A DNA stretch of 64,000 nt, taken from NCBI GenBank assembly GCA_949130485.1, contig OX422203.1:4431178-4495177 (forward strand), read 5' to 3'. A program made the translations under genes and the position numbers. Source of the DNA: Agelas oroides (Eukaryota > Porifera > Demospongiae > Agelasida > Agelasidae). Below are positions 1 to 64,000 of this stretch, in pieces (the stretch's first letter is position 1; each line of letters begins with the position of its first letter). The notes under the pieces are model-generated. The model ran no database searches. It saw nothing but the letters and a program-made list of their open reading frames with translations, and was not told where the DNA came from.

Positions 1-274
1 ATTGATGATGTCATTATGTGCGTAAGTCGATACGAACTAGTACCCGCGTGAACGAGATGGTTCTCTACAGTCTGTCTGCCTTCTAAATGGTTGCTGCAGA
101 GCAGAATCAGCCTGCTACTTTACAGAATGCCAACGAACCCGTAAGAGACGCTCCAAAGTTGTCGAAGTCGAGATCAGCAGTGCTGAATCCTTCTGTTCTG
201 TGTTGGATAGTTTATGTGGGCTAGGATCTGTCATGTGTCATATTGTAAATTCTACACCGTTACTCAATTTCTTC

Positions 275-1527
275 CTATGACTTACAGGGCAACCAAGCTA
301 TGATGACATTCAGCACCCAGATTATATTCCCTCCTTGAGGCTTGATGGTAAAGAAAATGACACCACTACTGCACGTCCGAAACTTGAGCGATATAAAAGA
401 GCCCAACGACGCCACATCCTTGGTTTGAGTAATGGCAGCAGTGAAAGAAGAAACGATGCAGATGAACAAAGACAGCAGCCTCAAGGAGTTGAAGAAGAAA
501 ATAGGGGTCTGAAAGTGTAGGTGGCATCATTGAGAGCAGAACTAGCATCACTAACAGCAGAAGTGAAATTACTGACGGTGGATGTAGAAACTCAGAGGTT
601 AGAGAATTCCGTATTACGGAAAGAAGTTCAATTACTTAAAGATCGTCCTATCAGCGTAAACTTCATCAGGGATTGTGACAAGAGAACAAAGTTCTTTACT
701 GGGCTCACAATCTTTTTCCTTTTCACAACAGTGTTTGAATTTGTAGCACCACAAGTACAGAAAGTGGGAAAACATACCCTGATGGATGAGTTCTTGATGG
801 TCCTAATGAAACTGCGACTAAGTTTGCTAAATGAAGATGTTCGTTACAGGTTTGGTGTCTCAGTTTGAACTGTGTCAAGAATATTCCACAAGTTGTTGGA
901 AGTTATGTACATTAGACTCAAACACTGCATCAGATGGCCAGACAAGGAAACTGTAAGGAAACTTTGCTGACTGCTTTTAAGAAACATTACTCAAAAGTAC
1001 ATTGTATTATAGACTGTTCTGAGATTGTCATAGAGCGTCCAACATCCCTGCAAGCCAGAGCAAAAACATTTTCCAATTACAAGAAACATAACACCGTCAA
1101 ATTATTAATTGCAATTACCCCATCAGGAACCATTTCCTTCGTATCAAAGTGCTGGGGTGGAAGAGTGTCTGATAAAGAACTAACCCAACAGAGTGGTTTT
1201 CTTGACAAGCTAGAGCTAACAGATGAAGTAATGGCAGATTGTGGTATTTTAATCGAAAAGCAAGTAGCACTTTGAAGAGCAAAATTAATCACACCAGCTT
1301 TTACAAAGAAGGAAGTAGAATTTACAAGACGAATAGCGAATGTGCGTATTCATGTAGAGCGCATTACTGGACTCTTGAAGAAGAGATATTCCATCCTGCA
1401 GTCTAGGCTTCCTATCACATTAATCAAAAGGGGATACATATGTTGCTACAGTAGACAAACTAGTATTTGTGTGTGCAGTACACAAAATTTGGTGAACCAG
1501 TTGTATAGTGCTTGCAACTTGAAATAA
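275..1527 (+). pseudogene. DDE-superfamily transposase (HTH_Tnp_4 + DDE_Tnp_4 type), broken
   Basis: The product would be the cut-and-paste transposase of the host element. In order it shows a Lys/Arg-rich N-terminal part, a short coiled-coil stretch (about 521-640), the helix-turn-helix region with the motifs LMKLRLSLLNED and YRFGVS (about 790-860), then the catalytic RNase-H-like core. The three expected acidic residues are still visible in CIIDCSEI, VMADCGIL and RIHVERI. The frame is destroyed by stops at 518-520 (TAG), 866-868 (TGA) and 1273-1275 (TGA) and by a frameshift near 950-965. Upstream exons, probably a THAP-like zinc finger in intact relatives, are not in the window. The family call is strong and the decay is seen directly. 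Confidence 0.85.
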
Positions 1528-1530
1528 TGT

Positions 1531-3745
1531 TTAGTATAACTGCAACGAGCGGAAATGAAGGAATGTGCATGAGTACTTCTTACACTCAGGACAATACCAA
1601 TACTTCACACGAGGCTTCCTTTTTAGGCCTAAACACTCAAAATGAAACCACTTACATTTACACTTTTCATTGTCACAGCCAATCATTCTTCGTTCATCTT
1701 CAGGTTGTTGACAGTAGCAGTACACGTCACTTGAGCCCCCAACTGCCTCAGTCATAGACCCAGTTGTAGTTGTAGTCACAGCTGTCACTGAGTGTTGCAA
1801 ATTCCTGGTCAGAAGTTCAGGCAGGATGTGTTTCTCGAAGAATGATCAAAGAGATGGGTGAATTTGATGGAAAAAGGCCTCATTTCTGTATACACGAATG
1901 GTAACTATACCAGCAAGTGTCCACACTACAAAGTCACAGTAGTTGACTTCACAGATTGAGAGCTGCATCTGAACTTAGTAATAGTACTTGTGCCTGGGAT
2001 CTAGTTTCAACTGATCTGAGAAGTGTTGAAGGTAGAAATTACTGTCAGAAATACAGTCAGGATGAGTGAATCGATAATTGTATGGACACTCTCTATTTCA
2101 ACAACTCCTCCTCCACAGCAGTCACAGTTAACCCAGCCATCGGGACTTGCTCCTAGATGTGGGTACTTTGGGTTGACAACCAGCCCTGCAGGAGTACAGG
2201 AATGTTTTCTGCTTCGCACTGTAACTAGAGCATGCAGTGTCCTCATTTTTCCTACCCCATTCTAGAGGAGCAGCGGTGACTTGGTTGTGTCCAGTGCTGC
2301 AAATTTGCTTGAGGAGGGAGCTTGATGGCAGATCATTGTCAGTGTGCAGTACCTGATACACAGTTGATGCTGTAATTCTTCCAATGTGGTGCTCAAGCCA
2401 CTCAAGGCTTGCTGATTGTTTTCTAGTGGCAAGTTCAAGATACAGTGCCTCACTTTTTGTTGCCACAAGCTCATCAGCAACACATTCACACAGCACTCTC
2501 AGGTCCTCTTGTGTCAAATGTCGATTACTTGCACTGTAGAGATCACCAAGACACTTTGGAATGTTTAGTTCAGTGGTAGGGGCACTGACAAACTCGCTGC
2601 AGAACTCAGGTACAGTGCTTAGTAGTGCAACAGATTTTGAGTTAGTTGCTAACTTTTCAAACAATGAGCCCATATCATCTTCTGATGGTTGCTTCGCCAT
2701 AGTTATGGTTTCTACATCATCAGCAGTGCACACTTCATTGGCTGGTAACCGTTTGGGCTTGCTGAAGTCTATATTCACAATTCTAGCTGCTGAAACCTAC
2801 AAGTATAGGACAGACAAGTATGCATGTGCATGGAAGCAGAATCACCATCATAAGTCCAAATGTTCATACAGTGAAACCTCTCTAATACGGACACCATTGG
2901 GGCAAATATTATTGTCCTGATTAGTGAGGTATCTTTGTTGGAGGGGGAGAATTATATAAAGTTGGGACTCAGTCAAGTTTCCTGATTAAGCAAGGTGTCC
3001 TTATTTCAGAGGTGTCCTTTAAGAGAGGTTCCACTTTTTTGAGGAAGTTTGATTCCATTCGCAAGGCCTTGAGGTGCGTGCAACACTAGTATATCCCAGA
3101 CGAACAATCGCCTCCACTTTAAACAGCACTGCAGCAATGTGAGAGCAAACTTCACCTAACCTACATAAAAGGAAGCCACATGATACAGATAACTGCCAGA
3201 GTGCATGACTGGACTATACACTTTGAGGTATAGTACTCAAAGAAGAGCAAAGTAGAGGTTGGAGAAAACTCTTGCAGGGAAGTAATTTGCCTTACTACCT
3301 TGAAAGTTTGCAATATACTTACCCAGCCATGCATGTACAATGCGCCACACAGATTGAGCTGTCCTTCTGCCTCAGCCCCACCCAAAGACGATGTGGCTTC
3401 TCACTGAGTCGTTGACTTGGTCTAACAGCAGCTTTTATAACGCAAAATTCACTATTGATCTTATGGTAGTAGCATGTACCAACCCAGTTGCTCACAAAGT
3501 AATTGTAGGCTTCCAGACTCTTGTAGGCCTTCAGCTTCTCCCGAGTGTATTTTCCAGGAGTTTGCAGCAGGTAGACAACAATGTCAGGCAACTCAACGGG
3601 CAGCCACAAGGTGACATCGTCAATCCACGCTTCTGAAGATAGCTTGTACGGACAAGTAGTCAATAAGTTGCAGTTTCTTCTCATACCTCACTTTCGCCTC
3701 AGCGTCAAGAGAATCCTTGCTGTACTCTTTGCACCTTTTCGCCAT
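1531..3745 (-). pseudogene. YqaJ-type nuclease with SWIM zinc finger and C-terminal PHD finger, broken
   Basis: This reads leftward from a Met at 3745 (MAKRCKEYSK). Exon 1 (3745-3321) ends in the first half of a SWIM finger (HCTCMAG) at a GTAAGT donor. Exon 2 (about 3163-3040) supplies the other half (LGEVCSHIAAVLF). Exon 3 (from about 2796) carries the YqaJ core: GRITAS, WGRKNEDTA, HLGASPDGWVNCDCC and further left NYCDFVVWT. The last part (about 1760-1610) is an ING-like PHD finger with CYCQQ, GCDNEKC, WFHFECLGL and WYCPEC. One frameshift near 3650 joins the first two parts, and more shifts occur around 2130-2250 and 1800. A MITE (2869-3036) sits just inside or after exon 2. The likely role in the element is DNA processing together with the transposase; that role is inferred. 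Confidence 0.8.
2869..3036. mobile_element. 168-bp pogo/Tc-like MITE with inverted ends
   Basis: The left end reads CAGTGAAACCTCTCTAATAC. The right end, read on the - strand, is AGTGGAACCTCTCTTAAAGG, so the ends are imperfect inverted repeats of about 25 bp. A TA precedes the left end, as expected for a TA target. The insertion lies inside the YqaJ-type gene between the SWIM exon and the YqaJ exon. There is no coding capacity. Confidence 0.65.
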
Positions 3746-3849
3746 CGCACGCAACAAGTGGCTGCACAGCATCCAGCCCTTCCCTCATTTTGCTATCCGG
3801 AAGTGAATGACGTAATCACAAAATGATCATGCGGATAAGGTCTATAGAG

Positions 3850-4260
3850 TGACCAAATACCAGGATATATATATAAATATTGTCGTTTGCTCTATATCTA
3901 AGGTTGAGTCACCAACAATTTTCCAATACTGCTTGAAATTGATTCAAAGTTACATGTATGTGGAGATATTTATGAGCGAATAATTATCTGGGCAATCTTC
4001 AAATGCACAAAACTTCACCAAAGTTTAAACTCTGAAGGGTCTTCTATACAACACTTGGAGACACACCTCTTCAATACAAGACTGGAAGACTGGGTTGAAA
4101 CATTGCAAAAAGTATGATGACGATGCACACTTCATTTTCACCTTTTCGTCATGGCATATCATTACAGATGAGGTGGCTGGCATAGTGAAGAAATTAAATG
4201 GTGTCAAAGCTTAACCAGGGCTTCATCATAAGTCAATTGCAACATCAACAGCATGGATAT

Positions 4261-4291
<31 letters not shown>

Positions 4292-4948
4292 CCATTTGTG
4301 TCATTTGTGTCGTTTACTCTTTGTGGGACTCATATTGCATATTAGCAGGTCTGGTCTGAATACATTTATACTGTTACTAAGTTTCTAGTAGTGTGGACCT
4401 CACACAACCAGTCAGTCTCTCGGGCCAAAGATTGCATGGGTATATTTATTGTGTAGATATTTGAGAGTGAATAACCTGGACAATCTTCAAATGCACAAAT
4501 CAGCTCCACCAAAGCCAATTTAGCTACCGAGAATGCACAAGCTTCTAAATACACAACAGCATAAGCATGTACAGTGCTCCAAAGCAAAAGAGCAAAACTT
4601 TCAATTTTGGAAACATTTAGCTGCAGTGCTTGATACAAACATCTAATGTGTTTACAAAGTACATAGCTAAAAGGAATGGCTCAACACTTGTTATGCTTCC
4701 CATAAATTAATTAAGTGTCACGCCAGTGATGTCTCCTCATTAATATGCCTGCTAACAGTCAGCCGATTCAGAAAAAGTGCTTAGCATAGTTTAGCCCTGC
4801 TTCTTGAAGTTAAGTGTGCAGATACAGTGTGAAAGTAGTCTTTACTTGGAAGTTTATTATGAGGGTAGTCAACAGGCTTCACTCCCAAGCATTGTCAAGA
4901 AAATCTATAAAAACTGATTTTTGAGGGGCAAAAGTGTTTAGCATAGTA
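3850..4948. other. No gene seen; contains a 30-nt poly-G run
   Basis: AT-rich sequence with no convincing coding stretch. The two parts around 3960-4130 and 4450-4600 look loosely alike (both contain a WAATGCACAAA-like motif after CAATCTTC), which suggests an old diverged duplication. Bases 4261-4290 are an unbroken run of G, a likely length-unstable and sequencing-prone tract. Confidence 0.5.
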
Positions 4949-6031
4949 GAGGAAACGATCAATATTCGGACACCAGCCATAATCGGACGCTCGTACACGG
5001 AGACTAAGCCACGCAGATACTCTGTTATGCCACGGAAAGGAAGGCGGAGTCCACCGTATCCGGCGACTGAAAAATGGAGCTCGAGCGTCAATCCCCGCTA
5101 GCGCTAGGGGGATTAGCGTAACAGTCCGAAAATTTCCTGTTCCCTCCCTGAAGCAACTCTCGGCAAGATTTCTGCACTGTTGGAAAGCTGCAAGACCCTG
5201 CTGCTTCACGCCTGATCTTCGTCACCGTAACTGCCTTGGGCGCTGAGGGGAGCTGCCGAAGATTGAGTAGGTTGCTCCATCAATGATCGGACAGTGGATT
5301 TACGTATTTTTTCGCCGTGGAAACACCCAACTACGAAACAGGCCAACAATACTGGTATCATTGGAATCTACAGGTCTTTACCAACGTAACGGTGCAAGTC
5401 TCGTCTTTATACGTTATGTGGTTCTCGAGATACAATTGTTTTTCCGCCTTCATACGGACCTAGTTACAGGAAACTAAATTTCTGAAGTACATGAATCAAG
5501 AACAATTGTATCTCGAAAACCACATAACGTATAAAGACGAGACTTGCACCGTTACGTTGGTAAAGACCTGTAGATTCCAATGATACCAGTATTGTTGGCC
5601 TGTTTCGTAGTTGGGTGTTTCCACGGCGAAAAAATACGTAAATCCACTGTCCGATCATTGATGGAGCAACCTACTCAATCTTCGGCAGCTCCCCTCAGCG
5701 CCCAAGGCAGTTACGGTGACGAAGATCAGGCGTGAAGCAGCAGGGTCTTGCAGCTTTCCAACAGTGCAGAAATCTTGCCGAGAGTTGCTTCAGGGAGGGA
5801 ACAGGAAGCGGCGTCCGAAAATACATTTTTTTTGCCGATTATCAAAATTTTCGGACTGTTACGCTAATCCCCCTAGCGCTAGCAGGGATTGACGCTCGAG
5901 CTCCATTTTTCAGTCGCCGGATACGGTGGACTCCGCCTTCCTTTCCGTGGCATAACAGAGTATCTGCGTGGCTTAGTCTCCGTGTACGAGCGTCCGATTA
6001 TGGCTGGTGTCCGAATAGTGATCGTTTCCTC
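4949..6031. mobile_element. 1.08-kb fold-back element with about 490-bp inverted arms
   Basis: The left arm (4949-5442) and right arm (5501-6031) are near-perfect reverse complements around a loop of about 58 bp. The outer ends are GAGGAAACGATC and GATCGTTTCCTC, each next to a TA (4947-4948 and 6032-6033), so a TA target duplication fits. The right arm has an extra segment of about 37 bp (about 5810-5846) that the left arm lacks. Small peptides read off both arms are mirror images and are not taken as genes. The low divergence suggests a recent insertion; an assembly hairpin artefact is the alternative. Confidence 0.8.
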
Positions 6032-6033
6032 TA

Positions 6034-8180
6034 TAGCCACAAAACTCCGAGTTAACAGGATTTACTTGAAAGATGGCTTTTAGATAGGTTAAAGTTTTGT
6101 TTCAAGTACTTTTCTTAGAATAAAAACCTTCCTGGAAGGTATGGGGGCGCTTTTGCGTGGAAATAGTAACTTTCAGCCATTTTAGTGACGTAATGGGTGG
6201 GCGTTCCTTTCATGATGTCATTAACCACAACGCGTGGCTAGGTGAACAGTATGGCTGCTGTCTTCCATTGATCCGTGTTCACTGGCTCTAGGTGCAGAGT
6301 ATGAAATCTTAAAAGTTTCTCGTGGTAGAGTGCACGTTGCTGACATTGCGCAGTACTGTTTGACTCCCAGTAGTGATTCCGGAGGGTTTTCGAAACTTTT
6401 ACGTAAACTATTGTAGTAATACTTATCGGATTCAGCATTCAATTTTGAGTACAACGGTTTTTGTTTCATGCGAATCGGTGCAGTAGAAGCCGAGATGTGC
6501 ATCATTATTGCAAAGTAGTCGGTACAAAATTTTGGGTTACTTTTAAATAGACAAAATGGTACATTCGGTAATCATCACGTGCGTACACGGAAAATACAAA
6601 CTTGCACATACAATGTATCTCGGGAACGGTTAGGCGTACGAAGATGGAACTTACACCAAACTGTTGCGCACAGAGTGGTCTATCTCATGAGAGTGTCATC
6701 GTGTACAGAGCTCTATGGCCTTCGGGAACAGCATGCAGAAATCTGAAGATATGAGATCCAAATATTAAAAGCCTGAGAATGTATAAATCAGTCTGAAGCA
6801 ACAGCACTGTGTCAGTCTGTGATCAGCAACGGAGTATGGGTATGTTATTGCAAACTGTTTTCACCAATGTACCCCGGGTAGGGTAGACAACAATGAAGTA
6901 TAGTTGCCTGTCTCCCCCCGGGTCTGTTTGGATGGCATAGTTCAATGAATCCAAAGTGCCTACACTAACCTGCAACTGTATGACAGGATACCGTAAATGA
7001 GCCTCATTCCCAGGGTTTTGTAGCTGGAGAGAAGAAGCCTCAGGTGCACATTTATTTTGTGCGTGTACGAGGTCTCTTTTGTACTTACATATTAGTGTGA
7101 GCTACTCTGGATGGTTTTGAAGTCAGAACTAATGTCCCTTTGATGATAGAAAGTCTTAATTTTCTTATAATTTTTTGAGGAAATTGTTAGACACTCGAAA
7201 GTTATTAGCCTCGTAACCAGGTTTTCTCACCCTAGCGTTTTCCATCTGTAGCACCTACTAACCTTCATGGTACGGCAAATGGTGTGGCGATAAAACCTGA
7301 GTATGAGGCTAAACACGCAAGCACAAGCCGAACGCAGCAACACAGCGCTTGCCAACCACTAAATTTGACTGCTGAAAATTGAACATGTGTATAGCAGGAC
7401 AGCCTGGGAATTAGGCATGTGTGCATGTTTGAGAGGGATTGGATGATCTGATTATGATGGGATTTCATGCAGCCTCTGGCCTAGTGTCTGTCATTTCTGC
7501 AAGTCATTCCTTCCTCACAGGTGATGGTCATCCTGCACCTATGTAAAGTTGCTGCTTTTGACTGGATGTGTTCACATTGCATGCCTTAATTTTCCGAAAG
7601 CTTGATTGTGTAAGAACAAAACATTATTCTCACTAATTACTTTATGATTGGAATTGCAAGCATTACAGTTCACATACACTGTATTACCGCTCCTGTACTG
7701 TAAAATATTTAGTTTCAGCAGCAGTGGTAGAAGGGGTTTCTTGGTGCAAGGAATGCGATTATGTCACTTTCGAAGTCGGGCATCTCACCGATCAGCTGGT
7801 ACACGGAAGTTTTCTCTGGTTTTCACAAAGAAGCACTTCAAAGTTACAGTAAAGTGAACGAAAGACCAACCAATCGATTCTCCGATCAAAGAGGATTCGA
7901 GAAATATATACTTTGTCAGGGTATATAGCTACCGTGAGAAGCGCCGAGGTGAAAATGTAAACATGCACGCGATACCATTTCCGTAGTTTAAATTTAACCA
8001 GCGGAAATTACGTATGAATACTGAACTTCCGGAATCACTACTCCCAGGACTCACTTCCTGGTTGCTGGGTGATCAAGGAAGTTGTGAGTTGGCTCTGAGA
8101 AGAACCGGTTGTAGTTGAGCTTGCCACGTTTTCCATGAAGCCTAGTTAACCGAACTTCTAGCTAATACTCGGTTCAAATA
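6034..8180. other. No gene seen
   Basis: About 2.1 kb without a supported gene. Open stretches at 6221-6505 (-) and 7648-7857 (+) are short, lack recognisable motifs and are not called. No clear repeats or RNA genes were noticed. Confidence 0.5.
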
Positions 8181-8900
8181 CTAGCTGGCTGATGGTTTGT
8201 TGGCATTGTAGTGCACATCTGTGACATCACAAATTATCTGTGACATCACAACGGCTCTTCTTAAGTATGGCAAGTATATAGAGAAGCTAAAACTCGCAGC
8301 GCAGGCCGTGTACGTGCAAATAACGATGATTTGTACCGTGTAAATAAGATGATAGGAGGGCTTTACTTGAAAAGTTTTGCTCTTTTGCTTTGGAGCACTG
8401 TAAGTACATACAAAGGAGAAGGCCCAGCTTTGTTGATCAGCTTGGGATCGTTTGGATTTGCCAGGATTTGAAAGCATTTGGTGCTTTAATTTGTGGGGGC
8501 TATCTTAGCTACGTTAGACTTTGCCTTGCCTATTTTTATGCCTATACCGTAATAAATTAGAACTCAGCTGACAAGGGTCATATCACACTTTGAGAGATTG
8601 TGTACTAGGCTGACACCCAATATTTTTGGATACACAAGTGTCTTACTAAATAGTGAACTCACTGGAGCGGATTTGGGGCCAGGTGGAGTGCATGTTTGAG
8701 TGTGGCTTAGCTCTGAAGTGAGCACTTCCTCGCTTTCATCTGGGATGGGGCAGAAATATGGTATTTAGATTTGTTAAATTTCGGACACATTTTTACCTGG
8801 TCTTTTCTCCTCTGATGCAGGCAGCTGTTGTTTCATGACCCTACAAGATGTAAGCAATAATTAGTCAACTAAAACAATGATGGTTTATCTTGTGGCTATG
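8181..8900 (-). pseudogene. BEN-domain gene fragment, paralogous to locus B (27.9-28.6 kb)
   Basis: Three blocks match the 3' part of locus B in the same order: a Lys-rich block (GKSKRSQAD; about 8440-8475), an exon with a PPGPK motif (about 8650-8745) and a short block around 8818-8875 that is almost identical to 28500-28550. The segment that encodes the BEN helix (KMARKLLPEF...EEL in locus B) is missing here, so this copy lacks the core of the domain. It has no intact frame and is a dead partial copy. Confidence 0.6.
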
Positions 8901-9445
8901 GCTTAAGTGTAGTTGAATGTCTGAGATACACCAACGTTCTAGTCTTAGTTACATTATATTCTTTCGTAAAATCACATGAAATCACATGATCATACAGTCA
9001 CCACATGCATTTGCCTGAAGATAACTGTCAGCGAGTAGCTTTCTTTTCACTTTTTGTCTCTTTAGCTATTATAGTGTCATTTATAGTTGTTTCATCTAGG
9101 ATCATGCAAGTAAATCAATGAGCAATGTGCCCAGAAATAAATCTTCTGTCTGTTGACTGAAGGGAATTCGACAGAAAGATCTATGATGTGGCAATAGATG
9201 ATCCCATACTTATAGCCTGTAAGCAGTTTTGTCCCCTTGGCATAATTGGTTGGATCCCACCAACCAATGACAAGACACCTGGCCTGGACTGCAGTGAGAC
9301 AACCAAAGCAAACTAGCCACCAAACAGCGTGAGTGCTTGTGAAGGACATGCAGTCGCACCAGACAGTGAATATTAATATTTTGGGACAAAATTATGGCAA
9401 TACCAAATCAAGACTGGTTGCAAGTAATAGCAACAATAAGAATTA
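8901..9445. other. No gene seen
   Basis: No coding, RNA or repeat feature could be supported. An open stretch on the - strand at 9092-9349 has no recognisable domain. Confidence 0.45.
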
Positions 9446-9932
9446 AAGATAGGAATTTCACCACATCCCTACATCTTGTGCCATTTTGCTAACTGTGCAC
9501 ACCACAAAACTCTCTACATGCACATTAGCCTATTCACACCCAACAAATCAATGCAGTACTTCATTCCATCTCACAGCACAGCTCATACATCACACAGATC
9601 AACATGGTAATACCAGACTCACTATGCACTGCTCATTCCACAACCTTGCACATACAAGACAACCCACATCTGCATGTTTAGCAGCAATAAAAGTTTGCAA
9701 CATAAGTCACACTCCAACATGCCGTACAGACTCAGCACTGCTGTGTACCCCACATCGTCTGCATACAAGACAGATCATATCTGCCATGCTCAGTAGCAAT
9801 GAAATTGCAGCCACCCACAACATATCTCACTCCACAGCCTTTCACATGCAAGTAACAAACACAAGACATAGTTGGCAAAATGGCACAAGATGTAGGGATG
9901 GTGTAAGCATACTTTGGTGTCATTCCTATCTT
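9446..9932. mobile_element. Inverted-repeat element with an internal repeat of about 110 bp
   Basis: CATCCCTACATCTTGTGCCA (from 9465) reappears inverted as TGGCACAAGATGTAGGGATG (to 9902). Both ends also share a further outward block (AAGATAGGAAT; inverted near 9925). The interior is a His/Thr-rich open stretch of low complexity made of diverged copies of a unit of about 110 bp, so the 172-codon reading frame starting at 9486 is probably not a gene. This is a MITE or fold-back type element. Confidence 0.6.
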
Positions 9933-10109
9933 GTTTGGTTGGTTTTGAGGGTTCCATCCCTGCATGTGCTTGTTTTCGTTCAGAAATGTAACTTCTTGTT
10001 ATAATTATTCAACAAGCTATTTCCTCACTCACTCAGTCTGTCCCCTCCCACTGGGGTCTGAAAACCAAATGGTTCATTGGTATATGGCCAATAGAAGCAG
10101 ACTGTATGG

Positions 10110-11045
10110 GGTTATTAAAAAGTTCTCCCCAGTATCATCAGAACTGTATGTAGAAAAGGGCTTACTGTTGCATGGAAATTGCTTAGTGCTACCAGCTTTT
10201 GAAAGTCCTGAAACAGCTGCATGAGGGCCATCAAGGGATCAGAGGGCCAAAAAAACAGTGTAGTGACTGGGGTTGTTGAAGCAGATAAAAGAGTTTGTGA
10301 GAGATTACCCAGAGTGCTACCAACATAGTTTGCAAAGGACAGAGCCACTGATGCCAACACCCATGCCTGATTTACTATGGCAGGAAGTAGGGACGGACCT
10401 ATTTGAATGGAAGAGGTCAACTTACCTGCTAATCACTGACTATTTTTCACGTTGGATCGTGATTGTTAAGCTGGATAGACATGGAAGTCCAGAAATGGTC
10501 ATTTCTGATAACGGACCACAGTTTGCCTCAGAATCCTTGCTACGTTTGCAAAAGATAATAGATTTCAGCATGTTACCAGCAGTTCTTAACACCCTGAAGG
10601 AAATGGTAAGGCAGAGAGAGGTGTTCAAATTGTGAAGAGCCTTCTGAAGATCCTTATTTGGCACTGTTAGCCTGTTGCTTAACACCTGTTGAGGTAGGGT
10701 ACAGTCCAGCTGAGTTGCTGATGAGTTGCTGTTTACATACTACGGTACCTGCTATTCAGAGACAAAGAAATATCAGTATTCCAGACTCCAATGTTGTAAT
10801 GGCCAGAGATGATTGAGCAAAGAAAAGACAGAAGGACAATTTGATGCTCTCCGAGGAGCTAGAAACTTACCAGTATTAGAGCCAGGAGATTCGGTGTGAG
10901 TAACGGATCACCAGAGTCATGGAGAGGTTGTTGAAGAGACCTCCCCAAGATCACATATTGTACAAATTCCAGAGGCAGTGTTCCGACAAAATTGCAGACA
11001 AATCATTGCAAGCCCAGAGAAAGTGACTTATCCACAGTTGGAACT
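10110..11045 (+). pseudogene. Ty3/gypsy-like integrase region of a retrotransposon, broken
   Basis: Motifs typical of a Ty3/gypsy integrase appear in order: the region before the core (VEKGLLLHG; about 10150), PLMPTPMPDLLWQ (about 10345), the first catalytic Asp in VGTDLF, and the second in ISDNGPQF (about 10503). The spacing between the two Asp residues is shortened by a deletion. Frameshifts follow near 10570, and the part after the core continues in pieces with several stops to a SPRSHIVQ stretch near 10950. The HHCC zinc finger is not intact. At about 11045 the homology switches abruptly to a LINE. Dead copy. Confidence 0.7.
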
Positions 11046-11895
11046 TTCACCTCCAACTGCCATTATCTCAGGTGTACCGCAGGGGTCTGTTTTGGGACCA
11101 TTGCTGTTCCTGATTCATATTGATGGCTTGTTGGGGATCCAGGTATCTGGTGGCAGTGTTGTCCTCCTTGCTGATGACCTTCTGCTCCACCACCTGATCA
11201 CCTGCTTTGAAGATTTCAACATGTTCAAAATGACATTGATATACTATTATCATCCCACAAGCTGTCACTGAATCCAAGCAAATGTAAGTCATTGCTCCTT
11301 CCCAGGAAAAGACTTCCAACTGTTTCACCTGCCCTTCATGTGAATGGATTGTGCTTGGGCGTGTATCTGCTTACAGATATCTTGGAGTCCTGATTTCCTC
11401 TGACCTCTCTTGGTCTCACCTTGTTAAGGATATCAGCTCAAAAGCACGAAAGCAGTATCTATAAGCATACTTCGCCAGCAACCCTGAGAACTCTTTATAC
11501 TGCTCTCATTCATCCACATTTGGAATACGCAGTCCCTGTGTGGGATGTTGATGCATTGCAGTCAGTTCAGAGGTTCGCTACAAAAATTTGTATAAAATCT
11601 TGGAATATGAATTATCAGTATCGTTTGGATACACTCCATCTTCACACTCTCCATATAAGAACTTATCTTAAGCAGTGTCACCTGTTCAAATTGGTTCATG
11701 GTCTGTCAATGTTTCCTAACTCTTCCTTCTCCCACTCTTATCACACTCGCTCTAACCATAATCTTTCTCTACATGTACCTTCCTCCCACACAAATGCTTA
11801 TTACTCCTTTTTGTGATGCCTTGCATACCAGGAACTCACTAACTTACTCTGTTATATCATTACCTAGCCTTAACCTATTTAAAGCTAATTATTTA
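11046..11895 (+). pseudogene. 5'-truncated non-LTR retrotransposon (Jockey/CR1-like RT, 3' part)
   Basis: The reverse-transcriptase signature GVPQGSVLGPLLFLIHIDG starts near 11070, and the palm motif is LLADDLL (about 11167-11187), an ADD version of the usual FADD. Downstream, frames switch several times, but the typical RT C-terminal and tail motifs remain (HPHLEYAVPVWD, ESVQRFA-like and YLKQCHLFKLVHGL; 11421-11816). The element ends near 11895 with LNLFKANYL, the usual LINE ending. The 5' truncation is normal for LINE insertion. It lies directly upstream of the first exon of BEN locus A. Confidence 0.75.
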
Positions 11896-11976
11896 TAGTT
11901 ATTGTTGTGCTTGTACTATACATGCAGAGAATGAAACATATCGTCAAGTGTTGCTCACTGAAAACTTGACTTCTAG

Positions 11977-13520
11977 TACTACTACTGTACTGATGAAGTT
12001 GATCTTCCCAAGGTAGTTGGCAAGAAGTTAACCTTCAAAGAACTGCAGGTAACTTGCACATGTGCCAGTATGCATGATGTAATGGTAACTTTTATACGAA
12101 TGTATTCATTTTCTTCAGAAGCATGATGTTTTCTATTGGAAACTATGCCACATGAATCCTTGGCAACATTCAGCTGCACCAAAAGTAAGGGATTTTGTCC
12201 ATATGTGCACAACTATATACATGTACATAACCTTTAAACTTGTATTTAACAGGATGGGAACATATCTGACAGCAGCAGTGAAACTGATGAAGGCGATAGT
12301 TTGATTGATAATACACCTTCATCCTATGAAGTACAGATTCAGCAGAACAAGAGTCTCCTCACGGATGTCTGGAAAGAAATCGCTAAGGTAAATTGTAAGG
12401 GAAATACTTTGTTATGTGATGTATTGTTGTGTTATGTATTGCAGGGGAACATCACTGTTAATGACAATGGAGATGTGACCTACTCAGGAGAAGCAGTGGT
12501 ACTTGACCCCAAACATGTTGAATCCCTAAAGAAACACACCAGCCAGAAATCTAAAAGAAAATGTACTAGCCAGAAACCTCTACTGAAACGCACCAGCCAG
12601 AAATCTCCGGTGAAACACAAGAGCCAGAAATCTCCGGTGAAACACAACAGCCAGAAATCTCCGGTGAAACACAACAGCCAGAAATCTCCAGTGAAACATA
12701 ACAGCCAGATATCTCCAGTGAAACACGAGAGCCAGAAATCTCCAGTGAAACACAAGAGCCAGAAATCTCCAGTGAAACACAACAGCCAGAAATCTCCGGT
12801 GAAACACAACAGCCAGAAATCTCCGGTGAAACACAACAGCCAGAAATCTCTGGTGTTACACAACAGCCAGAAATCTCCGGTGAAACACAACAGCCAGAAA
12901 TCTCTGGTGTTACACAACACCCAGAAATCTCCAGGAAAACACAACGGTCAGAAATCTCCGGTGTTACACAACAGCCAGAAATCTCTGGTGTTACACAACA
13001 GCCAGAAATCTCCGGGGAAACACAAGAGCCAAAAATCTCCGGTGAAACACAACAGCCAAAAATCTCCAGGAAAACACAACGGCCAGAAATCTCCAGTGTT
13101 ACACAACAGCCAGAAATCTCCGGTGAAACACAAGAGCAAGAAATCTCCAGTGTTACACAACAGCCAGAAATCTCCGGTGAAACACAAGAGCCAAAAATCT
13201 CCGGTGAAACATAACAGCCAGAAATCTCCAATGAAACACAAGAGCCAGAAATCTCCGGTGAAACACAAGAGCCAGAAATCTCCAGTGAAACATAAGAGCC
13301 AGAAATCTCCAGTGCAACACAAGAGCCAGAAATCTCCAGTGAAACACAAGAGCCAGAAATCTCAAGTGAAACAAAACAGCTAGAAATCTCCGGTGAAACA
13401 CAACAGCCAGAAATCTCCAGTGAAACACAACAGCCAGAATTCTCCGGTGAAACACAACAGCCAGAAATCTCCAGTGAAACACAACAGCCAGAATTCTCCA
13501 GTGAAACACAACAGCTAGAA
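11977..13520 (+). CDS. BEN-type locus A, 5' exons with SQKSPVKHN repeat exon (stop-containing)
   Basis: Exons by splice signals: 11977-12048 (PKVVGKKLTFKELQ), 12119-12184 (HDVFYWKLCHMNPW), 12253-12387 (acidic/Ser-rich, SDSSSETDEGD) and 12445-13520. The last exon starts GNITVNDNGDVTYSGEAV and then becomes a basic Lys/Ser/His repeat array. The 57-nt gap 12388-12444 has GT..AG ends but also reads through in frame without a stop, so it may be an optional intron. Two in-frame TAG codons (13381-13383 and 13516-13518) both arise from a Gln CAG of the repeat; the first truncates the product at the C-terminal end of the array. I place these exons in the same locus as 18,956-22,895 because order and style fit, but the DIRS insertion between them makes this uncertain. 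Confidence 0.5.
12538..13520 (+). repeat. 27-bp coding tandem array (SQKSPVKHN unit), about 34 copies
   Basis: The unit encodes nine residues (S-Q-K-S-P-V-K-H-N, with variants K/N, V-L-H and G-K-H). Its length is a multiple of three, so copy-number change keeps the frame. The first units are diverged (KRKCTSQKP), later ones nearly uniform. The product would be very basic, like histone-tail or chromatin-binding linkers; that function is inferred. Confidence 0.9.
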
Positions 13521-13553
13521 ATCTATAAGCGTTAAAGCAAGTCATAGGCCGGC

Positions 13554-14700
13554 CATGCACTTTACTGCAGTGCGCATACGTAAAGTTAATACGCATGCGC
13601 AAAGTTACTATGGTTGCATTTCTTTTTCTGCAAGACAGCTGCGCAGCAGAACCACAGTTATTGCGGTGGCCAAAAGTTGTGTCCCACATAGGAACCGACG
13701 ACACTAGCGCCATGTCGCTTACTCCCCAGGAGCCCTTCTCGGAAGAGACCGTTCGGGCTATCGCCGACTGCGTGGTCAAGCAACTTCGCAGCTCCACCCA
13801 AGATGGAGATTCGTCTCGAGCTGTTGAGGTTGTCCCAAGCACTATTGCTTCTCAGGGGATTAGTGGTGGTGAGCTTTTCCTGTGGCGTTGATGTTGCGTT
13901 TGGAACAACCAACTGGTCTCGAAAAATTTTGTCCGCCCTTTGGGGTGAGACCGCTGTCTGTAAAGGTAAGCATATAGCAGGGTCCAGTTGCTGCTGTTCC
14001 TTACTTGGTTTAGCTTGCTAGGCCAGCCAATTCAGATATAGATGGCCATAGATTAAGTTGAGTCAAAAATTATGAGCCCGGGTGGTACCTATCCAGCCTT
14101 TTCACATGCTATACAGCTGCATTCCTCAATATTTTGTTGCATTCTACATGTAGTCAGCTCAGGTCAATTATTATATTTGTAATGGGCGTCAGAAAATACA
14201 AATTACATTACACATACTACACCGAGCCTATAAGCCTAGCACCTATGTCTATCAGCATCAAGTTCTAATACAAAGTGGAACTCAAACTTGAATTAGAGTA
14301 TGTAGTACATTGCAGAAGCTTTGCAGAAGCATTTACGAGGATGAGGCTGAAGCAGAAAAGTTGTGAGCCCATGCAATGGCCAGCAGGAGCAGGTAGAGCT
14401 GATGCAAGGGTGACGGCAGTTGGCAGAGCTGTGAGCAGATCATATATAGCAACTAAGCTGTGGGGAAACAAGCATTTGCCAGCAACGCAATGGAAGGCTG
14501 TACGGCAGTGGTTGCAAGCTTGAGTTTAGGCTAGCGGTTAGGCAGATGGCAGACTGGTAGTAATTGCAAGTTGAGGGCCAAAGGCTGGAAAGCAAATTAT
14601 TTGCAATGTGCACTGGCATTTCGGCGGGCTGCAATTGTCAATTAAAGAATTGCAGATGAGCACATGCAGATGGCTGAGCCAAGTGAGCATGAGTTAAGGT
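13554..14700 (+). other. Possible 5' part of DIRS-like insertion; weak exon-like reading frames
   Basis: Right after the repeat exon the sequence changes character. A Met at 13711 opens a 60-residue acidic frame (MSLTPQEPFSEETVRAIAD...) that then shifts at about 13860 to a frame with TTNWSRKILSALWGE, ending at a GTAAGC donor (about 13967). No domain is recognised. It could be the N-terminal part of the DIRS-like gag or an unrelated exon. From 14,000 to 14,700 I see nothing else of note. Confidence 0.3.
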
Positions 14701-14819
14701 GCAAACAGGAAGTCATACCTGCAGATTCAGCTTGGTTGGTTGGTTAATCAAGCAGGGCAAAGCACATTTAATGCACAACTGTATTAATCTGGCAGCCTTG
14801 TCACTGCAGTTTTTATTAT

Positions 14820-15780
14820 ACATTCCCAGGAATCACTCTGGACACAGTCAAGCAATTTCTAGTGGTGGACGGTTCTGGCAAAGTAGCCCCCATGGCGAGA
14901 GCAGCACTAGTTTCCCTGCCATGTCCCAGCTTCTGAGTGAGGCTGATGTTGATGACAACGGGAAAGCCAGCCCCCCCCCCCTCCCTCCCGGCAACTGCAA
15001 CCAAACCAGCCGCAGAAATCTTGCTAGGTCATGGGATTCCCCCATTGCCTAGGAAGGTAGTGGAAAGGATGATCAATTGTGAGTATGTGGATTTCAGCGA
15101 ACTACCACCTGCAAAGATTTCAGGCCTCAAAGCACCGATTGACAATGGCACCATTCTGCTGGTGCAGTCCGCAGACCTACTTAAACAACCGCGTCGCCTG
15201 ATACCCAACATTACAGTATGGGTACAATGCTTTTGCATTTATGCTGGCTTGATGGCAATGAAACACCCCGATTCTATACCTGACATGCTGGCATACATGC
15301 GGGAGATAGTTCAAGCTAACAACCAGTATAGGTGGCCCTCATGGGTCATCTACGACTCCAGCTATCGCAAGCAGGCAGCTGCTATTGGGAATCGTCATTG
15401 GTCAAAAACTTTATCCATCGATATACTCCCGTTCATTTACTGGCTGGGCAAAGAGCACTTCTTGGTGTGAACTTTGTGTGACACTAGATCATGATACTGC
15501 AGATTGCCCTACAATATCAAGGCTTCCTACGGGCAAGCCAGTCAGCCACCAGCCACACGCTCTCAACTGTTTGGCCTACAACTAACACCAAAAGGCAGAT
15601 CTGGCCCCCGCAGCTCCTTTATTTGCATAAAGTACAAGAAGTATGGGGGAGACTGTAAGTACGGAGCTTCGTGCCGCTACAAGCATGTTTGCTCCAGCTG
15701 CAAAGGTAACCACCCCCGCACCAAGTGCTCAAGCAAGCAAGCATTGGAGGAAGAGAAGAGTAAAGCCGTACCAAACTAAC
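14820..15780 (+). pseudogene. Gag-like protein of a DIRS-like retrotransposon, broken
   Basis: The reading frame is shifted in a poly-C tract near 14970-14985, then continues with PLPRKVVERMINCEYVDFSE, a Trp-rich middle (VWVQCFCIYAGLM; about 15217) and SWVIYDSSYRKQAA. From memory these match the ORF1/gag of metazoan DIRS-like elements. A second shift near 15400 is followed by cysteine motifs: SWCELCVTLDHDTADC, then (after another shift near 15520) a CCCH-like pattern CIKYKKYGGDCKYGASC and CSSCKGNHPRTKC. These zinc knuckles would bind the RNA genome. It lies upstream of the RT remnant in the same orientation. Confidence 0.65.
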
Positions 15781-15784
15781 TGAT

Positions 15785-16860
15785 ACCAGGCCATAACACT
15801 CAAACCGACACTATCAAGGACATTACTCAGTCACTTATCAGTGAAGTGAAGTGATGAATTCGGTTCAGACCAGCTTCAGTCCGAATTCATCATAGTGCTT
15901 TAGGGTGTGCATTACATTCAGCTCAATCATATGTGTCTGCCTCTTCAGGAGGCAAGCTTCATGCAGTATGTCATAATATTAAACATTTTATTTGTGGCAG
16001 TCCCAGATAAGGGTTGAGTGCTGTTTTGTCTGTATTTCCTACCCTTCAGCTGATATAAATCAGATACATGAACAAATGGGAGCATGAAATTTAGTGAAAA
16101 CATATATAACCAGAGTGGCATTTGATTTCTGTTTGGGATTGCCACATACACAGCCTCATGTGGTTGAGACTGTATTATTATCTTAATATTAGCAGGGATA
16201 AACTGGTAGTGTTATGAATGTTCTCCTGACCATAGCATCAGTGAAATATCAACTCCACCCTCTGAACGCGGCGACCATATATATATGGTCACATTAAACT
16301 TCCGGTCGTCACGGCGACCATATATATATGCTCACGACAAGTTAGCTTAACGAGATTTGAGGGTAGGCCCCTCCATGATAAGTGCTAATGAGGCTAGGCC
16401 ACACCTTTTGACTGACATTATCGGCTAGAAAGACAGGAAGAGGCGGTACTTATTCGCGGGTTATCATCAATGAGCCGAGGGCTGCCAAACACGAAGCTTT
16501 TTCTCGCCTACAGGGAGCAAGCATTCTCCACATTTGACTTCAGGTAGGAGTAATAGCTTCAAATAACTTGTAAATCGGCTGATTTTGTCGTGGCTGTGGG
16601 TATCAGGTGAGAAAATCGGCACCGTTTCCAACCGCTCAAAGCTACGATACATAGTCAGCACAAAATGGCTTCAAACAAGTAGAAATGCCTTACTACGCAT
16701 TTATCAGCCATTTAGATAAACTATAGTCCAGCCTATTTGCACCCTATCTATACAAATCAAGCCACTGGCACTGCCAAAGACTTACTAGAATGCTTGTCAG
16801 TTCAACCGTTGATAATGGAACAACTTCCATGTTAATAAACTGTCATGAATAAAATTACTT
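15785..16860. other. No gene seen; short dyad repeats at 16262-16345
   Basis: Between the gag-like and RT remnants there is about 1 kb without a supported gene. CGGCGACCATATATATAT occurs twice (about 16268 and 16312), the first as part of the near-palindrome ACCATATATATATGGT. This could be the edge of a small inserted element. Confidence 0.4.
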
Positions 16861-16869
16861 CCGTGTTCA

Positions 16870-17762
16870 AAGGGATATCACAGCATGGGAACGAGCTGTA
16901 GCAGACCACCCAGACAAGCTGTTTGCCCAGTACCTCATACAGGGCCTTAAAAATGGTTTCAGGGTTGGCTTTGATCGCACCAACCACTTCTGCAAGCCAG
17001 CCAAGAAGAATTTACTGTCCGCACAAGCCAATCCTCAAGTGGTTGAAGACTACTTGGCCAAGGAGGTAATGGAAAGGAGGGTGGTTGAGATCACAAATGA
17101 GACAAGTATGCCAGGCCTGCATATCAGTCCATTCGGTCTTGTCCCGAAGAAATCATCCCCAGGGAATTGGAGGCTGATCGTAGACTTATCCTCCCCAGAC
17201 CAACACAGTGTCAATGATGGCATTCCAAAAGAGCTCTGCAGTTTGTCGTACTGTTCAGTTGACGATGCGGTTCACCAAGTTCTACGGTTGAGAAAAGGTG
17301 CGAAATTGGCAAAACTGGACGTCAAAAACACATTCAGGCTCTTGCCAGTCCATCCTGCAGACTGGCCCCTGCTTGGCATGTGCTGGAACAGACAAATTTT
17401 TGTGGACAAGACACTACCATTTGGGCTCAGATCTGCCCCAAAGCTGTTCAATGCTGTGGGTGATGGAACAGCGAGGAGTGAGTTTTGTCATCCATTGCTT
17501 GGATGATTTTGTGACATCCGGTGGTCCTGACTCAGATGAATGTGATTGGAACTTTCAGGCCATGTTTCAGATCTTCAAGGAATTGGGTGTCCCATTTGCC
17601 CTAGCCAAATGTGAGGGCCCGGCCACCGTTCTAATTTTCCTGGGCATCGAGATCGACACGGTGAAACGCGAATTACACCTGCCAGCAGAAAAGCTCAGAC
17701 AGCTGCAAGAGACAATTGCAGCGTGGAGGGGCACCATTCAAGAAACATACAATGTTGTATGA
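16870..17762 (+). pseudogene. Reverse transcriptase of a DIRS-like retrotransposon, truncated and frameshifted
   Basis: The segment begins with a region typical of DIRS RTs (WERAVADHPDKLFAQYL; FRVGFDR). RT motifs follow: FGLVPKKSSPGNWRLIVDLS, AKLDVKNTFRLLPVHP, TLPFGLRSAPKLF. A shift near 17460-17490 separates these from the catalytic motif, here CLDDF instead of YLDDF, followed by LAKCEGPATVLIFLGIEID. The RT is cut off at about 17760; neither a complete RNase H nor a tyrosine recombinase is seen. The assignment to DIRS rather than Ty3 rests on these motifs and on the gag-like partner upstream. Confidence 0.75.
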
Positions 17763-17780
17763 AATCAGATCAAATCCGGC

Positions 17781-18251
17781 ATGGTTCAGTGGTCAACACT
17801 ATACTACTCATGGACTGAGCTGGAGACACCTGATGCAACAGGAATGCAATTAGTTCTAGACAAACTTACGAAGGTTGAGAGGAAACTAGCTTTCCTGGAC
17901 GAACTACCGCAAGGCTTTCAGTGTGTAATATGCAAAAGTACTGCTAAAACACCTGTTGTTTCCCCTTGCTGTCAGAGGGTAGTTGGGTGTGAGACATGTG
18001 TAAATAACTGGGTGAGTTCACAATCACAGCAATCATGATGCCCCCTTTGCAGTACAAGTGGTGGTATGTTAAACAGATTTGCTCTAAAGGGCTTCAACGA
18101 TGCACTTGGGATAATACTTGGTACTACCCTAGAAGCAGAAGTTCCTACTCCAACGCAACTTAAATTGATGACTCAGACTCTGATTTTGAGGACCCACAGC
18201 CCTTGTTCAGGGGTGCTGCTCATGACTAAAAGTACTGTGAGCTGTGACTAG
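17781..18251 (+). pseudogene. RING/U-box-like zinc-finger exon, stop-interrupted
   Basis: A short helical lead (VLDKLTKVERKLAFLDELPQ) is followed by FQCVICKSTAKTP, SPCCQRVVGCETC and, after a TGA at 18036-18038, CPLC. The Cys spacing fits a RING-type finger of a putative ubiquitin ligase. The TGA sits inside the finger, just before the last CPLC. The frame then runs on to 18251 without a known domain. It is adjacent to the end of the RT remnant, so it may be a host or element-borne exon exposed by the truncation; I cannot tell which. Confidence 0.5.
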
Positions 18252-18284
18252 AATTCAGTCAAGTCACTTTTGATTGATTTCATG

Positions 18285-18535
18285 TACGCATATGTATATT
18301 CATTCAGTGCATGCATGGTGACCCTCCTTATGTACACACAACTAACGTAGCAACATGTACATTCTTTCAGTGACCCTCCTTATGTACACACTAATGTAGC
18401 AACATTGTATGTTCTTTCACTGCATGCACAGTGACCCACATCACACTAACGTAGCAACATTGTACAGTGACCCTCCTTATCATGTACATGTACACACACT
18501 AGCTAATATTCTGCATTCTTTTAGTGTATGCAACA
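18285..18535. repeat. Diverged minisatellite, unit about 60 bp
   Basis: GTGACCCTCCTTATGTACAC, followed by a CTAACGTAGCAACAT-type block and TTCTTTCA, recurs about four times with substitutions and small deletions. Non-coding. Confidence 0.65.
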
Positions 18536-18596
18536 TGACCTTTGTGATCTGAATATCATCATGTATACATAAATTACCTGTGTCTGGCTAAAGTAG

Positions 18597-18720
18597 CCTC
18601 GTTCCCAGGCCCCGCCCAGCTTTCCGTCGCTTGCAGTACGGAAAAGCGGTAGAGGGCCTGGAATAATTTATCACGTGAGTGACGTAGGGGTAGAGAGAAG
18701 GGTAGAGGGGACTCCATTCC
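18597..18720. mobile_element. Remnant of the TAGCCTCGTTCCCAGGCC MITE family
   Basis: It starts with TAGCCTCGTTCCCAGGCC and contains a partial inverted copy (GGCCTGGAA) and the CACGTGAGTGACGTA block that is also seen in the full-length copy at 32,499-32,956. Other remnants of the family occur at about 21,848-22,250, 46,210-46,280 and 46,550-46,740. Confidence 0.6.
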
Positions 18721-18955
18721 TCCAGCAAGAGAAACTTTTGAGCATTGCCTAATCAGACTGCTGATCTAGAGCTGGCTTCTGTTTTCAGCTTTTACATACC
18801 GCCTGTGTACATGATATGCTAAACAAGCCATTAAGGTACAGGATCATGAGATAAAAGAAATGCAAAAGGAAGCTTGGTAGCATACATCATTCCCCATTGT
18901 GAAGTTTAATTTTTAACTTGTATACACAGCTGAAAAAGGACATGAAGTGCTGTAG

Positions 18956-21900
18956 AGTAACAACAAAACGAAAAATTCTCCCCAAAGGAATACTCTGCGA
19001 AAGTCTTCTCCCCGAAAGAGTACAGCTTCAAAGACGTCCCTTCGAAAAAGTGCAGCTTCAAAGACGTCCCTTCGAAAAAGTGCAGCTCAAAGGCGTCCCT
19101 TCGAAAAAGTGCAGCTTCAAAGACGTCCCTTCGAAAAAGTGCAGCTTCAAAGGCGTCCCTTCAAAAAAGTGCAGCTTCAAAGGCGTCCCTTCGAAAAAGT
19201 GCAGCTTCAAAGGCGTCCCTTCGAAAAAGTGCAGCTTCAAAGGCGTCCCTTCGAAAAAGTGCAGCTTCAAAGGCGTCCCTTCGAAAAAGTGCAGCTTCAA
19301 AGGCGTCCCTTCGAAAAAGTGCAGCTTCAAAGGCGTCCCTTCGAAAAAGTGCAGCTTCAAAGGCGTCCCTTCGAAAAAGTGCAGCTTCAAAGGCGTCCCT
19401 TCGAAAAAGTGCAGCTTCAAAGGCGTCCCTTCGAAAAAGTGCAGCTTCAAAGGCGTCCCTTCGAAAAAGTGCAGCTTCAAAGGCGTCCCTTCGAAAAAGT
19501 GCAGCTTCAAAGGCATTCCTCCAATAAAGTGCAGCTTCAAAGGCGTCCCTCCGAAAAAGTCCAAAAAAGAGCTGCTTCAAACTCATCTCTCAAAAAGAGT
19601 GCTGCTTCAAAGTCTTCTCCCAAAAAGAGTACTGTTCGCAAGTTATCTGGGAAGGGTACTGTTCAGACCAAGAAAAAGACAGCTTCAGGTTAATGGAAAT
19701 TTTTTTGTATTGTACTAACTGAACAAGTGGGCAAGCTGAGTTCTGGCAGCTTTTGGGTCATGCAATTATAACATCACGGTATTTTAATGATTTCTCATTT
19801 CTTTTATATAGGGAACTGTTCCACTACAAGTGTGAGTGATAGTGAGGGTACTGACTCGGATTCAGATATTGTTCAGCAGGCAAAGGTAATTATGGTGTCA
19901 AGCTTTCATAGCCACAAGTGTTTTGTAATATTTAAAACACCCTAGGGAGGGCTTTACACGTTTTAATTTAGTGATACAGGGGTACTGTGGGGGGGGGGTT
20001 AGGGTTAGGGTTAGGGAGTCCTAGGATAATCCCGGGACTGCTGTTGTAACTCCGGTGTTCCGGAATATTCAGCCACAGGGGTTCTGGGGGGGTGAGGGAG
20101 TCCCAGGATAATCCTGGGACTGCCGGTGTTACCCCAGTGTTCCGGGATACTCTACAACAGGGGTGTTGGGGGGTGAGTGAGTCCCAGGATAATCCCAGGA
20201 CTGCTGGAGTTACTCTGTCATGCCAGAGGTGTTTTGGTACTGTATTATGGCAGCATTGGACATGTGTGAGTATCTTACCTATTACATGTATGTCTCTCTA
20301 TACACTTTCAAAGAGCTTTAGTTTGATTGGGAGTGAATGAAGCCTGCTAAAAGGCAGTATTCAGTATTTTGTTTCCTGTTTATTGTTAGAGGGCAAAGAA
20401 AGAATCAACAAATACAGCAAGTACCAAGGAAAAATCTCGACTGCTTCAAAATGAGAAAAGTAGCCTGGATATTTTGGATTCTTCACCAAAGGAATGAGAA
20501 GAACAACCACCAAAGGAACGAGAAGAACAACCACCAAAGGAACGAGATGAACAACCACCAAAGGAACGAGATGAACAACCACCAAAGGAACGAGATGAAC
20601 AACCACCAAAGGAACGAGATGAACAACCACCAAAGGAACGAGAAGAACAACCACCAAAGGAACGAGATGAACAACCACCAAAGGAACGAGATGAACAACC
20701 ACCAAAGGAACGAGATGAACAACCACCAAAGGAACGAGAAGAACAACCACCAAAGGAACGAGATGAACAACCACCAAAGGAACGAGATGAACAACCACCA
20801 AAGGAACGAGATGAACAACCACCAAAAGAATGAGATGAACAACTACCATACCAACTTTATCACCCATATTCTGATACTATGTACACAACCACTTCTCAGA
20901 TGGAAAAAAACCCACCACCTGTGATAAGAAGTTTCTCTCATCCTCTATCTCTTCCCATGCCACCACCTGCATTCCCACTTTCTCCAGCCCCATACTGTGC
21001 AGTGGTCTCATACTGTGGCCACAGTATGAGACCAGTGCATCTGCCACTCTATTTCCACAAATGGTAATATCTATAATCATTTCTGTTCACTTGCATGCTT
21101 GATAATACTGTACGGTCTCTCATCATTTTGCAGAATCCCGACAACCACCTCCTATGGATGATGTTTGCAAGCTTTCAAAGTATGAACAATGAAGTCCGTC
21201 TGCTGAGAGAAGAGCTCTCATCTGTGCAGAAGCGACTGGAGAAACAGCGTGTGAAAAAAGTAATTAGCTGTACCAGGGAAAGTGCCATGTAACTTTGCAA
21301 ACAACAACATTTACTATTTATTAACTCCAAATTTTGCTACACTCCTCCATGCCATTGTGCTTTGTCTGTCCTTTGATCTAAGGCACATCTAGCTTGAGTT
21401 GAGCGATTTGCTATGTAATATGTGCATAAATATTTTAATATGGTATACCTTACATTCCAAGGTCTGTGAGTTGCATCCCCTCTTATCATCTTCAGTGGCT
21501 TAATAAGAGTTACGGATTTTCCATACCACTATGTGTTTGAAAGTAATTCAAAGCCCACAGGAGTTCAATTAGATATCTATACACTGTTTTTACATTTCCA
21601 CAGGATCCATCTAGACGGCTATCATCAGAATTCAGTGATGAGGTTGCTGACACCTCCAGAAGCTTTAGTTTGTCCCCAACTCCTTCACCTGTACCATTTC
21701 AACAGCATGCTCCCTTTCCAGGTAACATACAGTTTTCTAATCCAATGTTATTACGGTTTGCTAAGTTTATAGTGATGCTACGAAGCTCAAGAACACAAAG
21801 TCAGATGCAACAAGTGATGAGCAATGGATAAATACAGGACTTATTAGCCTCTTTTCCAGGCCTTCCCACCATCCAGTTTTGATTGCTTGCAGCATGCAAG

Positions 21901-22895
21901 AATGGAGGGGAAAGGGTTGGTACCATTTACCATGCGAGTGATGTCAATGTCTACCAAGGTAGATAGACAGAGAGAGGGGCTCTTGGATGAAAGAGTGTAT
22001 TTGAGGCCTTTACTTGCAGTGCTGATCTATGTGTTGATGTGTTGAAGTTCCGAACATTTGCAAAGTGAAAAGTTGCCACTCATACAGGACGAAGAATGCA
22101 GATGCAAAACACGCTCTTTTGTTCAAGTGCCCCTCACCCCACCCCCTCTGTCCACCTAGGTAGACTCATGTGGTAAATGGTACCAGGCCTTCTCCCTCCC
22201 ATTTTCGCATACTCTAAGTGATCAAAAACTGGACAGTGGGAAGCCCTGGGAGCAAGCCTAAAGACAAATAAACTTTGCTCACATTAGAGTGCTTTATGAC
22301 CTTTGGCTTTGTGATTACAAAAGGGATACATCTTGTTATAATATGCATGTACATGATAGTCTTGTAAGTTGTTGTAAAGGCAACCATGCAAATTTTTTTA
22401 TGTAGCAAATGGATGCATCTTGGGTGACCCCAACGGCGAACATACTGTAATTCAAGGTTGGAGTCAGGTTCAAATAAAGGCTAAAGAAATAGCCTCATCA
22501 AACCCTACGACACTGGCCCTAAAACTCATGGATGCATTTTTCACAAAGAATGAGCTGGCAGCAGGGTGTTGCACAGAGGTGGATGGAAGGGGGCTACTTC
22601 GACCCGATATCATTGATGGAATTCGAAGTAGGTTGCTTACTCCTCTTTATGTGCCAATTTATACCTACCATCACTTTTGGAATATTTGAGGCTGTATCAT
22701 GTTTTTCAATAAAGTTAATGTATTTTCACTGAATTTATGAAATTGTGTGTTTCAATTTCTGCAGTGCACATCAATTACAGATACCCTGACACCAAGGAGA
22801 GTATGGAAAAACGCTGGAACACGCTGCTACATACTAATATGAATGGAAAATGCAGAAACATTCGAATGAAACTGAATTCGAAGCAACAACATTAA
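18956..22895 (+). CDS. BEN-domain protein gene, locus A main body (multi-exon, likely pseudogenic)
   Basis: Exons by splice signals: 18956-19688 (basic repeat exon), 19812-19885 (acidic, SVSDSEGTDSDSD), 20390-21063 (KEKSRLLQNEKSS, then PPKERDEQ repeats, then a Pro-rich tail), 21134-21259 (coiled coil EVRLLREELSSVQKRLEKQ), 21604-21721 (Ser/Pro-rich), 22406-22627 and 22765-22895. The last two exons carry the BEN domain: LALKLMDAFFTKNELAAG, LLRPDIIDGIRS, then INYRYPDTKESMEKRW, ending at TAA 22893-22895. BEN domains bind DNA, often short palindromes, and mediate repression. Two in-frame TGA codons lie in the first and last PPKERDEQ repeats (both replace CGA). A TNP2 transposase remnant follows 0.6 kb downstream on the same strand, which suggests that the locus belongs to an EnSpm-like element. 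Confidence 0.65.
19010..19570 (+). repeat. 30-bp coding tandem array in BEN locus A, about 18 copies
   Basis: The unit codes for ten residues. Upstream units read (T/A)ASK(T/A)SLRKS. After the third unit loses one base (around 19085) the same DNA reads QLQRRPFEKV. An offset at the end of the array (about 19560-19575) brings back the AAS..S..KKS style. The central 14 units are almost identical; edge units are diverged. All three + frames stay open through much of the array. Confidence 0.9.
19975..20230. repeat. Three 75-bp intronic repeats with a palindrome and a short TTAGGG tract
   Basis: Three copies share a GGGG-rich start, GAGTCCCAGGATAATCC and a TGTTCCGGGATA-like end. The palindrome TCCCAGGATAATCCTGGGA is intact in the second copy. 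The first copy also holds TTAGGGTTAGGGTTAGGG (about 19999-20017). It lies in an intron of locus A. Confidence 0.7.
20478..20836 (+). repeat. 24-bp coding tandem array (PPKERDEQ unit), about 15 copies
   Basis: In the exon frame set by the acceptor at 20389 the unit is P-P-K-E-R-(D/E)-E-Q, a charged helical repeat. Another frame gives a longer stop-free peptide rich in His and Asn (KNNHQRNEM), but it does not join the flanking exon sequence sensibly. The first and last units carry TGA in place of the Arg CGA. Confidence 0.85.
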
Positions 22896-22923
22896 TTTCT
22901 TGGGACTTTGAAGCAACATTAAT

Positions 22924-23035
22924 TTCCTGAAACTGTGAAGTTCTCAGGCGCTAGTCTTGCAGTATTGATGTTGTGTTAATTTCTGAAACTGTGAAGTTCT
23001 CAGGCGCTAGTCTTGCAGTATTGATGTTTTATTGA
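22924..23035. repeat. Tandem duplication of about 55 bp after the BEN gene
   Basis: The block AAACTGTGAAGTTCTCAGGC with its downstream sequence (to TATTGATGTT) occurs twice in tandem just after the stop codon of locus A, probably in the 3' untranslated region. Confidence 0.75.
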
Positions 23036-23049
23036 TGTTGTGTTGTGTT

Positions 23050-23510
23050 CTGTTGTGTTAAAACTTTGGGCAGTGACGTGCTATAATAATATAGTGGTGT
23101 TACGTGCAAAAATCGCGATTAAATTGCCATAGATTTCCGGTTTTCTGTGCTACCTTGCGATACGTTGCGTGGAAATACTACGTGGTAAATCGCGATCTAC
23201 AGCATTTCAACGCGTTGTAACGTGCATCATTTTCACCCGGGCCTCAATTAAAGAAAACATATCCAGGCTGTGTGGTTACAGACAACAGATTGAGGGTAGC
23301 AGAGAGCTTAATTCATACACGGCCCAAACACATATCATAGCTTCATGCATGTGTGGTCATATCTACTTCTGGGAAAGATTTCTTTGCCTATATCACCTGG
23401 TACACAAGCTATCTGCTCATGTCACCTCATGCATCTCTGTCTAGTCAACACACATATTACAATTTTTTCTCATAGAAAACTGGGATTTGCTGCAGTACCC
23501 TTTTACCCGG
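23050..23510. other. No gene seen
   Basis: The stretch between the BEN gene and the transposase remnant holds only short open stretches. A segment at 23460-23520 may be the degraded start of the transposase. Confidence 0.4.
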
Positions 23511-23519
23511 TAATAGCAC

Positions 23520-25130
23520 ACCAGCAGGTCATATCAGAGACATCCAGGATGGTGAAATGTACAGAAGACTAGCACAACCTGGAGAATTTCTCTCTATCCC
23601 AGAACATACAGGTTTGATTCTGAATGCAGATGGTGCTCCTATTTTCAAGTCTGGTGGCCACTCTCTCTGGCCAATCTATCTCTCTGTGACCAGCTTTCCA
23701 CCACAGATGAGGATGAAAGTCAGGAACTTACTTGTTGCTGGTGTTTGGTGTGCTCCTGTCAAGCCTGACATGAAGGTGGTTTTGGGTCCAGTATTAGCTA
23801 AAACAGCTCAAAGCACATGGCATTCAAGTGGAAACAACTGCTGGTCACAGAACAGTGAAAGCTTGCCTCCTCTTGGCAGTGTTTGACCTGCCGCCACTAG
23901 CCATGGCATGCAACACCACACAATTTAATGGGAGCTATGGCTGCCTTTACTGTCTTGACAAAGGTCACCAAGTCTCTGGCACACATGTCTACCCACCCAG
24001 TGATGAATACCAACCAAGAACACCAGGCCAACAGAGGCATTGGGCAGAAGAGGCAGAAAGGGGTGGTTCCTCTAACCCCGGGGTCAGAGGAACCTCATGA
24101 TCAGTCCTCTCAAAATCAATTGACATTCCAAGTCAATTGATTACATGCACGCTGTTTTAGAAGGAGTGACAAAAAAGCTCATGCAGAATTACTGGTTCTG
24201 CTCGAAACATCATGGTAAAACAAGCAGCTTCAGAGGATAAAGCCTCCCCACGACTTTCGCAGCACACCCAGGCCAATTTGGAAAGCATCAGAGTATCAAG
24301 CATTTCTATTGTATTATACCATTCCAGTCCTGATGTGTTTCTTGCCATCTGACTACATCTACCATCTTGCACTCCTAGTATGTTCTATGCACACCCTATT
24401 CGGCACAGACATCTCAACAGAAGACATCCACCAGGCTGAGGCCATGCTTCACAAGTTTTACAATCTAGCTCTGAAATTATACCCCCTTCAGTTGTGTTCG
24501 TCCGTCACTCACAGCCTCATTCACGTTCCCCAGTTTGTGCGCACATGTGGGCCACTATGGAGTTACTCCATGTTTGGGTATGAAAACATGAATGGCCACC
24601 TGAAAAAGCTTGTTCATGGTACCAGGAACATCCTGGACCAGTTGGTCTTTTCATACCAGGTGAAACGACTATACTCCCATTTGAAGGAAAAAGTTAGAAG
24701 GGGAAGAAACACCACGAACAGTGAAATACCTTTGGGAGACTAGGGGTGAAGAGACAGGTAGCCAGATAGGTGAGAACACTTACATAGCTGGCAAAGTGAA
24801 GTATAGAGAGGTAAACATCAAAGTTCAGACAAGTCTCAGTGAAGCTGGTGCAAGACTTGAAAGTGAAGAACTGCCTGTCTTTGTCAAAATGAAAAAGAAT
24901 AATGTCATCTACCACTCATAGTTATCTTCTAAACAGAGAGGAGCAAGAAATAGCACTGTCTTTCAACAGCGGAAATTCGTTTTGGATCAATAAAACTTTT
25001 TTGCCTTGTTGCAAATGCACCTGTGACTGTCATACAAGTGTTTGAGACCACCAACCAAGATCAATTTGCTGAGCTAAGAACTCCACAACTACAGGAGCTG
25101 TGACAGGGCTACCATTTAGAAACTTCAAAA
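23520..25130 (+). pseudogene. TNP2/EnSpm-like transposase (Transposase_21/DUF4218-type), broken
   Basis: Motifs in order: EMYRRLAQPGEF, LILNADGAPIFKSGGHSLWP (about 23610-23670), NLLVAGVWCAPVKPDMK, then after a shift near 23810 AVFDLPPLAMACNTTQFNG and YGCLYCLDKGH, a Cys pair typical of the TNP2 middle. After another break (24080-24310) the C-terminal half follows: LPSDYIYHLALLVCSMHTL, HSLIHVPQFVRTCGPLWSY, FGYENMNGHLKKLVHGTRN. The last part to 25130 is degraded (QVFETTNQDQFAELRTPQL). It is the presumed mobilising enzyme of an EnSpm-like element, lying 0.6 kb downstream of BEN locus A on the same strand. Confidence 0.7.
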
Positions 25131-25204
25131 AAGCTTATACATATTGTCAAAAAGCCATCTCTGTCAAGTGCAACAACCTTACAAGATCTTGATTGGATCT
25201 TGAT

Positions 25205-25529
25205 GCAGTGACCTCAGTGACCCTGAAGATGTCAACCCCAGTGATCCTGAGGATGTCGACCTCAGTGATCCCGACGATGTCAACCCCAGTGATCCCAAGG
25301 ATGTCGACCTCAGGGTTAGTGTACCCGAAGATGTCAACCCCAGTAATCCTGAGGATGTCGACCTCAGTGAACCCGAAGATGTCAACCCCAGTGATCCCGA
25401 GGATGTCGACCTCAGGGTTACTGATCCCGAAGGTGTCAACCCCAGTCATCCCGAGGATGTCGACCTCAGTGATCCTGAGGATCCCAGCATTAATGATCTA
25501 AACCCTAGGAACAACTCCTCCCACTCAGG
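25205..25529 (+). CDS. Acidic repeat exon (DPEDVNPS unit), parent gene unknown
   Basis: In one frame a 24-bp unit encodes D-P-E-D-V-(N/D)-(P/L)-S about eleven times with drift, then runs into NDLNPRNNSSHSG at a GTATGC donor (25530). The array is strongly acidic, in contrast to the basic arrays of locus A. Other frames (for example MSTPVILR) are also open but make low-complexity hydrophobic repeats and are less likely. Which gene it belongs to cannot be decided; it is just downstream of the TNP2 remnant. Confidence 0.45.
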
Positions 25530-25719
25530 TATGCACCATTTGACATGGTGTATGTGCATGTCATGTAGCTTTCACTATATTCTTCATATATAACTCCTCA
25601 AGGAGTTCAGGTAAGAATTGCTCATACAACACCCTACATATACCTCTCTTCCAACCTCCATAGCGATCATTGTTTCATCCCACATAATATTTCCCACATT
25701 ATCTCTGCTATTTTACAAG

Positions 25720-25960
25720 ATATAACGCAATGAATCAACACTACACCCATTTTTTAGTAGCTTCTCTCGTAACCACGAGATGGTTTCTGCACATGCGCGT
25801 TGGGGTAAGAGACTGCGCACTATTGTTGCACAATCTCGAGATAGCACAAATATATTGCGCAATCTCAAGATCACGCAACTATAGTGTGCAATTTCGGGAT
25901 TCTGAGAATGCGCAACGCAATCTCGAGATTGCGCAAATTCTCAGATTGCGAGGAACATGT
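25720..25960. repeat. Dyad-rich segment sharing sequence with 50,938-51,040
   Basis: AAGATATAACGCAAYGAATCAACA, the TTTCTCTCGTA block and a GCGCATGCGC-like end occur here and again at 50,938-51,030, so this is a dispersed repeat. The later part contains several near-palindromes around CAATCTCGAGATTG (25,915-25,930). Confidence 0.55.
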
Positions 25961-25974
25961 ACGCAAGATACCAT

Positions 25975-26523
25975 GCACACATGCATGTGTCACAGCCTGT
26001 AGCGTTCGTGTTTGAGTGTCTTTTGATTAATTGCTGCAACTTCTCTTTTACAGTTCCACTTTAAACATAGGCATCACTTGAGTGATAAGATATAAAGCTG
26101 GCTGGCTAATGGGAAAACCCAAAGAACATATTCAGGCCATGTAACTTGTTGCCATGGTAACCATGTTGATCATTTTCTTTCATGCCAGCCACTTTTCTCT
26201 CTCTCCTACATCAGCAACCTCCAGCTCCCCAGTCACCAACCCCTCAGCCCCCAACTCCCCAGTCCATGGCTTCCCAGTCCCTGGGTCCTTCCCCAGAATG
26301 TTACAACCTACAGCACAAAATCGACGGAGTTGATGTGTGAACAATCCACCACCACATACATGTTCCCCAGTTATGGCAGGACAGTCAACAAACCGTCACT
26401 TCCCAATTGGAGAACACTTGAGGTGGACCAGTTGGGGGTTCCAGACTGCGGAAAAGAGTTCAACCCCCAGACTATTACCAGTCTCAGCCCGAGACGGGCT
26501 CTAGCACCCAAAGGGGGGAGTAA
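25975..26523 (+). repeat. Segmental duplication copy 1: 3' end of a retroelement polyprotein
   Basis: It matches 41,195-42,016 (copy 2) closely but lacks about 283 bp, which in copy 2 hold an exon. Near the end one frame reads RLRKRVQPPDYYQSQPE and stops (TAA) just before a purine tract AAAGGGGGGAGTAA. That arrangement looks like the end of a Ty3/gypsy-type polyprotein followed by a polypurine tract. There are in-frame differences between the copies, and neither is intact. Confidence 0.55.
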
Positions 26524-27204
26524 TGTCATGAACAGTGGACATATTTAGAGGACTTGTTCAAGTAATTACACTAATTTTGTACAGCTTGAACATTCCTTGG
26601 AGTATTTGCCCGTCTGTATTTCTTTCTCTCAACACTACATAAGCTGCAGAGCTACTCCTTGATCCAAGAAAGTCATTACAAAAGCGAAAGAGAAAGGCGA
26701 ACCGGAAATACATGGATGAAACGGGAGGAGTAGATGTTGCTGAAGAAAAATTGCAATGCAAGACTGAACAGTAATAAACAAGACAAGGAAGCAAAACGAA
26801 GAGCAATGGAGGAAATGCTCAAAACTTGGAAGGAAAAAATTCCTTGCCAAAGGTGTGATAACCTGCAAAAAGAGTTGAACGGATTGAAAGAGAAGCTCAT
26901 TGAAAAACAATCACATCTCTGAGGTGGTTGATGAGCTCAATTTTGCTACAGGACTGTGAGCCCAGGGGCCAAATGCCTGCAGGTTATTTTTGTTGTGTGT
27001 AAATCATCAACAGTCTGTGCCTTGTTTATCACTAAGTGGACATCTTGTACTTATCTTCCTCACAGATCCTGCTTCTCCCCAAAGTGTGAGGTTTTTAAGA
27101 GCCCTGGCAGATATCTCCTATTTATCTTATCTCCCGAGCGCCACACTATCTATGCAGCAGTTGGGCAGGTCGGGTTTTGACCCAATCACTTTTTTGCATA
27201 TCCA
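26524..27204 (+). repeat. LTR-like segment, copy 1, interrupted by the 8.1-kb element
   Basis: It starts TGTCATGAACAG right after the purine tract, as an LTR would, and matches 42,017-42,750. Inside, a 62-codon frame reads CNARLNSNKQDKEAKRRAME and LQKELNGLKEKLIEKQ, a coiled coil; the second copy has the same with one frameshift. So the segment may also contain a coding exon, which is unusual for an LTR. It resumes at 35,333 after the insertion. Confidence 0.5.
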
Positions 27205-27500
27205 CCCTTATGGAAAAAGTTGTAAGATCTTATAAGAATCTTATAAGATTCAACAAAACCTTATAAGACTTCCCCACTTCTTAATTACTGTTTCTTATAA
27301 GAGATTTGGGACAGTTCCATAAGAATCTTATATGAATCTTATAAGTCTTATACAATTCTTATGGAACTGTCCCAAATCTCTTATAAGAAAATATCTTGTA
27401 CGTAAGAGTTAGATTTTTTAAAAAGAGAATTAAAGGTTAATTATGCTACCTGTTTTCTTACAAGATATATGTATCTTGTATGAAAAGTAATCATTATACA
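27205..27500. promoter_or_regulatory. Left terminal/subterminal repeat region of the 8.1-kb element
   Basis: After the terminal repeat, CTTATAAGA-like motifs recur at close spacing. A 33-bp inverted repeat (around 27290-27390, arms containing GAGATTTGGGACAGTTCC) forms a hairpin-like dyad. In plant En/Spm, clustered subterminal repeats are bound by TnpA; the same role here is inferred only. Confidence 0.5.
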
Positions 27501-27939
27501 TATGAATATCATTATATGTACAGTATTATTTCACACCAAGTTTGTGTATATGGTACAAACATGTTTGCATGAATGCAATGCATATATATGACCACTAGCT
27601 AGCTAGTATACTGCATGTTCTGTCCGATAACACAGGCACTAGGTGTCATGCAGTTGACTTGTGCTTATTTCGGTAGTCAATGAATCCATGGTTAAGCTTT
27701 GAGAACATTTCGCCACTATCCCAGCCGCCTGGGTACACTTTCCACACCTCACCTGTATAGGGATAAGTCAGACAAAATGTTCAAACGAAGTGTGCATCCT
27801 TTTAGGATCAGCAAAGTTAATAATTTTTGCCCATCAGGAAGTTCAGTGTACAAACTTTTGAGAATCACTCCAGAAATTACTTATGCACACCCTTACGTAA
27901 CATATTATATATATGTACATACCAAGAAGAAGACCCAGC

Positions 27940-30360
27940 TTTTGTGGATCAGCCTGAGAGCGTTTCAATTTGCCTGGCTTTGGAGGGACACAAGTACAGG
28001 TCCGTAGCTCCTCTGGGGTGAAGAACTCTGGTAGGAGCTTCCTTGCCATTTTATAAGCATTTGGTGCTTTTTTAGCAGAGGCTATTTTCGCCGTATTGAC
28101 CTTCACCTTCCCTATCCACATACTCCAGCTGGATGACATGTACAGTAATGGATTCATCAACCATTACAACTGCCAAGGCTCATATCACATATCTCAGTCT
28201 TTCCTGCCACTTAAACAGGCCTGCACGTGCTTCACAGCACCACCTCGTCGGTGAAAACGGCTTTATAGGGTGTTTGTTTCCCGCTTAATTGTCTATCTGG
28301 CCAACACTCGATGATGTTTTCGATAAACTTACTGGAGCAGGTTTGGGGCCATGTGGAGTGCGTGTTGGAGTATCTGGAATGAGCACCTCTTCAAGGGATG
28401 GAGCAAATTAAGTATGATGTTTAGTTTTGAAACACAATTTGTTACATTTAGCCATTTCTTTTGAACCCATTTTTTTTACCTCCTCTTCATGAGAAACACT
28501 GGCTGCTATTTCATGACCCTACAAGATGTAAGCAATAATTAGTCACCTAAAATAATACCTAGATAACATTTTTGTTTTGCTGATGGCTATCAGCCTGGCC
28601 AGTTTGTTGTGGGTGTCACTGTTATCTTCCACATGCACATATGCATGTGGCACTCATGAACTCTGTGCTACCCAGATATATATTTTGTGATGCTACAACT
28701 AATTTCATCATGTCTAATAATGTGTACATTGCCAATGCAGGTTGAAAATGCATGTATTTGTAACTCCTCATTTGAAAAATTAAATTCTGGTAAAAGCTTT
28801 CTTGCCATTTTATAGGCATCGTAGCTTTCTTTGCAATTTTTAGCTTATCAGCATTGACACGGAGGCCCCCAATGTCAATGAACTAGAATTGAAAACACAT
28901 TAATGCATTATATATAATTGGGTTTCATAAAGCTAGTTAGACGATGCATGAGATGGTGTTGTTTTCTGGAAGGGCTGTGGTGGTGAGGTTGTTTTCTGGA
29001 GGGGCTTGGGTGATGTGGTTATTTTCTGAAAGGGCTGTGGTGGTGAGGTTAGTTTCTGGAGGGGCTTGGGTGGTGTGGTTGTTTTCTGGAAGGGCTGTGG
29101 TGGTGAGGTTGTTTGCTGGAAGGACTGTGGTGGTGAGGTTGTTTGCTGGAAGGGCTGTGGTGGTGTGGTTGTTTGCTGGGAGGACTGTGGTGGTGAGGTG
29201 GTTTTCTGGAAGGGCTGTGGTGGTGAGGTTAGTTTCTGGAGGGGCTTGGGTGGTGGTGACAATGAAGATGATGGAAATGAGGCTGGTGGAGATGATTCCT
29301 TGTAGGGGGTAGTGTCTGGATTCTATATTGGGACGAAATTTTGTTTCAGTTAGGGGGCCCCTCCTTCCCTGTTACTACCAAAGTAATGTTGATGTTACTC
29401 ACACAAAGATACGTTTTGCAGGAATACATTGTCAAATACCTGAAGCATGTCCTGGCTTTTTTTTAATCAGCTGTGTCAATTTGTCTCCCACTGGATCTTT
29501 TCCACAGGAGACTGCATCTGTCACCACTTCCTGCATGTGTAGAATTGAAATAATTTACACAAGCCAAAGAGCAGCACAACAATATACTAGTTGCTGTTGG
29601 ATGTCAGTTATACAATCCATCATAGGCTGCAACTGGTGTCTCAGTTCTTCTTTAGACATCATAGACAGGGCATCCTAATGGGATACAGGCTACTAGTTGT
29701 AGCATCAGATTGCAGAAAATGTGCATGCATACCATGTATTGTACATACATTACTGAATGTAGCCTCTGGCTGTGCTTCATCATCATCTGGTATGTGATCA
29801 GCTGGTGTCTATATGTAGAAAGGACTGTATTGCACGTCCGCGCCATCGTGAGTGTGACCACTTCAGGGGTCTAATTGTGGTATCAGTCTGAAATCTAGTT
29901 ATGTACATCACCATGACTTACAGAACCAAGGACAACATTGTTAGAGCTAGCTGTGCTATTAACATATTCCAGCTGGCTCTGAATGTCTTGCTCCAACTGC
30001 AGCTGTTTCAACGTGTCCATGTCCTTTCTGGCTTTCTTTGCAGCAATCTTGATGACGTTATAAAAATTTGATATTGTCTTATTAATATTGTTCAAACCTT
30101 TAATTTGTTAGGCAATGGTGAAACATTACCTTGGTAACATCAGTTGTTGAAGTTGATTTTACCTTTCTCTTTTTGCTAACAGGTTGTTCAGAGCAATTCT
30201 GTACAATACATAGCTGTAGAAGGAAGTGAATATGCATAATTGAAGGTATCTAAGCTCCCATTGTACGTATACATTGCCTTCCACAACTTCTAGGATGGTA
30301 GCTCGGTATCTGCCACCTTTCGTCTTTGAACAAACAGTTGCTAGAACTTCAAGTGGAACA
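27940..30360 (-). CDS. BEN-domain gene, locus B (multi-exon), inside the 8.1-kb element
   Basis: Read leftward, plausible exons are: about 30,340-30,260 (GGRYRATILEVVEG), 30,200-30,131 with a nuclear-localisation motif (VSKKRKVK), 30,060-29,922 coiled coil (ARKDMDTLKQLQLEQ) ending at a GTAAGT donor, short acidic and helical exons (29,815-29,755; 29,685-29,590 with KEELRHQLQP), 29,530-29,440, then the Pro/Gln/Thr repeat exon (29,320-28,935). Two BEN-like first halves follow: 28,885-28,740 (KMARKLLPEFNFSNEELQ) and 28,120-27,945 (KMARKLLPEFFTPEEL), with a linker exon (TPTRTPHGPKPAP) between. The predicted product is nuclear and DNA-binding. A full second BEN half as in loci A and C was not found, so the gene may be truncated at 27.9 kb. 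Confidence 0.55.
28940..29262 (-). repeat. 30-bp coding tandem array (SPPQPFQKTT unit), about 11 copies
   Basis: On the coding (-) strand the unit is S-P-P-(Q/K)-P-(F/L)-Q-(K/Q)-(T/L)-T. The length is a multiple of three. It lies between the coiled-coil and BEN exons of locus B, the same relative place that arrays hold in locus A. The + strand Gly/Val-rich reading is a shadow. Confidence 0.85.
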
Positions 30361-30589
30361 AATCCCCATCAGGCTCCAGCCTCTTGCTGTTGAGCACTTC
30401 CTCCTCCCTGTTTTCATACCTTACACAGAACTTTTCCGGGGGTTAGATATGATGCTGTTATGGCATTGCTCTCCAGATAATTACAGCTGTTTGTGTAGAC
30501 TTTGCAAAACCTCAGTTAAGGATAAAACAAAATGTTGGCTAGCTTTACAACTGCAAGCAACTAAGAGAAGGAAGTTGACCATATAATTC

Positions 30590-31390
30590 AACAGCTTTGA
30601 TTTGTTCTTTTCGCCGAGTCTGCGCAAACAGCTGTACAGCGAATCTTTGCAACGCTAGAGCACAGTGTAGTGTGTTGTGTATCCTAATGCATGGACAATT
30701 TGCCAGTTAGTGAACAGCATAGCCTAGTGTACATGTACTGTATGGGCCTATCAAAATAACAATCACAATATAAACGCTTTTGCTTGCCACTTGGTGCGCA
30801 TGCAGCGATTCTTAAAATACTGTAGCACTTAGTAGTTAAATGGTTAGTACCCTTCAACACTTGTAAGTTAAGTAGCTTAGCACCCCCCCACCCCCCCCCC
30901 CCCCCCCCCCAACTCATTAAGTAGTGTAAACTTACTCTTCATATGCAGTTTCCACCACGCCTGGAGCGTCGTAGGCTGGAGCTCTTTGTTTATGAGTGCT
31001 GATAGTGAGGACGTGTTTGCGCGTTTGCACCGCGAAACCATTCTTGAAAGCTCGTCAGGTCTTGCCCGTCTTCTTCGACAGCTTCTCAGCTAAAATAAAA
31101 CGTTGAGCAGCTGCCGATTCTGTCTGCATCATAATTATATATTACAAGATGAGCGCGTGCAAGTGCCTAGGGGTGTAAGCCGCGGGAGAACCACTGATAA
31201 ACACTGCATGCAACTGTCTGCAACACCATCATCAACTAGAACATAAATTCTGATTGGTACATGTTAGTATTGTATAAGTGCGTTATGACATTTTGTAAAC
31301 ATTTGGATCGTAGTCTAATAATAGCGAAGCTAGATTACATGCACCGACCATCACACGCAAGCTGTTCCATTGTAGAAGTTGGAGAGAAAA
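30590..31390. other. Divergent intergenic region of the 8.1-kb element; likely promoter area
   Basis: It lies between the 5' ends of locus B (-) and the TNP2 gene (+). It holds a 27-nt C-rich run (about 30,884-30,910). No TATA box or other promoter could be fixed with confidence. As the only spacer between divergent genes it is the natural place for a shared promoter. Confidence 0.4.
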
Positions 31391-31392
31391 CC

Positions 31393-34300
31393 TGATGAGT
31401 TTGAACGTGACTGCTCATAAACGAGGTCCATACAAGCGGTACCTGACCAATCCCGACTACCCTGTTCCTCGGTAAACCAGGTACAACTGGAGGCATGCAG
31501 CTGCTGAGGGTGACGACTGTGAGTCCGAAGATGATTTCGCTATTGAAACAGACCCAAACGACGATGGTGAAAGTCACGCACCGATATGCGCAGATGACAG
31601 CTGTGATGAGATCGAAGACCATGTTGAAAGTGAGGCTGAGGACGATGTAGACCCGATCGAAAGCAAAAATGAAGACAACAACGACCCGATCGAAGATTTA
31701 CTGACTATGATGTTGATGACAGTATACCATCATATGTGTATAGGTTCACCAAAAAGTACACCATCCTGGCCGGGTTGTGGTGCTCTGATCGATCTCCTCC
31801 CATGTTTCAATACCTTCGACCTATTTTGGAGCAGTGCAAGCTACTCCAAACTGAAGGTATATATACGTATCACTATACATTCTATAGCTTTGTTGGTTCA
31901 TATATTTTTACTACCTGTACTGGATATGAAAAACTTACACTAGCCAAGAAATTGTATTTTAATTTACACACACTATACAGCAGTCATCATCAGTGGTACA
32001 AGTGAGGTATAACAAAAACCAAATTAAATGCAGAAGCACAAGGATGACCGTTGTATAGTACGTGTGTCAAAATGTTTGGTTCAATTACACATTTCTTGGC
32101 TAGCTGCATGTAGTTTGGCCACATCCAGTACTGTTAGCAGGCTTTACCACACAGAGCTGGAAAGGTTGTTTACTAACTGTTGCCTAGGTATCGAAGTACC
32201 TGTTGGTCCCAACCAAAAGTTGGAGCGGTGCCGAGCGATGGTCCTCTGTGTAACCACTGATCTGCCAGCAAAAGCGAAATTGCTGAATTTTATGGAATTT
32301 AATGGAGAATATGGGTGCACAGTTTGCAAACAAAAGGGAAGAGTTGTGCCAGTTGGTGCAGGCAGAACTCGTGTTTACGAGTATCCAAGGACTCCTGTAC
32401 CACCATGCACTGAGGTCCCATGAGGATTGCCTAGCTCTTGGTAAAAGGGCATTGCAAACAAAAAAGGTGTGTGAACATAAGATTATGTGTAATTTTAGTA
32501 GCCTCGTTCCCAGGCCTACCCCATTTTTTGTTCTTCGGTTTGTGTTCAATATAATACATGGAGGCGGAAGAGCGCGCGAAAAACGGGGAAGGCCTGGGAA
32601 CACTTGTCACGTGAATGACGTCTGGTGGACGCGAGGTGGACGTAGGGGGGGCGGTGCCCAACTACGAATAACGTACTAGACTTCATCATCGAGCGCTCCA
32701 ACGATAGCCCGGACCCCAGACGTTCATGAGATCGACAGTACTTGACTTCACCGGTAAGAAACTCGCTCTACGGTTTATTGCACACGAATTTGTGGTTGGG
32801 CACCGCCCCCCCTACGTCCACCTCGCGTCCACCAGACATCATTCACGTGACAAGTGTTCCCAGGCCTTCCCCGTTTTTCGCGCTCTTCCGCCTCCGTGTA
32901 TTATATTGAACGCGAAACGAAGAACAAAAAACGGGGTAGGCCTGGGAACGAGGCTATAATTTTAGTATTGTAAACTTCACATGCAGCCAAGGGCTTATCC
33001 CCCCTGCGCATTCTGCCATCTTTCAATATCATCAATGGAGCTGTCATTGATTATATGCACTGCCTCCTTGAAGGCATTGGCTAAAAGCATTTCCAGCTTT
33101 GCCTGCCTCACTGCGGACGTCGTCCAACAGATACTACATTGGTCAAAGTGTAGAGCTTATTAGCCATCGCCTCGCCTCTGTAAAGCCACCTGACACCATT
33201 ACAAGAACACCACGTCCTCTTTCCACTCGGAAAAAATGGAAAGGTACTATTTAATGGTTCTTCCATACGTGCACTACACATTTACAAAGTCAAACTTTCA
33301 AGTTTGGAATTAATTAACCCTTTTACAGCTTCTGAATACAGAGCATGGTTGCTCTTCTACTGCTTGCCGGTCCTGAATGGTATTCTTCCTCCAGTGTACC
33401 TCAAGCACCTTGCTCTGTTAGTGTGCAGCATGCATGCATATTCTCCTGGGAGACAGAATCAGCCTGGAAAGCCTGTCTGTTGTGGAGTACATGCTGGACA
33501 AGTTTTATCGTCAATTCGAGGAACTCTATGGTAAGCTAGCTCTTTACAATGAGTACATATAGTGCCTGCCTACACATAATTATTACTTCTTCATTATGCT
33601 TGGGCAGGCCTCCAAAACTGCACCATGAATGTGCATCTTGTGAGTCATCTCACTCATTATGTGAGGCTTTATGGTCCTCTTTGGACCCATTCATGCTTCG
33701 TGTTTGAGTCACTGAATGGATACCTGATGCAGTTAAAACATGGAACTCAACATATTGTCACACAGGTACGAGTGATTACCAGTTGGGCGATATCATACCA
33801 ATTCTTTTGCAAGATTAATATTATTACTATGTACTCAGGTTCAAGCTCAGTGGTTGATTATGAAGACTCTGACCCTTGGCTTGGAAGATGCATCTGACAA
33901 GAACTCAACACCAGCCCAAGAACTCCTTCGGGAACTAAATGGCCATGTGCTCCAGTGGGTAGTTTATTAAATTGCACCCCATGCACATGTTTATAGACAG
34001 GCATGACATGGTTGTTTTACTTCATGTGCAGCATGAAGGACGTTTTGTGGTTGGGGGTAAAACTAAATGCTAAGATGTTGCAGGCTGTGAACAGGTATTT
34101 GTCCTCCCAGAAGCTTCCACTGCTATCCCAAGAGCACAACGTGGATATTTTCAGCAGGTTGCATATCCAAGGAATGACCCTACATAGTGTCAGGTATATA
34201 TATATACACATATACATAAGTATATGTGTGGACATACATACAGCTGACCAAATTTCATAAGTGTCCTTTTGCACACACAGATATCAAAAGGTCACTAAGA

Positions 34301-34623
34301 GAAATCCGTACACTGTTCAGTTATCATGTGGGCTGCATAAATACGGATGTATCCAGTGTTACATCACAGTCTCCGCTGATGACAGAATACACCATCTGGC
34401 AGTGATCAGTCTCCTAAACATCATGCCATTCACAAGTCTCCCTTGGCTTCCTGATGAAAATAACACTATACAAGCAGCAGTCAGCCGAGTGGCCATACCA
34501 GTACAACAAAGTGCAGAACTAATAGCCGTCCCACTTGATGTAATACATAAAAAGTGTGTGTATGTTGAGGTAGAATCTTGTAAATATATCTGTGTCCTTC
34601 CTAACATGTATGAGCGAGATTAA
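31393..34623 (+). pseudogene. TNP2/EnSpm-like transposase of the 8.1-kb element, multi-exon, broken
   Basis: From the Met at 31,393 a basic start (HKRGPYKRYL) leads into a long acidic stretch with one TAA (about 31,470). Then YTILAGLWCSDRSPPMFQYL (about 31,760), VLCVTTDLPAKAKLLNFMEF and YGCTVCKQKG (32,160-32,340), a shift near 32,400, the MITE at 32,499-32,956, then INGAVIDYMHCLLEGIG ending in TAA (about 33,090), ASEYRAWLLFYCLPVLNGIL, LYGPLWTHSCFVFESLNGYL (about 33,670) and C-terminal exons to a TAA after PNMYERD (34,621). Introns have GT-AG ends. The part equivalent to the NADG motif of the 23.5-kb copy seems deleted. The order and C-terminal half match the other copy well. Confidence 0.7.
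32499..32956. mobile_element. 458-bp MITE with about 200-bp inverted arms and a 9-bp target duplication
   Basis: The ends are TAGCCTCGTTCCCAGGCC and GGCCTGGGAACGAGGCTA. The arms stay complementary for about 200 bp (CACGTGAATGACGTC, GGCGGTGCCCAAC and others). TAATTTTAG flanks both sides (32,490-32,498 and 32,957-32,965), a clean 9-bp duplication, as for Mutator-like elements. It lies within the TNP2 gene, so it is younger than the host element. Confidence 0.85.
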
Positions 34624-34705
34624 AGTTATAATTATTTTTCCTTTACCAGAAAATGTGTATTTGGAAAATTCAACAGCATGTATATATGCATGATCATGCT
34701 CTCTC

Positions 34706-34707
34706 TC

Positions 34708-34744
<37 letters not shown>
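34706..34744. repeat. CT/AT microsatellite
   Basis: A CTCTCTCTCT tract followed by about 28 nt of AT repeats. A similar TA tract lies at 39,876-39,904. Confidence 0.9.
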
Positions 34745-34745
<1 letters not shown>

Positions 34746-34860
34746 GGTGTACATATATACTGATCTAGCTTCTTGATTACAAGAAGGATACGTATGTACA
34801 AGCTAGATTTCTTCATGTAAGATATTGAAATGTGTCACAGACGAAGAACATTATATCATA

Positions 34861-35121
34861 TGTGGCAGTCCCGTGTAGAAATCGAAGGTTATTCCGTTGC
34901 GTATTTCGATCGCATCGCTGCGTTCAAAGCGCCGTATCGCTGAACTTCCGTTAAGGGCGGGGCTCATACGCGCTTCGTAGACTCATTAGCTATTTACGCA
35001 TCTACGAAGCGCGTATGAGCCCCGCCCTTAACGGAAGTTCAGCGACACGGCGCTTTGAACGCAGCGATGCGATCGAAATACGCAACGGAATAACCTTCGA
35101 TTTCTACACGGGACTGTCACA
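34861..35121. mobile_element. 261-bp near-perfect palindromic MITE with TA target
   Basis: TGTGGCAGTCCCGTGTAGAA at the left is matched inverted at the right (TTCTACACGGGACTGTCACA). The arms are almost identical over about 120 bp with a short loop around 34,985-35,000. TA on both sides (34,859-34,860 and 35,122-35,123) is the likely target duplication. It sits just inside the right end of the 8.1-kb element. Confidence 0.85.
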
Positions 35122-35124
35122 TAT

Positions 35125-35332
35125 ACATAATTATAAGATTATATACATTTCTTATAGGAAAAATATCTTATAAGAATATGGTGTTTATACTTATAAGAAT
35201 CTTATAAGAATGTGAAATTCTTACAAGAATTACATAAGATCTTATGATGCTTTCATAAGATTTTTTTTACTTATAAGAACTGCCAGAATCTTATACGAAT
35301 CTTATAAGATCTTACGACTTTTTCCATAAGGG
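35125..35332. promoter_or_regulatory. Right terminal/subterminal repeat region of the 8.1-kb element
   Basis: It mirrors the left end. CTTATAAGAAT and variants occur about every 15-30 bp, and the last about 40 bp are the inverted copy of the left terminus (GATCTTACGACTTTTTCCAT and on). No coding capacity. Confidence 0.55.
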
Positions 35333-35691
35333 CAGTCTGTGCCTTGTTTATCACTAAGTGGACATCTTGTACTTATCTTCATCACAGATCCTGCTTCTCC
35401 CCAAAGTGTGAGGTTTTTATGAGCCCGGCAGATATCTCCTATTTATCTTATCTCCCAAGTGCCACACTATCTATGCAGCAGTCGGGCAGGTCGGGTTTTG
35501 ACCCAATCACTTTTTCGCATACCCAACTTGCACATGCGCACTTTGAATTGTGTTGAGTCGAAGATAGTAGCTACAAGTCATGTCATCCCCCCAAAAAATA
35601 CCCAAGGCAATACTATCAGCCTTTGCAAGCTGCCATGAAGCCGAAGACAGGACATGTTGCCCACTGCTGGTCAACATGTTTCGTGTGGCTA
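35333..35691 (+). repeat. LTR-like segment copy 1, continuation after the insertion
   Basis: The first about 193 bp repeat 27,011-27,204; the rest continues the match to copy 2 (42,720-42,903) up to GTGTGGCT, where the two copies part ways. So one segment of about 195 bp is present on both sides of the 8.1-kb element. Confidence 0.75.
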
Positions 35692-35699
35692 TGAACCAC

Positions 35700-36520
35700 A
35701 CACGCAGCTAACTTGCTAGGTTTAAACACGGAATTTGCAACAACACTAGATCTCTTTCCATATCACTGTTTATGCATGGGCTCTTGCTTGCAGATTCAGG
35801 GCAGAACTTTTAAAAATAGTTTTGGAGTGGGCTAAATTGAGGTTAGACAAGCATCAGAAGAGAGAAGAGAGGAAACTCATAATACATCCTTACTTCCTAT
35901 CTGTGGCAAAACAACTTGTGTTGGCACTCACAGTGTCCATCCCACAACAGATAATTGTCCAACCTCTAAGTCTTCTGGTTGTCTCCCTGCCTTGTGTTGC
36001 CTTCATAGCATCTTGGGAGCCAAACCTCAAAGCCCTCTATTCCTGCCTAGTGACATAGGCATTTCATCCACACTGGGTATTTGCTTCAAACCAGCAAGAG
36101 TCACATATGACAATTTGCCAAGTCATCATTGCTCCCCCCTTACTTCAAGCCATAGTGAGGCTTACGCTAACCATCATTGACTGATTATCCTGGTTCATGG
36201 GGTAATGTCTGCTTGAGCCTTCCAAACGTCCAACATTGGTAGCCAAGCCTCCTGTTATAGACAGTGCTGCATTGATTATGAATCTGATTCAGTTGCTTGA
36301 TTCTTGCAACATCTGCATTGGAAACACCGAAACAGGGTATCTCAATGTTTTGTCCCACTGCTTGACAACGCCCTGTGGTAGCCATGGTAAGTACAAGAGC
36401 TAACTGATTAACCAAAGTACTTTTCTCAAACCTACACGTCCCCATGTCCCACCTTTCTGTTGGTGTAAAGCTTATCTCCCAAGCACTGCACTATTTAGTC
36501 CTTAATAGTAAATAGTTATT
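35700..36520. other. No gene identified
   Basis: A stop-rich region with short open stretches at 35,822-36,058 (+) and 36,185-36,445 (-) that show no domain I can name. It may include degraded N-terminal parts of the P-element-like gene that follows. Confidence 0.4.
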
Positions 36521-36539
36521 AAATGGTTTGATTATGTGT

Positions 36540-37424
36540 ACACAATGTTCTTCAGATGCACAATGTGTGGCTTACTGCAATGAAAGCCAACCTGCCATCC
36601 CCACTGTGCGACACAAAAGTTGCCAGTTTCTCCTGCAACATCACAGTGGATCAGTCCGCTGTCCCAACTGCGTGACATGCAGGAGAACACTGACAGACAG
36701 CGAATGGATGCTACATCTTTCCAAGATGCTAGGGGTATGCGTCAATGATACAGTGATGTCTTTATCTAAGACATGGGTCTAGTCGGGCATTGTATGAAGC
36801 GCTATATGGGGTCTTGAAGCTGTCTTCTTGGTGAATGTTGTGGGACTACATGCACTATGTTTATGCCAGGCTGCTAATCATGGACGAAATGCAGATTCAT
36901 GAAGAACTCCTATTGACAAACACTCTTGGAAAATAGTTGGTTTTGCCAACTTAGGTAACATCAATCAACATCTGCTAGCATTTGAGCATCCCAATAGCAT
37001 TCCTCAGGACCAACCATTAGCGCGAACAATGATGATATTCACGGTTAGAGGGCTGTTTCAAAGCTACAGTTTCCCTACGCACATGCAGTTCCTATGTTCG
37101 TCTATCTTCTTTTGCAAACATTGTTGGAAGCAGTGGAGAGAATAGAGACGTTTGGTCTGAAGGCTAGAATACCACACATTCACAAAGGTACTTGGAACCA
37201 TTACTGAAATACTGTTTAATTACTTATTTGGTGCAACTAGGAATGGCAATTCTGTGAATTGTCGCATGATGTAGATGCACGATCCAAGCAACGATTTGCT
37301 TCACAATTCTTTTGCAGATAATGACAGACCGTTCCCATTTTCTTTGGACCCTTCTCACCTCATCAAAACTGCACAGAATGGTGTCTCAGCCATGACAATG
37401 ATCAGTTCGTTGAGAGAGCACGAG
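36540..37424 (+). pseudogene. P-element/THAP9-like transposase remnant
   Basis: Three blocks in order: a Cys pair followed by basic residues (SVRCPNCVTCRRTL; about 36,650-36,690), as seen just after the THAP part of THAP9-like proteins; the catalytic core start LIMDEMQIHEELL (about 36,880) with IVGFANLGNINQHLLAFEH and TMMIFTVRGLF; and FSLDPSHLIKTAQN (about 37,340-37,380). Two or more frameshifts separate the blocks, and about half of the protein is missing. The family call rests on the MDEM and DPSHLIKT motifs. Confidence 0.65.
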
Positions 37425-37665
37425 GTTTGTCGGAAGGGCAAAGGCTAGCTAGGACATCCGTACAGTCAAACTACCTAATGAAGTATCTATCACTAAATAG
37501 CAGATCGATGCGGGTAGGTTGGGTCACAAAAGAACGGAAAGACTTGGTAGCTAGTTGTCCTCTGTGGCCCATTTTGACTTTGATGTCAATGACAAGCCGC
37601 ATGCTCAGAGCATCTTGCCTCATGCTGGAACTTAGATGTTATGAGGAGAAAATAGAGGAAAGTGA

Positions 37666-37748
37666 AAAGGCCGGCAGCTGCCAGGAGTCGAACCCAGGAC
37701 ACCTGGCTTGAGCTGTCAGTGGTCTGCCACTGAGCGATGGCAGCTGGA
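37666..37748 (-). tRNA. tRNA-like sequence, probably a tRNA pseudogene or SINE head
   Basis: On the - strand there is an A-box-like TCGCTCAGTGGCA and a perfect B box GGTTCGACTCC with about 45 nt between them. CTGAC...GCCAG could form a flawed anticodon stem with CTC in the loop, but position 33 is G rather than T, and the T-stem and acceptor do not fit together at normal length. A functional tRNA is therefore unlikely. Confidence 0.4.
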
Positions 37749-37933
37749 CAACCACCAACCCCCACAATCCTCAAAACATGGTGTATCAACCTGTACACAG
37801 ACAGGAATATTCACTTTGTGATTTGCCCAAGTCACCAGGTTAGTTCATGTATCAATGTTAGTGCTCTGTTGATTTAGAAAACATCAAGGCAATGCATACA
37901 GTATGTAGCTTAATGTACTTTTTATACTAACTG

Positions 37934-38980
37934 ATGTTGGTAAGTTGTTATACTGATCACTACCATTACTTCATTCCAGCTCAAGAATATGGTTTCAGCT
38001 CTCTTCCAATCTCTCTGACAAAATGTGGTAACAAGTACATCATGGTTGTCATGGATCACTTTACTCGGTGGGTAGAGGCATACAGTCTTCCCAACCAAGA
38101 GGCAGCCACTGTGGCCAAAGTCCTGGTCAACGCGTGGATCAGTCGATATGGAGTACAGACACAATCCAATCAGATCAAGGCAAGAACTTTGACTCACAAC
38201 TCTCAGACCTGCCAGCTCTTGGGAATACACAAGACCAGAACCACACCATGCCATCCACAATCTGATGGATTAGCAGAAAGATCTAATCAGACACTCAAGA
38301 CGCTACTAAGAATTCGATTGAAGCAAATTCCTGAGGACATGTGGGATGAAGAACTGCCACTGCTAATGTTGGCATACCGTTCCATTGTACAAGAAAGCAC
38401 TCAGTTCACCCCCTACCGGTTGATGTTTGGAAGGGAAGTGCAGTTACCAATAGAGCTAGTGTTTGGCAGAAGGCCAACCCCCGGGGGAACACATGGAGAC
38501 TATGTAGCCCACTTACAAGAGCGGCTGGAAGCAGTCTATGGTGTGGTTCATGAACACTTGTGCCAGGCAGTTCAACACCAAAAGCAGTGTTCTGACCGTA
38601 AGTCTCCAAAGGACGAGCAGCTAAGTTTCACAGGCCATGGAAGGGGCCATATTGAGTTGTAAAGGTCTTCTCTGATGTCACATATTGTATCCAGTTGATG
38701 TCCCCCAGACACAAACATGATCGTCAATCTCGTTATCGACTTGAAACCTTGCCACTTGCAAGTGAACCACCAATCTGTAACACTCCACTGAGATTGCTCC
38801 ACAACCAGGACACTCCACTGAAGTTGCACCACAATCAGAGTATCCTGAAGATGAAGAGGAGTCATGGGCTTACTACAAACTGGAACCCTCCCCTATCCTG
38901 GAAAATGATGAGCCATTGGAGTCCTCTAAATCAACAATGTCCCACACTCAGGAAGAGGTTCTGGTTCTGGTGAACTACTC
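37934..38980 (+). pseudogene. Ty3/gypsy-like integrase and C-terminal polyprotein region
   Basis: The integrase core shows YIMVVMDHFTRWVEAYSLP (first Asp), then a shifted stretch near 38,160-38,225 in which the second Asp motif SDQGKNFDSQ is found in another frame, then TTPCHPQSDGLAERSNQTL with the catalytic Glu. Typical following motifs are LLMLAYRSIVQESTQFTPY and LMFGREVQLPIE. The chromodomain-like tail (FSDVTYCIQL) and an acidic end to about 38,980 are in other frames. The frame breaks make it inactive. Protease, RT and RNase H are not present upstream, where the P-element remnant lies. Confidence 0.75.
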
Positions 38981-39066
38981 ATTGCTCCTGGGTTGTTGTT
39001 CATTTGAATTGTGATACTACTGCGCTACTGTTGACTCTGACCTGTCGTTATCCACTAGACGTCTGA

Positions 39067-39871
39067 ATGGCAGGAAGACCAGTTCGTCAGTGCCGCCAAC
39101 AGAGGCAGCAACGACAGCAGCATCCCCCTCCTCCCCCTGCACTGTAAGTTTGGTCTACTACCCCCACGCCATGTGTGTATGGTACGAATAGGGTGTGGTT
39201 ACGTGAGACTTGCTATGTTTGAATTTAAATTTCCCACAGTTTTGCTACGAGGGCCAGGGTTGTGTGTACATGTAATGTAATGCATGTGTGGGGAGAGCAG
39301 GCTGAGAGGCAGGCTGAGAGGCAGGCTGGGTGGGGGAGCCTGGGGGGTATAGTTGGTGGTGCACGGAAGAGAAAGGGGACATTTAGTTTAAATGATATCG
39401 CTCCTGTAATTTCCACAATCTGTACAGTCTTGTCACTGTCTTGTACCGTTGTTTCATTTCTGCAGATGACCCTCAAAGACATGCAAAACCACTTAGTTGA
39501 ACACGCCAATGAAGACGGAGATTTATGGTGCCAGTTAGAGGGCTGTGCAGGCACTTACAACCCATATGGCATCAACATTTGGGGGTTGCGCAAGACAGCA
39601 GACAATAGGGAAGAGGGCTGGGAGATGGTCACACAGCAGGTGACTATAACATCCTCTGTCACCTGCAAAAGGTCCACAACATCCCCAAGCATGAGGTGGT
39701 GGAGGATGTTCTTCCCTGGGGCACCCCCCCCCCCCTTTCCCAGGTAGGAAAAACTTACATTTGATTTCACTAGCCTAATTCTAGTTTAGCTCTAATGTAC
39801 GAAAAGCCAAAGGTTAGATTAGTGTGCTCCTTGAACAGATCCACATGGGACTATCTTTGGCTCACATACCA

Positions 39872-39906
<35 letters not shown>

Positions 39907-41460
39907 GAAGCAAGTGAAACACGGGCCAAACAAGTAGTGATAGACAATCTGTCCATGGAGCCACATTAGCTTGTATACAGATTGTTCACTAACATCAACT
40001 CTTGTCCTCTTCCTTCCTGCAGAGTTGCAAGGGAGAGAGCAGGAGGTGTCTGCCCTGAGGGAGGAGGTGGCCTTGCTAAAGGAAGGGAGAGAGCAGGAGG
40101 TGTCTGCCCTGAGGGAGGAGGTGGCCTCACTAAAGGAAGGGAGAGAGCAGGAGGTGTCTGCCCTGAGGGAGGAGGTGGCCTCACTAAAGGAAGGGAGAGA
40201 GCAGGAGGTGTCTGCCCTGAGGGAGGAGGTGGCCTCACTAAAGGAAGGGAGAGAGCAGGAGGTGTCTGCCCTGAGGGAGGAGGTGGCCTCACTAAAGGAA
40301 GGGAGAGAGCAGGAGGTGTCTGCCCTGAGGGAGGAGGTGGCCTCGCTAAAGGAAGGGAGAGAGCAGGAGGTGTCTGCCCTGAGGGAGGAGGTGGCCTCGC
40401 TAAAGGAAGGGAGAGAGCAGGAGGTGTCTGCCCTGAGGGAGGAGGTGGCCTCACTAAAAGAAGGGAGAGAGCAGGAGGTGTCTGCCCTGAGGGAGGAGGT
40501 GGCCTCACTAAAGGAAAGGAGAGAGCAGGAGGTCAGCCTGGAGAGGGACGTGTGTGGGCTAGAAGCCATTTTAAACAACCTCGATGACCTCCAATCTCAA
40601 ACCAACCGTCAAGTGCGGCTGATCTGTAACGTTGTGTGGTAAGCCATTTCATCCGTCTCTGGAGGAGGACGAGATTGTGAGTATATGTGTTGTATGTTAT
40701 TGTGTAGTTGCATATTCTAATCTACGTATAGAAGTGGCACAGAGCTTTGTGGGGCAATCAGAACTAGATTGAGCTGGGGAAAAGGTTATCAGTGATCCAA
40801 CATTACATGGTGTTAATCAGTTATGTGTTTCTAGTATACTAGTTGACAAGAAAATGTGTGTTTTTGGTGGGGGGGGGGGGGATTGTAACACACGTACATT
40901 TACTTTCTTGTACACACCTGCACACACAGCCTGCAATCACTAAAACACGCAGGGCCCTACAGAAAAGGTAGGATAGGATCCGTGGCCAATTACCCCAGTG
41001 GTCGGAAGACGAATGGGAACAGGGAGAAGAGAATGAATGGGAAGAGGGAGAAGAGGTGGAGGAGGTAAGGATGTGTGTATTGCTTCACTCACAGGGTCTT
41101 CCTATGCAAAAAAAAGATCATGTGGGGGGCATGGCCTAGGAACAAGGCTATGTGTGCCCGATGTGCCCGCGAATGTGTGTTAAAGTCAGCTTTATTATGT
41201 GTGTACGCATGTGCCACAGCCTATAGTGTTCGTGTTTGAGTGTCCTTTGCTGCAACTTCTCTATTTGCAGTTCCACTCCCAGAGTGATTATAATTACGAG
41301 AGGTTGGACTCTGAGGTGGAGGACTCCCCTGGGCACTACAGTGTTTATGGGGATGAGGATGAGGACATCGTATACTCCACTGCCCTCAAGGGGCAGGAAG
41401 AGGAGAACGAGGGCATAACCTACTACACCGGCCCTCGAGGGTCTAGAGGAAGAGGAGGAG
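39067..41460 (+). CDS. Unrecognised multi-exon gene with a long coiled-coil repeat exon
   Basis: The Met at 39,067 starts a short Arg/Gln/Pro-rich exon (MAGRPVRQCRQQRQQ; to 39,143). Further exons by splice signals: 39,466-39,639 (MTLKDMQNHLVEHANEDGD, CQLEGCAGTYN), 40,023-40,625 (coiled-coil array), 40,930-41,064 (Trp/Glu-rich: WSEDEWEQGEENEWEEG) and 41,271-41,460 (acidic, Tyr-rich, ending RGSRGRGG). I do not know the family. The layout (basic start, repeat coil, acidic tail) resembles the BEN-type loci, but no BEN domain is seen before the retroelement end at 41.7 kb. It sits directly after the gypsy remnant. Confidence 0.5.
40023..40540 (+). repeat. 54-bp coding tandem array (18-residue coiled-coil unit), about 9.5 copies
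   Basis: The unit is GREQEVSALREEVASLKE, with hydrophobic residues spaced for a coiled coil. Copies are nearly identical (A/S and single silent changes). The exon reading through the array in this frame has the best flanks; the Gly/Pro-rich and minus-strand readings are shadows. Its 18-residue length is not a multiple of seven, so the heptad phase would drift from unit to unit. Confidence 0.9.
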
Positions 41461-42016
41461 GTAAGGACTTGTGTAGTAAATTCTCTATGCTTTTTAGTCT
41501 AGAAGAAAAAGGTACTGAACAACTAGCCTGACCTTTTCCACTTCGAGGCTCAAGTCCTTGGATTGGTCCACTTTAAACATAGGCATCACTTGAGTGATAA
41601 AATATAAAGCTGGCTAGCTAATGAGAAAACCCAAAGAACAGATTCAGTCCATGTAACTTGTTACCATGGTAACCATGTTGATCATTTTCTTTCATGCCGG
41701 CCACTTTTCTCTCTCTCCTACATCAGCAACCTCCAACTCCCCAGTGCCCGACCCCTCAGCCCCTAACTCCCCAGTCCCCGGGTCCTTCCCAGAATGTTAC
41801 AACCTACAGCACAAAATTGATGGAGTTGACGTGTGAACAATCCACCACCACATGTTCCCCAGTTATGGCAGGACAGCCAACAAACCGTCACTTCCCAATT
41901 GGAGAACACTCGAGGTGGACAAGTTGGGGGTTCCAGACTGCGGAAAAGAGTTCAACCCCCAGACTATTACCAGTCTCAGCCCGAGACGGGCTCTAGCACC
42001 CAAAGGGGGGAGTAAT
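41195..42016 (+). repeat. Segmental duplication copy 2: exon plus retroelement 3' end
   Basis: It matches 25,975-26,523, with an extra block of about 283 bp (41,277-41,566) that holds the FHSQSDYNYERL exon. It ends in the frame with RLRKRVQPPDYYQSQPE and a stop at the purine tract AAAGGGGGGAGTAA. Copy 2 is the fuller version. Confidence 0.65.
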
Positions 42017-42903
42017 GTCATGAACAGTGAACGTATTTAGAGGACTTGTTCAAGTAATTACACTAATTTGCTAATTTTGTACAGCTTGTACATTCCTTTG
42101 AGTATTTGCCCGCTCACAGCTAAAACTGTACACTTGCATTTCTTTCTCTCAACACTATTTCGGATCCAAGAAACTCATTACAAAAGCAAAAGAGAAGGGT
42201 GAACCGGAAATACATAGATGATTGCTATGATGCTAGAGGCGAGCCTAAGAAGGCAAAGCAAGACAAGGATGAAACAGGAGGAGTAGACGTTGGCCTGCTG
42301 AAGAAATATTGCAATGCAAGACTAAACAGTAATAAACAAGACAAGGAAGCAAAACGAGGAGCAATGGAGGAAATGCTCAAAATTGGAAGGAAAAATTCCT
42401 TGCCAAAGGTGTGATAACCTGCAAAAAGAGTTGAACGAATTGAAAGAGAAGCTTATTGAAAAAGAAAAATCAATTGCATCTCTGAATGAGGTGGTTGATG
42501 AGCTCAATTTTTTGCTACAAGACTGAGCCCAGGAGCCAAATGCCTGCAGGTTATTTTTGTTGTGTGTAAATCATCAACAGTCAGTGCCTTGTTTATCACT
42601 AAGTGGACATCTTGTACTTATCTTCCTCACAGATATCTCCTATTTATCTTATCTCCCGAGCACCACACTATCTATGCAGCAGTTGGGCAGGTCGGGTTTT
42701 GACCCAATCACTTTTTCGCATACCCAACTTGCACATGCACACTTTGAATTGTGTTGAGTCGAAGATAGTAGCTACAAGCCATGTCATCCCCACAAAAAAC
42801 TACCCAAGGCAACACTATCAGTTCCCATTTCCTTTGCTAGCTGCCATGAAGGCAAAGACAGGTCATGTTGCCCACTGCTGGTCAACATGTTTCGTGTGGC
42901 TTC
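42017..42903 (+). repeat. LTR-like segment copy 2 with embedded coiled-coil frame
   Basis: It begins TGTCATGAACAG. Bases 42,199-42,530 encode YIDDCYDARGEPKKAKQ and, across one frameshift near 42,390, LQKELNELKEKLIEKEKSIA, a coiled coil of about 100 residues ending in a TGA. The homology with copy 1 ends at GTGTGGCT (42,903). No terminal CA with a target duplication could be fixed, so LTR status is provisional. Confidence 0.5.
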
Positions 42904-42930
42904 TTGTTTATCACTAAGTGGACATCATTG

Positions 42931-43692
42931 ACCATCACCTGGTCTTTCTCCTTCTCATGAAGATGGAAACACCATTGACCAGAGAGAACCATCACCTGGT
43001 CTTTCTCCTTTTCATGAAGATGGAGACACCTTTGACCAGAGAGAACCATCACCTGGTCTTTCTCCTTCTCAAGAAGATGGAGACACCACTGACCAGAGAG
43101 AACCATCACCTGGTCTTACTCCTTCTCATGAAGATGGAGACACCACTGACCAGAGAGAACCATCACCTGGTCTTTCTCCTTCTCATGAAGATGGAGACAC
43201 CACTGACCAGAGAGAACCATCACCTGGTCTTTCTCCTTCTCATGAAGATGGAGACACCACTGACCAGAGAGAACCATCACCTGGTCTTTCTCCTTCTCAT
43301 GAAGATGGAGACACCACTGACCAGAGAGAACCATCACCTGGTCTTTCTCCTTCTCATGAAGATGGAGACACCACTGACCAGAGAGAACCATCACCTGGTC
43401 TTTCTCCTTCTCATGAAGATGGAGACACCACTGACCAGAGAGAACCATCACCTGGTCTTTCTCCTTCTCATGAAGATGGAGACACCACTGACCAGAGAGA
43501 ACCATCACCTGGTCTTTCTCCTTCTCATGAAGATGGAGACACCACTGACCAGAGAGAACCATCACCTGGTCTTTCTCCTTCTCATGAAGATGGAGACACC
43601 ACTGACCAGAGAGAACCATCACCTGGTCTTTCTCCTTCTCATGAAGATGGAGACACCACTGACCAGAGAGAACCATCACCTGGTCTTTCTCC
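42931..43692 (+). repeat. 57-bp tandem array, about 13 copies
   Basis: The 57-bp units around ACCATCACCTGGTCTTTCTC are nearly identical over the last 10 copies. They start immediately after the end of the LTR-like segment. Confidence 0.95.
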
Positions 43693-43725
43693 CTATGAGC
43701 AGTATGTCGAAAGGAATATATAGCA
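42931..43725 (+). CDS. Repeat exon of 57-bp units (EPSPGLSPSHEDGDTTDQR), parent gene unknown
   Basis: In the likely frame a 19-residue acidic, Ser/Pro-rich unit is repeated about 13 times, then the exon reads PGLSPYEQYVERNI and stops (TAG; 43,723-43,725). Upstream there is a TGA directly before the first unit and no clear acceptor, so the start is open. The 291-codon frame with LLLMKMETPLTREN is an alternative, but it is hydrophobic, low complexity and has no sensible flank. The first three units are diverged and the last ten almost identical. Confidence 0.45.
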
Positions 43726-44215
43726 GGGAAGCGAAGGAATTCCTTGCCAAAGTTATGGTGAGAGATTTTTTGTTATACGATTTAACCATCTGACTCAATA
43801 GTTTTTGCACATATCCTAACCAGAGAAATATCATGTGATGTGAGTGAGTATATAGCACTCCTCCAACTTTAACTCATTGCACATGGAAAACTTTATATGT
43901 TACTGTTTAGCATCAAAGAAATTGTCAATTATTGCCGAGCGCCTTAGCGCGAGGCTACTAATCGTGCAGCGTAGTCAGCTCGTGTTTGTATGTATGTATA
44001 TATATATATATATATATGTATATCCATCACACTTTGATTACGTGGGCGCGGTTTCTGTGGTCTCGTCCCCAGACTACTAGCCACGTGGTACTGGTCCGAC
44101 CAGGAGGCGATCGAAAGATTGTGCGCGTGCGAGAGCTGAAACGGAGCAGGGGCCACATGGTACTGGTGGGAGCAGGAGGCGATCGACGTGTGAAAAAGAT
44201 CGTCCGAGAGCCGAA

Positions 44216-44350
44216 ATGGAGCAGAAGCAGTCAAAGCGTGATCGTGCTAGAGAGCGAAGACGGAAACAAAGGGACACTGCATCAGAAGAGAGTAAGGCAA
44301 AGGAGAAAGAGTCTGACAGATACTCGCATGACACTACGCTCACTTCCTGA
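44216..44350 (+). CDS. Small basic/acidic coiled-coil peptide or first exon, unknown
   Basis: A 44-residue frame from Met 44,216: MEQKQSKRDRARERRRKQRD, then a Glu/Lys/Ser-rich part, ending at TGA 44,348-44,350. The highly charged N-terminus looks like a real first exon (nuclear or RNA-binding type), but no downstream exon was recognised. It overlaps a longer Arg-rich frame in another phase. Confidence 0.3.
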   Translation: MEQKQSKRDRARERRRKQRDTASEESKAKEKESDRYSHDTTLTS

Positions 44351-46676
44351 AACTCTTCAGACGACCGCTTTGCCATCTTCATCGCTCTATCTCGTCTCCA
44401 GCACCTAGCACCTACACGCTACATGTGGTTACAACGGATATCTACTTGCATATTTCCGGATATTCTTCTGCGCGAGGCATACTCTGCGCATGCGTATTCC
44501 TAGTTAGCACTGACATGTTTGAAGGTCTAAGTTGACAAGCGTGCTAGCAAACCCTGGGCAGTGTAGATTTTGTGTAACTATGCTGGACTAGCTGATCACT
44601 GCCAACTAGCCTGTTTCTGCTTCTTTGAAGCTGTTCTCTGCTCACTGTACACTGTAGTCAACTAGCAATTCAAAACGGCCTGATTCTACCACTTAATCTT
44701 ACAGTCCTGCTATATCAGCCTGTTTTAAAGATACTTCAAGGTAGAACTCCTTCCTCAAGTAAAAACTGGAGGCTGTTCACTCCCTGTGTTCTAGTAAAAG
44801 CTTTGTGTCTGGCCGCCTTGTACCAAATTCAGGATGATCTACCAGGTAGTACCACCCCCTCCTTCCTTTCAAGAATGATGATGTCAGTAAAAAGGTGTGG
44901 TCTAGCCTCTAGTCTTAGGGCCTACCCTCAAGTTGCATAAGCTTAAGAAGCTTTGCGGTAAACCGTGAGTGGTAGTGGACAGGCCATGCACGTACATGGT
45001 CTTTTTGTGTGGACTAAGTGAGTGGCAATTAAATTTCGGCCATGCACATAGTTTCCCACATGCAATGAAAAAACACCTTGGCAAACTCAACTGTATCATA
45101 GTGGACAAATATTGGGAATAAAGTATATTGACTAACAAGTTGATTGACTGTCTTGGCCCTTGGTTTGCCCTTAGCTTAGTGGGCGTACTACTAGTACTAA
45201 GCAATACCTATGGTTTGTGCAGTGTTCCATACCTTTTCAGATCACTACTGGATAATTAAGTATGTTTTTCTTCTGTTTCAGGCAAGCGAACCTGGGATGT
45301 CACAAAGGTACATCACTATTCCATGAAGATCACGTTGTTGACTTGAACATGCAAACTTTGTTTTACAGAATTGAGTCCAAGCCATCTGAACCATCTCCAC
45401 CCACAAGCTAAGGTTAGTATCAGTAGTGTAGCCATCCGTACAACTTCCGGTGTTTCTATTCCAGTGCGGAAGTGACGTCATGACATAAAATGGTGCTGAA
45501 AGGGTCGAAGAGCCCGGCTAGCTGAGATCGTGTGCAGCTAGCATCGCACCACCGATCCGAAGAACATCACCGTTTCAAACGAAAGTGGGATGATTGTAGT
45601 AAGCTATTTTGATGCGTATATATATGAAAAATTACGCTGAATGGAAATCCCGCTTCGATGTTCTGCCGACCTGATGGGGCTGATGGAAGGGTGTGTCAAC
45701 TTTTTGGCTGTCTGGTTCCCAGAAGGAAAGGTTTGCAGTTACAATATTCCACTTACAGATAGTTCTAGTAGTATAAAGCAGATCTATTTGACACAATAGA
45801 CTGCATGTTGTGGCGGAATGAAATGTGCCAAATTGTTTGTGCTTCCTGTTAGCTTGAACTGTATGGCTGTGTCCACTTGTGGAACCTCCTCTTCAGTGGG
45901 CGCCGGAATCTGAACACCATGAGGGTTTAGAAGTGAATAGGAGCAGATGTATGTAGTTTTGGAGGGTCACGACACTTTTGACAAGTCAAAATCCAAGAGG
46001 GCTAACTGGCATTGACAGTTAGTGACGCCAAAATAAGGCATGACCATACAACATCTGTGATTGGCTTACTATGTTGCTAAAACGTCACAGTATCACTTCC
46101 TCTAGATCATATTCTGTGTATTTCCCTCAGGTATACACTGGCCAGTGTATAATATCATTTCAGAATTCCGAAGAATCATGTGCAAGGTGAGGAATTTGTA
46201 CACAGTCACATTTCCAGACTCTTCCCACTTCAACAAAAACTGGACAGCGGTGAAGCCTGGGAATGAGGCTAGTAAAATGTAGCAAGCTCCCTCTACTTAA
46301 AGTGCGGGGAAAGGTCAGGAAGATCTCGTCACATGCACGGTGATGTGACGTAATGAGAGGTTAAACAAGGGTGCCTGATGAAGAATCTAAAGGCCCTAGT
46401 TGTGATATCTTTCCAAGGACTACAGACTAAGGCATTCAAATGGCAGTGTCAATACAGCTCGTGCGGTAAACTTGAGGTTGATCAACGTAAAGTTTGTGAA
46501 TTATTTTGACTGGGCACCACGCCCCATCTGACAGCATCACACTTGATGAGATCTTGAAAGGCCTTTCCTTTTTGTTACAAGTGGTCAAAAGCTGGAGATT
46601 GGGAATGGCCTGGGAACGAGGCTAACATTTTATCTCGTCAAATCTATATGCAACTTTGTTGAACTAAGCCTAGTCA

Positions 46677-46731
46677 TAGCCTCGTTCCTAGGCTCTCCCC
46701 GCTAAGGAGGGGTGAGTCTGGGAACGAGGCT
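46677..46731. mobile_element. Minimal hairpin of the TAGCCTCGTTCC family
   Basis: AGCCTCGTTCCTAGGCTCTC is followed within 20 nt by its inverted end (CTGGGAACGAGGCT). This is the two termini of the MITE family with nearly all of the middle lost. Confidence 0.7.
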
Positions 46732-46867
46732 AGCCTAGTCAGACATGGCACCTAATGGGTGGAATCCCAGTTCTACACAGAAAAGAAATAACACTAGCTA
46801 CAAACCGTGACTGAGATATTCAATGCCATCTGTGTAGTGTAAGTGTACATATAGAGAATTGTGAAGG

Positions 46868-46951
46868 CTAGTGGTTGGAGTGGTAAAACACTGGCTGTTT
46901 AAGCCAGAGGCCTTTGGCCAAGGATTTGATTTCCAGCAACTGCCACTTTTT
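46868..46951 (+). tRNA. tRNA-like sequence with long variable arm, probably a SINE or pseudogene
   Basis: CTGGC-TGTTTAA-GCCAG makes a perfect anticodon-type stem and loop. It is preceded by a D-arm-like GGTTGGAGTGGTAAAAC and followed by a GGCC-TTT-GGCC hairpin in the place of a class II variable arm, then a decayed B box GGATTTGATTTCC. Position 33 is not T and the B box is mutated, so it is unlikely to work as a tRNA. Confidence 0.4.
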
Positions 46952-48639
46952 TCATACTAACATCAAACAAACCGTGCTCACCATTTACTGTTTATGCATA
47001 ACTATGACAGTTCGTATCCGGTGTTTTTAACTGTAAAATGTCTCTTTTTTTTCACAGGCTATAGACATTCACAACCCCACTTTTCCGTTTGAAATGGTTG
47101 CTACTTATCCAGTTTAAGAACAATTATGATAGGTTGACAATAACAGTAGGGCACACAGCATTGGCCAGGATGCTTGGCACAACACAGGCCCTCAAATGTG
47201 GCCGATATTAACTTTCACACAACAATTACCTGTATTCTGGATGCATTGTTGTTTGTTGATAATGTCATCACTTTGATTATCAATTATGTGGACATACATT
47301 ATTTTGCAGTTACCAAATTTGCAGGTATAAAACTTCTATCCATGTACTACAGTAAGTAGTGATGTCATAGCGTACAGTCGTGGGGGAATGAAATATGCCA
47401 AATTGTTTCAGAGTACATGCAAACGTCAAGTTTCTCATGTTTCTGCGTCCTCGTGGCCATGATCCGGGTATTTACCACTCCAAAACACGGTCAACCATCT
47501 ATACCATGGAACTGTGGACGCTTTGCGCGCTCGAGTTGCTTCTTGTGGCTGTGCGAACGGTTTTTGCGGACCCACTCCAGCTCTCGAATTCAACTTTCAT
47601 GACGTCATCGCTGAAATAGGAAATGTATTGCGGAAATAGGACTTCCGGTCAGATGGCTACACGACTGGTATGGAGTCAGTGAAAAGTGTATCCATTGTTT
47701 TTTCTTTTTTTTTTCTTTTTTTTTTTTACTCTTGTTGAATCGCTGAGCGCTGTGTATAATCCCTCACTTGAACTTGTACCTTTGTACCTTGTGGTCATGA
47801 TATTAATGTGGAACTGTACATTTTTTCCAGAATGGGACTCGAAGACAACCTCAAAATCAAGACAAACAAGGGTATAAGGAGACAGTTTGGAACTGTCATC
47901 AGGTGTGTAGCCTTGGTAAACGAAATTTAGTGCTAGTACAAAGTAGGTATGGGAACTGTGTGTCCCCTGTTCTGGGGTCAATTTAGGTGTCTTATACTTT
48001 GTATATTAGCTACCAGAGATCTACAACACCTCTGAAACAGACTTAGTCTTTTAGAAAGTATTTAATTAGAACTATGGATACTGTGGAGTGTGGATCCAAT
48101 CAGGTTGCAAAACAGTGAATGAACTAAGTACTGCATATCAGAAAATGTTGCTGAGTTGTCTTGATCCAGTCCAATAATTAACACAAAATACTGTTGTGAA
48201 ATGACCTCACACAATGGGGGGGGGGGGGGGGCCATGGCCATTTGACTGTATTTCAGCAGTCGCTTGTTTTATTGATCTCACTGCAGGAAGAAGAGGTCAC
48301 GCTCCAAAGAATTCAGAACTCTATTCTACTACTAGTAGTAAATATTCTTTTAGCAAGATATCTGATGTCAGTGAAGTATGAAGACATCCACTACTTGTAT
48401 ATGCATACTGCTTGTAATTCATCATTGTACTAGCCCAAAAGTCTCTTGTCAACGTTTGTAGCAGTCACCTGAACTAGCTATTATCGTGCAAGCGGTAACT
48501 ACGTACATTTGTATCAGTCCACACCTTTATTATGTGCTCTTTTGTAGACCCCACCCAAGAGGAAAACAGGAACCTGGACGTATGAAGAAGTATCTGAAAC
48601 AAACACTAAAGATATTTTTGCACAGACCTTAGTCCCTGG

Positions 48640-49170
48640 AAAGTGTGGCAGGTTTATGAGCGACCCGGCCTGCCTCATGCAGCAATGGACACATTCCAGG
48701 CAGCCTGCTGCACAAATAGGGTAGGAGCTGCCCAGCCGACTCCACATGTCACAGGGTATGAGCTGCCTGTCTGCTGCATGTTTTTCTTAAGAGGGTAGCA
48801 GCTGCCCAGCCAGCTACACATTTGTAGGGTATGAGCTGCCCACCTGCCGTGCATTCATAGCTAGGAATTAATGGCCCAGCCTGCTGCGTGGTGCAGGGTA
48901 CGAGTTACCCAGCTGGCAGCACATTTCACAGGATATGAGCTTCCCTGCCTGCTGCTTGCATCATAGAGTAGGAGCTGCCCAGCCAGCTTTACTTGTGGAG
49001 GGTATGAATCCCCCTGCCCCCCCCCCCCCCTCCTACAACAGCTTCTTAGCTGTGAGTGGCTAAGGTTGTTGCATGTTTCACAGAGTAGGAGTGGCATAGC
49101 CTGCTGTGTATCCCAGCTTGCTGTGTCTCTCATGGGGTAGGAGCTGCCCGGCCTTCCACAGGTGGGGCAA
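48640..49170. repeat. Diverged minisatellite, unit about 35 bp
   Basis: GGGTAKGAGCTGCCCAGCC, followed by a variable TGCTGCAT-like part, recurs about ten to twelve times with many substitutions. A poly-C tract interrupts it near 49,014-49,030. No coding sense was found in either strand. Confidence 0.7.
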
Positions 49171-49885
49171 GGTGCCACACATCGCAAGCTGGCTAGGGGA
49201 GGGAACAATGGGACAAGCTGAGTCACAGCATGCAATCTGTTCGGTTTGCTCAGTGGTGTCTGCATACCCCCTGAAGGGTCCGAGGCTGCCTCCCTTCTGT
49301 CACCGGCAAGCCTAGCGGGCACACCATTCTTCAGCATGGCAGAGGATGGCCTGTCAGTCCTGGCCTCAGCAGCAGAAATGGCCACCTGGGAATCAGCTAA
49401 CCGTTCAGTGGTGTCACTAAGTCCACAGCCGTCCCCTCACGTGTGGGCTTCCCCCATCCCTTAAAGGAATACATTGACATGCGTGGAGAGGCCCAGTCAC
49501 GAACCTGCTGCTCTGGCTGGAAGGATACTCCATTCTGGTGGCAGTGCTCTCATCCAAGTACCCACAGTACACAGGGGAGTTGATGGCGTATCAGCATCGG
49601 ATAATCTGGGCTGCGTCTAACTTTGAGGGTTTGGCATGGCTATGACATCTGCTACCGGTGACGTGCAGCCAGGATGAAGTCTCTGAGCTGGTCAAGGGAG
49701 GACATTACATAGGGACAGGAAGCATTCGCGGGCAGGGGACGTGTGTGGCCTTCTCAAAAAGGTGGGTGGGAACGAATGCTGGTACAGGTAGCTCGGCCAC
49801 TATATGTACATGGCTTGTGTGTTACCCATAATATGGTTGTCTTGGTTTCAGCATGCATGAAGGATCTATGGAGTTAACATACAAT
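49171..49885. other. No gene seen
   Basis: GC-richer sequence with overlapping open stretches on both strands (for example 48,861-49,385 on -) but no recognisable motif or splice structure. Confidence 0.4.
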
Positions 49886-49887
49886 AT

Positions 49888-50610
49888 ATAGTGCTGAAAC
49901 AACGATATATAGCGATATTGCAATATTTAGTTATGCAATACACAGCAATACACTTGGTTCCGAGTATCAATATATTGCCTGTCAATTATTTATCACACTA
50001 TTGCGCTATTAGCTATACAAGTGTAAGATCTGGAGACAGGTTGCGCATGCGTAATTAATAGATTGACTGCAAGTCCTCGTGCGTTCAGGCTAAAGTCATG
50101 GAAGGTTGTATCGTCCCACATTCTATAGCTAAGAGCCCAGTTTGGGTTCACTTTGAGTTTCCAGGGAATGCAGATGGAACTGTCGTGACAAAGAAGCGTG
50201 AAATTTGTTGTATCTGCAGCCAAGAAATGCCATACACTTCAAATTTGTTTTCTCACTTGGAATGCCAGCACCAAGATGAGTACGCAAAGCTCCATAAGAC
50301 AGAATCCAGTCAATCCACCTCAATAGAGGCACGGCAGCCATCGATTTTCACAAGTCATGCTAATGCGGTACCTCTAGGGGCAAGTTTGAGGTGGAAGGCC
50401 AGAAAACAGCAACTAAAGTACTTGTCACAGCTTGCAAAATGAGTGCTCTGTGTCACTGCATCAAGTGTACCAAGTGAACAGTTATTCAGTTCAGCTGGAA
50501 ATCTGGTGAACAAGAAGAGATCCTGTCTCCAGAAACTGTTGATGATCATCGTTTTTGTGTGAAAACAGTCGTTCCGCCAGTGACAATATACAGACAATTA
50601 TTGAAAAAAA
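49888..50610 (+). mobile_element. hAT (ZBED-like) transposon with internal deletion
   Basis: From Met 50,098 a BED zinc finger is intact: SPVWVHFEF, ICCICSQEM and the LFSHLECQHQDEYAKL His pair. It runs to TGA at 50,440-50,442. Immediately after, in another frame, come the hAT C-terminal dimerisation motifs CVTASSVPSEQLFSSAG and VNKKRSCL (50,452-50,540). The whole catalytic middle (normally several hundred residues) is missing, so the two ends were joined by deletion. The AT-rich start TGCTGAAACAACGATATATA (about 49,890) is a possible left end. The BED finger alone could still make a small DNA-binding protein. Confidence 0.75.
50098..50442 (+). CDS. BED zinc-finger ORF of the hAT remnant
   Basis: 114 residues with one BED-type finger (C-x2-C ... 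H-x4-H, residues about 39-62 by eye) near the N-terminus and an unstructured Gln/Lys-rich end (WKARKQQLKYLSQLAK). The intact frame and Met start are clear. BED fingers bind transposon ends in hAT elements. Whether it is expressed cannot be judged. Confidence 0.6.
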   Translation: MEGCIVPHSIAKSPVWVHFEFPGNADGTVVTKKREICCICSQEMPYTSNLFSHLECQHQDEYAKLHKTESSQSTSIEARQPSIFTSHANAVPLGASLRWKARKQQLKYLSQLAK

Positions 50611-50937
50611 AAAAACGGAAAGTGTTTACGTACTAATGTTCAATTAGCAGTACCTTGTCTTGTATTTAGTACTGCCACAGAACAGCTGGTTTCACACGCG
50701 CTACTGGTTTTCCGAATTTGTTCTAGCTAATCATCTAAATAACAGAGAAAATGTACCTTCGCTGGGAGTTTTGCCTTGGATTTCCAGTCATTTTCAACGG
50801 ATGGCGAGTACCTGCAAATCCAGCGTTGTAGCTTATTCGGACTTCACTTTCAACTTGTATGACTACTTCCTGAGTAAAGCAGGTTTGTTTTCAACCAAAT
50901 TAAGCTTAACTACCAATTGTTGAACTTAGGTAGTTGA

Positions 50938-51340
50938 CAAGATATAACGCAACGAATCAACATAGTACAAAATCGCCATTTTTTCTATAGTTTCTCTCGT
51001 AGCCATGTGGTGATTCTGCGCATGCGCATCGGGTATAAAGGGATAAATTAATTAGAGCTTATCAACTATGTTAATTAGCATGGCATCCAAACAATCTGTT
51101 ATACTCTATATACGAGGGGAAAGGAAAAGTAACGTGCATTGTGCTTCACACATGTAGACTGTCACCAACGAGCTGGACAGGAGCACACACTTTACAACTG
51201 TCTGGCAGGAATTTTTGAGTTTGATATAAGATGTTATAATATTTTCATCTCTCGTCCATGTGTGAAGTATTCGTTTTCTGTCTTTGGGTTTCGAGGTTTA
51301 AGCTGGGTACATTCTTTGCACCCAAGTAATCATTACATAC
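50938..51340. other. Repeat shared with 25.7 kb, then no gene seen
   Basis: 50,938-51,040 matches 25,720-25,810. The following 300 bp has only short open stretches; exons of locus C may be hidden here but none could be supported. Confidence 0.4.
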
Positions 51341-51350
51341 TTTCTGTTAC

Positions 51351-52143
51351 AGCATCCTTTGATGAGTGTGAGGAAAAAAGTGGATGATATAATAACCATC
51401 TTAAAGGAACAGGTATGCATAACTATGTAATTTCACTATACAACCACGCTATTTAGTGATGTTCTTTTTTGAAACACACTTCCAAAAGCTAATGTCTGTA
51501 AGTGATTTGGCTGAAGCTGCGTTCTACCAAGTGATCAAACCTGAGTTATCAATCAATGTAGATCAGTGGTAATGTTTTCTTCCATAATTGGCAGAGGACA
51601 AAGGTGTGAACCTACTCACACTCAGGGCCCCAGACCCGGAGAAATATGCCCTGGTGCTAATGGATGCACTGTTCACCGACAGTGAAATGGCCGCTTCTTG
51701 CTACACGGCAACCAAACCTTCCAGCTGAGAGGGTTGAACTTCTTGAAAGTAAGCCCTGCTAAGTTTCAATAGTCATTCACACATCCACTGGGCTTATTTG
51801 GAGCAGTCAAAAACAAGTCATAATATAAACAAAACATAACCAGTGGGAAATATGTACAAAGAGAAAAGAGCTTACATACACACATTTCATTTCTTGATTG
51901 ACATGTTATAGGTATTGATTCAGAATTACATATCCTCTCTCCCACTTTTTTTTCCCTCACACAGAGTGCATCGATCGAAAGTTTGGACGTGGGACAGCCG
52001 AAACAAACGAAGCCATAATTCGCAAAAAATGCAACCAGAAATGTATAGACATTGCTAACAAATGCCTGAAAGCAGCAGCAGCTGCAGCTGCAGGTGCTGC
52101 TGCTGCGGCTGCCAAAACTGCCAAAACTGAAGACAATCTCTGA
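51351..52143 (+). pseudogene. BEN-domain gene, locus C (3' exons), frameshifted
   Basis: Exons by splice signals: 51,351-51,412 (short coiled coil VRKKVDDIITILKEQ), about 51,596-51,750 (first BEN half: EKYALVLMDALFTDSEMAAS, then after a shift near 51,715 PAERVELLE) and 51,966-52,143 (second BEN half: IDRKFGRGTAETNEAIIRKK, CNQKCIDIANKCLK, then a poly-Ala tail and stop TGA). It aligns by eye with the last exons of locus A. Upstream exons were not found. The 22-bp repeat array starts about 120 bp after the stop. Confidence 0.65.
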
Positions 52144-52261
52144 TCTAGTGCTGTTACATGTATACCGTATCTTGTTACTTTATGAAACAACTTATGTTCT
52201 TCAACTGAAAAGCACTGAAGTGTTACGCATAAGACCTATAAAAAATGCAATTGGTGGATCA

Positions 52262-52672
52262 GATCTTATAAGAGATAGTACCAGACCTTACAAGATTGTA
52301 TTGCAGATCTTGTAAAAGAGCTATGCAAATCTTACAAGACAGTATTGCAGATCTTATAAGACGGTATTACAGATCTTATAAGATGGTATTGCAGATCTTA
52401 TAAGACGGTAGTGCAGATCTTACAAGATGGTTTTGCGGATCTTACAAGATAGTATTGCAGATCTTACAAGATAGTATTGCAGATCTTACAAGATAGTATT
52501 GCGGATCTTACAAGATAGTATTGCAGATCTTACAAGATAGTATTGCAGATCTTACAAGATAGTATTGCAGATCTTACAAGATGGTTTTGCGGATCTTACA
52601 AGATAGTATTGCAGATCTTACAAGATAGTATTGCGGATCTTACAAGATAGTATTGCGGATCTTACAAGATAG
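52262..52672. repeat. 22-bp tandem array, about 18 copies, plus orientation
   Basis: Units contain ATCTTACAAGAT or ATCTTATAAGA and a TATTGCAG/TATTGCGG spacer. The left units are diverged and richer in TCTTATAAGA. It is in the opposite orientation to the large array at 53,694-56,838. It runs straight into the zinc-finger gene fragment at 52,673. Confidence 0.95.
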
Positions 52673-53560
52673 TGGAGATCCATCCCACTTGAGTCACTCC
52701 AGAAGCCATCAGAAGTGGTGTTGAAACTGCATGCCACACTGCTGATGAACTGTGCAATGCACAATAGAATTGCAGCACTTCCGCACACATGTCCTTTCTG
52801 CATGCGAAAATGTTCAACCACCCTCACCTTCCAAAGTTACAGTACGACACCTTTGGGAATGTGCGTCAACTTCCTCTCCAACACCCATGGAGATGCAAAC
52901 AGTTGGTATTGTAGCACAGATGGTTGCTCCAACTACTGGATCTGTAGTTAGATGTGCAACGAAAGGGCAGGTAAGATATGCCAATAACTCATAATTACAA
53001 CTACATCACAAAAAAATTTTGACCTCCTAAGAATTTTGCAGTGGTTCGTGTCACCACTCCACGTGTTGACTCCCAAATGGCCAGCCGAAGGACACATCAT
53101 CGAAGAAGTGAAGAGATCAGTAGCGTCCGGCAGGTGGTGAGCGGTGGAGCACACATAGAGCAGCTCCAAGATGAGGTTGGCATCCTAGGTGACAATGAAA
53201 GATGGCAGCTACTTTTGCAGTCAAAACCTCTCCAAGTGCAAATAGATTGGCAATGAAGGCTGACCTCGGGATTCTTTGGAAAGAGATGCAACTCTCAGAA
53301 GGTTGCATAACATGTAGCACTAACCTAAACAGGTGTGACATACCAGTGTATCCTTGGATTAGGTGGATGAAAGCATGGGGAGTGAGCATTGCTAGTGAGA
53401 GGAAGCAAAGGGCCCTGTCAAAGGAGCTGGTTGGTAACAATCTTGCGTCTGAAGCTGTTTTCCTTTCAAATGGTGAGTTGTGGTGAGGAGCTCCGACCTG
53501 CTCCACTTGTGTATGTCCCAGACCTCTCTGGGAAGATTTTCCAGCTCCTGGAACAGGTAC
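52673..53560 (+). pseudogene. Middle part of an uncharacterised multi-copy zinc-finger gene family, frameshifted
   Basis: Pieces in order: VVLKLHATLLMNCAMHNRIA and a Cys pair (about 52,714-52,810), after a shift PPSPSKVTVRHLWE and PTPMEMQTVGIVAQM, VVRCATKGQ at a GTAAGA donor, an exon from 53,041 (ASRRTHHRRSEEIS, VSGGAHIEQLQDEVG), a shift near 53,250, then LAMKADLGILWKEM, IRWMKAWGVSIASERKQRAL and RPAPLVYVPDLSGKIFQLLE at a GTACTT donor. From memory, proteins with this order occur in many copies in sponges and cnidarians and have a Cys-rich RING-like N-terminus. That N-terminus lies at 56,845-57,343 on the other strand. Function unknown. Confidence 0.55.
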
Positions 53561-53693
53561 TTCCCAGCAAAAAAATCTTATGTAAGATCTTGTCTAAAGT
53601 AAGATCTTACTACCTTTGTATAAGAATATGGACAAGAATTCTATTTTCTTTATAAGATCACCTTCTTAGTGACAATCACTATCTTTTTAAGGC

Positions 53694-56600
53694 TATCTTG
53701 TAAGATCTGCAATACCATCTTGTAAGATCCGCGATACTATCTTGTAAGATCTGCAATACCATCTTGTAAGATCCGCGATACTATCTTGCAAGATCTGCAA
53801 TACCATCTTGTAAGATCCGCGATACTATCTTGCAAGATCTGCAATACCATCTTGTAAGATCCGCGATACTATCTTGCAAGATCTGCAATACCATCTTGTA
53901 AGATCCGCGATACTATCTTGCAAGATCTGCAATACCATCTTGTAAGATCCGCGATACTATCTTGCAAGATCTGCAATACCATCTTGTAAGATCCGCGATA
54001 CCGTCTTGTAAGATCCGCGATACCATCTTGTAAGATCCGCGATACCGTCTTGTAAGATCCGCGATACCATCTTGTAAGATCCGCGATACCGTCTTGTAAG
54101 ATCCGCGATACCATCTTGTAAGATCCGCGATACCGTCTTGTAAGATCCGCGATACCATCTTGTAAGATCCGCGATACCGTCTTGTAAGATCCGCGATACC
54201 ATCTTGTAAGATCCGCGATACCGTCTTGTAAGATCCGCGATACCATCTTGTAAGATCCGCGATACCGTCTTGTAAGATCCGCGATACCATCTTGTAAGAT
54301 CCGCGATACCGTCTTGTAAGATCCGCGATACCATCTTGTAAGATCCGCGATACCGTCTTGTAAGATCCGCGATACCATCTTGTAAGATCCGCGATACCGT
54401 CTTGTAAGATCCGCGATACCATCTTGTAAGATCCGCGATACCGTCTTGTAAGATCCGCGATACCATCTTGTAAGATCCGCGATACCGTCTTGTAAGATCC
54501 GCGATACCATCTTGTAAGATCCGCGATACCGTCTTGTAAGATCCGCGATACCATCTTGTAAGATCCGCGATACCGTCTTGTAAGATCCGCGATACCATCT
54601 TGTAAGATCCGCGATACCGTCTTGTAAGATCCGCGATACCATCTTGTAAGATCCGCGATACCGTCTTGTAAGATCCGCGATACCATCTTGTAAGATCCGC
54701 GATACCGTCTTGTAAGATCCGCGATACCATCTTGTAAGATCCGCGATACCGTCTTGTAAGATCCGCGATACCATCTTGTAAGATCCGCGATACCGTCTTG
54801 TAAGATCCGCGATACCATCTTGTAAGATCCGCGATACCGTCTTGTAAGATCCGCGATACCATCTTGTAAGATCCGCGATACCGTCTTGTAAGATCCGCGA
54901 TACCATCTTGTAAGATCCGCGATACCGTCTTGTAAGATCCGCGATACCATCTTGTAAGATCCGCGATACCGTCTTGTAAGATCCGCGATACCATCTTGTA
55001 AGATCCGCGATACCGTCTTGTAAGATCCGCGATACCATCTTGTAAGATCCGCGATACCGTCTTGTAAGATCCGCGATACCATCTTGTAAGATCCGCGATA
55101 CCGTCTTGTAAGATCCGCGATACCATCTTGTAAGATCCGCGATACCGTCTTGTAAGATCCGCGATACCATCTTGTAAGATCCGCGATACCGTCTTGTAAG
55201 ATCCGCGATACCATCTTGTAAGATCCGCGATACCGTCTTGTAAGATCCGCGATACCATCTTGTAAGATCCGCGATACCGTCTTGTAAGATCCGCGATACC
55301 ATCTTGTAAGATCCGCGATACCGTCTTGTAAGATCCGCGATACCATCTTGTAAGATCCGCGATACCGTCTTGTAAGATCCGCGATACCATCTTGTAAGAT
55401 CCGCGATACCGTCTTGTAAGATCCGCGATACCATCTTGTAAGATCCGCGATACCGTCTTGTAAGATCCGCGATACCATCTTGTAAGATCCGCGATACCGT
55501 CTTGTAAGATCCGCGATACCATCTTGTAAGATCCGCGATACCGTCTTGTAAGATCCGCGATACCATCTTGTAAGATCCGCGATACCGTCTTGTAAGATCC
55601 GCGATACCATCTTGTAAGATCCGCGATACCGTCTTGTAAGATCCGCGATACCATCTTGTAAGATCCGCGATACCGTCTTGTAAGATCCGCGATACCATCT
55701 TGTAAGATCCGCGATACCGTCTTGTAAGATCCGCGATACCATCTTGTAAGATCCGCGATACCGTCTTGTAAGATCCGCGATACCATCTTGTAAGATCCGC
55801 GATACCGTCTTGTAAGATCCGCGATACCATCTTGTAAGATCCGCGATACCGTCTTGTAAGATCCGCGATACCATCTTGTAAGATCCGCGATACCGTCTTG
55901 TAAGATCCGCGATACCATCTTGTAAGATCCGCGATACCGTCTTGTAAGATCCGCGATACCATCTTGTAAGATCCGCGATACCGTCTTGTAAGATCCGCGA
56001 TACCATCTTGTAAGATCCGCGATACCGTCTTGTAAGATCCGCGATACCATCTTGTAAGATCCGCGATACCGTCTTGTAAGATCTGCAATACCATCTTGTA
56101 AGATCCGCGATACCGTCTTGTAAGATCTGCAATACCATCTTGTAAGATCCGCGATACTATCTTGTAAGATCTGCAATACCATCTTGTAAGATCCGCGATA
56201 CTATCTTGTAAGATCTGCAATACCATCTTGTAAGATCCGCGATACTATCTTGTAAGATCTGCAATACCATCTTGTAAGATCCGCGATACTATCTTGTAAG
56301 ATCTGCAATACCATCTTGTAAGATCCGCGATACTATCTTGTAAGATCTGCAATACCATCTTGTAAGATCCGCGATACTATCTTGTAAGATCTGCAATACT
56401 ATCTTGTAAGATCCGCGATACTATCTTGTAAGATCTGCAATACCATCTTGTAAGATCCGCGATACTATCTTGTAAGATCTGCAATACCATCTTGTAAGAT
56501 CCGCGATACTATCTTGTAAGATCTGCAATACCATCTTGTAAGATCCGCGATACTATCTTGTAAGATCTGCAATACTATCTTGTAAGATCCGCGATACTAT

Positions 56601-56838
56601 CTTGTAAGATCTGCAATACTATCTTGTAAGATCCGCAATACTATCTTGTAAGATCTGCAATACTATCTTGTAAGATCCGCAATACTATCTTGTAAGATCC
56701 GCAATACTATCTTGTAAGATCTGCAATACTATCTTGTAAGATCCGCAATACTATCTTGTAAGATCTGCAATACTATCTTGTAAGATCCGCAATACTATCT
56801 TGTAAGATCCGCAATACTATCTTGTAAGATCTGCAATA
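53694..56838. repeat. 22-bp satellite array, about 143 copies, with 44-bp higher-order core
   Basis: Each 22-bp unit has the core ATCTTGTAAGAT plus a CCGCGATAC or CTGCAATAC spacer. From about 53,995 to 56,080 two unit types (ending TACCA and TACCG) alternate as a homogeneous 44-bp dimer; the flanks use CCGCGATACTA and CTGCAATACCA types and are less regular. On the - strand no frame has a stop for 2.2-2.4 kb, because 22 is not a multiple of three and the unit lacks stops; I do not take those as genes. Confidence 0.97.
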
Positions 56839-56844
56839 CATGGG

Positions 56845-57343
56845 AACCACCAGCTGTCATTGTCAATGCAACCCCTCAGACAAGTCCCACACATGAGATG
56901 GTGGTGGTATGTTTCAATTGGCTGGTCAACAATGTGTTGACACAGCCTGCATTGGAGATGTGCGAGAGAAACAAATGTTGCAGAAAATCTGGAGATGTCA
57001 AACTTTGAGTTTACCATGTAGCTGGGAGGGCTGATGGTGAGTATGTGCTGATGTAATGCCCGCTTTCCATCTTCTTTTGGCCCACCACGTGTATTTTTCT
57101 GCTTTCTTGGTCTCCCTCCTCTCTCAGATCATGCAAAACGTTTGCATGCAGAACAGCCCTCTTGGTGGGGGACCCATTGGAAAGGACATAGTGCTGTCTC
57201 TCAGACATTGCCACTCGAATCAGCTGCCTGCATCTATCCTGACTGGTGCCAATGCCTGCCACAGCAAGCAAATTCCTATGCTCTTTATTCACACTGTGTG
57301 CATAGCCCTTCACTGCCTTTCCACAAACCCTGCATTGTTTCAC
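56845..57343 (-). pseudogene. Cys-rich N-terminal part of the same zinc-finger gene family, frameshifted
   Basis: Read leftward from Met 57,343: QCRVCGKAVKGYAHSVNKEH (a C-x2-C start), HDLREEGDQESRKIHV, then, after a frameshift near 57,015, SKFDISRFSATFVSLAHLQC, CRLCQHIVDQPIET, HLMCGTCLRGCIDND. The C-x2-C spacing and order look like a treble-clef/RING N-terminus, loosely like that of RAG1-related proteins. The coding sequence runs into the 22-bp array at 56,838. The next expected part of the protein is found at 52,673 on the + strand. Confidence 0.55.
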
Positions 57344-57890
57344 TAACTATTTTGGTGGTATTCCTTGCCCTCCATACTCATCAGAAAAAATTCTAAGTTT
57401 GATGTAATAAATTGGCAAATAAAGTACCGCCTTTGTACAACATGTTGTACAACATGTTTTGGCATGAGAAAACTTTCAGCTTCTCGGGGGGAGAAAACCA
57501 TACAACTTCACATTAGTACTTTGCGTAAGTAGGCAAGTTTAGCGTGTGCAGTTCACTTAGCATTACGCAGCTGCTGTGTGAATATGTCCATGGTGATTTG
57601 CAAGGGACGAATCAGATCTGGGTAGGTAGATGTTTTGCATGGTTGCGAGTGTGCTGCTTTGGCAACTTGGTGCTTGGGTGATGCGAAGGCTGCCATGGCT
57701 ACTTGTAGTGTACTGGAAATGTTTTCGCGTTTATCTAATTAAGCACTATCTCTCGAATGAAACATCTGTGATACAGCACTTGAAGTGCCCACCCACAACA
57801 TACAGCACTTGAAGTGCCCACCCAGGGGGGTCGGACAAGATCACGTGCTGCAATTATTGTTGACGTTGCATTTACTTCACTACAGCGTTT
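57344..57890. other. No gene seen
   Basis: Only short open stretches. A local duplication of CACTTGAAGTGCCCACCCA occurs at about 57,778 and 57,803. Confidence 0.45.
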
Positions 57891-58766
57891 CCATTGAGAA
57901 CAGAAACACGTGGTTGCATCAAACGGTGGTGTATTTCGAACTGTTTTGAAGTTGTGTGCGAAGTACAAGCTATATACTTGCAGAAGCTGTACTGCGCCCT
58001 CCTGCGCCCGGGCGTTATCATGGCTGCTGAGACTGGTGTGAGGAAGAGACTACGGGGATCAACAACCCGCCCTTCTGGGAGTGTTAGCAGCAGCAGCAAG
58101 TGATTCCGTGATGGTAGTAGCGTAAAAAGTACTGAGAGAATCCCATCAACCCCTCCAGAACGTATCTCGAGTGCCAAGTTTGACAACTTGTCTGCAGCTG
58201 TAGGTGGTCTCATGCTCACAGACACACCCAAGTCTAGGCCTGGACCAAAGGTAGGCGTTACTGGCAAAAGGTTTAAAGGCAAGATTTTGTTTCCAAGTGA
58301 GGGGCCAAAGGACCAGCCTAAGTGGTCAGACGAGGAGCTGAGAGTGCTGACGTGTTTCATCATGCTATACACTGATGGCAAGGCATGGGTGGCCCACAAA
58401 GACAGCCGGTTCTGGGATCAAGCAGGGCTGTTCATCCAGCAGCAGCTCCATACTTCTCACTGTCGCTCAGGTATGACAAACGTTTGGTAGAGTATCAATC
58501 AGCAAATACTATTACTATTAGTGTATCTCTTGTACTTGTAGGTACATCGTGCAGGACCAAAGCCACTAAAGCATTGGCCAAACGATTCAGAACACCAGCT
58601 GATGCTGAGAAGCATTACCTTGCACTGATTGCACTTCAGCCCCAAGTTCAATTGCCTGATATGTCTTCTGGTGTACCCCCTCCAGCACCGCCATCGAAGC
58701 AAATGACAACAGCAGAGATAACTAGCTATTGTCATCAAGCATTAGTACCCTTGCAGGCAGAACAGG

Positions 58767-60401
58767 TATGTTCATGTGCCATTTTTGGCACAATTTCGAT
58801 GGCCCATTTTATTCCAATAATGGCACATACAGCACTCTGCCATTAATGGCATATATTTATCTGCCATTTTTGGCACATTTGTGTACTCAGTTGCCTATAG
58901 GAACACATGTACCTTTTCAACCAAGAATGGCATGGTGAATCTATGTGCCAATAATGGCTCATTCGTGAACCATTCTTGGCACATTTGTGCACTCAGTTAC
59001 CTATAGGAACACGTGTACCCTTTCAACCAAAAATGGCACAGAACAGTTTTCAACCGATTTTGGCTGATAACTGCTTTGTGCCACTTTTGGCATTGTGAAT
59101 CTGTGTGCCAATAATGGCTTATTCGTGAACCATTCTTGGCACATTTGTGCACTCCGTTACCTATAGGAACACGTGTACCCTTTCAACCAAAAATGGCACA
59201 GAACAGTTTTGGGCCACTTTTTGCACAATTTATTTTTACTGCGGCACTATTATAGGAAAGTCATGCTTCAGCTTCAATAATATGCTATATATAAATGATA
59301 CAGATGTAGTAACAGTAATGTTGAAGAACTAGTGAATGCTTAAAGTGGACATGTCTAACTTCCTAACTTTGTCTTGATTACACAGAGCTAAAAACAAAGA
59401 GTCAAAACGAAGTTACTCGGTGTCATGTAGGCTAGTTGTCCTCGTATTCGTTGCAAGCCAGCATTTGCCTGCTCATTCACCTGAGAATTCAGAGCCTTTA
59501 ATGTTCATAGAGTTGCACGTGTCAAGGCAGTAGCCTTTGCTGCAACCTATGTGGCCTCTCCAATGAAATCGGTCAACATAAAATCGAGTCTCCTTGTAGA
59601 GTGCTGGCTCTCTGTTTAAACAGTAAACATGCAATTTGCATCCATTGTCGTAAATAATGTTCTGAGGAGGAGTTTGAAATCGAGATGTAAAAATCTGAAA
59701 TGGAATACGAGGGGATTCGCAGCTACGCATCACTTGCAGACACCATGAGGGCAATAGATGGTGAAGATACCAGGTGTAAGGGATGGATGGCCATAGGATG
59801 ACTTACGACAGTCATCAGCTTCAGAAAACCATAGTAGAAAAGATGCTTGTTGTCGAGGTTAAATAGCAAGTCGGACTCATGACTCACGTGCAGGCATATT
59901 CATAATAGCCACATGCAGGAGCTTATGAGTGCCATGAAGCTGCACAAACTCATTGCACTGTGCAATTAATCACCTTGCCATGTTTGGTTGAAAGGGTACG
60001 TGTATTGGTAACGGAGTGCACAAATGTGCCAAGAATGGTTCAAGAATGAGCCATTATTGGCACACAGATTCACCATGCCAAAAGTGGCACAAAGCAGTTA
60101 TCAGCCAAAATCGGTTGAAAGCTGTTCTGTGCCATTTTTGGTTGAAAGGGTACGCATGTTCCTATAGGTAACGAAGTGCACAAATGTGCCAAGAATGGTT
60201 CACGAATGAGCCATTATCGGCACATAGATTCACCATGCCATTCTTGGTTGAAAAGGTACATGTGTTCCTATAGGCAACTGAGTACACGAATGTGCCAAAA
60301 ATGGCAGATAAATATATGCCATTAATGGCAGAGTGCTGTATGTGCCATTATTGGAATAAAATGGGCCATCGAAATTGTGCCAAAAATGGCACATGAACAT
60401 A
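58767..60401. mobile_element. KDZ-type transposon remnant with long inverted ends, in an intron of the SANT-like gene
   Basis: The ends are inverted: TATGTTCATGTGCCATTTTT at 58,767 and its complement ending at 60,401. The arms (about 400 bp each) consist of repeated TGTGCCA(A)nTGGCACA-type palindromes and share blocks such as TTCCTATAGGTAAC and CCATTCTTGGCACATTTG. The centre (59,340-59,980) holds a transposase fragment on the - strand. The left end starts just 2 nt after the exon end, so the element replaced or created the splice-donor context. Confidence 0.7.
59380..59754 (-). pseudogene. KDZ (Kyakuja-Dileera-Zisupton) transposase C-terminal fragment
   Basis: On the - strand: IIYDNGCKLHVYCLNREPAL, FYVDRFHWRGHIGCSKGYCL, then after a frameshift near 59,508 LNSQVNEQANAGLQRIRGQL and AYMTPSNF. 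From memory these are the conserved late motifs of KDZ transposases: Asp-Asn-x-Cys, the Asp-Arg-x-His-Trp motif with Cys, and the final Glu in a VNEQ-type motif. Only the last about 120 residues are present, so the element is non-autonomous. Confidence 0.75.
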
Positions 60402-60479
60402 GCTCAGGCAGAAGCACACTTAGAAATTCTGTTGGAGTTGTTTTCGATCTACCTGCGTGAGAATTTTGAAATTCGATCA

Positions 60480-60701
60480 GTTCCTTGCGATTTCCTGGAG
60501 CTTGTGGTACAAGGAATGAGGCATCTAGGAGAGGCTGGCCGATCAAACATCATTTACTCCCTTGCAAAGGCTGTTGGTACAATGCGTCCAGTTCCTTGCG
60601 ACTTCCTGGAGCTTGTGGTACAAGGAATGAGGCATCTAGGAGAGGCTAGCCGATCAAACATCATTTACTCCCTTGCAAAGGCTGTTGGTACAATGCGTCC
60701 A
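60480..60701 (+). repeat. In-frame tandem duplication of 111 bp inside an exon
   Basis: 60,480-60,590 is repeated at 60,591-60,701 with two base differences. It duplicates 37 residues beginning VPCDFLELVVQGMRHLGEA. The frame is kept. Confidence 0.95.
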
Positions 60702-63700
60702 GATGGGTCTGATTCACTTCTACCAACGAAGAACATGCCAATGGGGCTTGTTGAGTATGCAGTAAACTTTTTCACTGCTTCATCCATCCAGAAGGTAAAT
60801 ACTGCTTGTACTTGGTTACCAACAATTGCAACATCCAATATTTTTGTCTTGCAGGTGACTTGCCCCCCTGACTATCGCTCTTGGCTGCAGACCATGTATT
60901 TCCTTTTTGGAACCAAGTGGGCCAAGATCTTTGCAGGTCCAATGTGGAGCCATGTGCCCATCATGCAGGCTGGTGAGAGTGAATCGAGGTACCCTTGCTG
61001 TCAACACTATGAACCCAGTCAATGTAAGCAGTCACAAGAATGTCAAAGAATGTCAACATATTGTTTTTTAAGTGTCGCAATCTATATAACTATAGGCCCT
61101 GGTGAATGTGCCTGCCTTGTCAGAGCGTACTCTACGCAGAGATGTTACAAGCAGTGGATTCACTACAGGCCCTGAAATCCAGGTTTGTGAATAAACTGTG
61201 TGTACGTGTGCCTGTCTGCTTGTGTGCATGTATGTGGACTTGAGGGCACATGCACATGTAAGTATGTTCTTTTATTTTGTCATACACATCTGAAGACTGC
61301 AGTGATTGAGAAAGTTGCCACCCTGAATCCTGATTCTTGGTGGTGGATCAAGGGGGACAGAGTTGACGTTGTGAAGGGATTGTGGGAATCTGTTAAAGGA
61401 GAATGGGCAGGAGATGTTGACCTGAACGATGGAAAGCTTCAACTCCTGTATCAGAAGCTACAGAACCAGCTGCAGTGGGTTGAAGGGATTGGTCTGGACC
61501 AGCGAAACAGCACTGAGAGTATCACCGAAGACTTGGAGGCTGTGATGAATGATATTGCAGCTGATCTAGAGTTCATTCATGGTGGTAAGTGACAGGTTTA
61601 CACCAAACTAACACCTAATCATCCCTTATTGACAAAGTAGCTGTAAATACAACATGACATGTTTACAAAAACATCACCAATCAACGCTTAATATAGCACT
61701 AGATGATGTAAACAAACCACCTTATCATCTTTATCACCCCATCTTGCTATCTTATGTAATCACATGCAGAGCTGCAGAAGGCCAACACAGAGTACGAGGA
61801 GAAGCTAGAAGCTGGGCATACTTCAGATCAGACAATGTTTTCTCTGTCATGGGACATGGAGGAGCTGAATGGGCTCAATAGTGAAGGGCGTAGCCTACGC
61901 ACCGAAATATCAGCAGCCATTGATGTTTGCAACCCTAACACTAGCGAGCAGCACAATCTCCCAAGAAAACTCACATCTATTCGAAAGCGGCTGAGTGAGT
62001 TCATCAGAAAGGTGACACGATTTCGTCGAAAACCAGCTACCCACATATTTGTGCTGATGATAAGCTCAACGCTTCGCAACCAAAAGCCATATGCTCTACC
62101 AGTGCAGTGTGTACCCTATGCTGGTCTAAAAGAAGTGGACATTCGGCGATTGGTGTCGGCACTTGTGAGAGAAATGATCAGCCATGGGATGAATGTTGCA
62201 GGTAAACACTGTTTTGTATCCCTAATGTTCCTACTGACACCTACTTACTATCTTGTATAGGTTTTGTCAGCAATGGTGAATTCAACTACTTGAGAACAAA
62301 GGGGTACACACGCCCATTGTCAGTGTTGTAGGTCCAAACTAACGTGCGTAATAAATACAAGAACTATCGCAAGCCTGCTCTCCTAGCAATGCTGACTCCT
62401 AAACGTAAGCTACAAGCTAATCTGTTATACGTTTTGCATTGTTAATCAGTCTTAAGTTTCCTTGTATTCGTTCAGAGCTGCCTGATGGCACTGTGGTGGC
62501 CAAGCGTGACAACCCAGCAGTCCCTCATACTGTACTGCAAGAGATCTGGGACTGGATGAAAAATGGAGCTACCATAGAAGATGCGGTGGAACGCCTAAGG
62601 CCCAGGACTGTCCCACCTGGCTATGTGTTCAACACCTGGAAGCAAGGTATGTTTTCGTGGTATTTGGGCTTTTATTATCACTAAGTTGACCACTATGTTT
62701 GTTTCATGTATGCAGGGAAAAGCGAAGGGTTGGTAGACAAACTGAGGTCAATTTTGGAGTTTGCGTACCAGGTTCGTGAGTGGGAAGCCAAAGGAATTCC
62801 TTTCTCAACATACCTCCATGTGCCTGAACTACATCCCGAAACCCAGATGCCCTTTTGTGAGCGTGAAGATGAGGCTCATCTTCTCAAGGTAACTTTGTGA
62901 TAGTTATATCCCTCACTGGGAGGTTGCTGTTGTTGTACACATTGCATGGCGTCAGGTGTAGCCTGTGCAGGACCAGGGTTATATAACCTGTTACCTAGAC
63001 AACACCAGAAAGATATCAGCAACATTCTTATACATGCTGCTTTTGGTCCCACTAAACTGAACCTGGAAAGATACGTGGAGGCACTGTCTGAACCGTCATC
63101 CAGTCTCACATACCCAGCACTCACAGGTTCACGAAAACAGTCCGTTATAGATGCTGAGCGTCTTTTCAACCCGGACCTAGCAGTGTTCATGCAGCAGAAA
63201 GGGTATGACTATGAAGCGGCTACATTCAGACTGTTTGGAACTGGCGGCGAGCCTGTGATGAACGTGGCCTTAGTGAACTACAGCGCTCCAAGTTCAATTA
63301 TCAGTTTTTAAACATGATTTTGGATGAGCTGATACCATGGCACAAGGAACTGTATGACTTCAGTTCACTTGAAGTCAACCGGTATGTCTGGGTGTCAATC
63401 TGTCTGTCTGTAATGTATGTGTTTATGTCGGCTCTTGACCTAGAACATGTAGTAACACTGTGGTTTTATATTATGTGCAGGAGTCTCAGCAGTGTTCTTG
63501 GATTCTCCAAAGAGACCCTGGTGGCCATAATCACCAACATAGAGGGACGTGAGTGGCAGCGACGAGACAACATTATGAATGGACGAAAGCCAGAACACCC
63601 CAGAGCCAGCAGTACTGATGATGTTGAGTGTTTCTTCAGCGTCATGCAAGATAGAATTGGCCGAAATTTTACAACTAAGGAAGTGAAACTTGGCTTCAGG

Positions 63701-64000
63701 AAGATATGTGCCGAATTCACGAAGCGTCTCGACCCCAACCTCCCATTTTTTCTACCACACCTCTAGCCACACACGCTATTATGAGGGGCCTTTACCAGAC
63801 TTCAGCGAACCCGGCAAGAAGACCTCACGTAAACGAAAAAGGGTAGCAAGCAGAGAGGGTGTTTCATACCTGCCTATTGTACTATGCACCATTTGGAAGT
63901 AGATTTCTAGTGAGAATGCTGGCTGAATGTAAACTAGAGGGAGCTTTTGTTGGAACAAGTGAAAAGAAACTTGATCCTGTTGACTGTGTTATGTTCATTT

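Follow-up and report, generated by a model that had tools for sequence, protein, structure and literature searches.

Within the CACTA superfamily, plant elements such as maize En/Spm (TnpA with TnpD) and soybean Tgmt combine a TNP2 transposase with a second protein that binds DNA at subterminal repeats. Both proteins derive from one spliced transcription unit between CACTA ends, defective copies retain the ends and the repeats, the target duplication of Tgmt is 3 bp, and the TnpA-like proteins of plants are described as having little similarity among themselves (PMC2613891). Among animals, SmTRC1 of Schistosoma mansoni, a TRC element of the same superfamily, possesses Transposase_21, CCC at its termini, terminal direct repeats of 2 bp in seven of 14 copies, and a repeated motif in its inverted repeat; its second proteins, which arise by alternative splicing and according to its describers resembled nothing known, were expected to take the DNA-binding role of TNPA. 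This 2006 description thus gave animal CACTA a transposase plus a putative DNA-binding partner of unknown family (PMC1636069). An extra chromatin-related gene is also carried by fungal transposons with TET/JBP genes, EnSpm included, but there it encodes a dioxygenase, and the word BEN has no match in the text of that paper (PMC12730594). Likewise, no case of a BEN or DUF4806 domain in a transposon was found among the matches listed in the open-access literature. To our knowledge TnpA has no BEN domain.

Our data reveal such a combination in the sponge Agelas oroides. In the window analysed, a stretch of 64,000 nt (assembly GCA_949130485.1, contig OX422203.1, 4,431,178-4,495,177, forward strand), positions 27205-35332 are a single DNA transposon with a TNP2-type transposase gene on the plus strand and a divergent gene with a BEN domain on the minus strand. 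A sequence-only reading had proposed matching inverted ends around this gene pair, and both the ends and the profile matches to the genes confirm it. The terminal inverted repeats (27205-27267, plus strand; 35270-35332, minus strand) are 63 nt long, start with CCCTTATGG and are 84% complementary. They are flanked by CCA on the left and CAG on the right, i.e. by a 2-bp CA duplication, and it is on these ends and flanks that the limits of the element rest. Within the window CCCTTATGG occurs twice, both times as an end of the element (0.47 occurrences expected; at least two in 10 of 100 shuffles). The CA/CA pair sits within a 194-bp direct repeat, with one copy adjoining the left end (27011-27204) and a 96% identical one adjoining the right end (35333-35525), both on the plus strand; a target duplication of 194 bp as a family rule was rejected because the gene-less copies described below have 2-3 bp. 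The CCC-starting ends, the target-site duplication of 2 bp (2 to 3 bp in the family) and Transposase_21 place the element, by sequence, with the CACTA/EnSpm type and its animal TRC kind. It shares these features with SmTRC1, but its second protein is encoded by a separate, divergent gene with a recognisable domain instead of an alternatively spliced product, and it differs from the plant elements in this divergent gene order and in its ends, CCCTTATG.

The copy in the window is dead: its transposase gene is without the first catalytic exon, its BEN gene is frameshifted (judged by eye), and two short elements, recognised by their inverted repeats, are nested in it, one within the transposase gene (32499-32956) and one close to the right end (34850-35131). 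The transposase gene, followed exon by exon, extends over 31476-34623 on the plus strand, where a TNP2 profile built from three other TNP2 loci of the same genome matched eight reading frames within 31673-34620; no match reached further towards the profile start than position 88. The exon that encodes the first catalytic Asp was not found in the window element and is present in a related copy on contig 23 and in a second locus of the window (locus A, see below); a complete catalytic triad is therefore absent here. Two motifs defined for CMC transposases (PMC12730594) can be made out by eye, C(2)C as GCTVC in 32028-32423 and H(3-4)H as NVHLVSH in 33580-33897. The Transposase_21 assignment that the sequence-only reading had put forward is borne out indirectly: single exons of the window copy match the Pfam model weakly (best E 0.13) and would not pass by themselves, but the joined exons of the contig-23 copy reach 39 bits (cut-off 28.6), and the genome-derived profile recognises the window copy. 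The contig-23 exons also match DUF1258 at 22.7 bits, which is under the cut-off of that model.

The divergent gene on the minus strand has an exon bearing the NLS-like SKKRKVK (30130-30198), a coiled-coil-like exon (29922-30047) and an exon with a Pro-rich repeat in 30-bp units (28933-29322), all of which had been noticed in the sequence-only reading and are visible by eye. A second, decayed BEN-like stretch follows (28671-28844; 12.9 bits, E 0.011), a DNA repeat of the start of the main BEN exon, which lies at 27923-28128 (Pfam and profile searches, limits by eye). The last exon (27646-27752, limits by eye, stop codon at 27646-27648) would supply the C-terminal portion of the domain and scores 46.5 bits against a BEN profile that includes the window copy. 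With joined exons the window copy stays under the Pfam cut-off for BEN (PF10523; 18.4 bits, E 0.0024, against 23.2), but the corresponding region on contig 23, 67% identical over the joined domain, passes with 28.2 bits. A search of the PDB with the BEN domain gave no BEN chain by sequence and four weak matches; NCBIfam gave nothing useful, and Rfam had no match in the window.

The locus on contig 23 repeats the divergent arrangement, with TNP2 on the minus strand (2480.3-2481.9 kb) and BEN on the plus strand (to about 2486.57 kb). Beyond the BEN gene it has eight of the palindromes described below, followed by a terminus that ends in CATAAGG and is homologous to that of the window element. 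Its far end was not found in searches for end-like matches, and consequently only one copy is known with both genes between two ends. Comparison of the two loci shows that both genes have diverged alike: the two BEN exons have 70% amino acid identity each and dN of 0.21-0.26, and the four TNP2 exons have dN of 0.08-0.25, with synonymous sites near saturation (third codon positions of the two BEN exons are identical in 20 of 66 and 7 of 30 cases). As judged from these codon comparisons, purifying selection has acted on BEN and transposase both, and the BEN gene was kept by selection, because its dN resembles that of the transposase while synonymous sites are near saturation.

A second pairing in the window, at 19-25 kb, had been read as a BEN locus followed by a TNP2 remnant. 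This locus A indeed has BEN-like exons (22378-22892) followed by TNP2 (23476-25100), the latter nearly full length. Both genes, however, lie on the plus strand, the 25 pairs of inverted repeats listed between 17500 and 27200 include no end-like pair, and the BEN exons have no Pfam match; they were detected by profile search (E 0.0021 with a profile built without locus A; best reversed control 1.8). Elsewhere in the window a BEN-like gene at 51.6-52.1 kb adjoins arrays of the 22-bp TCTTACAAGA; its exon at 51588-51725 gives a weak match to an independent profile (E 0.086), with 14 of 25 residues identical to locus A.

Across the genome, 13 BEN places and 40 merged TNP2 loci were counted; four of the former have one of the latter at a distance of 6 kb or less, where uniform placement would give 0.027. 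Two of the four close pairs are those of the window and therefore part of the finding itself; without them the count is two of 11. One close pair, on contig 2 near 10.10 Mb, joins a BEN gene of the locus A type to TNP2, again divergently and 5.0 kb apart; another pair of the locus A type lies on contig 2 near 9.22-9.24 Mb. The sequence-only reading would be undermined by BEN loci standing mostly apart from TNP2, and the counts go partly in that direction: nine of the 13 BEN places are unpaired within 6 kb and eight within 16 kb (contigs 20, 9, 14, 15, 11, 1, 6, and contig 2 at 6.31 Mb), and for 37 of the 40 TNP2 loci no BEN was detected at 6 kb or less, in single-exon searches that miss distant relatives. 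Scanning the genome with the Pfam BEN model yielded two places, on contigs 20 and 9, both farther than 6 kb from TNP2, and two BEN relics of the window element's own family on contigs 6 and 12 had no TNP2 in the DNA examined or among the matches listed.

These counts bear on two other explanations of the pairing. On the one hand, BEN might be a host gene captured once and carried as a passenger without a role in transposition. Transposons are known to capture host genes, and the eight places without TNP2 within 16 kb show BEN genes outside such contexts. We nevertheless regard a passenger as quite improbable, given that BEN was under selection during divergence, with dN similar to that of the transposase and synonymous sites near saturation, and that a second BEN type, that of locus A, is likewise paired with TNP2 on contig 2. 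On the other hand, a BEN-bearing and a TNP2-bearing element, unrelated to each other, might lie adjacent or nested by accident in repeat-rich DNA: nested repeats abound in the window, contig 2 holds 19 of the 40 TNP2 loci, and the genes of locus A share a strand and have no recognisable ends. An accident of this kind is hard to reconcile with two genes enclosed by a single pair of ends, themselves flanked by a 2-bp duplication, and with the divergent order repeated on contig 23 beside a homologous terminus, and we give it very little credence.

Clustered subterminal repeats, which a TnpA-like protein would need, are present. Both ends of the window element are densely occupied by the 10-bp palindrome TCTTATAAGA, a repeat unlike those of En/Spm and Tgmt (PMC2613891): the left array (27228-27465) has eight sites with at most one mismatch, four of them exact, and the right array (35150-35309) has eight, three of them exact, against 0.05-0.07 expected from 60 shuffles of each end, and there is none in the 7639 bp between the two ends. 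The same ends and palindromes (16-19 per locus) recur in 13 gene-less copies, which start with CCCTTATGC on one side and CCCTTATGG on the opposite one, with a single change in one copy (CCCTGATGG). Their target duplications are of 2 bp in 12 copies and of 3 bp in one; this count covers only the copies with both ends, taken from lists of 73, 29 and 32 end-like matches, and leaves aside matches that are partial or have one end only (L054 of contig 2, one on contig 12, a group at 21-22 Mb of contig 2, and contig 2 at 9.82 Mb). Counting all 626 genomic matches of CCCTTATGG as copies was abandoned; the 9-mer alone is uninformative because its backward control gives 1222. The sequence-only reading had expected copies with the same ends to hold the BEN gene. 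Taken literally the 13 copies contradict it, but no transposase was seen in them either, as in non-autonomous copies.

We therefore favour, with some reserve, the reading that the window element is a decayed CACTA element of the TRC kind. In its working relatives two divergent genes would specify a TNP2 transposase, for cutting and joining, and a BEN-domain protein in a TnpA-like role. The latter most likely binds the TCTTATAAGA palindromes in both subterminal zones and takes part in transposition; once bound, it would bridge or mask the ends and so recruit or regulate the transposase, like TnpA in maize En/Spm, and the gene-less copies, with ends and palindromes only, would most likely be mobilised in trans. 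That the BEN protein is the animal counterpart of TnpA, as first proposed, gains from an element that encodes it, a second paired locus with a matching terminus, selection on both genes and the palindrome arrays, and loses from the many BEN and TNP2 loci that stand unpaired. Alternatively, the element's BEN protein may counter host silencing, akin to the anti-silencing activity of TnpA, or regulate the element's promoter, instead of serving cut-and-paste. The known BEN proteins act as transcription factors and bring in chromatin modifiers (PMC10206803), the TNPA protein of Spm can for its part both reactivate and repress its own promoter (PMC1636069), and binding of subterminal palindromes would serve such a purpose equally well. 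The sites, however, occur at both ends and not near one promoter only, which makes a purely regulatory function unlikely, although a double role is still compatible with them.

The palindromes also invite comparison with BANP, a BEN protein that occupies a palindromic site as two molecules placed head to head. Its preferred sequence is TCTCG, one half of TCTCGCGAGA, and TCTCGCGAGA and TCTTATAAGA have TCT...AGA in common; BANP and other BEN transcription factors are described as host regulators and not as transposon proteins, and what they share with the window gene is the BEN domain (PMC10206803, PMC11472053). Three of the five half-site letters agree, which by our own arithmetic has a chance of about 1 in 10. 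It is conceivable, though we put it forward only tentatively, that an animal CACTA lineage uses BEN as its end-binding second protein on TCTTATAAGA-like sites, with at least two BEN subtypes (window/contig 23 and locus A), and that certain BEN factors of the host, together with palindrome arrays, e.g. the gene at 51.6-52.1 kb beside TCTTACAAGA, descend from such elements. If true, a BEN partner would supply animal CACTA with a protein and a target site open to experiment; it would also be a way of holding subterminal repeats that differs from TnpA/TNP1 of plants, and would point to mobile elements as a source of a family of chromatin factors in animals. The palindromes further show a weak helical phasing, calculated from four of nine site sets, with a period of 10.9 (P 0.03, taking the search over periods into account).

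The window element, a transposon of CACTA/EnSpm type at 27205-35332, lies in contig 21 of the 259 Mb genome and is bounded by 63-nt inverted repeats that are 84% complementary and start with CCCTTATGG, with CA on either side; the sequence-only reading had described it correctly to the base. Its BEN gene is composed of many exons and runs on the minus strand towards the left end. The exons, delimited and labelled by eye, include an NLS-like exon (30130-30198), a coiled-coil-like exon (29922-30047), a Pro-rich exon between the latter and the BEN exon (27923-28128), and a last exon (27646-27752). The TNP2-type gene runs on the plus strand towards the right end. A 194-bp direct repeat, 96% identical and resembling a target duplication, exactly adjoins both ends (27011-27204 and 35333-35525), and a paralogous segment without the element (41567-42901) has it once (42578-42726). 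Two origins are conceivable: the element landed where the two halves of a tandem duplication met, or it moved by an atypical transposition that duplicated the flank.

A genome search with the window BEN exon (E up to 0.001) returned four rows: one for the query exon, one on contig 23, and a further two on contig 6 that overlap and represent one BEN relic; the contig-23 exon as query recovered the same places. The contig-23 locus, examined outside ~1.9 kb of the stretch between its genes, is the mirror image of the window element, with TNP2 at 2480.3-2481.9 kb on the minus strand and BEN at 2486.2 kb on the plus strand. Downstream of its BEN stop there are eight TCTTATAAGA-like sites (one exact), and the terminus on this side, TTTCCATAAGG, equals the end of the window element save for the last base; a DNA search did not find the end beyond the transposase.

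Both genes of this pair can be compared between the two loci. Two BEN exons have 70% of residues in common in each, but their third codon positions agree at only 20 of 66 and 7 of 30 (dN 0.21-0.26, dS above 4 or not computable), and four TNP2 exons yield dN 0.08-0.25 and dS above 1.5 where computed. BEN and TNP2 are therefore at a similar distance and under similar constraint, and no other argument for BEN serving the element is as strong. The relic on contig 6 is less similar (48%, dN 0.49), part of that comparison being in a shifted frame. There is good support for BEN as a gene of the element that selection has preserved, but its interpretation as the TnpA of the window element, the second protein of plant En/Spm, is plausible and unproven.

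Joined BEN exons, 67% identical between the copies, pass the Pfam cut-off (23.2 bits) in the contig-23 copy (28.2 bits, E 2.3e-6) but stay under it in the window copy (18.4 bits, E 0.0024). For Transposase_21, the joined contig-23 TNP2 exons reach 39 bits against a cut-off of 28.6, and the window element was matched in eight reading frames by a profile built from three other TNP2 loci. Because nothing in the element matches before position 88 of this profile, the exon that encodes the first catalytic Asp is apparently missing; its contig-23 counterpart as query found locus A (a BEN-like gene at 22.4-22.9 kb followed by TNP2 at 23.5-25.1 kb) and not the window element. The BEN frame appears, by eye, shifted just upstream of the BEN exon, and the transposon also harbours two short nested elements with inverted repeats. 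We take the window copy to be dead. At two other loci, L075 and L088 (contigs 2 and 11), the TNP2 frames, elsewhere split into many exons, are uninterrupted over 627 and 626 codons, possibly as young or intron-less elements.

The palindrome TCTTATAAGA is concentrated in the ends of the window element, with four exact sites in the left 276 bp and three in the right 213 bp (eight at each end with up to one mismatch), none in the 7639 bp between (six with two mismatches), and never more than one site in 60 shuffles per end. Gene-less copies with both ends number 13, twelve of 1550-1675 bp and one of 3225 bp, with 2-bp target duplications in 12 and a 3-bp duplication in one, and 16-19 palindrome sites per locus; seven chance occurrences of CCCTTATGG (L002-L008) have fewer than three each. 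Neither a BEN profile match nor a TNP2 search row falls within the 13. The expectation that same-ended copies hold BEN thus fails for them, but they show no TNP2 either. Among 26 TNP2 loci scanned with 1.5 kb on either side, beyond which ends may lie, only L084 (contig 2 at 9.92 Mb) has at least three TCTTATAAGA-type sites, directly after the transposase. This downstream array (9917199-9917473) suggests that other TNP2 subfamilies use the palindrome.

Co-location was assessed with single-exon searches (E up to 0.001), which miss distant relatives, for 13 distinct BEN places (leaving out a contig-12 relic and a gene at 51.6 kb, found later by other means) and 40 TNP2 loci merged from 85 rows. 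A TNP2 locus is found within 6 kb of four of the 13 and within 16 kb of five, against 0.027 and 0.067 expected under uniform placement, a generous expectation since contig 2 carries 19 of the 40 loci; yet even on contig 2, ~1% of the length is within 6 kb of one. Of the four, the window element and locus A constitute the finding itself, which leaves two among the other 11 places, one on contig 23 and one at 10.10 Mb on contig 2; at a third, 9.22 Mb on contig 2, TNP2 is 14.7 kb away. By coordinates the two genes point away from each other in the window element, on contig 23 and in both contig-2 pairs, and locus A has them on one strand. A picture of BEN loci mostly without TNP2 neighbours, which would speak against the sequence-only reading, is partly borne out: in these searches nine of 13 have none within 6 kb, including the two that the Pfam BEN model detected, on contigs 20 and 9, and 37 of the 40 TNP2 loci have no BEN within that distance.

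Sequence was examined around eight places with BEN or BEN-like matches, and four of them have at least three palindromes nearby: the window element, contig 23, the contig-12 relic and an exon pair at 51588-52140; locus A and the places on contigs 6, 9 and 20 have fewer. The contig-12 locus (L052, 2928500-2935500), a relic of the element, has the last BEN exon at its positions 4570-4677 and palindromes at 2647-3463, and the 7 kb examined yielded no TNP2 match; a stretch at this exon (window 27731-27796) is repeated there head to tail about six times. The exon pair is weak as BEN (E 0.086). Its gene, ending near 52140, adjoins two mutually inverse arrays of 22-bp units that contain TCTTACAAGA/TCTTGTAAGA, the first of ~19 units with TCTTACAAGA at 52260-52673, ~120 bp past the stop, and the second of ~143 units in inverse direction at 53696-56839; TCTTATAAGA-type sites outside the element are confined to 52-57 kb of the window, and no TNP2 profile match was found at 51.6-57 kb.

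SmTRC1 and other animal CACTA transposons combine Transposase_21 with CCC ends and direct repeats of 2 bp; a TNPA-like protein was expected by their describers, who found no relatives of it (PMC1636069). Plant elements require both of their proteins, and TNPA attaches to the subterminal repeats (PMC2613891). The BEN domain of BANP prefers TCTCG, half of TCTCGCGAGA (PMC10206803), and two molecules bind head to head (PMC11472053). The outer TCT...AGA is common to TCTTATAAGA and TCTCGCGAGA, a likeness that is a lead only, because at least three of five half-site letters agree by chance in ~10% of cases (our own arithmetic). Neither the literature listings searched nor the BEN or DUF4806 passages of PMC5704228, PMC11075544 and PMC7642931 report a BEN domain in a transposon; the word BEN is absent from PMC10027918, on transposon-derived transcription factors. 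DUF4806 is a BEN subtype (PMC11075544), and a Hydra domain table, whose first two columns give 69 and 54 for it, places it near transposon-type domains (PMC7642931), which maybe deserves a look.

Further traces of mobile elements occur in the window. A BED zinc finger ORF at 50062-50439 on the plus strand, with a Pfam score of 22.9 bits against a cut-off of 20.6, ends 1.1 kb short of the BEN-like gene and perhaps derives from a hAT-type element. A 1.1 kb self-inverse stretch (4947-6033, 89%) and an inverted repeat with 435-bp arms (58764-60404, 96%) are probably other transposons.
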